A stretch of 64,000 nucleotides of DNA, taken from positions 79,976,878 to 80,040,877 of the forward strand of contig OZ020589.1 of NCBI GenBank assembly GCA_963971535.1, in the 5' to 3' direction. Positions 1-64,000 of the stretch are shown piece by piece (position 1 is the first letter of the stretch; every line of letters begins with the position of its first letter). Made by a program: the position numbers and the translations under genes. Source of the stretch: Notolepis coatsorum (taxonomy: Eukaryota > Chordata > Actinopteri > Aulopiformes > Paralepididae). The notes beneath the pieces were generated by a model, which saw only the letters and a list, made by a program, of their open reading frames with translations, searched no databases and was not told the origin of the DNA.

Positions 1-1150
1 GGCCCCCTGCTCTTCATCTGCTACATTCTCCCCCTTGGTCACATCATCCGTAAATACCACCTCAACTTCCACTGCTACGCTGACGACACCCAAACATCAG
101 TACACAATCCCCCCACAGCCCACCCCTCAGTCACATCGAATCCTGCATCACCGAACTCCAAACTTGGATGACTCACAACTTCGTCAAACTGAACAGTGAC
201 AAGACTGAACTTCTCATCATTGGCACCAAAACCACCCTCACCAGATCCGGACCAATCACACTCACCATCAACGACTCCACCATCACCCCCTCCCCCCTAG
301 TCCGAAACCTCTGTGTCCTCCTTGACCCCACACTCTCATTTGACCCCCACGTCCGCTCCATCGTAAAAATATCCTACTTTCACCTCCGCAACATCGCAAA
401 AATCCGTCACTGCCTCTCCCCCCGTTGCTGAATCCCTCATTCACGCCTTCATCTCCTCCCGCCTAGACTACTGCAACTCCCTCCTCACTGGTATCACCTC
501 CCGCTCCCTCCATAAACTGCAAATGGTCCAAAATTCAGCCGCCCGCCTCACTAACACCCGGTCTCGCAAACACATCACTCCTGTCCTCCACTGGCTCCCG
601 ATCAAACACTGCATAAACTTTAAAACACTACTCCTCACCTTCAAAGCCCTCCACAGCCTGCCCCCCCCCCTACCTGACTGATCTCCTTCTTCCCTACCGC
701 ATCACTCGTTCCCTCCGGTCCTCCTCCACTGCTTCCCTCACTGTCCCGACATCCAAGCTTAAAAATTTGGAGATCGGGCCTTCTCTCGTACTGCACCCCG
801 ACTCTGGAACTCCCTCCCCCAGTCCATCAGAGACTCCCCTACACTCTCCACCTTCAAAGTTCGCCTCAAAACCCACCTGTTCTCCCTTGCCTTCAACCCC
901 CCCACCCATAAACCCCCCCCCCTCCAACCTGATTGATGTCTGTCTCCAGTCTTTTTTTTTTTGTGTGCCATCATGCTGTCTTCCCTGTTCCCCCCATGGT
1001 CTCATGTTCCTTTTGTTTTGTTTCTTTGTTGTTTCTTGGTTTTTGTTTCTTTGCTTTTGTTTCTTTGTTTGTACTCTTGCTCCCGACTATTGTCAGCGAC
1101 TTCGGGTTATTGAGAAGCGCTATATAAATTAAATTAATTATTATTATTAT
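1..1150 (+). mobile_element. L2-clade LINE, 3' part (end of RT domain, C-terminus, 3' tail)
   Basis: The first bases read as reverse transcriptase ending in the YADDTQ catalytic box (around 76-96), preceded by an [10 protein letters not shown] stretch typical of fish L2/Maui elements. Further on there are the C-terminal stretches that L2 elements carry (a KTHLFSLAF-like segment near 866-895). The copy ends with a GCGCTATATAAAT motif and a short (ATT)n tail near 1115-1150, the usual L2 3' end. The reading frame is broken several times, so the copy is dead. It is cut by the left window edge. Family from remembered motifs. Confidence 0.85.
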
Positions 1151-1351
1151 TCTGGAGCCTCTGAGCCGCGCGGATCATGTGTTCTACTGTATACACGGTT
1201 GATCAATACATTTATCGATTGTTTTGAATGGTGATCGGAAATTGGAATAAACCATTTGGATACCATCTGACCTCAGGTAAGGAATCTATGTTACCAGTGT
1301 TAGGTTAATCAGACTCGTTTTCACGGATATATAAGTGTTTATGTGTTGGAC

Positions 1352-1590
1352 GTCCCGTGACGAAGGCCGGGAGATTGCGACCCCCTCTGCGTGCCCCCCT
1401 GTCTCCGGAGGTCTCGTAGTGGTGACCGGAGTGCCGGATGTCCCGCGAGGATGTCGGGGAGTTTGCGACCCTCCCTGCGCCACCCCCTATATCCCTGTCT
1501 CCGGCTGTCCCTGAGCAACGACCGGAGTGTTGAATGTCCCGTGACTAAGACGGGGAGGACGTGACCCTCTTTGCGCCGCCCCTGTGCCTC
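1352..1590 (+). repeat. GC-rich tandem repeat, about 88-96 bp unit, 2.6 copies
   Basis: Three unit starts beginning GTCCCG are visible at about 1352, 1440 and 1536. Each unit continues through a run resembling GGGGAG..GCGACCC, then CTGTCTCCGG, then GACCGGAGTG. The array lies inside the TTAA-type element and just upstream of a retroelement tail, so it may be the 5' part of that inserted retroelement. Confidence 0.7.
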
Positions 1591-2080
1591 AAATAGATCC
1601 GCTATCAACTCTATCTTTAATCTTTCAAAATGTTCAGTTGCTATCGCTATTAGCTCTATCTTTAATCTTTCAAAATGTACAGTTGCTATTGCATGCACTC
1701 ATCTGTGTTTCACCACACACGAGTGCATGCTTACCAACTGTCCGTCTGCAACACTATTATCACCAACATCTAAGATACCCCCCTTGAATGGCCCTTCTAA
1801 GGTTTCTCTCCTCCACACTGCCTGTGGAGCTTTTTTCCCTATTGTTAGGTTTTAGTGAGTTTTTCCTTACCTTCGCGTGGGGTATGTCTGGGAGTGCTTG
1901 CATTCTTTCTTTTATTTGCATTCATCTAAAAATGTTTGGACCTTATGGTGTTCTTGTTCTGTTCTTGACTTATTGTTATGTTTTCTTCTTGACTTGTTTA
2001 AAGAAGACCTGTACTGCCCATGGGGACATTAACGTGTGTTGTCGGGCCCTATAAATAAATTTGATTTGATTTGATTTTGA
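1591..2080 (+). mobile_element. Non-LTR retroelement 3' tail ending in (GATTT)n
   Basis: The stretch ends in AATAAATTTGATTTGATTTG (about 2053-2073), a short tandem tail typical of non-LTR retroelements. A 33-bp sequence near 1601-1680 occurs twice in tandem. No reverse transcriptase is left. It interrupts the TTAA-type element. Exact family not recognised. Confidence 0.55.
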
Positions 2081-2861
2081 TATGTGATATGTGCTATGGC
2101 TGTTTTGACTGTAAAAGCCATGAGGAAATAACAGCAGCGATTATCAGCGCACGGCACAAGCGTGCGTGCGCACACATATACTATCGATCATCTAGCGTTT
2201 ATTTGAAAACGATTTATAAATAGGCCGACAAATGACAACGTTCTGGAATATTCCAGTAAAAGGCGATTATCATAAGCATGGGTTGTTTTTCCCCGGAAAA
2301 CGGGAAATTTTCAAAATGCTATCAAACGGAAATGAAGCGATAAAAATACAATCTGCCTTGCCAATGTTGACTGGAAAATGAGTCTTTGATAAGCGACGGG
2401 CAGAGTAGACACATAGCCATAATTTAAAATATAGATTAGGCGATATTAACGTTAACATTGGCCGTGGATGGTGGCACTCAACAGGGTAAATAGGAAAACA
2501 CGGCCCGGGACTTAAAGTGTTAACACTGTGATGCAAACGTTTTCTAGTGCATAATAATAATAATAATAATGCAGGACCTCTCTAGAGGTCTTTATTCGGC
2601 ATGGAACGAACTGGACAGAGTTAAACTAGTGTTCCTTAGTGTTCTTAGATGATTTGTAGTCATGGCAGCCTCTGGCAGGTAAAACATACAACACATTATA
2701 TCAGCCCGGGAAACCATTATATCAGCCCTGTAGTGAGGCTGCCACATACTGTATATCTATGTATGTATGACAAACACTTAGTCTGTCTTAATCAACACAA
2801 TTTCATAATTTTGTACATCACCACAATGGATTTGAAATTTTAAAATTAAGATGCGTTTTAA

Positions 2862-3033
2862 CTCATTGGACGGCACTCACGAATAAAGTCGGGTTAACTC
2901 GCCGACGCTTGAGCGCCAAACCAGAGAAAAATCTGGGTTTCTATCGTTATTTCTTTTATTCGATATTCCCATTCATAATCCATCGAGGGAGCCTGTGTTA
3001 TCATTGGGAATGAGTCCGAGATCGCAAACGTTG
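2862..3033 (+). mobile_element. TTAA-type element fragment, left end
   Basis: It starts after TTAA (2858-2861) with CTCATTGGACGGCACTC and continues with the GTCGGGTTAACTCGCC motif also found near 5047-5062 in the 865-bp copy. It breaks off where a retroelement tail begins. Confidence 0.55.
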
Positions 3034-3120
3034 CACCCTTACTTACAATTCATTATGAATTGAAAATGGGGGACCCTGATGTAAACAAGACGAAAGTCGT
3101 TCGCTGGTCTGCATCCCCTT
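3034..3120 (+). mobile_element. Retroelement 3' tail family, fragment 1
   Basis: The segment containing GGGGGACCCTGATGTAAACA recurs at about 31709 and 63902. In those copies it continues to a tail, and at 31835-31856 the tail is (TCAA)n. Here it is cut at CCCCTTAA by the next element. Confidence 0.6.
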
Positions 3121-3122
3121 AA

Positions 3123-3581
3123 CCTCTTCCGCCCGTGCTGGCCTTTTTTTTGCTGCCATTTTGTAACAGAGATCCATAGGTCTGGTTCTGTGTTGGAATT
3201 TTGGAAAACTACACTTCCCTTAAAGTTCTATGGGGTTCAAGGTTCAGAGTTCTCTATGAATTATTTCAATAACTGTTATTATTCAGGATAATTCTACCAC
3301 AAAAGGTAACGTTTTTGACAAATTTGAAAACAGTTACCGTAGTTTCTCTTCCCTATTGTTAGCATTCAGCAACAATTAAAAAAACTAAAATCAAACTAAT
3401 AACACTACCCTATTGGTAAACTTATTATTGATGATAATATACATTATAACTGCTGTTGTGACATGGTTATGTTTATACTTGAATACGTTGAATTAAACGA
3501 TAATTTTGATAATTTTGTAGAGCTTGATTTATGACTTGATGTCATTTTGGGACCGGTACCGGTCCTGTCGGGCTTAAGAGG
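3123..3581. mobile_element. piggyBac-like MITE, 459 bp, TTAA target duplication
   Basis: Both ends are flanked by TTAA (3119-3122 and 3582-3585). The left end reads CCTCTTCCGCCCGTGCTGG and the inverted right end CCTCTTAAGCCCGACAGG, which gives short imperfect terminal inverted repeats. No coding capacity. TTAA duplication with CC-starting ends is typical of piggyBac. It sits inside the preceding retroelement tail. Confidence 0.75.
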
Positions 3582-3596
3582 TTAAGGAGTTAAAAG

Positions 3597-3800
3597 TGAT
3601 TATTTATAGATTGTTAGTTTGTCCAATTACTTTTGGTCCCTTAAAAAGGGGGAGCACAAACTGTTGTAATTCCTACATTGTTCACCTGATTCAGGTGTAA
3701 ATACCCTCAAATTAAAGCTGTAAGTCCATTGTGGTGGTGAACAAAGCCAAATATTTGCAAATTGTGTCAATGTCCAAATATTTATTGACCCGACTATAAC
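3597..3800 (-). mobile_element. Tc1/mariner-type element end
   Basis: The right edge, read on the minus strand, is AGTCGGGTCAATAAATATTT followed by GGACATTGACA, a familiar Tc1/mariner terminal sequence in fish. The left part has CCAATTACTTTTGGTCCC, also common near these ends. No transposase frame remains. It lies 16 bp from SMARCA5 exon 6, within the intron downstream of that exon. Confidence 0.55.
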
Positions 3801-3815
3801 TCAAGACCAGCTTAC

Positions 3816-10962
<7,147 letters not shown>

Positions 10963-11420
10963 TCTTACCGAATATCTTCTTCGATGTTAAACAGGCCGTC
11001 GGTTAGGTTGCTTGTGTGTAGATCCGGACGGTGTCCGTTTAAGATTTGGCGAACTTTGTCACAGAAATGCGAGCGATCCTATTGTTTATTAGAATGAAAG
11101 ACAGCCCGGATGATCACACGCGACTCTTTCGCGCCGCTAGCTGCTGGTCTTTCTCTGTTCCTTCCCCGCAATAGGGGATATCTGCAGAGCCGCAAGCCCA
11201 ACGTCTGGGCGGGACTTCGGGGCTTGTACTCGGTTTGACTGTGCGTGGGCGGGGCGTCGGGGCTTGTACCTTGTTTTGCACTACTGAGTACAAGCCCTGA
11301 AGCCCCGCCCAGACGTTGGGCTTGCGGCTCTGCAGATATACCCTACTCGGTCCCCGCGTTCAGCGCCACCCGGGGTGTGTAATGTCGCGATACTTGATGG
11401 CGTGGCTGGGTGTGCTCGAG
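10963..11420 (-). promoter_or_regulatory. Likely SMARCA5 5' UTR and promoter region
   Basis: This stretch lies directly upstream of the SMARCA5 start codon. It is GC-richer and CpG-richer than its surroundings (for example CGCGACTCTTTCGCGCCGC near 11119-11137). It includes GGGCGGGG boxes within an inverted repeat and no clear TATA box. Promoter function is inferred from position and composition only. Confidence 0.5.
11172..11346. repeat. Long inverted repeat (about 60-bp arms) in the SMARCA5 upstream region
   Basis: The left arm (about 11172-11233) contains ATATCTGCAGAGCCGCAAGC and then CCAACGTCTGGGCGGG. The right arm (about 11284-11346) is its inverse with only a few mismatches. The spacer of about 50 bp holds a further partial copy (GGGCGGGGCGTCGGGGCTTG). 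Each arm carries a GC-box. The RNA or single strand could form a strong hairpin. Confidence 0.9.
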
Positions 11421-11640
11421 CTGCGTGAGTGAGTAGTACGGTCACTGGTCTGGGATAAATGGAGGATAATACATTTAATACATAAATACTACGTAAGGTA
11501 GTATCGATGTGAACTCGTATCTAAAGCTAATATTAAATCCAGGTAATCATTTTATGTTTGATATTTGATAACACACAGGCACAGACAAGACACAACTCGT
11601 AGTGAAAAGCGGTCCTACCAACATCACATGTCCACTAGAG

Positions 11641-11648
11641 TGACGTCA
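11641..11648. promoter_or_regulatory. CRE-like palindrome TGACGTCA
   Basis: A perfect TGACGTCA, the consensus for CREB/ATF factors, lies about 130 bp upstream of the likely first exon end of USP38. Function is inferred. Confidence 0.5.
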
Positions 11649-11773
11649 CGTTGGACGGTTAATCAGCTGATCAAAGCAACCAAAATAACAAATGTTTGAG
11701 CTGTCAAAAGACGAATAACGTCAGTGGCAGTTTAGGATACCCTCTTTGCATACTATTGACATGAATTATTTGG
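11649..11773 (+). other. usp38: Possible non-coding first exon of USP38 (donor GTAAGT)
   Basis: TTTGG followed by GTAAGT (donor at 11774) is a strong 5' splice site. It could join the polypyrimidine acceptor CTCTCCTCCTTTCTGAAG that ends at 13528, nine bases before the USP38 start codon. The start of this exon is unknown; the left coordinate is only the edge of the CRE-like site. An ATG at 11761 would lie in the leader and, after splicing, would open a short frame overlapping the USP38 start out of phase. Confidence 0.4.
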
Positions 11774-12343
11774 GTAAGTAAAACGTTTAACGTCTCCGTA
11801 TCTTGTTTTAGATCGCAACATTTATGCTAAGTCAGTGGCATCTTCCCGACCGGGGCCTGCTGCTTTGTTTAAATCAACAGCTAACGTTAGCTAGCTTGTT
11901 ATCTAAATCTTAACACTCATATCTTTACACCTGCTGTCTTATCAGGACAACTCGTTTAATCAACACTGTCACGGGCGCTCGCTCCTTGAAACAAGTGGGA
12001 ATTTGGTTTAGCTTGCGATCCATCTGTTAAATGCCCAGACTTTGAAACGTGACACAGCTAACGTTAGCCTTAGCTAACGTGCTAGCTTGTCATCGTCAAC
12101 ATGGTGTGGCAGCTTGCTAACCTGATCTATGGCGTGATGATAACAGAGATCAGAAGGACTGAGCTAAGATCAAACGTGTAGGTTCGGTGTATATTTTTTG
12201 ATCGACTATTTTGTTGTGAAGCCAGGCAGCCGAGTGCAGCTTGAATTCATCTTGATGGCACTAACATGTAAACATGATTAAATTAAAGTGACATGTGGCT
12301 AGTCAACCTAGTGCTCTCTCTGTATACAGTAGGTGTAGATTGA

Positions 12344-13470
12344 ATCCAATATAATAATAATAATACATCAGATTTATATAGCGCTTTTCCAAATGCTCAA
12401 AGACACTTTACACATACAATACAATACAATTTTAGTAGAGAGAAAAATAAAACAAATAATATAAAAATGTGAGAGAGGAAGGAGTTCATGGGTTGAACGC
12501 AAGGGTAAAAAGGTTGGTTTTGATCAATTCTTTTTTTAATTATGAGTGTCTCAAACGGATATGGCTGGCCAGGGGTGTTCCAGATGGTGGGGGCAGCTGC
12601 AGCGAAGGCCCTGTCGCCCAGTTCCGGAGCTTAGTTCTGATGGGTTGGAGGAGGTTAGCATCTGCGGACCTGAGGCAGCGGGTAGGCGTGTGGTGGAAAA
12701 GGAGGTCAGAGAGGTGTTGACTGAAAAATCCTGGATGGGGCGTGTCACGGAATTTCGGCCAATAATGATTAGTTCAGATTTGTCAGTTGAGTTTTAGAAC
12801 GTTTTTTTGCATCCATATTTTTATCGGAGGCCATGTTTGCGGAGGATCTGTCCAAGTGGTAAGATGTAGAGGATGAACAGTACGGGACCAAGTACTGAAC
12901 CCTGGTGGATACCGTGGGGGACTGGGGCAATGGGGGATTTGGAGTTATTGATGTAGATTAATTGGTGTCTGTCAGAGATATATGATTTGATCCAGGAGAG
13001 GGCAGTGCCGGTGATCTCAATGGTGGACTGGAGGCGTGATATGAGGATGGAGTGGGTAATGGTGGCGATGAGGATGGAGAGGGAACCAGAGTCAGCAGAT
13101 AGAAGAATGTCATTGGTGACCTTTTAATAGAGCGGTTTCTGTGCTGTGTTTGGTGCGAAAGCCGGATTGGAAGGCTTCGTAGAGGTTATTGGATTCAAGG
13201 TGGGATGTTAACTGAGTGGCAACAGCTCGTTTTAAAAACATTTTACAGAAATGGGAGGTTGGAGATGGGGCGGAAGTTGTTGAGGGTGTCAGGGTTTAGT
13301 CCGGGTTTTTTAGTAGAGGGGTAATGGCAGCGAGTTTCATGGTGGTGGGGACAAGGCCAGTGGACAGGAGTTTGACAGTAGGGATCAGGGGAGAGAGTGA
13401 GGGGTGGCAGGCCTTGCCTAAGGAGGAGGGGATGGGGTCCAGGATGCAGGTTGAAGATTTCATGCCAGTC
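12344..13470 (-). mobile_element. L2-clade LINE, antisense, RT and 3' end
   Basis: On the minus strand the copy starts near 13470 with an RT segment of the NNFRPISNLPF type. It runs through FQSGFRTKHSTETALLKVTN-like coding, HGIHQGSVLGPVLFILYILPLG (about 12930-12850), then the C-terminal part, and ends in GCGCTATATAAAT with a short (ATT)n tail at 12344-12390. The frame is broken many times. It separates the likely USP38 first exon from coding exon 1. Confidence 0.85.
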
Positions 13471-13537
13471 ATGATGGTGGATGGTGGATGCTGTGATTTA
13501 TAAATATTATCTCTCCTCCTTTCTGAAGACTGTCATC

Positions 13538-14219
13538 ATGGACAAGATTTTGGAGGCCCTTGTCAGCTCCAACCACACTGTTCCGGTGAAGAAGGCCATT
13601 GTGAAGAAGGTCGTGGAGGCAGCGGAAAAAGAGGTGACGGAGGAACAGTGCCAGGCTCTGTATACTCTCACAGCCCGCCTCATTTTACTGAGTGAAGAAG
13701 CTTTTCAGAAACAGGTGGGCTTCCAGGTCCTGGAGGCTTACGCACGCTACCACCGCCCAGAGTTTGAGCATTTCTTCAGTAAAAACTTTGTGCTTGGGCT
13801 GCTGCAGCAAGGCTACGGACAGCTGGACCGCAAAGACCCAGCCATAGTGGACTACATTCATTGCTGCCTGCGGCTGCTCATCAGTTGCCCCTCTGTCCTG
13901 GAGATCTTCAGTGTCATCCAGGTGGAGGTGTTAAGGATGGTGTGTGAGCGGCCCGACCCGGCCCTGTGTGCCCGTCTCAGCACCATGCTCTCTGACTTTG
14001 TGCAGTGCATCCCCAGGGACAAGTTTGCTGTCCTGTTCTGTCAGCAGCTGGTGAGGACCATTAGCTACTTCCACTGTCCTGCCAGCCAGGAGCGACAGCT
14101 GAGGGAGTACGTGGGTCAGGTGACCAAGGCCAGCACGCTGCTGCAGAACATCTGGAAGGCTGAGCCGACCACCCTGCTTCCCTCACTGCAGGAGGTCTTC
14201 GCCATCATCTCCTCCACCG
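13538..14219 (+). CDS. usp38: USP38 coding exon 1 (residues 1-227)
   Basis: It starts MDKILEALVSS and contains QVLEAYARYHRPEFEHFF, VEVLRMVCERPDPALCARLS and LLQNIWKAEPTTLLPSLQEV, all close to human USP38. The donor is ACCG followed by GTGAGA, phase 1. A longer open frame begins 19 codons upstream, but those codons show no family similarity and lie before the probable splice acceptor at 13528. Confidence 0.96.
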
Positions 14220-17200
14220 GTGAGATGCCCTCTGGCTGGGAACAACACTTAAAGGATCATACCAGTGAGCACAGTTACAAAAATCTGCCAATCAAGGTGG
14301 CCTTATTTTTTCATATTCTTTTACTGTTACTAGGGGTGTAAAGGTACACGTATCCGTACCGAACCGTTTCAGTGTGTACCATACCGAGCGGCTGTGTAGT
14401 GTACCGAACGAATACAACGGTATGTTAACCACTAACGACTGCCCACCGAGGGCTGTTTTTTTCACAATCTTATTTTTATTTTTTATTTTTAACAAGTCTA
14501 TTATTAATTTCAATATAGAATATTCGTTGACAGCCCTACAAGTACAATTAGTTACTGCACACTACATCACCCCTGAGTGGAACATGGAAAGCCAAACTTT
14601 CCCCCACTGTACCGAAAACCCGTACCGAACCTTGACTTCAAAACCGAGGTACGTACCGTACCGTGGTTTTTGTGTACCGTTACACCCCTAACTGTTACTG
14701 TTTTGAACTTATTATGCCGATTCACCACTTCCATAGGCTTCCTGTATCTGCAAATGTGTCTGAATCACCACATCAACTGAAGAGTCAACAGTCCACATCT
14801 GACTAAAATGGAAATTAAATGCACCCCAGATGTTAGCATGGCATTTTAGTCAGATGTGGTGAATCTTTTTGTGGGTTTATGTGGTGTTTAATTTTATTTA
14901 TGTGGTGAATTGGCAGAAAACAACTACCACATTTTTCAGTAACAGTAAAAGAGTATGAAAAAAGAATGCCATCTGTATCAAGGCAAGAATGACTTGGAAA
15001 CCACATGTCAAAAATACTGGTAATGGTCCTTTAAACCAGCTCTAACTTTTTCATGAGAATAAATAGCTTCTTTAGCAATCTATATCACACAGTGGGTCTG
15101 AACAAGAGAAAACCCAACTGCGTTGTATAAAACACTGTACAAATGACTAGGGGTGGGAATCGCCAGAGACCTCACGATACGATAATATCGCGATACTTGC
15201 GTCACGATACGATAGTATCGCTATACTAAATATATGGCGATACGCTGCGTATTGCGGGAAATATTTTTATCTTATTTATTTTGATCAAATTACATTTATT
15301 ACCTTTTTTCAACTGCAAAGTAAAACTTTGTCAACATGTTTTATCTAATAAAATAAAGTTCAGTCTGTTCATCTCACTTCAATCATTTTTATTGCAGAAC
15401 ATGGTATTTTCAAGCAGACAGATGTAAACACTGTAATCTGTGTTGCATGTACCTGACAAAACTGAACTGTTTGTATTACAGTCATATATTACAGTCATAT
15501 TCCAACTTAACTGAATGCACATGTGTGTGTGTGTGGACTACTGTACTATTACAGGTATTGAAATGAACAATGCAACTTCCTTTTTTTTATTAATAATTAA
15601 ATATAGATACTTGGCGTCCCTGTATCGATACAGTATCGCCACGCAAAGTATCGCGATACTACTACGTATAGATTTCCCCCCCCCCATCCCTACAAATTAC
15701 CCATGTAAGCTCTTCGGATGCCACACAATCTGGAAAAGGCTAGTCTAATTTCTAGAGCATAAAATGTGAATGACATAATGTAAAACTGTGCCCAGTGGTG
15801 CAGTAGTTACCTCTCACAGCCACAGGGTGGGTGTCGATCTTCCATAATGAAGTTTTAAAGGAAGGCAAGTTAGGCAACATTGCTAAACAAAGTAGGTTAG
15901 CCTACATCTAGTTTAGTTTATTAGGGTTTCCATTAGTTAATGCCATGACATCAGCTAGTTTTCCTTGGGTCCGACACGGATACATTCAGAATCTCAATCT
16001 AATGTAATCATGCCTTAGGTCAGCGTTTCCCAAACCTTTTTGGCCATGCACTCCTGTCCCAGGGAACAAAATTAACTTTTTGGTTTACCAGCCAAGGTGG
16101 CTGGTAGATAAAAAAAAAAAGAAAAAAAAGACCAGCCAGGCAGATTTTTTACCAGCCAAAAATTAGAAATAGCTTTTTAGTATATCGCCATGTGTTATTA
16201 TTATTACTTACTATATACAGGGATCTACACTAACCTTTTCCGCAGGGAGCACATGTGCTCCTAAATAAAATAAAAATTAGGTGCACACAAAGAAATTTAG
16301 GAGCACAGTGAACATTTTTCAAGTAACAGAGTTTATTAACAAACTATTTATTACATGCATATTATACTGTGCGTGCGTGTGCATACTAAGGGTTAACATC
16401 TGTGCAATAGCACATATCACCAAAATCACACATTGGCCCATGCCTACTAGACACAAAGGATATCGGTTGTCAAGCTGCTTTTGTATGTTGTACTGTTGTC
16501 ACAATACCAACATTTTGACTTTGATACAGATAGGAAAGGTAATGGAATATATTATTAGATGACAGAACATCTTTATCTTTATACAATTATTTAATTCATT
16601 ATAATTTAAACGCTATTGAATAATAGTTACTCAATAGTAATTAATACAATTATTCTGTTACAGCTACTGAGCTATATACTATAGCTACTGTCCATCAATA
16701 TCTTCCTTTTGAATGAAATAGGTTCAGGAGAGAGATGGAGAGAGGGAGAGGGAGAGAGAGAGAGCGACACACACACACTCGCACACAGATAGACGGAGAG
16801 ACGGATTCTCAGCCCTCCCTTCCCTCACTATGCCTCCGAGCGTCCCCCGTGATTAGCGTTAGCAGCAGTAGTTAGCGTTAGCAGGTTAGCTTAGTTGGAG
16901 TACTCAGTTAGCAGATAACATTACAGTAGTTATTGTTTTTTAGCACAACGTGGGTATAACTGGCGAGGATGCAAAGCATGTTAGACAATTGGAACTGCTG
17001 CTCGCAGAGTTTTCGTTGCACATAGAAGCAGCGTGACTCGAGATGAGTTGTTACAGAGCTGATCCACGCTGCTCCGTGTCTATTATGAAATGACAATTGC
17101 GCAGTTGACACGCCCACTACGCAAGACTATTACTCGCACACTGTGCTCCTGAATGATTTTTCCGGTTCGCACAAATCTATTTTTAGAGGCCAATGCGAGT

Positions 17201-19661
17201 GAAATGCTCGCACTGTATAGCCCTGATATAATACTCTTAATATGCTCATATGGCTCCCAATTATTTTACACGCCAGAGTGGCTGAGTAGCCTCTGTAATT
17301 TACCAGCCAAAGACGAAATCTACACGCCATTGGCGTTTGGCGGGTGCTTATTTTGTTCCCTGCCTGTCACCTTAGATGGCTTAGGTGAAAATATAGGCTA
17401 AAACGTATCATTATTACTAGAGGTAATCCCACTTCTGAAATGTGTTCGCATAAAAAAGTTTATTTGAGGGATCAAGTTGGTGCCCTGAACCTCCTTTCTT
17501 CTGAAACTGTCGGTAAATAGAAATGCTGCATATAGGTGCAGCTCAATAAATTAGAATATCGTGGAAAAGTCTATATATTTAGCTGTATTGATGCAGTAAT
17601 TTGTGCAAAAGGAGCACCAACCAAGTACTGAGTGAACATACATGAACATACTTTTCAGAAGGCCGACATTTCTATATACAAAAGAAAAATACATCTATAT
17701 AAAGAAAATTATTGGTGATACAGAAGTTTGGGCTTTCATGAGCTGTAAGACATAATCATCAAAATTAAAGCAAATAAAGGCTTGAAATATTTCACTTTGT
17801 GTGTAATGAATCTATTATCTACAAGAGTTTCGCTTTTTGAATTGAATTACTGAAATAAAATAACTTTTCCACGATATTCTAATTTATCGAGCTGCACCTG
17901 TATATTTCCGTTTTATGATGTGTGGATTTCAGGATCATCAATTCTATGCCGATATTTCTGAAATTATATTTGACTGTATGAATTTATTTATAATAAAACA
18001 CAAGATACTTGTGCCCTAATGATGAAGATCAACGCTCAATGAAGAAACCCACTCCTATTGCCAAAAGACTAAAATACTTATACTATGGAACTACACACTG
18101 TATTACATGGCCCATAACAGCCCCCAAACAGCATTACCAACTTCAACAGACTCGTTCCCTGTTGTGCGAGCTCCAGGTATTGACAATGCCAATGCTACAT
18201 ACCCTACCACATGGCCCCTAATACTGCAAACAATGACTAGATGGCTGGGAGGGTAAACCTCCATACGGAATAATTAGAACGTTTGCATTCACGCATACAG
18301 TACAACCCCTCCGATTAATGTGCAGTCAGGAGTCCAGTGCATATGCGAAAGGGGCTATACAGAATTATTTGCATAAACCAGTGTTAATCCCGCGACCCCA
18401 TCCCGCCGTGCCCTTATCGCACACTACTTTTTTCAGTCCCAGGCTTGTTGGCACATGATTGAGTAGCCTGGAACTGTTACCTCTTTCATTCTGATTATTC
18501 ATTATCATTGGCACATAGTATCCTTTAATTTGTGATGATTTTTTCAATTTTTGAGAGTGAATTGATTCCAACCATGACGGTTAAATAATTATATTAATGT
18601 TAAATAAATTAATAATAGTAATCCATAATCTAGTAAACCCTCATGAAAATAGCCTCCAGCATTGCTGGTCAGACATCGGAATTTAAACTGAACATAAATA
18701 CAAGAGAACAGAACACACTGCTACTGGTACAATCGGGGAACAAAATTAACTTTTTGACTTACCAGCCATTTGGCTGGTAGATTTTAAAAACTACCAGCCA
18801 GGCAGATTTTTTACCAGCCAAAAATTAAAAATAGCGTTTTAGTATATCGCCATGTGTTATTATTACTATATAATACTCTCATATGCTATTTTCAATTAAT
18901 ATCATAAACAACATAAGGAATATTAGCATAATTTTGAGTGGACTGAAGGAATGAGTCAGCGTTAATAGTTTTAAATGCAAATAATTTATTGAAACATAGA
19001 AGTGGGGTCGGGGACACACACACTGTTTCAACTCACCACCACCCCCGCATCATATTGTAGTCTAGTCTGTCTTCAAACTTCCACTCCTCTCGAAACCTTT
19101 TTATATTTGAATATCAACATTATCTGTGCATCCTCAGTAATCCTCAGTTTACTACAATATACTCCTCTCCTGAGTCCTGACTAGTGACTTCATCGTCTTT
19201 CCAAACGCACGCACACACACAGAGAAAGGGAGAGTGCCCCCCCCCCCCCATTTCCCTTTCCCCAGTCCACACTGTCTGCTGTTCTCTATGGCTCTGCCGC
19301 TGATCAGGATTAGCTTGTTAGCTTACGCTAACATAACGTTCATTTCGGGCGATGTGGGCATAAAGGAATGGCGACGATGCAATGCATGTTAGATGCATTT
19401 GACCCGTTGTGAGAAGAAGAAAAAACCACAGACTTATTTCGGCTCGCAAAATAGGCGCACTGCTGTGTAGCTCTGCTCTCAGGGAACAAACTTAACTTTT
19501 TGACTTACCAGCCATTTGGCTGGTAGATTTTAAAAACTACCAGCCAGGCAGATTTTTTACCAGCCATTGGCGGTTGGCTGGTACTTATTTTGTTCCCTGG
19601 GTACAATGCCAGCCACCTTCTAATAGACTAAAAGTTTGACTACTTGAAATGCTCCCTGTGT

Positions 19662-19692
<31 letters not shown>

Positions 19693-22600
19693 TAGTTTAT
19701 TTTCGGTCTTTGTTTACAGATAAATCAAAAACACATGTGTGGACTTTCAAAAGGAAAAGAAAAAAAAGAAAAAAAAATCACAAATGTACATATTCAAAGT
19801 AAGCTCACACACAAAATCCAAACTCAATGACCGAAAAAGGAATAGGCTGAAGCACATGCTTATTTTTGCCTATCCTTTACAATTCTTAAAAACTAAATAT
19901 ACTTTAATATAAGAAAGAAAAACTTAAAATATGCTGCAAGATATAACCCTTTCAGTGCCAGCCATAACGTTGATTAATGTCCTTGATTTTTTTTTTTTTC
20001 CTTTTTTTCCCCTTTTTTTTAAAAAACCGATACCGATATTTTCCGATATCACATTTTAATGCCGATATCGGCCATCCCTAGTTAAGAGAGAAAAATAAAT
20101 GTTTGATGTTTTACTCAACTGTACTCCTGAATTATTTTATCCTTCAGGGCCTTTTTAAATCTCCCCTGAGAAGTACACAACTTCAACCCGTCACTAAGAC
20201 TATTCCACAATTTAACTCTCAAAATTGAAACGCATCTAGCTTTTACATTAGTTCTTACTTTTTTATATGTTTTAAGAATGCACAACCCTCTTAAATTATA
20301 CTTTCCTTCTCTTGGTTGAAAGAGACATTGAATACAAGCCGGTAGGTTCTTACTCTTAGCACGAAAAATGATTATAAGGGCCAACGGTCCACTCTACTGG
20401 TTAAAGTTGCTTACTCGTGAGTAGTACGTTCATTGATAAAGAAAAATAATGTCCACAGCCGCTCCGGTGTAAAACAAAGATATCCAAATGGTTTATTTCT
20501 CTTCCACAGCGAAGTCTTTCTTTACAGAAGTGATCCTAAAGCTATTTTCCTAAATATTCACGTCACTACTACAAAGTAAGAAAACTGTATTTTAAGTCTC
20601 CAAAATCACAGCCAACTCGACACATGACAAAATTCCTCCACACCTGAAAGCTGTAAATCAACTTGCCGGCTCTTTCCACAGCAAAACGGTAGGCACGGCG
20701 TGACGGCACCTGGGTCTAGAAATGCAGGCTTCAATCTATGTTGTTTAGTCTATCTGTTCAGTACTGCGCAGCACTGTTTCAAGATGCACACTGACCTCTT
20801 AGGGGCCTTTCTCACTCAGGTATTGGGATCGAATCACCGCCCCGGGGCACAGTTTTGGGATGCGAAATGACGCTGATTCGTTTTACTCCCCGCTGAACGG
20901 GGCCAGTTGGATTAGGTGGTCTCGGAATCGGGCCGTGGGAGCGGGGGGCGTGACACACACAACGTCGTTACTGTCATGCTTGCTTGAATTTTGGGCCGAT
21001 AAAACCACACTGGACAATACCCACAAAAACGATATTTATGGGCAATTTGAGAGTTCAGACCTCAACCAAAAACAAGCATGTGGAACCTCACAGCTCAGTG
21101 GATGAAAACATGAAGCCACATTACAAAGCACAGCACTTCTGGCTCGCATTAGGCCTGGCAATTTGTTTGCCATGCTATTTCTATACATTAGTTTCTTGTT
21201 TGAATGCATTTATTTCTATTAGACCAGTGGTGCCCAACCAGTCGGCCGTGGTCGACCAGTAGATCAATGACATGTAATATAATTGCCACGAGCGATGGGA
21301 TGTTAGCTGCTGGACAGGCTAAGCTAACTAGCGTTAGCCGTTAGCTTAGCGTTAGCCATTGCTGTATACTATACTTTCTTGTTCGAATGCATTTATTTCT
21401 ATTAGACCAGTGGTGCCCAACCAGTAGTCGACCAGTAGATCAATTTGGGGGGGGGGGGGGGGGGGGAGTTCGCACTCTGACCCGGAATGAGGACGGTACG
21501 GACCAGTACGGACAGAATGAGTGAGTGAGAAAGGCCCCTTCTTCTTCTTCTTATTTGAATTTCCGGCAGAGTAGACGCATCGTGGCGTATTACTGCCCTC
21601 CGCAATTATTTTTATGGGCTCTTCTTCTTCTCCTTCTTCTCCTTCTTCACCTTCTTTTTCTTCTTCTACTGGACCCCGTCATCAACTACATTGTCCATTG
21701 GAGTGCAGCTACTGCTGCTACTTCCTGTCTGAGCCCCCCTCCGCGGGACCCACCTTGCCCCCTGCTATCTTATCCTGGGCTGCTTTGTCCCTCGCAGCCC
21801 CCTCAGCCAATTCGCTATACACCACCTCCCAGTCCAGACCTTCCAATCCCAGATGTTGAACCGCTATCCTAACAATCATCTTCACCATCGCTGTTTTACC
21901 CTTAGCCTCTGCCATACCAGTACCTACCCCTGCCACGAAGGCCACAATACCTAATTTCTCCTCCCTTCCCCTCTCTCTTTCCACCTGCTCTACCCTCACT
22001 GCCAAATGCCCTCCTTCAACCCCCTGCACCCTTTCTTGGCTACCCTGCCCTGCCCTGCTAACCGCCCCAGCATACGTCAACTTACCCTCCCTTCTCTCTC
22101 TCCGATCCGCAACCTCCTTCATCATCACCTCGCACCCCCTAAACGCTACACTATGCTCCCCACCACAACTACGAGAGAGAATTGTTGAATATATATATAG
22201 ATACACACATGTTCTAGAATGTTTGGTTATGACATCATACTGTGACATCACAAATGTTCTAGAATGTTTCATTATGACATCATACTGTGACATCACAAAT
22301 GTTCTAGAATGTTCTATTATGACAAATAAGACTGTTCAATGACTTTATCTAAATCCAATAAATATTCCTAATGCCGTTTCAATTTAAGGTTATAAAAATA
22401 AACATATAAACATTCATATAATACAATAACCTAAATATATAGCTTTGGCTCCTCTACACCAGCCCCTCCAAGGTTTTTATGTAAACCATATCTACACATT
22501 TTAATGTGCAGGACTTTATGAATAATGGATTTGTCGATTCAAGGTAACTAGCTTTATTTATTATTTTAATAGCTATTTTCTGTAGTTTAATAATAGGATC

Positions 22601-25600
22601 TATATTTGTTTTATAAACATTCCCCCAGACCTCAATATGACATGTATGGCACCACAAGTGAAAAATACAATATATGCAAACATTTCTGGTTTAACAGCTC
22701 CCTTGTTTTGTACAGAATGCCAACAGATTTGGCTAATTTACCTTTGATATATTGTATATGTGGCTTCCAACAGAGTTTGTGATCTATAACCACACCTAAG
22801 AATTTTGTTTCATATACTCTTTCAATTTCGGTTCCATTTAAATTCAGTTTAATTTCACAGTCTGTAGGAACACCACCAAATAGCAAATACCATACATTTT
22901 GTTTTGTTTTCATTAAGAGACAACTTATTCCTATCAAACCATTTCTTTAACTTCTGTTTTCAATAATTCTTTTATGTCCTCCCCTGAACAAAGTAAATTA
23001 GTATCATCAGCAAACGTAACAATTTTCAAAATATTGTTGTTCACAGTGATCCTTATTTTAGTTTATTTTGGCAACATCTATTGATAAGTGGTCATTGCTG
23101 TTGTAGTTTTGCACTGTATTGACTTGCTTTAGATTGGAAAATGCATTCTAACTAACTAGTAACTACTGAGTTATCTTCTAATCATTCCAAACAAACTGCT
23201 GTTGCTGCTGGTGACATGAAACACATCACTTCCTGTGTGCCAGATGATATTCCTGAGAATGTCCTACCCAGGCAGACACCAGTGTTTAGAACAGCCAAGA
23301 ACTGGGGCGGCTGGGTGGCGCAGCGGACTAAGCGCTCTTCACCAACGCGAGAGACACTGGTATCGAATCCGGCTGTCAGCATTGCCTCCGGCTTGGCCGG
23401 TCGTCATACTGGCTCAATTGGCAGAGTCAGCGGGAGGGAAGCCGGTGGGGAGGTATTCTGGTCGTTGTAAACAGCGACTCCTACAGGTCGGTCAGGGCGC
23501 CTGCACAGCGAGGGAGGAAGATGGCGAGGGTAGTGTGACCTCCCACACGTTACACCTCGCCAATGAGAGTCCGCGCTGGCAGGTGAAAAAAATGCTGCTG
23601 GCTGTCTCCTATGTCTCAGAGGAAGCATCTGATAGACTTCAGGGCTCCCTAGACCGACCAGTGGGGGGCACATGCGAGCAATGACCAGGAAGGGGAGGGG
23701 GGAATTGGCATAACGACTAAATTGGGATGGGAGAAAAACACAGAAATACAGGAGGAGAAAAAGTGGATAAAAAAAACAGCAAGTGTAAAAACATTCATGA
23801 ACTGGTTATACGTAGAAGCACTACGTTTTATCACTTGGCGTTAGAGAGTGGCAAAATATACATTTATTTATATGAAAATATTTGAAATGATTACTTGAAT
23901 AAATAATTGTAACGCAAGTGTTATTTATTGTGTGTGGATTGCAGACCCTTCCTTTGACCCGTCCATCGCCCTGGCCAGCCTGGTGCAGCATATTCCCCTC
24001 CAGATGATCACGGTGCTGATCAAGAGCCTCACCACGGACCAGAATGTGAAAGACGCCAGCATGACCCAGGCACTCTGCAGGTGCTGCTCACATTGCTAGT
24101 AGTACAACAGATTACATGTTGCAGTGTCTTTTTGACTCCCTGTTACTTCCAGTCTGCAATATAGACAAAGGAGTGGAAGGAGGTGGCTGGTGTTACATAG
24201 CACGGTAGCACACCAAATGGCTCCCAGTAACGTTTCATGTGAAATACACAGCTATTGTCATTAATTGGTAGATGGCAGCATTAAATAAGGGCATACATCA
24301 ACATGTATATGAACATATGAACAAAATGTATCAGTATAGGTTACATAGTATACAAAGCTCCTTAGAAAAAAAATTGCAGTGTATATATAGGACATGTACC
24401 CCCAATAGTTTGTACTCCACAAGGACTCATATATATACCATCTATTAGAGGTGCCTCTGTCTATTTATAAAGGTATTATTCAGTCGGGCGGCTACGTGGC
24501 GTAGTGGGCAAGGCGCTCGCCACGAATGCGGAGACGCTGGGCTCGCCTGTTCGAGCCCAGCGCTCCACATTGCTTTCAGTTTAGCTGGTCGTTCATACTA
24601 ATACACATTGGCCGTATTAGGGGGTGGGAAACTGATGGGTGGGGATCGGGCGTTGTGGACAGCGACTCCTACAGGTCGGTTGGTGCGCCTGCGCAGTAGA
24701 ATCAGGAAGTGTTGGGGGCAGCGTGAGCCTCCCACGCGTTACTCCTCGCCACTGAGAGATTGAGCTGCGCAGGTGAAAAGATGCGACTGCTGTTACCTCA
24801 AGTACCGGAGGGGACTTGTGCTATGTATGACTTAAGGCCTCTGCATGCTACAGAAACTTCAAAGCAACTTCAACACAACATCGACAAAGCAACGGTGTTG
24901 CAGACACATTACCTTTATGCTTCTGCAAAATCAACGCGCAGCCTATGATGCAACAAAATGTACCCCGGATGTGCGGCTCGAGCGCGCCCAGCCCGCCTGA
25001 ATACTTTGGGCAGCCGAAGGTGCGCACTCTAGCCATTACAAACGGATTTCCCTTCTCAACCATACATCGTTAGTATAATAATAGCCCTGTTTATGTTTGT
25101 TTTCGCTTGTGTTCTTGTATATAGTGTAATATAGTTATATCGCCACATCAACCCAGTCCATCCCCATTGTTTCCCCAATCTCCTTCCACGGATTCATCGT
25201 CATAATGCTATCCTTGTAGTCTTTAGACCCGCTATTATATAAATGTTGGTACTTTCGGACCTCCTCTGCAATACGTTCCTGCATTTGATTCATTTTAAAG
25301 AAACAATTAAACAAGTGTAATGAAACAATACACTAGCTATCGAGCTCCTGTCAGAAAGTTTTCTTTTGGTCTCGAGCTCCTGTCAGAAAGTTTTCTTTTG
25401 GTCTCGAGCCAGGAAAACACTAGAAGTGACAGACAGCCCCGCCCCCATTCACTACCAACCAATCACTGCTACGCAATACCAACGCAACGGGTCTTTAGAT
25501 TAGATTTTGGACACAGGTACGCAACGTCCTCGCAACACAGTCTACAAGACTGTCTGCAACAAACGCGCTGAAATCGCGCCGATGTTGTGTTGAAGTTGCT

Positions 25601-28600
25601 TTGAATTTGCTGTAGCATGTAGAGGCCTTTAGTCCACATTGCAGCCGGCTTGTGGGAGGCAAGAAACAGCGTTCGTGACAGGGGAGGGTTGAATTGGATG
25701 ATACGAAAATTGGGATGGGAGAAAATATATAGAAAATGGGAGAAAAAGTGGATAAAAAAAAAAGTATTATTCAATCATGACAGACATGACACAGGGTGTT
25801 CATGTTCACACACAAGGGATTACATTCACAGAAAAGGTCTAATGTCAAAGGCCTTTCGGAGCCAAAGTGCAGAGTGTATTTATCCAGTACAGTTCTCGTT
25901 TCAGGAGCATAGTTTGTCTCCCCCTTTACATCGATGTTTGATTGCTTCAAATCTCACATATGAGAGTGAACGTTTTTCCTTCAAAACATCTACAGCCACA
26001 GGATTACATGTTACATTGTTTCTGAAAGTACTGCAGTGTTCTGCAATCCAAGTTTTTAAAGGTCTGGTGGTCTTACCAATGTATGCCAGTCCACATGGGC
26101 ATTTAAGCATGTATATGACATTAGTTTAGTTTCATCAACAAATCATCAACAAATGAGGCAGAACACACAGTGAATGTATCCATTTTTGTTTATTGCACTT
26201 GATTTCTTGCTGAAAAATAAATGCTATGTAGCTAAATGGCTCATGCAAGGTATAAAGATGGTGGCTTTCTGAGATTTTGAGCAGGATGTGGAGTGACTCA
26301 TTCAACCTTTCTGATTGGTTGAAAATGGCCTTCATGTTTGAACTACATCGCCACCTACTGCTTTGGCATTGTACTACATGTATATAGTAGATGAGACAAA
26401 ACGACGTCTAACTTAACTCTAACTTGCCTGCCAATACGCATCATTCTGAAAAGCTAAATGAAACTAAATGAAATGGCCCTAGTGTAACCACAGCCTGAGA
26501 TTACACCTTTGATGGCTTGTTGGCAATGACCACATGTGTAGTTTCCAGATGGGACAGAGCTATGGAAATGCTCCTGAAACACAAATTGTACTGGATAGAT
26601 GGATACATACATACACTTTGGCCCCTAAAGGCCTTAATGGGAACTTTGACATTAGTGTGTACACACCCTGTGTCATGTCTAATAATAATATTATTAATGT
26701 TGCTACTACTACTACTACTGTGTTTTCTTTGTAGGTTTTTTGTATACTGTATTTTTTATCTTTTTCTCCGCCTGATTTTCGATGCTTTTCTCCCCATCCC
26801 AATTTAGTCGTTATGCCAATTCCCCCCTACCTGGTTGTTGTGCACATGTTCCCCCTACTGGTCGGTACAAGGGAACCCTGAAGTCTACCACATGCTTCCT
26901 CCGACACATGCAGAGACAGCCAGCGGCTCTCTTTTCACCTGGCAGCGAGGACTCTCATTGGTGAAGTGTAACGTGTGGGAGGTCACGCTGCCTTCACCAC
27001 TTCCTGCCTTTCGCTGAGCAGGCGCCCAGACCTGACCTGTAGGCGTCGCTGTCCACAACGCCAGATTCCCACCCACGACTTCCCTCCCGCTAACTCAGCC
27101 AAACGAGTTAGTATGACGATCGGTCCAAGCCGCAGGCAATGCTGACTCCGGGAGTCGAGACCGCAGACTCTTGCATTGGTGACGAGCGCAATCTCCGCTA
27201 CGCCACCCGACCGCCTTTTTTTTGTATACTGTATTTTTAACCTATATTCATACATTTTGTACATATGGATCCTATGCTGCTATGTAATTAATGACGATGT
27301 ACAACAGCTGTGTATGTCGCATAGGGGTGGGAATCGCCAGAGACCATACGATACTATCGCGATACTTGCGTCACAATACGATAGTATCGCAATACTAAAT
27401 ATATCGCGATATTTTTTTAAATTTAATTTATGATCTTTTTCAACTGCAAAGTAAAACTTTGTCAACATGTTTTATCTAATAAAATAAACTTCAGTCTGTT
27501 CATCTCACTTCAATAATTTTTATTGCAGAACATGGTATTTTCTCAAGCAGACAGATGTAAACAGTAAACACTGTAATCTGTGTTGCATGTACCTGACAAA
27601 ACTGAACTGTTTGTATTAGTCATATTCCAACTTAACTGAATGCACATGTGTGTGTGTGTGGACTACTGTACTGTTACAGGTATTGAAATGAACAATGCAA
27701 CTTCCTTATACAAAATATATATATTTTTTTAAATTTTAATGAATAATTAAATATCGATACTTGGCGTCCCTGTATCGATACAGTATCGCCACGCAAAGTA
27801 TCGCGATACTACTACGTATCGATTTTTTCCCCCACCCCTAATGTCGCAATGTCTTTTGTTCTTTTCTTGTTTGAATACGGGTATTTAAGATGGCGGTTCT
27901 CTGAAATGAACAGAAGTCTGCGGAAGAGCCTTGCTGCTCAAAGCGTTACTGCAGAATAAAGATCCTTCAACGGGAGCTACTTGTTTGTATCTTAACCCTT
28001 TCTCTGCCACGCTTATATCTATCCTTGTAGCCAGTCTGCCAGCTCTATTTGTCTATGGAGATGTTCACCTACTTTGCAGGGCTATAACTTTTTAAACTGT
28101 ATTGCTAAATTGACATTACTATGGCCCATTCAACATCGATTAGCTATCGTTCAGGGTGTAGGAACGTTTTACTTTTTCATTCACACATTCATACTAAAAT
28201 ACTGTCCAGAGTATAAATATGTTTTTATCGTTTTCTGCTGTATTTCATAGAACGTGAGATATAGGCACAAATGCATACATTAGATTATCAAATGCAGTTT
28301 GATACCGATCGACGGCAGATTAAAAATTTCAACTGTACATGATCCCAGACGTTATGACTCATCATCTGCTGGTGACCGGAGGGGGGGGGGGGGTCGTTTA
28401 TAATGCAATGACCGACGTTAAATGTTTCATGTAGTATGGGTGATATATTGATCATAGCAGTTTGTATGGATAATAATAATCAAAAACGCTGAAACTCACT
28501 GCAGCTTCCTCGTAGCGATGGGGGATGATAATGGAGCAAAAAGATCGCTATTATGGGATGTTGATCTAGGCGAACCATTTCCGGGTTGTATAATACTATA

Positions 28601-31600
28601 TACGTCCAAATAATGTTGTTTATCGAGTTATGGCAACGGATCGATTATCCAGTGTGTCCAGATGGAGTCCCGGCGAGCGATAGCGAGTGGCTGAACCGAA
28701 TAGGGGAAACACCAAGCACTTCCGGTCCTTCCGGTTTTGGCACCTCGCCGATCGGCCACCAGGTGGCGATATTGAAGCGTTGGAGAGTTGAGTGGAGATC
28801 TACAGCACCCGTCAAGGATCTGTCGGTGAAATATGAATACCATGACAGAAATTTGAAATATTGATCTCAAAGACGCTGTAAAACGTCATTGGCAGATTGC
28901 GCATGACGAGGAATGACGTCGTAACACATCATCGGCGGCGAAAGGGTTAATGTAGCTTTTTTTTATCCAGCACCCGTCCTGGTGGGTATTTGCATGTGTG
29001 TTTACACATCTTCAGTGCCAGCCATGACTGCTGAAGTGCTTTTGAGCAAGGCAATGAACCTGCTAACTGCTCCAAGGGCACTGCTCCTGGACAAACCTAG
29101 ACCATTAGTTTGGTGCAGACCTAGACCATTATCTTGGTGCAGACTTAGACCATTAGTTTGGTGCAGACCTAGACCATTCGTTTGGTGCAGACCTAAACCA
29201 TTAGTTTGGTGCAGACCTAGACCATTAGTTTGGTGCAGACTTAGACCATTAGTTTGGTGCAGACCTAGACCATTAGTTTGGTGCAGACTTGGACCATAGG
29301 TTTGGTGCAGACTTGGACCATAGGTTTGGTGCAGACCTAGACCATTAGTTTGGTGCAGACCTAGACCATTAGTTTGGTGCAGACCTAGACCATTAGTTTG
29401 GTGCAGACCTAGACCATTAGTTTGGTGCAGACTTGGACCATAGGTTTGGTGCAGACTTGGACCATAGGTTTGGTGTCATTGGATAACGTACATTTTCACC
29501 ATGAGGGAGATCCACTGATGCATCCTTCTGTGATTAAAAAAAAAATGCAGATAATGTCTCTCTACTTTAATTCCTGACATGACGTATAGCTCACAGTATT
29601 AGGTTTTAGTATCCAATACGGATCCACTATTTTAGCCAGGTATCGGTTTGATATCCGATAAGCATATCTTTATCGGTTCATCCCTAATAACTCCAATTAA
29701 TTCCTCTTTTCCTCTGTCCCCTCCAGGATGATATTAAACCCTGTCTTGCCTGTCTTCCTCTGTGTCCTCCAGGATGATATTAAACCCTGTCTTGCCTGTC
29801 TTCCTCTGTCCTCCAGGATGATATTAAACCCTGTCTTTCCTGTCTTCCTCTGTCCCCTCTAGGATGATTGACTGGCTGTCTTGGCCTCTGGCACATCATG
29901 TTGACACTTGGGTCATTGCTCTGCTCAAGGGGCTGGCCGCCGTGCAGAAGTTCACCATCCTCATCGATGTTACTCTGCTCAAGATCGAGCTGGTTTGTAC
30001 TGAGAATACCTCACTGTGATTTAACACATAGGGGACAAGTTCAAGTTCAAGTTCAAGTTCTTTAATAGTTGTCATACAGAAGTACAGAATACTTTCATAC
30101 AAAATGCTTCTTACTGTTACACGTTGATATAATAACTTTATTTGTATAGCACTTTTATATATAGGTGAAAACCGCTCTGATTATCCCAATACTGGTCAAA
30201 TAGATTCCTTACCTCAGATCAGATGTTCTCCAAAAAGATTATTCCAATTCCTGATCGCCATTCCAAATATTGATCGCGTTTATTGATCCAACGCTGGGTG
30301 GTCAAAAGACATATTCCACGCTGTTCTGATGGTGGGCAATGACTGGGATCGTCTCCGGTTACTTGCCTGACAAGTAAAATGTGGAATCCGGACTCTTTTT
30401 TTCCCCATGCTTTTCAATCAATCCAATCCAATGGGGTGCAGTACCATCCGGAGAGACGATAGGGGGCGGTATTTTCCCTGTTCGAGCTCAGACAGATCCC
30501 CACTGGTAACGTGAGGCTATATTGATGAAATATTAATGGAAATCGCTAATAAAAAAAACGATTAAACGACAAGATTTCTATTGACTAGATGACTAGTCTA
30601 GATGACTATTTAGTTGATGTAAAAATATTTATGAACCTTTTATGTGATGCTTGAATTTGTTGAGGGTGAGATGTAACATTATGCCTTTTGCATGTTACAT
30701 TAAATACATAATTTGAGCTTCAAATGGTTACTATGTCCAATAACAATCTTGTAATATAAGATTATGTCAGCCATTTTATCTTTAATAGTTGTAAGGTGTA
30801 CATTTGTCTTATTTTCATATTTCTAAGCTGTTATTTTATATTTAATAAGATAATATATCCCTGTATGCACGTTGCAGCCTGAGCTGTGATTGGTCTACTT
30901 TGTGGCGACTGACCGTGATAAAACCCTGTTCTAGACAGCTTGCCAGCTGTAAAAAAAAAAAAAAAAAAAAACACATGGTATATGTTTTACATTTTCATAA
31001 AAAAGAAAAAAAAAAAAAATGCGAGTCTCTGTACCACTGTTTGAAGCTAGAAAGCTACCTTAGAAGTTCATGTTTCACTGTTGTTGTTTACAATGGGCAC
31101 AGCCTGCAATATTGCTTATGTACTCATGACTTTGAATTATGACTGTAGTGTATTTTCTTTTTAATTCCAGGTGTTGAATCGTCTGTGGTACCCCATTGTG
31201 CGGCAGGGTGCACTAGTTGTGCTCTCTCACATGCTGCTGAGTTTCCAGCACTCCCCCGAGGCCTTCCACTTGGTAATGTCTCTCTCTCGCTCTCTCTCTT
31301 TCTCTCGCTCGCTCATTTTCACCTCATACAGCCTTTTTATTGTATTGCTTGCCTAATCAGATTGACACGTGTTAGGATGACTATGATAATGCTTTGTACA
31401 AGTACCACGATTGTCTGCTCGACTACCTCGGCACTGTTATGCCTTGTGATTGGAAAATCACTATCAAATTATCAACACATTGAAATCTTACCTCACTTTT
31501 TTTCTTCTTACTCCACTGATCTTTCTGGAAAATATATTTTACATCCATTAGGATCATTGAGGATATAAACACAATAAAGCCAGAAAAGGCTTCTTTCCAT

Positions 31601-34600
31601 TGTGGTCCTCTTTAACCCTTTCACTACCACACTACAGAAGGTTAACCTTTCACTACCACACTACAGAAGGTTAAGGGTGTAACCGTAACACCTGGACAAA
31701 GTGTTATGATGAATTGAAAATGGGGGACCCTGATGTAAACAAGACGAAAGTCTTTCTCTGGTCTGCATCCCCTTAACAATTGTATGTATTAAGCTGTACT
31801 GTACTGTACCCATTCTGCAATCTGTTAATAAACTTTTCAATCAATCAATCAAACCCTTTGTCATGTCGCAGTGAAAGGGTTATCCTTCTGTAGTGTCGCA
31901 GTGAAAGGGTTAACCATTTGGTAGTGTGGTAGTGAAATGGTTAAGCAGGGTGGCCGGGTGGCGCAGCGGTCTAAGCGTCTGCCCACCACCACAGAGACAG
32001 TGGGAGGGGGGGGGGGGGGGGGGGGGGGTAATTATAAATATATATATATTTTTTTTATGTTGTGGGACTTGTACAGCACTTTGTTCAACTTTGTCAGTGC
32101 TGTAAAGTTTTAAACCTTTTAAAATCTTAGACAAACTAAACACTTTGCTTCCATGAAATATTGTAAGCCGTCATTTGAGGCTTTATAAAAGCAGCACAAT
32201 GAACACAAATCTGTCAGTGCCGAGTCCGACCTCATCTTAAATAACAAACCGCATTGCTTGTTGTAATTAACACATTCCCTGCCACGCTTATATCCATCAA
32301 TGTTTGATCACTGCCACCAGTCTAAGCCTATGGAGATGTTTACCTTCTTTGCAGGGCTATAACTTTTTAAATTGTATTGCTAAATTGACATTACTATGGC
32401 CCATTCAACATCGATTATCTATCGTTCATGATGTATGAACGTTTAACTTTTTCATTCACAGGTTCATACGAAAATACCATCTAGAATATAAATGTTTTTA
32501 TCGTTTTCTGCAGTAATTCCTAGAACGTGAGATATAGGCATACACGCATATATAGATTTATCAAATGCCGTTTGTTGGCGTTACACGCTATATTAAAAAT
32601 TTCAACTGTACATTATCCTAAACGTTATGACTGATCATGCGCGGGTGAACGGGGGGGGGGGGGGGTCGTTTATAATTCCGTGATCGTCGGTAAATGCTTT
32701 ATGTAGTATGGGTGATATATTGATCGGAGCAGTTTGCATGGATAATAATAAACAAACAGGCTGAAAGTAACGTCAGCGTCCTCTTACCGTTGGGCGATGA
32801 GACTGGAGCAAAAACATCCCACTTACTGTACTTTTCGCACTATAAGCCGCACCTGACTATAAGCCGCAGCAGCTAAATTGAATGATGTGTACATATATAA
32901 GCCGCACTGGACTATAAGCCGCATGTGTTTTAATGTTTAATTACCATATGTAATTAGCATTGGGACACAATACTGTCGGACAAATAACAAGAATTAACTC
33001 ATTTACAAGTTGTATTAAGTTTAGCAAATAAGGGAACAGATAAATAACATTTCAATGCAGTCAAAAAAGCAATATTTAGATTTTTACATTTTCGGGTTTG
33101 GTCACGTCGAGTCACATATAAGCCGCACCGTTATATAAGCCGCAGGGTCGAAAAATTGGGGGAAAAGCCGCGGCTTATAGTCCGAAAAGTACGGTATTTG
33201 ACGGCGATCGCCTAAATCCATTTCTGTTTTGTATAATCATAATACACGGCCAAATCGTATCGATTATTGCGTTATGGCAGCGATCGCTACACAGGGACGT
33301 GTGTATACAGTCCCGCAACAATAAGCGAGTGGCCGGACGCATTTCGGAGACTCACCGAGATCCAACCGGCCATTTCCGGTTTGGCAACTCGCCGATCATC
33401 CACCAGGGGGCAGTATTGAAGCGTTGCAGAGTTGTGCCGGCTCACACTGCATCAGACCAGGCTCCATGAGGGAAATATGAATACCATGGCGAAAAAATTA
33501 AATATGATCTCAATAACGTTGTACGCCATGATCTGTCAGAATTAGCATGACCTTGAAACACGTTGTATGACGTTTTTGGCGCAGGATGTGTTAACAAAGA
33601 GAGGCAGAGTTGATTTTGCACAAAAAAATCATATTTAAAATTTTTTTACATAATCAAATTTTATTTTCATATTCGAATCCCATGCCCATCGAACGAAGCT
33701 TCAAAGTATTTAAGACAGCCCTAGTCTCCGCCCTCCCAGAACGACGGTAGGGGGCAGAGCACGCAACGACCAGGTAGGGGATTGGGAATTGGCATAACGA
33801 CTAACATTGGGATGGGAGAAAAACGGAAAAAGAAAGGGGGGAAAAAGAGAAAGTAAAAAAAAAAGGGTTAAGCAGGATTAACCAGACAATATGATAACTG
33901 ACATCACAAACAACCTTGAAAAGATGCACTAAAGCAAACTTTATACACGAACGTCAAAGTGGCACGATTCAAGTTTGTTTATTATTTGTCACAACAAAAT
34001 ACAGAATACTTTATATAAACTAAAAATGCTTGTTTCTGTATGCTTCGTTCCAGATTGTATACTGATATATTGGTGCAGCCCTTATCTTTTTAAGGCCCAC
34101 AACTTTAAACGTATCCCCACATTTTATAACGACTAAGAACTGAATTTTCAACATTAATCATATAATTCCATCAAATCGTATGTGATACCTTGGTTTAATT
34201 TAACAAATGAGACCATTGCCAAAACAATTGGTACCCTAATTCTCATCGGACCATATTTCCCATAAACCCGTTGCTTGCTGTTGCCATTTGTTCCCATCCC
34301 CAACACCTTCCCACATGCAATTTGTTTTGAAGAAGCTATGAGAGTGTAAACAGCCCCTTCTAACCGTGAATCTGAATAAAGTACATTTTGTTTGGAAAGG
34401 CTTCCTTTGAACCATAATGCCATTCAGCAGAACTGTGTATCCGACCCGGTGGCCCAAAATATAAAATACAAAATAGAGGCTAAGAACAGACTCGTCGTAG
34501 TCTCCGCAATTATCTTTCATTCTCATCATGTTTCTGTGGTAATCCCGCCAAGGTACGGACATTGAATTTACAACAACATTGATGTTCAACATCTTAATAG

Positions 34601-37600
34601 TAGTGCTTTTAATCTCCCTCTCGCTGTGTCCCAGGTTGTCCCACATGTGGTGCATCTGGTCCACTCTTTAAGGACGGACGGTGTCTCTACCAGCAAGGCT
34701 TTCCTGCTGCATTTCACTGAGCTCATCCACTGCATGATGTACCAGTACTCTGGTTTCCCTGACCTCTACGACAACATACTGGAGGCCATTAAGGTAAAAC
34801 ACTTGTCTGTACGTAATATGTTGTCATGAAGATATATTGAGAAAATGTTGTCTAACCTACTAGGTATGAACGGTTGGATCATTTTAAATGTAGGGTTGAT
34901 CATGGATAATATCAGGTGTTCTCACTGTTCCTGATACCGTTCATTCTAAAAATGCTATACACTAGATTCATATTCTTGAGGAGAAAAGGTCACCTTATTT
35001 TCATTGCTCACTATTCCAAAAAGAATTCAGCTGAGTATGTCATCTATAAAATGTTACTACTTTCTACGCAAAAGTCTTTCTTTTGATTTGTACTCTCACG
35101 CCAGCAATTGTTTTTACATGAGTAAGTGTCACGTCTGTGGTAGATATACAGTATCCGATTTATTTATTTGTTTATAAGCAATTTTTTCTTTTATTTGCCA
35201 GGATCTTCCCAAACCCAGTGAGGACAAGATCAAGCTGGTTCTGAACCAAAGTGCCTGGACCTCCCAGTCCAACTCCTTTGCCTCTGGTCTGCTGAGGCCG
35301 GCTGGGAGGTCCGAGACGGGCAAGACGGGCCTGGTGAACCTGGGGAACACCTGTTACATGAACAGCATCATCCAGACTCTCTTCATGGCTACTGAGTGAG
35401 TAACGCGCCCAGCGGTGTCTCCTGTACATCCCTTTAATGTAACGGAGGTCCGTGAGTAATATCCACAATTACGATGGACGTATGTTGTGACTGTGGCAGT
35501 AAGCGGTACTGCGAGTTAAATTCACTTCCCCTTAAAAGACACATAGACACGTTACCAAGAAGTGAATTCACCTCTTGGTATAGCGGTCTATGCTGTCGCC
35601 CGCAATGCGGCCGACCCTGGTTCGAAACTCCCTCGGGGCATCGGAATTAATACACAACGCAGAGGAGTCTCATACGATCGGTCACATTAGCAATGCTGGA
35701 TAGGGATGTGACCGTATGTTGTACTACTATTTGGGGTGTAAAGGTACACGTATCCATACGGAACCGTTTCAGAACCTTTTTTTGCATGCAGAATTTTATT
35801 CAAAACTCCAAGTTCACCCATTCCCAAAATATTATTTGCGCAAAGGGCTGGGTGTTCATTCAACCCACACACAACACTGAGAGATTACCTGTAAGTCGAT
35901 TATTAATTTCTGCAGTTATTTCTTACTTACTGCACACTACTTCAACCCTGAGTGGAACATGGAAAGCCAAACTTTCCCCCACTGTACCGAAAACCCATAC
36001 CGAACCTTGACTTCAAAACCGAGGTACGTATCGTACTGTGGTTTTTGTGTACCGTTACACCCCTACTAGCTATACATCACATATGAAAATGTGATCATTT
36101 CCATCGTTGAGATGAAAAAGGACATAATTATACCTCTAATCATACCAGCAAGAATGTTGGACTCAGCTAAACACCTTTCTTCGTTGCCATTTATGATGGG
36201 ATTATTAGGCTACAACATTTAACTATTTGGGAAATGGCATTGTTTTGCATATGTTAAACCTTTTAATTAAAATAAGATGTATCAGTGATACCTTTTCTCA
36301 AATCAAGTTTTGTTTTAAATATTGTCATTTCATATTGAGTTATGAGCCCATTATCGTTTATCAAATAATTATTGTCTGAGCCCCTAATGTTGGGCCATGG
36401 CTGCAGCACCACTACCACCACTGCTAGGAAGAAAAAGTGTACTATTACCAAAAGACGAATGAACCAAAATGATCCCTGAGCCAACGAACAGTAGAGGGAA
36501 CAGTGGTGTGCTGTACACATGCACATCTTCATGAAGCTACATGTGATTTTCCTTTTGTGTCTGATTGAAGTTGTTGTACTGTCCAGTCTTTCTGTGATTT
36601 TAAGAATTGCCTCTCACAGTTTTAGGAGGCATGTGTTATCGTTACATCTAAACGGTGCCAACACAATGATGAAGAAGCTCCAGCTCCTCTTCGCCTTCCT
36701 AGCACACACGCAGGTCTGTCTCTTCCTCCATATCCTGGATCATATTAAACCTATTCGAGTGTATGTGATTGTTTTTTCAAGAATTCAACAGTCAGTCATT
36801 GTGACATTGTCATTGGAATGTTCTGACACATGTGAGATTGTTCGCCTAAAAGGGCTAACATTAGTATCTGTGGGCTACAGCAGGGCTTCTCTTTCAGCCA
36901 GGCGCCCCTTGGGTAATTGGTAACATTTAAGCGAGATAAATAGCAGTTCGATAACCACTTAAAGTTTTATTTAAAAAACCTTTCCGACACTTATTTTAAG
37001 GCAACATTGTACCTACCTCCAGTAGACGTGGAGCCAAGGGAGAGGAATGCCTCGTCATACTTTCTTGTTTTTGGTTTGTAAGGTGAATGATGTTTAGGTT
37101 ACCTGGAATGCTTGTTATGAGCCAGTCAGCTTTTCTTTTCGATCCTGACTGTATGGCAAAAACATTTCTCTTCCTCGTTGGGTAACTAAACGTAGAGGCA
37201 ACTAGCTATCTCGCTATCACGGGTGATATAACAGTTGATTTTGTGTGATGACACCTAGCAACAGTGTTTGTTTACAGCTCTCATGTGCAACACATTGTAT
37301 TTAAATTTTACTATCTTTTGTTTCGCTCAGATCTTTTTGTTTCACTGGTAGTCTTGCATAGCCAGACCTCTCTCCACACTGTGTTGGCACCCTACCAGTA
37401 TTCCACCAGACAAGTGGAATAACCATAGAACTATATGAGGGAACAACATCTCCCCGTGCCCCCCCCCCCCCCCCCCCCGCATTATGCCCCGGCCCCAAGG
37501 ATTGCGCGCCCCACAGTTTGAGAACCACTGGGTTGTGTGTATCAGCCCCAGTCCTCGGCCATGACATATTAGATTATAGGCCAAGTCCTGGTCCTGACAT

Positions 37601-40600
37601 TTGACAGCCTTGGACATGCTATATACTTGCTTGAATGGCTTAAGAAGATTTTGTTATTTCTGCTGTAATGGGGAGCCAGGCATTGTTATCTGTACACATA
37701 AGATGCTGTCACAAAGCATATCGAACCTCTGTCAGTATTAGAATCCTATGTGTGTTTGATAATGATGTGGATTCAAATAAAGTATGTAAAGTAAGTGTAT
37801 CTTCTGCATCCTGCAGAGGGCAGCATATGCGCCTAGAAACTTCTTTGAAGTGTCTCGACCTCCATGGTTCAATGCAGGCTCCCAACAGGACTGTTCAGAG
37901 TACCTCCGCTTTCTTCTAGACAGGTACCACTCACATACACAAACACAACCTCTCTGCTGTTATTTTTCAGGGTATCTAGAATGACGATCCAAATCCAATG
38001 TTAGTTTATTGTTAATTAATTGATAATTAATTGTCATTAAATGTTCTTGAATGCTTTTATATTCAATGTAAAATGCTATTTAATCGACAAATGTATACAT
38101 TTGCTTTCCCAAAATGATTGTCCTTCTGCAAGTGAACAGAATCATGCAAAATGGACACCTTTTGATCCAATGTTTATCATGGGCTCTTACATATTATTTA
38201 TGATTGTGAATTTTGTTTCGATGCCTTTTAATGGACAAGAAAAAAAAAAGATTATACAACTAATTGAAAATAAATTTCTTAGTCAAGTATTGCAATAGTT
38301 TGGTTTGGGCCGGTATATTTTTTCTAAGCTATAGGTTTTAAAAGTGAAAATGTATTGTTGATGTTTTGAACATAGAACGTATGTAAGTAAAGTAGGAAAG
38401 CCACTCTAGTAATAGTAATGGATGATGTGGCCATGTTGTAAGGTGTAGGTGCTTTTTCCTCCTTGTTATAATAGTCTACCTGCCTCTTGTTCCCAAGGTT
38501 ACACGAAGAGGAGAGAACCCTCCAGGTCCTAGAATCAGCCAAGCCAAAGGTCATTGCCTCTGGTAATGCAGCAACCAGCAATGACCTGGGGGGTCAGCTC
38601 TCTACAGAGCAGGAGGAGGGGTCAGTGGAAACCAAGGCTGAGGGTGACAGGCCGACGCTGATAGAACGGATGTTTGGCGGCAGGCTGAGTACAGGTATCC
38701 GCTGTATGCAGTGCAACAGTGTCTCAGAGAAAGAGGAGCCCTTCACCGACCTCTCATTGGCCTTCTGTCCCTCCGCCACCTCCCAGGGGGGGCCTCAAAC
38801 CGAGGGCCCCTCTGAGGAGCCCAAGGGCCCCATCCAAGGAGCTGTCAATGGTGGCAGCGAGGCTCCTGAACAAGGACCCGTCAAAGCCTCCGCTAGCAGT
38901 GTCCAGTTTGTACCGGCGACAGACGGGCCCCCTCTCTCCGTACCTGACTTGGTCAACTATTTCCTGGCCCCAGAGATCCTGGATGAGGAGAATGCCTACT
39001 TCTGTGAAAAGTGTGGCTCGCTGCAGCGGGCGGAGAGGGGCATGAAGGTGGTGGCGGCTCCAGAATACCTGATCCTCACCCTGCTGCGCTTCTCTTACGA
39101 CACCAAATGCCACGTCCGCAGGAAGATCTTGGACAACGTCACCATCCCGCCACTCATGAGACTCCCCGTGCATACCCCTTCGCCGCCAGGAAACCCTTCC
39201 TCTTCCTCCTCCTCTCCTCTGCAAGTGGACTCTCCCGAGAGCAGCGAGAACTTGGCGAAGAAGCTCAAACCTTCGCAGAGGGACGAGGAGGAAGAGGAGG
39301 ATGAGCGGAGAACCGAGAGAGTAGAGCAGATACACAGAGAAGGAGGAATGAAAGTATACTCTGTGCCCTATGTCCTCAGCTCTCTGGTGATGCATTCTGG
39401 GATGTCGTCAGAGAGCGGCCACTACTACTCTTACGGTCGGAACATCAACGGGGCGGACGGTGCCCAGCACCTGGCCAGTCATCACTTCACCCTGGACGAG
39501 GAGTCGGGGGATGGTCAGGTGGACGCAAGCCTCTCCATTTGCTCCGCCCCCTCGACCCCACCCAAACTAGTGGAGGCGGTGCTTAGCAGTGGCCAGGAGG
39601 CTAAGGACTGGCTGCTCTTCAATGACAGCCGAGTGACATTCGCCTCCTTCCAGTCGGTGCAGAACATCACTAACCGCTTCCCCAAGGACACAGCCTACGT
39701 GCTCATCTACCGCAAACAGGAAGCAACCGGACAGAGTGTTAACGGAAGCATAGCAGCTAACGGGATGAGACTGGGCGCTGAGCCTCCGCTGCAGAAGGAG
39801 CTCCTGGATGCCATTACCAAGGACAACAAGCTGTACTTACAGGTGAGGCTTAGGACAACAAGCTATACTTACAGGTGAGGCTTAGGACAACAAGCTGTAC
39901 TTACAGGTGAGGCTTAGGACAACAAGCTATACTTACAGGTGAGGCTTAGGACAACAAGCTGTACTTACAGGTGAGGCTTAGGACAACAAGCTATACTTAC
40001 AGGTGAGGCTTAGGACAACAAGCTGTACTTACAGGTGAGGCTTAGGACAACAAGCTGTACTTACAGGTGAGGCTTAGGACAACAAGCTGTACTTACAGGT
40101 GAGGCTTAGGACAACAAGCTGTACTTACAGGTGAGGCTTAGGACAACAAGCTATACTTACAGGTGAGGCTTAGGACAACAAGCTGTACTTACAGGTGAAG
40201 CTTAGGACAACAAGCTATACTTACAGGTGAGGCTTAGGACAACAAGCTGTACTTATAGGTGAGGCTTAGGACAACAAGCTGTACTTACAGGTGAGGCTTA
40301 GGACAACAAGCTGTACTTACAGGTGAGGCTTAGGACAACAAGCTGTACTTACAGGTGAGGCTTAGGACAACAAGCTGTACTTACAGGTGAGGCTTAGGAC
40401 AACAAGCTGTACTTATAGGTGAGGCTTAGGACAACAAGCTGTACTTATAGGTGAGGCTTCTGAAAGAGTCCAGTACTGAAAAACACATTATGTAGACATA
40501 GCTGTTTACAATGTATTGCCATTCATATCAGAGAAATATCAACACAAATATTTGTCAGTATTGTACCGTATTAAATTTCGGGACAAATTTAGGCCTGTGT

Positions 40601-41802
40601 CAGTGCCTGTAAATATTGCCACTAAATGCAGGCCATGGGGGGGGGGGTTGATTAACATTTAGCAGTAAATATTAAAGCCGCTGCGGACGTACAGTAAGTG
40701 GTTAAATCTGGCATTTGGTCAAAGTGATTTGTTGAGAATACGTTTGACTGAAAGCTCTGACTACATAGCTTAATTATTACAGTTGTGTGTGTGGTCTCGT
40801 TGCATACAGTACGTGTTCACATATGCAGGCTTCTCAAAGCTGGAAAGTGACTCTGAGAGGGAGGGGGACCTTACACTCGAACAGATAAGGGAGAATCGTT
40901 GCTGTCTTACTAAATCGTAGCACAACTCTGAACTGTCCCCCTACTGGAAAGCAGGAGGTGTCATTTCATGACCCATTGGTCTGTGTAGTGTTGTCATTCC
41001 ACCAACACACTTGTGTGGAGGTACAGTGAACAGACCCTAGAGGGCGCCGTAGTACTCGCTGGTGATATCAAAGGCACCAATGTTGGTGCTGATATCCGGC
41101 TAAACTAGGGCATCTGTATTGAAGAATTTCCCCAATACTACAATATGATACCAAGAGCCACGTGTAACATGTTAGAAATCAAAGTAACTTACCATACTAA
41201 ACTAAATAAAACTAGCTTAAATCTATGTCCTGTACTGGTAGTGGTATGGTGATAAAACTAGCTTAAATCTATCTCATGTACTGGTATGGTGATAAAATGA
41301 CAGCCTCTTATCAAATAAATCGATACATACATTGGACCAGTGAGGCGCTATGGAAAGTTTTGCGTTTCTGAATGTAAACAAGGAAGTGCCCGTGCAGAGA
41401 GAGAGAGCAAATTAAATAAATAATTATCAAAATGGTGATGAAGAATTGACGAGGACAGAGGGCGCTTGTCTTGGTTCTGAAGGGAGTGGATGACAGAGGA
41501 GGAAGTGACACCCATTTTCAAAGGAAGGTTTCACGCCGCTATCATGTCCCACTCTGACGATTCCATGTCACTCTTCCTAGAGCATCTCTAACATGCCATG
41601 TAAACATCTATCTTCTTTCCCCTGTGTGTAATAACAGGAGCAGGAGCTGAACGCTCGCACACGCGCTCTCCAGGCTGCCTCGTCCTCCTGCTCCTTCAGG
41701 CCCAACGGTTCAGACGACAACGACCCGCCGGGCAGCTGCGGCCCCTCTGGAGGTGGGGGAGGCGGGGGAGGCTTCAACACCATCAGTAGACTGGTGTTCT
41801 GA
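13538..41802 (+). CDS. usp38: USP38 ubiquitin-specific protease, complete ten-exon coding region (1037 aa)
   Basis: USP38 is a cysteine protease that removes ubiquitin from proteins; in mammals it acts on targets such as TBK1, HDAC1 and LSD1. Coding exons are 13538-14219, 23945-24080, 29863-29992, 31171-31272, 34635-34793, 35202-35395, 36620-36713, 37817-37923, 38498-39842 and 41638-41802. They join in phase with GT/AG borders to 1037 residues; human USP38 has 1042 (from memory). The N-terminal 400 residues form the helical region special to USP38/USP35. The USP domain has the Cys box NLGNTCYMNS (Cys454), two CxxC pairs (604/607 and 704/707), the His box SGHYYSY (His843) and LFNDSRV (Asp911). 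The C-terminal GGGGGGGGFNTISRLVF tail is as in human USP38, which separates it from USP35. The first start in good context (ATCATGG) was chosen. Confidence 0.97.
14253..15030. mobile_element. TTAA-type MITE (Kolobok- or piggyBac-like) at the start of USP38 intron 1
   Basis: TTAA flanks both sides (14249-14252 and 15031-15034). The left end is AGGATCATACCAGTGAG and the inverted right end AGGACCATTACCAGTATTT. It begins only 33 bp after the exon 1 donor. A hAT MITE is nested in it. The sequence TCTGCCAAT recurs inverted in both halves, giving a fold-back shape. Confidence 0.7.
14331..14690. mobile_element. hAT-type MITE, 360 bp, nested
   Basis: The ends are TAGGGGTGTAAAGGTACACG and, inverted, TAGGGGTGTAACGGTACAC. 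They are flanked by the perfect 8-bp duplication ACTGTTAC (14323-14330 and 14691-14698). The same family recurs at 35731-36065. Confidence 0.9.
15148..15693. mobile_element. hAT-type MITE, 546 bp (TAGGGGTGGGAATCG family)
   Basis: It begins TAGGGGTGGGAATCGCC and ends CCCCATCCCTA. The flanks CAAATGAC and CAAATTAC differ at one base. The interior has paired CGATACGATA-type motifs. A close relative lies at 27322-27840. Confidence 0.85.
16060..17362. mobile_element. hAT-type MITE (CAGGGAACAAAATTAA family) with a nested 1-kb insertion
   Basis: The left end is CAGGGAACAAAATTAACTTT and the inverted right end CAGGGAACAAAATAAGCACC. The flanks share CCTGTC. The interior repeats ACCAGCCA motifs. Related copies lie at 18734-19599, and one of them serves as the empty site for the nested element. 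Confidence 0.75.
16218..17225. mobile_element. Nested DNA element, 1008 bp, with apparent 5-bp duplication ATATA
   Basis: The ends are CAGGGATCTACAC and, inverted, CAGGGCTATACAG. ATATA flanks both sides (16213-16217 and 17226-17230). The paralogous uninterrupted sequence ACTATATAATACTC at 18865-18878 shows the site before insertion. The interior contains GGAGCACATGTGCTCC and (GA)n. No transposase is seen. A 5-bp duplication fits a hAT5-type element better than classic 8-bp hAT. Confidence 0.65.
17533..17900. mobile_element. Tc1/mariner-type MITE, 368 bp
   Basis: The ends are TAGGTGCAGCTCAATAAATT and, inverted, CAGGTGCAGCTCGATAAATT, each continuing AGAATATCGTGGAAAAGT. TA flanks both sides (17531-17532 and 17901-17902). 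No transposase frame remains. Confidence 0.85.
17903..18725. other. USP38 intron 1 stretch without recognised element
   Basis: I see no gene, clear repeat or conserved signal here on either strand. Confidence 0.4.
18734..19599. mobile_element. hAT-type MITE (CAGGGAACAAAATTAA family), 866 bp
   Basis: The left end is CGGGGAACAAAATTAACTTT and the inverted right end CAGGGAACAAAATAAGTACC. The 8-bp duplications GGTACAAT are identical (18726-18733 and 19600-19607). A second, internal copy of the terminal motif (CAGGGAACAAACTTAAC) at about 19482 suggests a partial internal duplication or a second insertion of the same family. Confidence 0.85.
19660..20385 (-). mobile_element. Non-LTR retrotransposon, 3' end with (CAT)n tail
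   Basis: On the minus strand 20384-20115 reads KYNLRGLCILKTYKKVRTNV, then CVSILRVKLWNSLSDGLKLC, the C-terminal stretch of a fish LINE reverse-transcriptase protein. It is followed by a 3' region ending in a run of CAT units (19663-19690). It continues the protein left off at about 22454, so 20386-22440 looks like an insertion into one LINE copy. CR1/Rex1-like, from memory. Confidence 0.7.
20802..21538. mobile_element. DNA transposon MITE with GGGGCCTTTCTCACTCA ends
   Basis: The left end is GGGGCCTTTCTCACTCAGG and the inverted right end GGGGCCTTTCTCACTCACTC. The flanks are TTA and TTC, so a 3-bp target duplication (PIF/Harbinger style) is possible but not exact. It contains a 185-bp tandem duplication (about 21199-21424) and a G run at 21447-21466. 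Confidence 0.65.
21199..21424 (+). repeat. Partial tandem duplication with hAT-like CAGTGGTGCCCAACCAG end
   Basis: GAATGCATTTATTTCTATTA followed by GACCAGTGGTGCCCAACCAG occurs twice, 185 bp apart. CAGTGGTGCCCAACCAG with a GTCGACC motif resembles a hAT terminus. Confidence 0.7.
21718..22296 (-). mobile_element. Retroelement ORF fragment (ORF1/gag-like), fossil
   Basis: An open stretch of about 192 codons contains GIVAFVAGVGTGMAEAKGKT and MVKMIVRIAVQHLGLEGLD. These resemble a nucleic-acid-binding ORF that is widespread in fish retroelements. I cannot name the family with certainty. The N-terminal codons are the translated tandem repeat at 22209-22325. Treated as a broken remnant. Confidence 0.4.
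22209..22325 (+). repeat. Tandem repeat, about 51-bp unit, 2.3 copies
   Basis: GTTCTAGAATGTTT followed by TATGACATCATACTGTGACA and TCACAAAT repeats. Each unit carries TGACATCA half-sites. Confidence 0.85.
22441..23055 (-). mobile_element. Non-LTR retrotransposon, RT/thumb part (upstream portion of the same LINE)
   Basis: Minus-strand frames contain CEIKLNLNGTEIERVYETKF, LGVVIDHKLCWKPHIQYIKG, KLAKSVGILYKTRELLNQK and KLQKIAIKIINKASYLEST, the region downstream of the RT catalytic box in fish LINEs. There are at least two frame breaks. Confidence 0.75.
23304..23780 (+). mobile_element. tRNA-derived SINE (family A), full-length copy
   Basis: The head GGGTGGCGCAGCGGACTAAG and GGTATCGAATCC look like tRNA promoter boxes A and B. 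The body runs through CGACTCCTACAGGTCGGTC and ACCGACCAGTGGGGGGCAC to the tail ATTGGGATGGGAGAAAA and an A-rich end. Relatives in the window: 24483-25763, 26757-27215 (minus), 31950-32030 and 33722-33866. Confidence 0.85.
23945..24080 (+). CDS. usp38: USP38 coding exon 2 (residues 228-272)
   Basis: It encodes DPSFDPSIALASLVQHIPLQ and then MITVLIKSLTTD and NVKDASMTQALC. The acceptor is GTGGATTGCAG and the donor is AG followed by GTGCTG, phase 2. Confidence 0.95.
24483..25763 (+). mobile_element. SINE family A copy interrupted by a Harbinger-type element
   Basis: The head is GGGCGGCTACGTGGCGTAGT with GTTCGAGCCC as box B. The tail ATTGGGATGGGAGAAAA and poly-A reach 25763. The 10-bp duplications GTATTATTCA (24473-24482 and 25764-25773) bracket both halves, so it was one insertion later split at 24835-25628. 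Confidence 0.85.
24835..25628. mobile_element. PIF/Harbinger-like MITE, 794 bp, TTA target duplication
   Basis: The ends are AGGCCTCTGCATGCTACAG and, inverted, AGGCCTCTACATGCTACAG, followed by CAAAGCAACTTCAACACAAC on both sides. TTA flanks both ends (24832-24834 and 25629-25631). A 33-bp direct duplication (CTCGAGCTCCTGTCAGAAAG type) lies near 25338-25405. No transposase. Confidence 0.85.
25790..26125 (-). mobile_element. Penelope-like element fragment with GIY-YIG endonuclease
   Basis: Minus strand 26110-25901 reads MLKCPCGLAYIGKTTRPLKT, then AEHCSTFRNN and NPVAVDVLKEKRSLSYVRFE. LAYIGKTTR is the GIY-YIG core, and the CPCG and HCSTFRNN motifs are those of fish Neptune/Poseidon-type Penelope elements. 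No reverse transcriptase part is left. It is about 70 codons of a domain near 100. Confidence 0.75.
26757..27215 (-). mobile_element. SINE family A copy, antisense, with about 20-bp target duplication
   Basis: On the minus strand it has the GGCGTAGCGGAGATTGCGCTC-type head near 27207-27170, the CGACGCCTACAGGTC body and the ATTGGGATGGGGAGAAAAG tail at 26810-26790. TTTTTTGTATACTGTATTTT occurs on both sides (about 26736-26756 and 27217-27236). Confidence 0.85.
27322..27840. mobile_element. hAT-type MITE, 519 bp (TAGGGGTGGGAATCG family)
   Basis: It begins TAGGGGTGGGAATCGCC and ends CCCCCACCCCTA. The perfect 8-bp duplication is ATGTCGCA (27314-27321 and 27841-27848). It is similar throughout to 15148-15693. 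Confidence 0.9.
27996..28946. mobile_element. piggyBac-like MITE, 951 bp (CCCTTTC family)
   Basis: TTAA flanks both sides (27992-27995 and 28947-28950). The left end is CCCTTTCTCTGCCACGC and the inverted right end CCCTTTCGCCGCCGATG. It shares most of its length with 32271-33590, including CAGGGCTATAACTTTTTAAA and a G run. No transposase. Confidence 0.8.
29096..29475 (+). repeat. Minisatellite, 24-bp unit, about 15 copies
   Basis: The unit is close to ACCATTAGTTTGGTGCAGAC plus CTAG. The length is a multiple of three, so one frame stays open as an eight-residue repeat (RPLVWCRP). It lies in USP38 intron 2 and has no splice or start context, so I do not call it coding. Confidence 0.95.
29711..29862 (+). 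repeat. Tandem array of exon 3 acceptor-like units upstream of USP38 exon 3
   Basis: CCTCTGTCC..CTCCAG followed by GATGAT appears with junctions at 29727, 29773 and 29817 before the real acceptor (exon start 29863), at spacings of 46, 44 and 46 bp. Every unit has a pyrimidine tract and CAG. Use of any of the upstream junctions would bring an in-frame stop before the real exon. Confidence 0.9.
29863..29992 (+). CDS. usp38: USP38 coding exon 3 (residues 273-316)
   Basis: It encodes MIDWLSWPLAHHVDTWVIAL, LKGLAAVQKFTILIDVTLLK and IEL. The acceptor is CCCCTCTAG. The donor is GTTTGT, a weaker site than the others. Near-copies of the acceptor lie just upstream. Confidence 0.95.
30033..30162 (-). 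mobile_element. Retroelement 3' end remnants, antisense
   Basis: Four CAAGTT units (30037-30060) are followed by CTTTAATAGTTGTCATACAG, and then TTTATTTGTATAGCACTTTT near 30137, which looks like an inverted LINE 3' end. A relative of the first part is at about 33968. Confidence 0.4.
30168..30505 (-). mobile_element. TTAA-type element fragment, antisense copy
   Basis: It is the reverse of the family at 5029-5893 and 43171-44677 (for example CCAATTCCTGATCGCCATTCC, CTTACCTCAGATCAGATGTT). Both ends are lost. Confidence 0.65.
31171..31272 (+). CDS. usp38: USP38 coding exon 4 (residues 317-350)
   Basis: It encodes VLNRLWYPIVRQGALVVLSH, MLLSFQHSPEAFHL. The acceptor is TTAATTCCAG and the donor is GTAATG, both phase 0. 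Confidence 0.95.
31616..31940. mobile_element. TTAA-flanked fold-back element with a nested retroelement tail
   Basis: TTAA lies at 31612-31615 and 31941-31944. The left end CCCTTTCACTACCACACTAC and the inverted right end CCATTTCACTACCACACTAC match closely. Inside are further inverted copies of GTAGTGT.GCAGTGAAAGGG. About 31704-31857 is the GGGGGACCCTGATG retroelement tail ending in (TCAA)n. Confidence 0.7.
31950..32030 (+). mobile_element. SINE family A head fragment ending in a G run
   Basis: GGTGGCCGGGTGGCGCAGCG begins the SINE head. It stops after ACAGTGGGAGG in a run of about 26 G (32003-32028), which is followed by TA-rich sequence. Confidence 0.65.
32271..33590. mobile_element. piggyBac-like MITE (CCCTTTC/CACATTC family) with nested TA-type MITE
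   Basis: TTAA flanks both sides (32267-32270 and 33591-33594). The left end is CACATTCCCTGCCACGC and the inverted right end CACATCCTGCGCCAAAAAC. The body matches 27996-28946. It is 1320 bp long, of which 369 bp is the nested element. Confidence 0.8.
32826..33194. mobile_element. TA-type MITE (CCGTACTTTTCG ends), copy A, nested
   Basis: The left end CTGTACTTTTCGCACTATAA and the inverted right end CCGTACTTTTCGGACTATAA run on into GCCGC. TA flanks both sides. Internal CTATAAGCCGCA motifs are repeated. It is nearly identical to 43757-44127. Confidence 0.9.
33722..33866 (+). mobile_element. SINE family A tail fragment
   Basis: It contains CGACCAGGTAGGGGATTGGG, AATTGGCATAACGACTAA and ATTGGGATGGGAGAAAA with an A-rich end. 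The head is missing; it may be the partner of the 31950-32030 head, separated by the 32271-33590 insertion and other sequence. Confidence 0.65.
33870..34634. other. USP38 intron 4 end, no recognised element
   Basis: A minus-strand open stretch of 142 codons (34236-34664) overlaps the splice acceptor and has no recognisable family, so I treat it as chance. A short retroelement-tail remnant lies near 33968-34030. Confidence 0.4.
34635..34793 (+). CDS. usp38: USP38 coding exon 5 (residues 351-403)
   Basis: It encodes VVPHVVHLVHSLRTDG, then FLLHFTELIHCMMYQYSGFP and DLYDNILEAIK. The acceptor is GTGTCCCAG and the donor is GTAAAA, both phase 0. Confidence 0.95.
35202..35395 (+). CDS. usp38: USP38 coding exon 6 (catalytic Cys box, residues 404-467)
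   Basis: It encodes DLPKPSEDKIKLVLNQSAWT followed by TGLVNLGNTCYMNSIIQTLF. Cys454 is the nucleophile and sits at the same number as in human USP38. The acceptor is TTATTTGCCAG and the donor is GTGAGT, phase 2. Confidence 0.97.
35731..36065. mobile_element. hAT-type MITE (TAGGGGTGTAAAGG family), second copy
   Basis: It begins TTGGGGTGTAAAGGTACACG and ends CCGTTACACCCCTA. It is similar over most of its length to 14331-14690. The flanks ACTACTAT and CTAGCTAT match only partly. It lies in USP38 intron 6. Confidence 0.75.
36620..36713 (+). CDS. usp38: USP38 coding exon 7 (residues 468-499)
   Basis: It encodes DFRRHVLSLHLNGANTMMKK and then LQLLFAFLAHTQ. The acceptor is CCTCTCACAG and the donor is GTCTGT, phase 0. 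Confidence 0.93.
36881..37530. mobile_element. hAT-type element remnant in USP38 intron 7
   Basis: The left end CAGGGCTTCTCTTTCAG and the inverted right end CAGTGGTTCTCAAACTGTGG, both soon followed by GGCGC, are hAT-like. The flanking 8-mers do not match well. It contains a run of about 19 C near 37460-37478. Confidence 0.55.
37817..37923 (+). CDS. usp38: USP38 coding exon 8 (residues 500-534)
   Basis: It encodes RAAYAPRNFFEVSRPPWFNA and then GSQQDCSEYLRFLLD. The QQDCSEYL motif is the conserved USP QQD box. The acceptor is ATCCTGCAG and the donor is GTACCA, phase 2. Confidence 0.95.
38498..39842 (+). CDS. usp38: USP38 coding exon 9 (bulk of the USP domain, residues 535-983)
   Basis: This 1345-bp exon holds both CxxC pairs (CMQC and CEKC), YLILTLLRFSYD, SSENLAKKLKPS, VLSSLVMHSGMSSESGHYYS (His843) and WLLFNDSRVTFASFQSVQ (Asp911). 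The insert between residues about 625 and 675 is poorly conserved and proline/serine-rich, as in other USP38 proteins. The donor TTACAG followed by GTGAGG is the first unit of a tandem array. Confidence 0.96.
39819..40459 (+). repeat. Minisatellite of the USP38 exon 9 / intron 9 junction, 32-bp unit, 19 steps
   Basis: Each unit contains the last 23 bases of exon 9 (AGGACAACAAGCTGTACTTA plus CAG) and the first nine of the intron (GTGAGGCTT). Unit starts run from 39843 to 40451 at exact 32-bp spacing, giving 20 donor-like sites. Variants are TGTACT or TATACT, TTACAG or TTATAG, and one GTGAAG. Confidence 0.97.
40460..41637. other. Rest of USP38 intron 9
   Basis: I see only low-grade duplications, for example ATAAAACTAGCTTAAATCTA twice near 41208-41272, and no recognisable element or gene. 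Confidence 0.4.
41638..41802 (+). CDS. usp38: USP38 coding exon 10 (C-terminal tail, residues 984-1037)
   Basis: It encodes EQELNARTRALQAASSSCSF, RPNGSDDNDPPGSCGPSG, a run of eight glycines and FNTISRLVF followed by TGA. It is nearly identical to the remembered human C-terminus. The acceptor is GTAATAACAG, phase 0. Confidence 0.95.
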   Translation, partial: EQELNARTRALQAASSSCSFRPNGSDDNDPPGSCGPSGGGGGGGGFNTISRLVF

Positions 41803-42400
41803 AACACAAAAGAGCGACTCTGTTGAACAGGCACTGAAAAAAAAAATATATACGAGCAAAAGAGAGCGAGAGAGGTGTTCTGTCTGGACTCTTGTTATAC
41901 TGTAGTGCACATGATATGACCATATAATAAAAAGAGCACTGAAACTACCCAAGAAAACATACATACATACATACATACATACATACATACATACATACAT
42001 ACATACATACATACATACATACATACATACATACATACATACATACATACATACATACGTACACACACACACACACAACACTGATACAGTCATGCTCTCC
42101 TATTGGCATTTGAGAACTGAACTAAACAAATCCAACACAACAAAACACAGACGGAGAGAGAGAGAGAGAGAGAGAGACTTGATTTGACGTTGATCTACCC
42201 AGAACCATAACTTGGCACCTCTCCTCCTCGAGTTGAACACTCGCTGTTACATTTCTGGTTTGCATGCACATTTTTTCCTTCATAAGCTATGGGGTTTTCT
42301 CGGTTTTCTCCTTAAGGAACGTTTGGTTTCTTTGCTATATGATGTGCACTTTGTCTTTTTAGACATTTCATATCACATGCAATAAATGTACATATGACCT
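41803..42400 (+). other. usp38: USP38 3' UTR (likely extent)
   Basis: It follows the stop codon. It contains a (CATA)n run of about 25 units (41957-42058), (CA)n, and (GA)n near 42153-42175. An AATAAA at 42381-42386 is the best polyadenylation signal; another AATAAA at 42643-42648 lies after a (TA)n run of about 64 bp (42449-42512). The true end is unknown. Confidence 0.55.
41957..42075 (+). repeat. Microsatellite (CATA)n followed by (CA)n
   Basis: About 25 tandem CATA units, then CACACA. The antisense open frame of repeating MYVC is only its translation. Confidence 0.95.
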
Positions 42401-42443
42401 TGACAAATTCTTTCATAAGGATCATGGAATCAGAATCCATGAA

Positions 42444-42448
<5 letters not shown>

Positions 42449-42512
<64 letters not shown>
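42449..42512. repeat. Microsatellite (TA)n
   Basis: An uninterrupted TA run of about 32 units, flanked by the inverted bases ACTATA and TATAGT. Confidence 0.95.
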
Positions 42513-42515
<3 letters not shown>

Positions 42516-43756
42516 TGCTGGGAATTTGACAGGAATGAGTCATTTTCAGAGTGGAGATATGTGTTGTTTTAAAGCTGTATTTGCTGTTTGATTTTCGAAA
42601 GAACAAAAGTGGATATTGATGATTTGATTTAAAAAAAAGAAAAATAAATTACGTTGGAGATTGGCAGTATTGATTCTGTTGCAATGCATTGTTCTAATTT
42701 ATTCATTCAGGGAGCCTTTTTTCCTCCTTTTGCTGATTTTATGTGCCTTTTGATATTGTAATCCAAATTTTCCAAGAAGAATTTGACAGGGCGTTACACC
42801 TCAGTCTTGCTGTACAGTGTTGATATCCAATGTAAAATGCTTCACCATACCCTTCAGTAAAAGAATAATTGCTATTTCTTTGTTGTTGTCGTAGTTTTGT
42901 ATTTAACAAGACCGGTCAATTGAGTACCGCAGGAGAAGAACCATATATGTAACTCTTGTTACGTTTTCAGAGACACTTTTCAAATTGTATCTAAAGATGG
43001 TAAGTTGGAGCGTTGTGTACATTCATAGTTAAAGATAAGTAGAGGTTGAGTACTTTCTCATATGTCGTCATATTCACACTCCAAGCGATATGGACAACTG
43101 AATACATGGGCTGTCCAAAATATTTCAAAATGAAGTTGTATACTTCTTCGTCTCAAGGATTCTCAATTAACACTGAGTGCCAGCGATGCGTTTTGTCGTC
43201 AGTTCATGCCGACCTTTGAATGCCACCAACGCTATATAGCGTTTTTATGCCGTTTTTTTAATTTATTGGCGATTTGAATTCATATTTCATCAATCGAGCC
43301 TCACGCTAGTGTTGCAGAGTCTCTCTGAGCTCAATTGGGAAGATACCGCCCCCTATCGTCTCTCCCTGTGTAATGGCACCCCATTAGTTTTTAGACTGAT
43401 GAAGGGGGGGGGGGGAGGGAAGTTTCCTCATTTAACTTTTCCGTCAAGCCAACTGAAGAGACCCAAGTTGATCGCCGGCCCGGAAAACGCGTGGAATATA
43501 TATTTACAGTATCCAACGCTGAATCAATAAACGCGATCGATATTTGGAATGGCGATCAGGAATTGGAATAATCTTTTTGGATAACATCTGATCTGAGGTA
43601 AGGAATCTATTTTACCAGTTTTAGGGTAATCTGAGCTTTTTTCACAGATATATCAACGTGTCCCGTATGTGTGTGTGTCTGTGTGTGCGCGCTGATCAGG
43701 AAATGAGAGAATCGATATTTCAGCCCGCTTCTATAGTGTGCATAAGTACACATATA

Positions 43757-44127
43757 CCGTACTTTTCGCACTATAAGCCGCACCTGACTATAAGCCGCAG
43801 CAGCTAAATTGAATGATGTGTACATATATAAGCCGCACTGGACTATAAGCCGCAGGTGTTTTAATGTTTAATTACCATTATGTAATTAGCTTTGGGACAC
43901 AATACTGTCGGACAAATAACAAGCATTAACTCATTTACAAGTTGTATTAAGTTTAGCAAATAAGGGAACAGATAAATAACATTTCAATGCAGTCAAAAAA
44001 GCAATATTTAGATGTTTACATTTTTCGAGTTTGGTCACGTCGAGTCACATATAAGCCGCACCGTTATATAAGCCGCAGGGTAGAAAAATGGGGAAAAAAG
44101 CCGCAGTTTATAGTCCGAAAAGTACGG
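43757..44127. mobile_element. TA-type MITE (CCGTACTTTTCG ends), copy B, nested, empty site present
   Basis: The ends are CCGTACTTTTCGCACTATAA and, inverted, CCGTACTTTTCGGACTATAA. TA flanks both ends (43755-43756 and 44128-44129). The related element at 1151-2519 shows the unoccupied sequence CACATATACTATCGAT (about 2172-2187), which proves a 2-bp TA duplication. Tc1/mariner-type by target site; no transposase. Confidence 0.9.
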
Positions 44128-44399
44128 TACTATCGATAATCTAGCATTTATTTGAAAACGTTTCATAAATAGGCCGAAAAATTACCGTTTTTGTGTATGC
44201 CAGAATATTCCAGTAAATGCCGTTTATCACGGAATCTTTATATTTTCCTGAAAAACTAGGGCTTTTCAAAATGCTATGAACCGATTAAAAAAAACAATCC
44301 GTTTCGACAATGTTGACTGCAAACAAGTCATTGATAAACGACGGGCAGATTAGACACGGCCATAATTTAAGACAGAGATTATGCCATTATCTGAAATGA

Positions 44400-44600
44400 T
44401 AATAAAAAAAAATCTAACCCTAACTAACCTTACTGTCATGCACTTGTCCTAATAAACTAACCTACACTGTAACACGCAACACTTTGATGAATATTGTTAC
44501 TCAGCTGATAGAGTTGTACCCTTCCTGATGACCTGTCGTACAGAACTTGTAAGTCGCTTTGGATAAAAGCGTCAGCTAAATGACTAAATGTAAATGTATG
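44400..44600 (+). mobile_element. SINE/LINE 3' tail fragment (GTCGCTTTGGATAAAAGCGT type)
   Basis: GTAAGTCGCTTTGGATAAAA followed by GCGTCAGCTAAATGACTAAA and TGTAAATGTA is a widespread fish SINE/LINE 3' end. The upstream part is not recognised as a tRNA head. Confidence 0.6.
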
Positions 44601-44792
44601 CGTTCACAATGCTATCATTGAAGTGGGTGCTGGCATTTAACCACGTTTTACCATGTTCACCAGTGGTAATCAAAGTGTTAAAGGGGACATTTGACGATAA
44701 GTACTGTTCCTCAGTGTAGACATTAGTCACTGTTATCATAGATATATTCCTGGTCAACACAGCCATTCAGAGCATGGTTGTAATACAATTAA

Positions 44793-45179
44793 AGGGGAAT
44801 GCACCACTATCTAAGGAGAGAAAACCCTAAAATCTTAAATTTGCCTGGATGTAAAATCTGGGACTGCTCCATAGACTGTAAATTAAATTACTTTATGGGC
44901 CCATAAATACTGTGAGCTGTCGACACCCAATAGAGGTTTATATTCTCGGTAATACGAGAATATAAATACATTTGTGTGAGAAATCAACTTGATGGCCCCA
45001 CACATTCTATGTTTCCATAAAGTTACTATTCCACTTATTGTCTATGGAATAGTACCAGATTTTACATCCAGGTGACATCACGAATTTGAGGGTTACCCCT
45101 CTGATCACAAATATTCACTGAATTGTTCTGGGTCACACAGGCATAACATGTCGATCATTAAAATGGGTACCACTCCCCT
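44793..45179. mobile_element. TTAA-type MITE (Kolobok-like), 387 bp
   Basis: TTAA flanks both ends (44789-44792 and 45180-45183). The left end is AGGGGAATGCACCACT and the inverted right end AGGGGAGTGGTACCCA. No coding capacity. Confidence 0.75.
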
Positions 45180-45196
45180 TTAACAGCAAATTAACA

Positions 45197-45620
45197 GCGG
45201 CACGGTGGTGTAGTGGTTAACACTGTCGCCTCACAGCAAGAAGGTCCAGGGTTCGATTCCCGCTTGGGGACCAGGTTTCCATGATGCCAGGTGGGGTATC
45301 TCCCAGGCCTTTCTGTGTGGAGTTTGCATGTTCTCCCCGTGCTCGCAAGGGTTTCCCCCCCGATAAGATAAACCCAATTGAAAAACATGCACAACAATAG
45401 ATCGCTAACGCTGTGGCGTCCTTGACGAAGACGGACAGGAGCACTTGGATTGGTCCCCTGGCGCGGCTCACGTTGACGCCTGTCTGCTCCCGGCTGCCCT
45501 TGGGGGGGAAGGACGACGGGATGGGTTAATCGCAGATACGAATTGCATGCATGCATCGCATGTGTGCCGATTGATGACCTCTGAGCAGGTCCTAAATTAT
45601 AAATTATTATTATTATTGTT
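45197..45620 (+). mobile_element. tRNA-derived SINE (family B)
   Basis: The head GCGGCACGGTGGTGTAGTGG plus GGGTTCGATTCCC gives tRNA boxes A and B. The body TTTCTGTGTGGAGTTTGCAT and GTTCTCCCCGTG is a common fish SINE core. The tail ends in (ATT)n. It is not a functional tRNA gene, because no acceptor stem closes. Confidence 0.8.
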
Positions 45621-46670
45621 ATTTACAATGACAGGCAGGCAAAAGGGGGAGCCGGGGTTGGGGATAAGAACAAAACAGTAAGATTAGATGACTAAAAATT
45701 AAGAGTCCAAATCTGTTCTTACCCAGGTGTGTTGAATGATGAATCCCACTCATTCTTAAACTCAAATGCGCGTTCATGCTCAAATCATTTGCATACAGAC
45801 ACGCCCCGCAAGCTCATTATAATACGAGAGCCGTGTGCAAAACATGGGTCTACTCTGCATGAGCTGATCCCCGTATTCAACAGGTAGCGCTGGAGTGCTT
45901 TGCGAATTGCGATGGATCAAAATTATATCAGATTCAAATGTATTGTCATCATATAGCACCTATAGCTATATAGTGGAATAGACTATTAATATTCCATATT
46001 TATACGATCTAGTTGCGTGCTCCTGGCCACCTGCCACAGCGCACACACACCTCTGCGGGGCCTGTCAAAACGCGGAACTGTGTGTAAAAGCCTCACAGAA
46101 AATACGACAACAGGCCCTATTCCCCGTACCTGGTTCAACAAGTCGATCAAAAGTCCCATTATCCAGATTCAATTAACCCGATGTTTGAATCCAGGCTTTC
46201 CCGGCTGTTCCTCGAACGCTGATTCAGTCCCGTTAACTCGAACCAGACTTGATACTCAGGATAAGTGCGCGCGGCCGCCTCACCTGAAAAGATAGCAGGT
46301 GTCGATCGCAGAAATCCTGATTTTCTAACGCCATTGATTGATTGATTTAAAACTATTAACAAGATTGCAGAATGGGTACAATACAGTATGGCTCAATAGC
46401 CTCGCCGACAAGTTAAATGCATAATCTATAGGCTAATTTTAAATCCCTCATTACCCCAATCAATCAGATTATATTTCTTTAAATGTGCCTGCTGGCAGTA
46501 GGCTTAATGGAATGAATAATCGAATGAGATCTTGCTAGCGAAAATAATTAGTTCAACTCTTTCAGAATAAGGATAAAAACAAGCCCAAATAGTATATATA
46601 ATTGAATACGAATTATATTATGAGGATATCTGTACTGTATGTGCTTAGGTATTATGTACTATATAAATAC
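45621..46670. other. Intergenic stretch, one antisense retroelement tail
   Basis: About 46325-46390 is the inverse of the (TCAA)n-ending retroelement tail (compare 31800-31857). Nothing else is recognised. Confidence 0.5.
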
Positions 46671-46689
46671 ATGCCCCCCCCTGGTGCCC

Positions 46690-47730
46690 CCACAGTCGAA
46701 AAACACGCGCTTAAGTGCCCTTTTGAGTGAAAGAAATTAGAGGATGTGCCCTATTGGTGCCCCCACGGTTAAAAAATGCTCGCTAAAGTGCCCTTTTGAG
46801 TGAAAGAAATTAGAGGATGTGCCCTATTGGTGCCCCCACGGTTGGAAAACGCGCGCTTAAGTGCCCTTTTGAGTGAAAAAAATTGGAGGATGTGCCCTAT
46901 TGGTGCCCCCACGGTTGAAAAATGCGCGCTAAAGTGCCCTTTTGAGTGAAAGAAATTAGAGGATGTGCCCTATTGGTGCCCCCACGGTTGGAAAACGCGT
47001 GCTTACGTGCCCTTTTGAGTGAAAGAAATTAGAGGATGTGCCCTATTGGTGCCCCCACGGTTGGAAAACACACGCTTAAGTGCCCTTTTGAGTGAAAGAA
47101 ATTAGAGGATGTGCCCTATTGGTGCCCCCACGGTTGAAAAATGCACGCTAAAGTGCCCTTTTGAGTGAAAGAAATGAGAGGATGTGCCCTATTGGTGCCC
47201 CCACGGTTGAAAAACGCGCGCTTAAGTGCCCTTTTGAGTGATAAGAAATTAGAGGATGTGCCCTATTGGTGCCCCCACGGTTGAAAAACGCGCGCTAAAG
47301 TGCCCTTTTGAGTGAAAGAAATTAGAGGATGTGCCCTATTGGTGCCCCCACGGTTGAAAAACGCACGCTTAAGTGCCCTTTTGAGTGAAAGAAATTAGAG
47401 GATGTGCCTTATTGGTGCCCCCACGGTTGAAAAATGTGCGCTAAAGTGCCCTTTTGAGTGGCGAAAAATTAGAAGGTGTGCCCTATTGGTGCTCTTCCAA
47501 TGGTCTAAACTTGACCATGTGCCCCACGGTTAAATAATATCACGCAAAAGTGCCCTTTTGAGTGAAAGAAATTAGAGGACGTGCCCTATTGGTGCCCCTC
47601 TAATGGTTAAACGTGACCATGTGCCCCCACAGTTGAAAACATCACGCTAAAATTTCCTTTTTGAGTGTTGAAAATGAGAGGACGTGCCCATTGGTGCCCT
47701 TCCAATGGTCTAAACTTGACCATGTGCCCC
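46690..47730 (+). repeat. Minisatellite, 73-bp unit, about 13 copies
   Basis: The unit runs through GTGCCCTATTGGTGCCCCCA, CGGTTGAAAAACGCGCGCTA, AAGTGCCCTTTTGAGTGAAA and GAAATTAGAGGAT. The last copies diverge and carry CCAATGGTCTAAACTTGACC. The array runs into the transposase reading frame. Confidence 0.95.
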
Positions 47731-49618
47731 ACGGCATGGTAAGATGGAGCAACTTCAAACAGAGACCACTGGAAGAGGCTTTCAGGAGGGCAGACGTAGA
47801 AGGCCAAGCCAAAAGAGAACAGGAACGACAAAGAAACAGGGAGCTAATGACAAGACTGGTAGACATCACATTGTATCTTGCACGGCAAGATGGGGCGTTC
47901 AGGGGTCATGATGAAAGTGGTACATCTTTGAACAAAGGGAATTTCCTTGAACTTGTACAGCAAAATATGACTCCACCATCAAAATGCACCTTGATAAAAT
48001 CAATCACATCCAGTCTCAACAGAAAAAAACACAGATATCACTGTTGTCCTACAAGACACAGAATGACATAATCAGTGCCCTTGCCACCTATGTCAGAAGA
48101 GTAATTCTCAAAGAAATGGAAGATTTCAAAATATTCTCCATTCTCTTGGATGAGACAACTGATGTTTCTCATGTCGAACAAGTGTCCTTTGTTGTTCGCT
48201 TTGTCCATCAGATGGAAATCAAGGAGAGATTTTTACAAGTTTGTGATGTGAGTGGAACAACAGCAAACGAATTGGAGAATGTTGTGATGACATTCCTTGA
48301 GGAGAATGGATTAAAAGTGGAAGACATCAGGGGCCAAGGCTACGATGGAGCCACAAATATGAGCGGAAGCTACAACGGTCTGCAGTCGCGAATTCAGAGC
48401 CACACTGAGAAAGCTTTATACGTGCACTGCCATGCCCACTGTCTCAACCTGGTCTTGGTGGAGAGTGCCAAATCAAGCCAGCATTTTGTTCGGTTTTTCA
48501 ATTTAGTTGAAAATCTGTACACTTTCATATCCAGATCTCCACGCCACGCTGCATTTGTGAAAATGCAACAGACCATGTACCCTGGCCAAAGACTCTGTGA
48601 ACTGAAAAGCCTGTCTGACACACGGTGGGCGTGTAGAGAAGATGCTCTGAGATCCCTGAAGAAGGTCCTTTCTGCTGTGGTGAAGCTGCTTCAGAACATG
48701 GCTGATAGTGATCCACCAGACTCTGCAGCAGGTGATGCCTGGATGCTCTTGCGTAGCATAGATTTTGAATGTATGCTATGCATGGAGATTGCCACACCTG
48801 TCTTCAATGAGACTGCCATCGCATCTGCTTCACTTCAGAGAAAAGACCTTGACTTGTCAGCATCATACACCATTGTGGAGGGAGTCATACAAAGAGTGAA
48901 AGCAATGAGGAAGGATGAAGAGTTCAAGGTCCTTTTCTCAAAAGCAAAAGGGCAAGCAGAGGCAGCAGGCATTGAGGTGCCAGAAGAAATACCTGGACAA
49001 ACAAGACGCAGGAAGGTACCTCAAAGGTACAGGTATAGCTCTCAATCTGCTACAGAGGACTACCAAGTCCAAGACTTGGAGGAGCACTACCGGGGAAAGG
49101 TGTTCTTTACCTTTCTTGACATACTCTCCCATGAGCTACACCGAAGATTCAAAGGCAAGGATGACACGCCTACTGGGTCAATCCTATCAGGTCTTCACTG
49201 CCTTACCATCTCAAGTCACTGGAAGGGCATGACAAACGACACAGCTGCTGTATCTGTCAGAGATGTGTGCCAGTTTTATGATGTAGAGGAAGAGAATGTT
49301 GTCACCGAACTCAAGGTATTCCACTCTTCATATGCTCTCCCCTCCAACAATGTCAAAGCTGCACTTAAAGTGCCTTAAAGACAATGATGTGGAATGCTCC
49401 TCAAAACATATGCTACAATACCAGTGACAACTGCTTCAGTAGAGCGATCATTCTCTGAGTCTAAACTGAAGCTGATCAAAACCCAGCTCAGAAACCGATG
49501 TGGAGGGAAAAGGCTCTCTGATCTTATGCTGCTTTCAATTGAGAGGGATATCCCAATTGATCATAATGAGGTCATTAACATATATAAACAGAGGACCAAA
49601 AGACGAATTCTGCTATGA
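47720..49618 (+). pseudogene. hAT transposase (ZMYM/TTF type), degenerate
   Basis: Three successive frames give one protein. The first reads NFKQRPLEEAFRRADVEGQA, the second ILLDETTDVSHVEQVSFVVR, then GQGYDGATNMSGSYNGLQSR, YVHCHAHCLNLVLVESAKSS and LSDTRWACREDALRSLK. The third reads IPVTTASVERSFSESKLKLI, the hAT dimerisation region. Frames change near 47980 and near 49370-49395, so two frameshifts are needed. The N-terminal zinc finger is missing; the first in-frame ATG (47661) lies in the minisatellite. The DETTD aspartate and the CHAHC motif are kept. It is dead as it stands. Confidence 0.85.
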
Positions 49619-49784
49619 CTCCCCCAACCACCATCTCCCTTCCATTGCAGCAATGGAGAGCCAGCACATACAAATCTGTCCATGAAAATAACCAACATAT
49701 TTTCATTAGAGGTGATAGAGGAGAGGACAGAGGATGGCAGGAGGGAGGAGTCAGTTGGTACAATATAGTAAGTTTAATGGAGAG

Positions 49785-50098
49785 AATGGGGAAGATAGGC
49801 AGGGGGAGGGAGAGAAAGAGAGGGAGAGAAGGAGAGGACAGGAGGAGAGGACAGGATGAGAGAGGGAGAGTAAAGGACAGGAGGAGAGAAGGAGAGGAGA
49901 GGACAGAAGGAGAGAAGGAGTGGACAGGAGGAGAGAAGGGGAGTACAGGAGGAGAGAAGGGGAGTATAGGAGGAGAGAAGGAGTACAGGAGAGTAGGGGA
50001 GTATAGGATGAGAGAAGGGGAGGAGAGGACAGGAGGAGAGAATGAGAGGAGAGGCGGAGTACAGGAGGAGAGAAGGGGAGGAGAGAGAAAGGAAGAAG
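49785..50098 (+). repeat. Purine-rich tract (GGAGA/GGACAGGAGGAGAGAAGG)
   Basis: About 310 bases have almost no pyrimidines on the plus strand, built from GGAGAGAAGG-like units. It can adopt triplex or quadruplex-like structure in principle. Confidence 0.9.
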
Positions 50099-50381
50099 CT
50101 CAACGGCACTCGAATTAACTTTAACTGTTAAACTGTTTTATGAAATAAAAATGTTAAAGGTGTATTTTTCCCTGTGTGTTTTTATCATAGAGGTGTGGTT
50201 ATACTATTAATCTGGATTGTCTATGTTATTCTAATGTTAATCTTAATCAAGGATGAACACTATTTCATCATACATGACGCATCATATCTTTTTGCTTACT
50301 GATGGGGTCCCATGTTGTGCAGTAGGTGCCCTTTTTTTTTATTTTCGCCCCTGCCCTTCAAACAGCCTGAGTCCGCCACTG

Positions 50382-51456
50382 CATGGTTCCCCAAGAGAGG
50401 CTTGGAGGGAGGCTTGCAGTTACACTATTAATCAGGTTTTAATCTGTTTCGGACATCATCCATACATGCATTGAATTGATTAACCTTCAGTTTATACCAG
50501 TGACACCTCATGGTCATCATCAGATAACAGTGCTTGAAAAGATAAATGCATTTTCTCAAATTCATTCATCAAAAACGTCAAAGGCTCATTCAATTTATCA
50601 AGTCACGACACGTCATCAAATCCATCAAACAGCGCATCTCCTCATATATTTTAAATCCAACTACAATATCACAATAACGTGTGACACTGTCACAGTGACA
50701 GTGATACAATTAAACAATCCACAGATTGTAATATGAATATGTAATTCATATCCACAAGCCATGCATTCAATGTATGTATGCTTGAATGAAACACAATCCG
50801 GGCGCTCCGTTAAGCAAATAAACAGCGGAGAATATGAAAGGAATCAGAGCCAAACAAGCGATAGGTTTCATTCATTAAAAACATCCCTGCAGGATTCACA
50901 TTTGCAATGCTCCCAATGTTATTAAAATAACCACATAATGTGTATATCGCACCTCACGAGCGCCGTATATATAACGTGCATTATTTAGGACAAAGTAAAT
51001 TTTGTATCAGCATTTTAGGTCTATTATTTAACATTTCAAAAGCCCCCTCTAGAAAAACGAAGCACAAAAACATAATTCAGAATGGTATAATGGGATCTAG
51101 ACTGTGAGAATTATTTCAGGAAGGGAGCTGCATTTCTTTGCGAGGGTGTGGCCATGCAGGTTATATTATCGTATAGCTTACGCTCTGCTCGTAGTGGAAC
51201 CTTATCCCTTTCAATCTAATTCTGAATAAAATTTCTCCACATGTACACACCTATCCGTCTGGCCACACCCACATCCGCTCCTCTACATAAGTGAGGACGT
51301 GGCCATACTAACAGCTCCTTCCCTATTTTCACCACCGACAAGTGTCTGTATACACCACTTGAGTTTAGTGCCGAAATAGTTGTTGGAAAGGAGCTACATG
51401 GACATTGTATCTTATTTTTCTCTCTCTCGCCATTTTACGAGAAAAGCTAAGACATA
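50382..51456. other. Intergenic stretch, no recognised element
   Basis: I see no gene or clear repeat. The 3' half leads into the GC-rich ORF that follows. Confidence 0.4.
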
Positions 51457-52296
51457 ATGTTTGCACCTTCGGAGGGTTTGGACGCTCACAACGTCACCCT
51501 TCACCAGCGCTTCTCCATTGCTGCGTCCTCTGTGCGTCGTGGGGCGTCTCTGACTCCGCGGTCGTGGCAGTCAGATATGCCCGGGCGGCGCTCAGTGGTG
51601 AGTTTGCCTCTCCGAGGGGCCGTTGAGCCTCCATCTCCCGTGAGATGGCCTGGTTCCGGCCCTGGTTCCCCCGCCAGTGGACAGTCGGCCGATAGGCCAA
51701 CAGCTCCTCTGGTGGCTGCGGATTTGCGACGCAGACTCTTCGCCTCTGCTCGCTCTCGTCGTAGGGCGGCGAGCTGCAGGGGCGAACGGCCAGGCTTTGA
51801 GGTTGTGCTGGAGCCGGACGAGAGTTCTCTTGCCTCGTCTCCATTTCCGATGGAGACTGAGGATCATATGGAGGGGGCGAGAGCTCTCTTGTTCGATGCC
51901 CCAGTGGAGACGTATCATTCTCCCCCTCTGGGTGTGGCAGGGAGTGTTGCGTCTCCTTGGGGTCCCTTGTTCTCCGGTGTTGGGTTAGAACCTCCAACCC
52001 TGAGACAAGATGCCCAGCTATCTGCCGCGTCGGATGGTGGCGCCCGTGGCAGCCTCCCGTACGTGAGGGACGCGAGTGACGTGGAGGGAGGTACGCAAGG
52101 GGAGTTGCTTGCCTTGTTCCCCGAGCTCATGGCGGCCGCCGCAGCCGCTAATGGCGTGGCGTTGCCGCAGCCTCTGCCTGCACCTGTTCCTGATGACATG
52201 ATAGGTAATCTCTGGCAACGTCGTCCTGTGAGAGAGACAGGCATTGTCTGCCCATTCTTCCCATCAATGGAGGCCTACGTGAAACAGGGACAGGTA
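51457..52296 (+). CDS. Unrecognised GC-rich ORF, cut by a LINE insertion; possibly a gag-like retroelement fossil
   Basis: An open frame begins MFAPSEGLDAHNVTLHQRF and is rich in Pro, Arg, Ser and Ala. Near its end it has GELLALFPELMAAAAAANGV and CPFFPSMEAYVKQ, with a spacing that loosely recalls the N-terminal ORF of fish DIRS-like retroelements. It is GC-richer than its neighbours. A 7.9-kb LINE is inserted at its end. I do not recognise it for certain; if it is DIRS-like it is a broken fossil. Confidence 0.35.
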
Positions 52297-52405
52297 GGCT
52301 TCCGGTATGAGAGCGGAAGAGTAGCACGCATGTGGTGAGGCTCCTGGTCAAAAGAGCGAAAAACGGAGAAATAAGGACCCGAAAAGTGACGGAAAGTGAT
52401 CAAAA

Positions 52406-53521
52406 ATGAAGATGCAAACGAGAAGGAAGGAGGAGAAAACAAATATGAAGGAAAGAGAAATGGAGAACTCACAGGAAGAGGAGAGTTCGACGGAGCAGAA
52501 CCCCCGAGGCGAGACCGAGAAGGAGCAGGCGGAAGAAGGGGGAGTCTCGGCTGAGACAGACAAGGAAATGCCAGGATGGGCCGTGCGCATGCAGGCCGGG
52601 ATATTGGCGACCATAAAATTGAACTCGGACACGATGCAGGCGAACATGAAACTGAACTCGGACACGATAAGAAATGATATTGGGAAGTTACGGGAGGAAT
52701 TGAGGAAGGAACAAGAGGACTTCAGAGGTGAAATGAATACAGAAATCAAAAGGGTGGAGGAGAAGATGGCGGAACAGGATAGTAACGTAACAGAGGTACA
52801 GACTAGAACGGCGCAGATGGAGGAATGGAGCACAGAGATACACGAGGTGTTAACGTGTGTGATTCAAAAGCAAGAACAGATGGAGACAAAGATATCGGAC
52901 ATGGAGGGGAGGTCACGGAGAAATAACATCAGAATATGGGGATTGAAAGAAGGAGTCGAAGGGGAATCGGTGATCCAATATGTGGAAGAGCTTATCAAGG
53001 AACAACTGAAGGAGAAAGGACTGGAAAAAATGGAGATACAGAGGGCCCACAGGGCGTTGGCTCCGAGACCGAAACCGGACAGACCTCCGAGGGCGGTGAT
53101 TATTAACTTTCTGAGGTTTGAGATTAAGGAGTTGATACTCAGAACCGCGTGGACCAAAAAGATAGAAATCGAGGGGAAAAGACTGTCGTTTGATCAAGAT
53201 TACTCGACAGCGGTGGCAATAACACGCAGGTCCTAGGCGGGACTGAAGAGAATTTTGAAAGAAAACGGTATGAAATTCCAGTCACCCATGACCTCGCTAA
53301 GGATACACTGGAAGGAAGGGACGGTGACATACGCGACGGCGCGGGAGGCGGCGGAGGAAATGAGGAGACGGGGGATGCAGATGGCGGAGGACGGAGAGGG
53401 AAGGAGACAGGAGGGCCAGACGCGGAGCCTGCAGCAGAGATTGGAGGGGGCACGCAGATGGACCAGAGCGGGAGATCGAGGCCCGGGAGAGGAGGGAGGA
53501 GAGAGGAGAAGGCCGAAGTGA
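52406..53521 (+). pseudogene. LINE ORF1 protein, one in-frame stop
   Basis: Residues 1-60 are acidic and charged. A coiled coil follows around MKLNSDTIRNDIGKLREELR. Then comes the L1-type RNA-binding core: MEGRSRRNNIRIWGLKEGVE, EIQRAHRALAPRPKPDRPPR and AVIINFLRFEIKELILRTAW. The frame stops with TAG at 53234-53236 and continues in the same frame through GLKRILKENGMKFQ and TYATAREAAEEMRRRG to TGA at 53521. This is the Transposase_22-like architecture of L1 ORF1. Confidence 0.8.
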
Positions 53522-54381
53522 GACGTGACAGACCGAAGGCGGAGACGAACGAGGAGGCCAGAGACGGAGAAGGAGGGGAGAGGAGGCGGGAGGATACGAA
53601 CGGATGAGTACACGCACAAGAGATTGAAAAACTATCCAAATAGAGACAAAATATAGAAACTGAAATAACATATACATAAACACACATTCCCAGGTAGAGG
53701 CAGGATATAGGAATGAACATAATGTATACATGAACACATAATACACAGGCCGACGGAGGAAATAAACGGAAATATAATTAGGTATGATAGACGGAACACA
53801 GAACATATTGAAACAAGTACATAGACACACGCTGAGAGTAACACAGTTGGAAGGGATTAAGGGGATAAATAGACATCACATAGAAAATAGAGAGGAGGAA
53901 AATAAAATAAAAAGGGGTACACAGAAGACACCACACACGGGTTTGGGAGGAAAGAGGGACATTGGAACATGCGAGCCGCATTGAGGGGGACCTAGGAAAT
54001 GGGGGTCTTTCAGAATGAAGGAGAGCGCTTTTGACCAGGAGCACCACAGCAGTAAAAACAGTAAGAATGCTGGACAAATATGACGGGCGGTTGGGGGCAA
54101 AGGTTTCAAACCCCCAAGTCGTCAGGAGGAGGCCTCTCACTAGGAGAGCAATTACTCCTCACCCACCAGCAGGGGACAGGGGGGGACACAGGGACCCCCC
54201 GAACGCCTTGGGAGCACTTTATGTAAAGTTTATGTTTTTTATTTATGTTAATCATTATATGTATTTGGTGAAGAGAGCGGAGGCTACAACCGGAGGGGGG
54301 AATGAATGTGACATGGGGGGGACTGACAGACGAAAGAAGAAGAAAGATGACAATGGTTAAAGGTATAAAAATGATGTCGTT

Positions 54382-54590
54382 GGGGTGCTCCAGTAGCACA
54401 CCATGTTACCGCGCTGCGTCGCGGGACTCCGTGCTGCGTCACGGATCTGGTTGACTCCGAGTTCGATTCCCGGACTCGCCGTCATTTGCCGAATGTCTCC
54501 CCCTGCTCTCTCTCCCGTTTCACCCTACAACTGTCGGTCATGCTTGACCAGAAAAGCGATAAACGCTAAAAAATAAAGTAAAAAAAAAAA
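54382..54590 (+). mobile_element. SINE (family C, tRNA-derived) inserted before LINE ORF2
   Basis: It begins GGGGTGCTCCAGTAGC and has GAGTTCGATTCCCGGACTCG as box B, TGTCGGTCATGCTTGACCAG in the tail and a poly-A end. The 15-bp duplications AAAAATGATGTCGTT (54367-54381 and 54591-54605) include the ORF2 start codon. A second copy is at 60512-60741. Confidence 0.9.
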
Positions 54591-55832
54591 AAAAATGATG
54601 TCGTTAAACGTTAATGGAATGAATAATGCGATAAAGAGGGGCAAAGTGATGTTGAAATGTAAAAAAAGTGAGATGGAAGTGATTTTTCTGCAGGAGACAC
54701 ATTTGGTAGCACAGGATCATGAGAAACTGAAGAGATTTGGATATGAAAATGCATACTATAGTTCCTTTAAACGGAACCCGAGGAGAGGAGTAATCACGTT
54801 AATCAAAAACACAGTCAAATTTGAATTGATCAAGGAAGTAAGAGACAAGGAGGGAAGGTTTGTTCTGGTGAAGGGGAAAATGGAGGACCAAATGGTTACG
54901 TTAGTGAATGTTTATGCACCCCCAGAGAGTGAGAGGGATTTATATGAGACCATTTTTTATATGATAGTGATGGAACTAGAAGGGATATTGATATGCGCGG
55001 GAGATTTTAATGTAGTACTGAATCACGACCTAGACACCACGAGTACTAGAAAAGGACGGGCACCAATCAGTAGATATATGAATATTCAGATGATGGAAAT
55101 GGGAATTACAGATGTTTGGAGGGGGATGCACGCCATGGACAGGGAATACACACATTACTCACACCCGCACGTGACATATGCGAGAATAGACTACTTTTTG
55201 ATGACGACGGGGGACAGTTACAGGGCACGGGAGAGCAGAATAGGAGTAGCGGACATATCGGATCACAGTGCCATATATCTGACAGTAGATCTAGAAGGGA
55301 GACGAAGGAACACGATCTGGAGACTAAATGTAGGAATATTAAATAACAAGGGGGTGGTGAGTCAGATCAAGGAGGAGATAGCCAGATATAAGGAAGAAAA
55401 TGACAACGGGGCGGTAGATCCGAACATTCTATGGGACACACTGAAGGTGGTGATAAGGGGGAAATTGATGGAGAAGACAGCAATGCTGAAGAAGGCCAGA
55501 ACGGAGACATATCACAATCTGATAGGGAAGCTGAAGAAGCTAGAGGGGAGACACCAGATATAAAAAAAACAGGAAACGCTCGGAGAAATCAAAGAAGTAA
55601 AGGCCAGGATAAATAGGGAATTATTGACGGAAATAGAAAAGAAAGCGAGGTTCATGAAACAAACGTACTATGAAGGGGGACCAAAAGCGACCAGACTGTT
55701 GGCTAGGAGAATTAGGACGCAACAGAAGTTGAACACGATACACACAATAAGGGATACAAAGACTAATGAAATATTGAGGGACCCAGCTGAAATAGAGAGG
55801 ACATTTAGAGAATACTATGAGAAACTATACAC

Positions 55833-56919
55833 TCCACATGGCTTTTTTACATACAGTTACGCCTATGTTTGAAGTCTCACGGTGTTCCATTACACATACC
55901 AGTTGAACACCACAGTACCACAAATTTTTCTATGAAAGAGAAACATTGGGAGGTTTTGTATCAGGTTTTTATTATCAATTACTAACGTCCTCGTATGAAA
56001 CCCTTCAACTAGACACTGTCTGGAGGAGGGATATTCCAGACCTGGAAAGTGACTTTGATTGGCAAGAAGCATGGGCAAATGTCCGTCTTACATCAAGGAA
56101 CCCGGACCATCAACAAATCAATCTTAACTATATTCACAGGACATACTTGACTCCTATAAGACTGAACAGAATGGGCCTGAAACAGGACTCAAAATGCTCT
56201 CAAATTGAGACGAAGGGTTATTTATGCACATGTATTGGGACTGCCCACCAGTTAAGGCATTCTGGAAAGATGTGACCCATCAATTATCAAAACTCGTATC
56301 TTGGAATATACCAGTACACCCCTCTGTATTGCTTTTAAATGATGTTTTTGAGTTTGCAGTAAATCCACAGCTAAAGAGATTGGTCTTATCGGGTATCACA
56401 GTAGCTAAAAAACTGATCGCATCACGCTGGTTTCAACCGGAAAAAATGTGCCGGAAAGTTTGGTCTCTTACATATCTCGATGTGATATATCAAGAAATAT
56501 CTACAGCAAGAATTCTGGGTCTCAACGAATCCAAAATGTCAATGTGGGTAGAAGTGGTGGAGAGAATAAAAGCTAGCTTATAATGGTAGTGTCTGGTTAG
56601 GAGTGAGGGATAATGGAGGTACTATCCAAGGAGGGGTCCGGGAGGGGGGGGTTCGAGCTGGAGCATATGTGTGTAGGGTTTTAGAAAATAGGTATTAGGG
56701 GTATGTCCTATATAAGCATTTGTATAATTGTTAATTTCGCTGGATATACACTGTATACGGTTAAAATATTATTATAGACTTTTTTTTTGTCTTGTTTCTG
56801 TACTTGCATGTAATTTTAACCACCTTGACTGTTAGTTTCATTATGCATTATGTGTTGAGTACTGACTTTTAATAATTTTTTGTTTTGCAATAATAAAAAA
56901 AATATAAAAAAAAAAAAAT
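55833..56919 (+). mobile_element. 5'-truncated L1/Tx1-like LINE inserted in ORF2
   Basis: Its coding part reads WRRDIPDLESDFDWQEAWAN, HRTYLTPIRLNRMGLKQDSK, then MYWDCPPVKAFWKDVTHQL, the ORF2 C-terminus with its Cys/His region, with frame breaks. It ends in an A-rich tail. The 13-bp duplications AGAAACTATACAC are at 55820-55832 and 56920-56932. It belongs to a different subfamily from its host. Confidence 0.88.
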
Positions 56920-59020
56920 AGAAACTATACACACAGCCAAAAGCAGCGGGAGAAGAGGAAATAGAAGCATATCTGGAGAAGCTAGAGTTACCATGGATAG
57001 GGAAAGAACAGAATGAAGAATTAAATAAAATAATTACGGAACGAGAACTGGAAGAGGCAATTAGTAGAGCTAAAAACAACAAGTCTCCGGGGAGTGACGG
57101 ATTCCCATCGGAATTCTACAAGACATTTAGAACTGAATTAGCACCCATGTTAGGGGCGGCGTTCAGACACACGATGGAAGAGGGAAAAATGCCCCCCCCC
57201 TCGTGGAAGGAAGCCATAATCACCACGATACCGAAGGAAGGGAAGGATAGGGAATTATGTAGTAGTTTCAGACCTGTGTCCATACTCAACGTGGATTACA
57301 AGATGTATACATCGATAATATCAAAGAGATTTGAGACGTTTATGCCAGACATTATAGATGAAGATCAAACTGGATTTATTAAAGGGAGACAGACACAGGA
57401 CAACGTGAGAAAGACATTACACATAGTAGAGGAGATACAAAAACAAGGGGGTAGCGCGGTACTGATTAGCCTAGATGCAGAAAAAGCATTCGACAGTGTG
57501 AGCTGGACATTTTTATATAAAACATTGATGAGGTTCGGACTGAACGGGAGGGCGATGAAGAAGATCAAGGCGCTATATCAAGAACCGACAGTGAGGGTTA
57601 AGGTGAATGGCAGCTTGACGGATAGAATCAGATTAGAGAGGGCTACCAGACAGGGATGTTGTCTCTCACCGACGCTCTTCGCCGTTTTCATAGAACCTCT
57701 GGCACAACTGATCAGACAGACCGAGGACATTAAGGGAGTAAGGATAAAGGGAACGGAATATAAACTAGGCCTATTTGCAGACGACGTGATAGTATACATG
57801 AGGCAACCAGACAAGAGCTTCCCGGCACTGATGGATCTACTGAAGGAATATGGCCACTACTCAGGATACAATCTAAACGTGACAAAGACACAGACCTTAG
57901 CATGGAACTATACCCCAACGACGGAAATTAGGGAACAGTACGGGATAAGATGGGACATGGACAAGATTAAATACTTAGGGGTGAACATCACGAGAGGGGT
58001 GGAGAAACTGTTTGAGGCGAACTATACACAGATAAATCAGAACATCAAGAGAGACTTAGAGAGATGGACAGTAATGCCCTTGGACTTCAATTCAAGAATA
58101 GAGGTCATTAAAATGAACATACTATCAAGGTTACTGTACCTATTCCAGTCACTACCGATACAAATACCACAGAATCAATTCAGGGAGTGGGACAGACTGA
58201 TATCGAGGTTCATATGGGCGGGGAGAAGACCACTGGTCAGATATAAAACACTACAACTACCAAAGGAAGAGGGAGGGATAGCAGTACCCAGCCTACAAGA
58301 TTATTATTATGCAGCACAACTGAGAGCAGTGACGTGCTGGTGTAACGACAGATATGAGGCAAGATGGAAAGACATTGAAAAAGAAGGGGAGGGATACAAG
58401 ATACAAGCTCTGGTGGGAGATAGGGAACTATTCAAAGAAAAGGAGGGACTGTTAGATCCAATCACCAAATGCACCTTGACCATATGGAACAGAGTAGTAA
58501 AAACACACAAATTGGAGAAACAGACAGGGGTTCTGAGATGGGTAGCACATGACAAGAGATACAAACCAGGGAGGTTAGACCATGGATTCAGAAGGTGGGA
58601 GAGGGGGGGGGGGGGGGCAACAGCGATATGCAAAATGATAGAGAAGGGGGAAATGCAGACACTACAAAAATAAAAGGAGAAATTTGGACTAGAAAACAGG
58701 GACCACTTCAGATATCTACAGGTTAGAGACTACTACAACAAAGAAATAAGGGGGGCCAAAGACGAAGAACAGAATGGAATAATAAAGATGATAATATGGG
58801 CATACGAAGGGGGGCAAGGAAGAGTAATAATATCAGCAATATACCGGGCTATAATGAACAGCAAGGGACACACGACCGATTACATAAGGGAGAAATGGGA
58901 GAGAGAGCTAGAGATAGAAATAACAGGGAAGGAATGGGGGAACATATGCGAGGTGCAACATTCAACAACAGGATCGAGGATATGGAAAGAGTTTGGATGG
59001 AAAAACATAATCAGATTCTT

Positions 59021-59046
59021 TTTTTTTTTTTGTATTTTATTTAAAA

Positions 59047-59087
<41 letters not shown>
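59021..59087 (+). repeat. 67-bp T-run/(TA)n insertion with 14-bp target duplication
   Basis: TTTTTTTTTTTTGTATTTTA, an A run and a (TA)n run are bracketed by ATAATCAGATTCTT (59007-59020 and 59088-59101). Insert plus duplication add 81 bp, so the ORF2 frame stays open across it. Confidence 0.85.
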
Positions 59088-59092
<5 letters not shown>

Positions 59093-60164
59093 CAGATTCT
59101 TTATAACCCCAGAGCTGAAGGGAAAATATGCACCAACACAAATAGCATGCTGGAGGATGTGTGGGAAGGAGGGGGCAAATCACACGCACATATTCTGGGG
59201 ATGTCAGAAGCTGAAGGGGTATTGGGAGGAGATAGGGGAGGCAATGATCAGAATATTAGGACACGGATTGCCACAAACGGGACTGGTGCTGTACTTAGGA
59301 GACCTGACACACGAGGGAATACAGGGGGGGGACAAATATTTAATAAAGATAATGTTGATATCGGCCAGAAAAGCAATAACGAGACTGTGGTACAAGGAAG
59401 ACCCACCGACAATAGCACAATGGGTAGGAATAGTAGAGGAGATACAGGATATGGAGAGGATAACGCACATGCTGAGGCTACAGGAAGAGAGATTTGGGGA
59501 AAGATGGGGAAAGTGGGAGGATTATAAAGGGAACGAAAACGACATCACAGGAAGAACCAAATGCAACACAAGAAGGCGAAGGGTAAAGGAGGAAAGAAGT
59601 TCAAGGAGGGTCTCTGAACCCATGTCACACACTTTTGCTTTAGTTAGTATTTTATAATTTTTTTTTTTTTTTGGGGTATTACAATTGTTTTATGTTTTTG
59701 TACTTTACTATTTATGTCTGTTTAACAGTGTTATATTAATATTCAGGGATGATGTGGTTTGTGTATGGGTGAATCAAAAGGCAAAGAGAAAGTTAATAAA
59801 AAAAAATAAAAAAATAAAAAAGGACGAAGGACGAAGGATAAGGGAAGAAAGAAGCTCAAGGAGGGTCTCTGGACCCATATCACACATGCATGCCTTAGTC
59901 AGTATTTAATATTTTTGAGTAGGAATTACATTTTTATACCTGTTTAAGGGAGGTACACAATCAGCCTTTGTATTAAGTACCTGGAAAACAACTGTAGTGG
60001 AACCAGACAACTAACCATGATACCCATGTAACCATTTATGTGCACTGTTTTTTTAATTTTTTTATTGTGTTGTTAGTTTCCTTTTTCTTTTTTCTGTAAG
60101 TGCTGTTTGTCTAAAAGTGTTAATACAAATTTAAGTTAAAAAAAAAAAAAAACAGGGACAGGTA

Positions 60165-60232
60165 ATCTCCCGCATCACTGGCCTTACCCCCGCCTACGTG
60201 CCAGTCACGCGGGTGGCGGGTTTGGCATCACA
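60165..60232 (+). other. Continuation of the LINE target site
   Basis: Sequence right of the LINE's target duplication. It belongs to whatever unit carried the GC-rich ORF before the LINE inserted. No separate feature recognised. Confidence 0.3.
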
Positions 60233-60470
60233 ATGCCAAAGAGCTGCTGTGTTATGTTTTGTACTAATAACTAAATCAAAAATCAAAATCGCAAATTTTA
60301 TATAATACCAGCTGATGCATCACGGAGGATAAAGTGGCTGGCGGCTATCAAGAGGGCACATGTAGAAGCAGACGGGAGTCTATCAAAGCAGACACTGGTC
60401 CCCCAAGTCAAATCATACGTATATCTGCTCTACCCATTTCATAACAGGTGAGAATAAAGAACAAATATTT
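60233..60470 (+). pseudogene. THAP zinc-finger domain, decayed
   Basis: The frame starts MPKSCCVMFCTNN, then after a TAA continues NRKFYIIPADASRRIKWLAA and IKRAHVEADGSL. In a second frame it reads YICSTHFITGENK. These are the parts of a C2CH THAP domain: the C..C pair near the start, the tryptophan of the KWLAAIKR helix, and the C-x2-H-F ending. One stop and one frameshift break it. THAP domains occur in host proteins and in P-element- or Kolobok-type transposases; I cannot tell which this was. Confidence 0.65.
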
Positions 60471-60511
60471 ATATCGTAAATTACTTATTGGCTGTAAAGG
60501 AAGCTGTAAAC

Positions 60512-60741
60512 GGGGAGCTCCAGTAGCTCACCGCGTATCTCGGCGCTATTTCGGCGTTGGGCACAACCGTGCGCGTCACGGATCTGGGGTACACGAGTTC
60601 GACTCCCGGACTCGCCGTATTTTCTCAGAGTGTCTTCCCCCGATCTATACCCCATTCAACCTGTTTCTGTCGGTCATGCTTGACCAGAAAAAGCGATAAA
60701 CGCTAAAAGAACCAGCTGTCTGGTCAAAGTAAAAAAAAAAA
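60512..60741 (+). mobile_element. SINE family C, second copy
   Basis: It begins GGGGAGCTCCAGTAGCTCAC, has GAGTTCGACTCCCGGACTCG, TGTCGGTCATGCTTGACCAG and a poly-A end. The 16-bp duplications AAAGGAAGCTGTAAAC are at 60496-60511 and 60742-60757. Confidence 0.9.
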
Positions 60742-60833
60742 AAAGGAAGCTGTAAACAGCAGTTAGCTGCTAGCTTCGCCATATAGTCCATATAGTCCAT
60801 TCAGATACTTGGCGCGACCCCGAGTCAGTCGCC

Positions 60834-62060
60834 ATGGGTTTTGCTCAGCAACGAATGTGCACATTTATAGTTATTATGTTTGTTTTTACTACTTTTTTTA
60901 TCGAAGCATCACTGGCGGGGACGTCATACGACCGTCAGTCACTTATTGACCTAAACTCCGGACTCAAAGGGGAGTTTAGAGACACTTTATCATGCCAAGA
61001 ATGGCCATCGGAGATCAGGCAGGACAAAGACAACGCGGGAGACAAAGAAGGACACAAGACAAAGAAAAAACACAGGGGGAAGAGGAGCGGGATCAGATTA
61101 AGATTAAGGAAATCTGCTTACCGTCCGGCTATTCCATCCATCTTCCTAGCGAATGCCCGTTCGCTAGAGAGTAAGATGGATGATTTACGTGCACGGGTCC
61201 GATTCCAGCGAGAGATGAGGGAATGCAATATCCTGTGCTTCACCGAGACCTGGCTGAAACCAGTGACTCCCGATCACAGCATCTCTCCCTCCGACTCCTT
61301 CACCATCTTCAGAGCGGATCGTACAGAAGCCTCCGGGAAGAGCATCGGCGGGGGGCTATGCCTTATGACCAACAACGGCTGGACTAGCCCCGGGGAAGTG
61401 AAGATACTCTCCCGTTCATGCTCTCCCGACATGGAACACATCACGATCCAATGTCGTCCGTTCCATCTTCCGCGCAAATTCACTGCAGTGATAATGACTG
61501 CAGTGTACATCCATCCCCAGGCGAACGTCGGCAGGGCGCTAGGGGAACTACACGACCATCTGAACGCGCACCAGATCAAGCATCCGGACGCAGCCATGAT
61601 TGTAGCCGGGGATTTCAATCAGGCAAATCTGAAGAAAGTCATGCCGTCTTTCTTCCAGCACATCGTCTGCTCCACAAGGGGAGGAAATACACTCGACCAC
61701 TGCTACACCCCGTTTAGAGCCGGATACAAGGCTGTACCGGCTCCACCATTAGCGGGAGCAACAAACACGTCGGATCATGCCGCCATCTTTTTGGTCCCAG
61801 CGTATAAACAGAGATCACGTGACGCCGTCGTGTCACGTGAGGTAAAAAAATGGGACGACCAATCAGAGGCCACGTTTCAAGACGCACTAGATGACGCCGA
61901 CTGGGGAATGTTCAGGAGGAGTAACAGTGACGTCAGCGATTTCACAGACGCTGTAGTGTCATTCATAACAACACTGGCTGATACTATCGTCCCACAAAGA
62001 AGGCGAGGGTGTTCCCAAACCAGAAACCATGGGTGGACAGTACCATCAGAGCAGCCCTGA
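60834..62060 (+). pseudogene. CR1/Rex1-like LINE ORF, N-terminal part with AP endonuclease
   Basis: The frame opens MGFAQQRMCTFIVIMFVF, a hydrophobic start followed by SYDRQSLIDL, then a basic KTKKKHRGKRSG stretch. The endonuclease motifs are SIFLANARSLESKMDDLRAR, NILCFTETWL, MIVAGDFNQANLKKVMP, GNTLDHCYTPFRAGYK and TSDHAAIFLVP. The frame shifts near 62000, and the protein continues in the next entry. The element is CR1/Rex1-like by memory of fish copies. Confidence 0.85.
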
Positions 62061-62808
62061 ACTCTCGCACCACTGCTTATAACCGGGGCAGAGAGTCAGG
62101 AAACATGGAAGAGTACAAGACAACAGTCTACACTCTGCGCAAGGCTGTCAAACTTGCTAAGAGGACGTATGCCGACAAGATGGAGGCACAAATGGCACAG
62201 AATGACACAAGAGGCTTATGGCAGGGACTGAGGGCTATAACTGACTACAAAGTCAGCGCCCCCTCAATGGGGAGCGACGACGCCTCCCTTGCGGACCAGC
62301 TCAACACCTTCTATGCGCGGTTTGGTGCAAACAGTGGCACTGCTAGCCCAACGGCTAGTGACGTCACTGGTGCGCCGGCTGTTGTGGAGGGGGGGGGGCA
62401 TCCGCGGGGGGGGGGGAGACGCTCTCTCATTGACGGTACACAGTGTGAGAAGAGCATTTATGCAGGTGAACACCAGGAAGGCTGCTGGCCCAGATGGTAT
62501 AACAGGACGCATACTTAAGTCCTGTGCCAACCAGCTTGCCCCAGTGTTCACCGCCATATTTAATCAATCCCTGGCGGAGTCGGTGGTCCCTGCCTGCTTC
62601 AAGATGTCTACCATCATCCCTGTACCGAAGAAACCCTCCCCAACATGTCCAAATGACTACAGACCGGTGGCACTCACCTCTGTGGTCATGAAATGTTTTG
62701 AGAGGCTGGTCAAGGACCACATTTGTGCCTCCCTCCCCAGTGATATGGACCCTATGCAATTTGCATACAGGACAAACAGGTCCACTGACGACGCGGTCTC
62801 CCAGGCAT
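62009..62808 (+). pseudogene. CR1/Rex1-like LINE ORF, linker and start of RT, truncated
   Basis: The first part reads PNQKPWVDSTIRAALNSRTT, then GLWQGLRAITDYK and SLADQLNTFYARFG. A second frameshift falls in the G runs at about 62390-62416. The RT start follows: RKAAGPDGITGRILKSCANQ, DYRPVALTSVVMKCFERLVK and FAYRTNRSTDDAVSQ. The sequence then breaks off before the YADD-type catalytic box, so most of RT is missing. Confidence 0.85.
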
Positions 62809-63731
62809 AGGCGCCTCCGTAATTGAGCAGGCGAAGCGGGTGCTCTACCAGTATTGAACTTGGGGGAGCAAACTCGTCTCTTTGCTCCCTCACTTTTTGA
62901 TCATATGATATATCCCCCCCCCCCCATATATAAATATTATCTAACCATAACTATGTAATTTCAATCAAATTAATAATACGCAATGACACTTAATAGCAAG
63001 TTTTTAAGTTTCCAAAGACTGCGACACCCCCCTGTCCGATATGGTTTGATCCAGCCCCCAGCAGACAGAGCGGACGCGCACTCCAGTCTCACAGCGCTGC
63101 AGGCAGCCTCCAGGTGTAAACTGATACGCAGGCAGCGTGAACACTTTGTCACAACAGCAGGATCTTCCACTAAGTAAGTTCAGTTGTTCGAACAAACTAT
63201 TATGTTAGACATCATCTTTACTATTGAGTGGTATAACTTCTACCACGCAATACAATAAAATTGTTTCCTGGTCCGAAATGCCATCTGGTCAATAATAATA
63301 ACAAAGTTTCCCTCTGGTTGGCGTTAGCTTTAGTGCTAGCCGCTAGCTAACGTTGTCATATATCTAGATATGTGGTGTCGTCAGCTGGATAACGTTGACT
63401 TCGTTTGCAAATTTTAACGTTCGCTATGGCAGACGAGCAAGGCCGGATTAACGACGGCCGCGGCCCGTGGGCCTTTAGTGTTTTTATTATAATAATAATG
63501 CAATAAAAGTCTGAAAATGAAGGGATTATGTCCATGAGTGTCATTTTTAGAAATTAAGGCCTGCCTCTTATATAAGCCTCTCTAATAAAGGCCTGGTGCT
63601 CTTTGCAGCTGAGGTAAATAGAAGACCTGTCCTATATTTGAGGATTTACGGTAAATCAAGATGTTCAATTATCTTAAGGTACAATACCTGAAATGAAAAT
63701 GTGTGTGTGTGTGTCCAGCCAACCAGGTAAC
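62803..63731 (+). mobile_element. Possible 5' part of a hAT-like element
   Basis: It starts CAGGCATAGGCGCCTCC exactly where the LINE breaks off; a CAG start fits a hAT end. It holds a C run near 62918 and an AT-rich stretch, and leads into a transposase-like first exon. The right end would lie beyond the window. Confidence 0.4.
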
Positions 63732-63791
63732 ATGGCAGAAAAAAGAAAGAATACAGACATCGGAGCATTTTTCAGTACACCAAAACGCAAA
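63732..63791 (+). CDS. First exon of a hAT-like (ZMYM-type) transposase, partial
   Basis: ATG opens MAEKRKNTDIGAFFSTPKRK, a basic start with the IGAFF..PKRK pattern seen at the start of ZMYM1-like hAT transposases. It is followed by GTAAGA, a good donor. Upstream lies (GT)n and CCAG, a possible acceptor. The rest would be right of the window. Only 20 residues support it. Confidence 0.4.
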
Positions 63792-63867
63792 GTAAGAACC
63801 CTAGTAGCCTAATAGCTCAAAGACTTAAAGGGCGGGCTCCACAAATAATGGATTGCACGGTGTTAAT

Positions 63868-64000
63868 TGCACCCTTACTTACAATTCATTATGAATTGTA
63901 AATGGGGGACCCTGATGTAAACAAAACAAAAGTCTTTTTCTGGTCTGCATCCCCTTAACAATTGTGTGTATTGAGCCGTACTATATTGTACCCATTCTGC
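63868..64000 (+). mobile_element. Retroelement 3' tail family, copy at the right window edge
   Basis: CACCCTTACTTACAATTCAT, GGGGGACCCTGATGTAAACA and GTCTGCATCCCCTTAACAAT match 3034-3120 and 31704-31857. It is cut by the window edge. Confidence 0.75.

Follow-up and report, generated by a model that had tools for sequence, protein, structure and literature searches.

The window analysed here, a stretch of 64,000 nucleotides from Notolepis coatsorum, is part of contig C13 and carries on its forward strand a gene that is USP38/USP35-like, as judged by its N-terminal and UCH domains. The coding piece of exon 1 (13535..14290) encodes a Usp38-like N-terminal domain (Pfam PF21246, E 2.3e-79), which supports the gene name. 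The penultimate coding exon, exon 9 (38498..39842, with its acceptor ...TTCCCAAG|G placed by eye), bears much of the UCH domain, and an SGHYYSYGR box was recognised in it by eye. An open reading frame at 38475-39878 spans this exon, and residues 52-412 of the 456-residue piece 38475-39842 matched Pfam UCH (PF00443, E 1.3e-20). The nearest solved structure in the PDB was that of USP35 (E 2.6e-50), with other USPs also matching. Exon 9 is matched in full at only one place in the genome, and three further matches are distant (E 8.7e-5 or worse); no orthologue of it was found in the genome-contig and viral-contig collections, which hold few or no vertebrate genomes. Intron 9 (39843..41637) measures 1795 nt from its first donor. 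The coding part of exon 10 (41638..41802), the open reading frame of which is intact, comprises 54 codons (EQELNARTRALQ...FNTISRLVF) and a stop, and gave nothing meaningful when compared with the PDB. We take the gene to be USP38 rather than USP35 on account of the C-terminal tail that exon 10 encodes.

The end of exon 9 forms the first unit of a 32-bp minisatellite on the same strand (39820..40459), called by TRF with a period of 32, 20.0 copies, 97% matches and a score of 1217. Each unit consists of the last 23 bases of exon 9 (39820..39842 in unit 1) followed by the 9 bases that open intron 9, which bears out the composition proposed for the array in an earlier, sequence-only reading. Unit 1 is the genuine coding exon end with the authentic donor, CAG|GTGAGG, the first intronic base of which is 39843; the other 19 units are intronic, and a donor-like GT recurs at 39843 + 32k (k = 0-19). 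Only 3 of the 32 columns vary: column 14 (G/A, with A in 5 of the 20 units), column 21 (C/T, giving TTATAG in units 14, 19 and 20) and column 28 (G/A, giving GTGAAG in unit 12). The GT is intact in all 20 units, as is the AG|GT junction with its two splice signals, and TTACAG and GTGAGG are both intact in 16/20, in agreement with the earlier remark that almost every unit keeps the former followed by the latter. Stops interrupt all six frames of the array, and its longest open stretch is 18 codons.

The array is confined to a single locus. When the unit pattern was searched for in the whole 3.42-Gb genome with up to 3 mismatches, it was found at 20 places, all of them in the USP38 array, and its reversed control at none. 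Two weak matches to the array obtained in a DNA search on contig C30 were discarded, as they sit in a different, unrelated AACAAGCTGTAT repeat. That repeat (L004 3115-6003), from which the weak match originates, is very long, with about 209 copies of a 15-bp unit. The array is known from one assembly, and might in principle have been created by it; however, the irregular pattern of unit variants, the embedding of the array in a 182-Mb contig and the presence of comparable arrays at other genes make an assembly artefact hardly credible.

To score the junctions as donors, we used human donor base frequencies. Sixteen units scored 7.23, the value of the authentic donor, three scored 5.65 and one 3.70. 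Outside the array, every site between about 38600 and 41640 fell short of the authentic donor by two bits or more. The predicted pairing with the 5' end of U1 was -11.6 kcal/mol for 16 units, -10.0 for 3 and -8.4 for 1. The 9-mer donor is identical in 16/20 units, which counts against an assured use of the first one.

Such a unit is not typical of the minisatellites of this genome. Minisatellites abound in it: eight 10-kb genome samples contained 12 arrays, covering 9.2% of their length, and the window contained 5, covering 4.0%. Among these 17 arrays a strong donor was present in the unit only at USP38 (7.23, the next best being 4.05), and a donor-bearing unit is thus no common accident. Other large minisatellites of the window, at 46682-47492 (73 bp x 11) and 10222-10691 (20 bp x 23.5), lack strong donor motifs.

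The consequences of the use of each donor were modelled from the sequence by joining donors 1-20 to exon 10. With donor 1, the 54-residue tail is encoded. Use of donor 2 would shift the frame, yielding VRLRTTSYTYRSRS, and the stop would end 13 nt into exon 10. With donor 3, VRLRTTSYTYR would be appended and the stop would lie 28 nt ahead of the last junction, and donors 4-20 would append the same residues with the stop 60-572 nt before that junction. The earlier claim of VRLRTTSYTYR and a stop after every later donor is therefore right for donors 3-20 and wrong for donor 2. Nonsense-mediated decay (NMD) is elicited when a stop lies 50-55 nt or more before the last junction. By this rule, and provided that no further exon follows exon 10, donors 4-20 (17 of the 19 later donors) are expected to produce NMD targets, not to be sources of truncated protein, and donors 2 and 3 would give stable mRNAs for truncated protein. 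Truncation would spare the UCH match, which extends no further than residue 412 of the 456.

Two ways in which the later donors could matter to the gene may be considered. That every unit is predicted to pair strongly with U1, together with the positions of the stops reached from the later donors, would fit a mildly harmful leak, in which donors 2-20 would be used at a low, length-dependent rate, generating NMD substrates and lowering the amount of USP38 mRNA in an unregulated manner. However, the existence of arrays at several genes and at both copies of an ATP1A pair, described below, argues for a small cost, and we consider such a leak unlikely. In the other, the array would be a splicing rheostat: the number of donors would set the proportion of full-length to truncated (VRLRTTSYTYR-tailed) or degraded USP38, and allele length would alter the output. 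The 20 donor-like sites, 16 of them scoring as the authentic donor with the human base frequencies, would suit such a device, as would the sparing of the UCH match on truncation. Moreover, in TERT an intronic VNTR with a 38-bp unit is known to act as a splicing switch (PMC11830802), and truncation through donor choice is known in DOK7 (PMC5585400). The likeness of VNTR6-1 in TERT intron 6 to the USP38 array lies in its being an intronic minisatellite; it is about 3.5 kb from the exon, contains G-quadruplexes and acts on exon skipping, and the accessible part of that report mentions no copied donor (PMC11830802). Against the rheostat stand the NMD predicted for 17/19 later donors and the occurrence of like arrays at the Na,K-ATPase alpha and AMPK gamma-1 genes, where leakage would cost much. 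In addition, two of the three variable columns fall inside the 9-nt donor, showing no sign of constraint, though three columns give this comparison no power. We regard the rheostat as very doubtful.

Another possibility is that the array is spliced within itself. Each CAG|GTGAGG could be dual-specific, serving both as an acceptor and as a regenerated donor, and the array could be removed stepwise or in part within the intron, leaving no trace in mature mRNA. The AG|GT in all 20 units would permit this, and there are precedents: in humans, introns with tandem repeats show an enrichment of dual-specific AGGT sites, and UBC makes use of such sites (PMC10809524); in fission yeast there are introns across 24-bp AGGT repeats, and an AG|GT-bearing repeat unit can provide both donor and acceptor (PMC4974935). 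In UBC and VCX3A, as at USP38, AGGT is present in each tandem-repeat unit (PMC10809524), but the UBC repeats are coding, whereas those of USP38 are stopped in all six frames. However, the acceptor context is weak, with a pyrimidine content of 45% before the CAG of each unit versus 70% before exon 10, and nested splicing of this kind seems to us improbable. A different matter is the origin of intron 9 itself. Introns reportedly arise from tandem arrays or by AGGT duplication, as Rogers (1989), Zhuo (2007) and Hellsten (2011) are said to have proposed. In contrast to such introns, the USP38 array lies inside an existing intron and implies no new one; a gain of intron 9 from an AGGT tandem array was rejected, as the intron ends at 41637, far beyond the array.

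The fold of the array was more stable than that of 20 dinucleotide shuffles (z -4.0). A special RNA fold was nevertheless rejected: among 40 arrays with shuffled units and kept donors, 8/40 were at most as accessible and 15/40 at least as stable. Nor is donor 1 more open than the others, its mean unpaired value being 0.23 versus 0.14-0.28. The repeat seam makes UUAGGA upstream of donors 2-20 (UUAGG at -25, 19/19); it is absent before donor 1, and no UUAGGA-type site was found within exon 9. Among alternative seams, 12/1357 would make UAGG, which is a documented hnRNP A1 motif (PMC5503513, PMC4932749). As a general account, hnRNP A1 marking was dismissed, since no UAGG was seen in the units of the other arrays; moreover, each seam site also just follows a donor, where A1 can repress that donor. 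Marking of donors 2-20 by hnRNP A1 is kept as an idea specific to the USP38 locus. Intronic AATAAA motifs are present downstream of the array at 41205, 41314 and 41415, and one may imagine the array serving U1 telescripting ahead of them.

Arrays of the same architecture were found at the exon ends of other genes. We inspected the exon-side flanks of all 10 clusters of the donor word CAGGTRAG listed in 0-13.39 Mb of C1. Five of the 10 start exactly at an exon end with a plausible acceptor before it, the first unit being the exon end plus the donor; three of these exon ends were identified by homology search, one by near-identity to one of the three and one by its open reading frame and acceptor. 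The genes are AMPK gamma-1 (L023; PDB 7jhg, E 4.2e-10), a Na,K-ATPase alpha gene at about 3.761 Mb (L024/L030; PDB 2zxe, E 3.7e-17), its paralog at about 3.687 Mb (L029; 127/130 bases identical, some 74 kb away) and an Arfaptin/ICA1-like gene (L027; Pfam PF06456, E 8.7e-14), for which we presume the name ICA1; the fifth exon (L028), recognised by its reading frame and acceptor only, had no homologue in Pfam or in a further homology search. The AMPK gamma exon likewise had no match in Pfam, and the Na,K-ATPase exon had just a weak and unrelated one there, to DUF1634 (E 0.013). Compared with the PDB, the Arfaptin exon found only weak, unrelated structures (E 0.087 or worse). No recognisable exon end was seen by eye at the remaining five clusters (L021, L022, L025, L026 and L031); at L031 a GA-rich repeat continues upstream, and the start of the array was not clearly reached.

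In four of these arrays for which it was computed, a retained intron would stop translation 12, 14, 27 and 36 nt past donor 1; in the Arfaptin-like gene, as at USP38, this stop lies just beyond donor 2 (32 nt). Each of the two ATP1A paralogs has a 42-bp donor array, one holding 10 donors and the other 28 when intact NAGGTRAG alone is counted, from which it appears that the number of units changes while the exon and first donor persist. This pair thus points, indirectly, to lability of array length. As like arrays are found at Na,K-ATPase alpha and its paralog, at AMPK gamma-1 and at the Arfaptin/ICA1-like gene, a rheostat or truncation source specific to USP38 is not needed to explain the array there.

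For comparison, we took flanks of clusters of other words, 6 of the 14 listed for CAGATRAG and 4 of the 8 listed for AAGGTRAG, one of the latter reading N. None of the nine readable flanks (6 CAGATRAG, 3 AAGGTRAG) had an exon end, as judged by eye alone, whereas the donor-word flanks also had homology searches. One CAGATRAG flank (L039) held a 69-codon open frame.

The excess of donor words in arrays extends to the whole genome, in which we searched for triplets of a word spaced by gaps N{10,40}; the counts are lower bounds. CAGGTRAG triplets occurred at at least 32,059 places and those of the reversed word at at least 4,262. The corresponding numbers were at least 2,339 for CAGGCRAG and 1,373 for its reverse, and at least 5,602 for CAGATRAG and 9,191 for its reverse. 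Donor-word triplets are thus 3.5 to 23 times commoner than those of the five broken or reversed words, the factor of only 3.5 being that over the most frequent control, the reverse of CAGATRAG with its 9,191 places. As single words, in 141.5 kb sampled, CAGGTRAG (7), its reverse (6), CAGGCRAG (9) and CAGATRAG (5) were about equally frequent. A longer donor word, CTACAGGTGAG, occurred three times in succession at at least 721 places versus at least 3 for its reverse. AAGGTRAG triplets (at least 19,210 versus at least 3,424 reversed) were set aside as a replicate, being confounded by simple repeats, which made up most of the places listed, and having no exon-like flank among the 3 readable ones.

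The acceptor word TTTNCAGG was found in triplets at at least 4,180 places and reversed at at least 4,056, without an excess. This acceptor word is expected to cover fewer of the true sites than the donor word does, and the difference between the two kinds of site is suggestive only. In the first 13.39 Mb of C1, the clusters listed numbered 10 for the donor word, with two neighbouring, unit-sharing stretches at 8.68 Mb taken as one, 0 for CAGGCRAG, 1 for CAGATRAG and 2 for the acceptor word. Given a mean of 1 cluster, at least 10 would be seen with a probability of 1.1e-7, and given a mean of 2, with one of 4.6e-5. Since 5/10 of the sampled clusters are not at a recognised exon end, some of the excess of donor words may be due to something else. 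Two further repeats were encountered in these searches: a large cluster of TTTACAGG-bearing 21-bp repeats at C1 60.544-60.575 Mb, found through the acceptor word, and a donor-word array with units of about 50 bp at C6:54067556-54068898, in which one unit has a coding-like stretch before CTACAG.

The closest known relatives of these arrays are the mirages of amphioxus, minisatellite-like tandem duplications of the exon-intron border found in Adh3 and in the globin genes BflGb6 and BflGb9 (PMC3087553). In Adh3 the units measure 10-72 bp. Many mirage units carry AG/GT, and the arrays are unstable in length in both germline and soma; the mRNAs detected by RT-PCR were regular, and regular splicing was reported to be undisturbed (PMC3087553). 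The USP38 array shows the same traits, namely a unit spanning the border, the authentic border on the exon side, AG/GT in the units and occurrence at several genes. The two systems differ in that both borders are affected in amphioxus, whereas here the donor word is in excess and the one acceptor word is not, and in that here many loci are affected at once in a vertebrate-like genome of 3.42 Gb. In human genes of segmental duplications, De Grassi and Ciccarelli (2009) described variable minisatellites averaging 30 bp, some of them at exon-intron borders and altering splicing (PMC2812944). Those repeats average 4 copies, belong to recent paralogs and have transcript support; the 20 copies at USP38 adjoin a single-copy exon and are known from genome sequence alone. 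A literature search, with most subscription journals outside its reach, found in the accessible texts no description of a genome-wide class of donor minisatellites in a vertebrate.

Taken together, these results are best accounted for by a mirage minisatellite, in which the border of exon 9 was duplicated and amplified into the intron, donor 1 is mainly used, and the array is an instance of a recurrent phenomenon, not an adaptation of USP38; we give this reading a probability of roughly 0.75. Among the three roles suggested earlier from the sequence, that of harmless redundant donors fits best, and a rheostat specific to USP38 found no support. A tandem duplication of a segment straddling the border of exon 9 and intron 9 would have seeded the array, and slippage or unequal exchange would then have extended it into the intron. 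Splicing would take place mainly at the first, exon-adjacent donor, with the other 19 being silent or nearly silent intronic copies; their occasional use would lead to the donor 2 frameshift, to the donor 3 stop shortly before the last junction or, from donors 4-20, to NMD substrates. In-register gain or loss of units would spare the exon end and its donor, which equal growth inside the exon would not, and the array is probably tolerated because any in-register number of units leaves both intact.

The control words support a genome-wide donor preference, with the exon ends themselves identified at USP38 and among the ten clusters of one chromosome. The broader proposal, that splice donors are preferred birthplaces of minisatellites, with thousands of donor-seeded arrays, more than a thousand of which would be at genuine exon ends, and acceptors unaffected, has in our judgement even odds; the figures are rough, having been extrapolated by hand from the 10 clusters in a 13.4-Mb stretch of a single chromosome. 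The arrays might be seeded by a mutational process linked to donors; alternatively, selection might spare only growth begun at a donor, as the exon-adjacent donor would always win.

The point of interest is this recurrence at donors rather than a switch in USP38. How the spliceosome chooses among several identical donors is an old question, and this genome offers natural experiments on it, with 3 to 28 near-identical tandem donors at conserved genes, including two paralogs that differ in number. When two donors compete in DOK7, the one nearer the intron can be chosen under the influence of SRSF1-type factors (PMC5585400). As the first donor need not be favoured, the genome constitutes a test of the exon-adjacent-donor rule. 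Should minisatellites also be born with special frequency at donors, splicing signals would be linked both to the mutation of repeats and to models in which introns are gained by AGGT duplication.

Beyond the coding part of exon 10, the window holds a 475-codon open frame that looks transposase-derived by eye (47951-49378), and long open frames with LINE-like endonuclease and reverse transcriptase features, also recognised by eye, at 54577-59657, with a second such block at 60774-62810.
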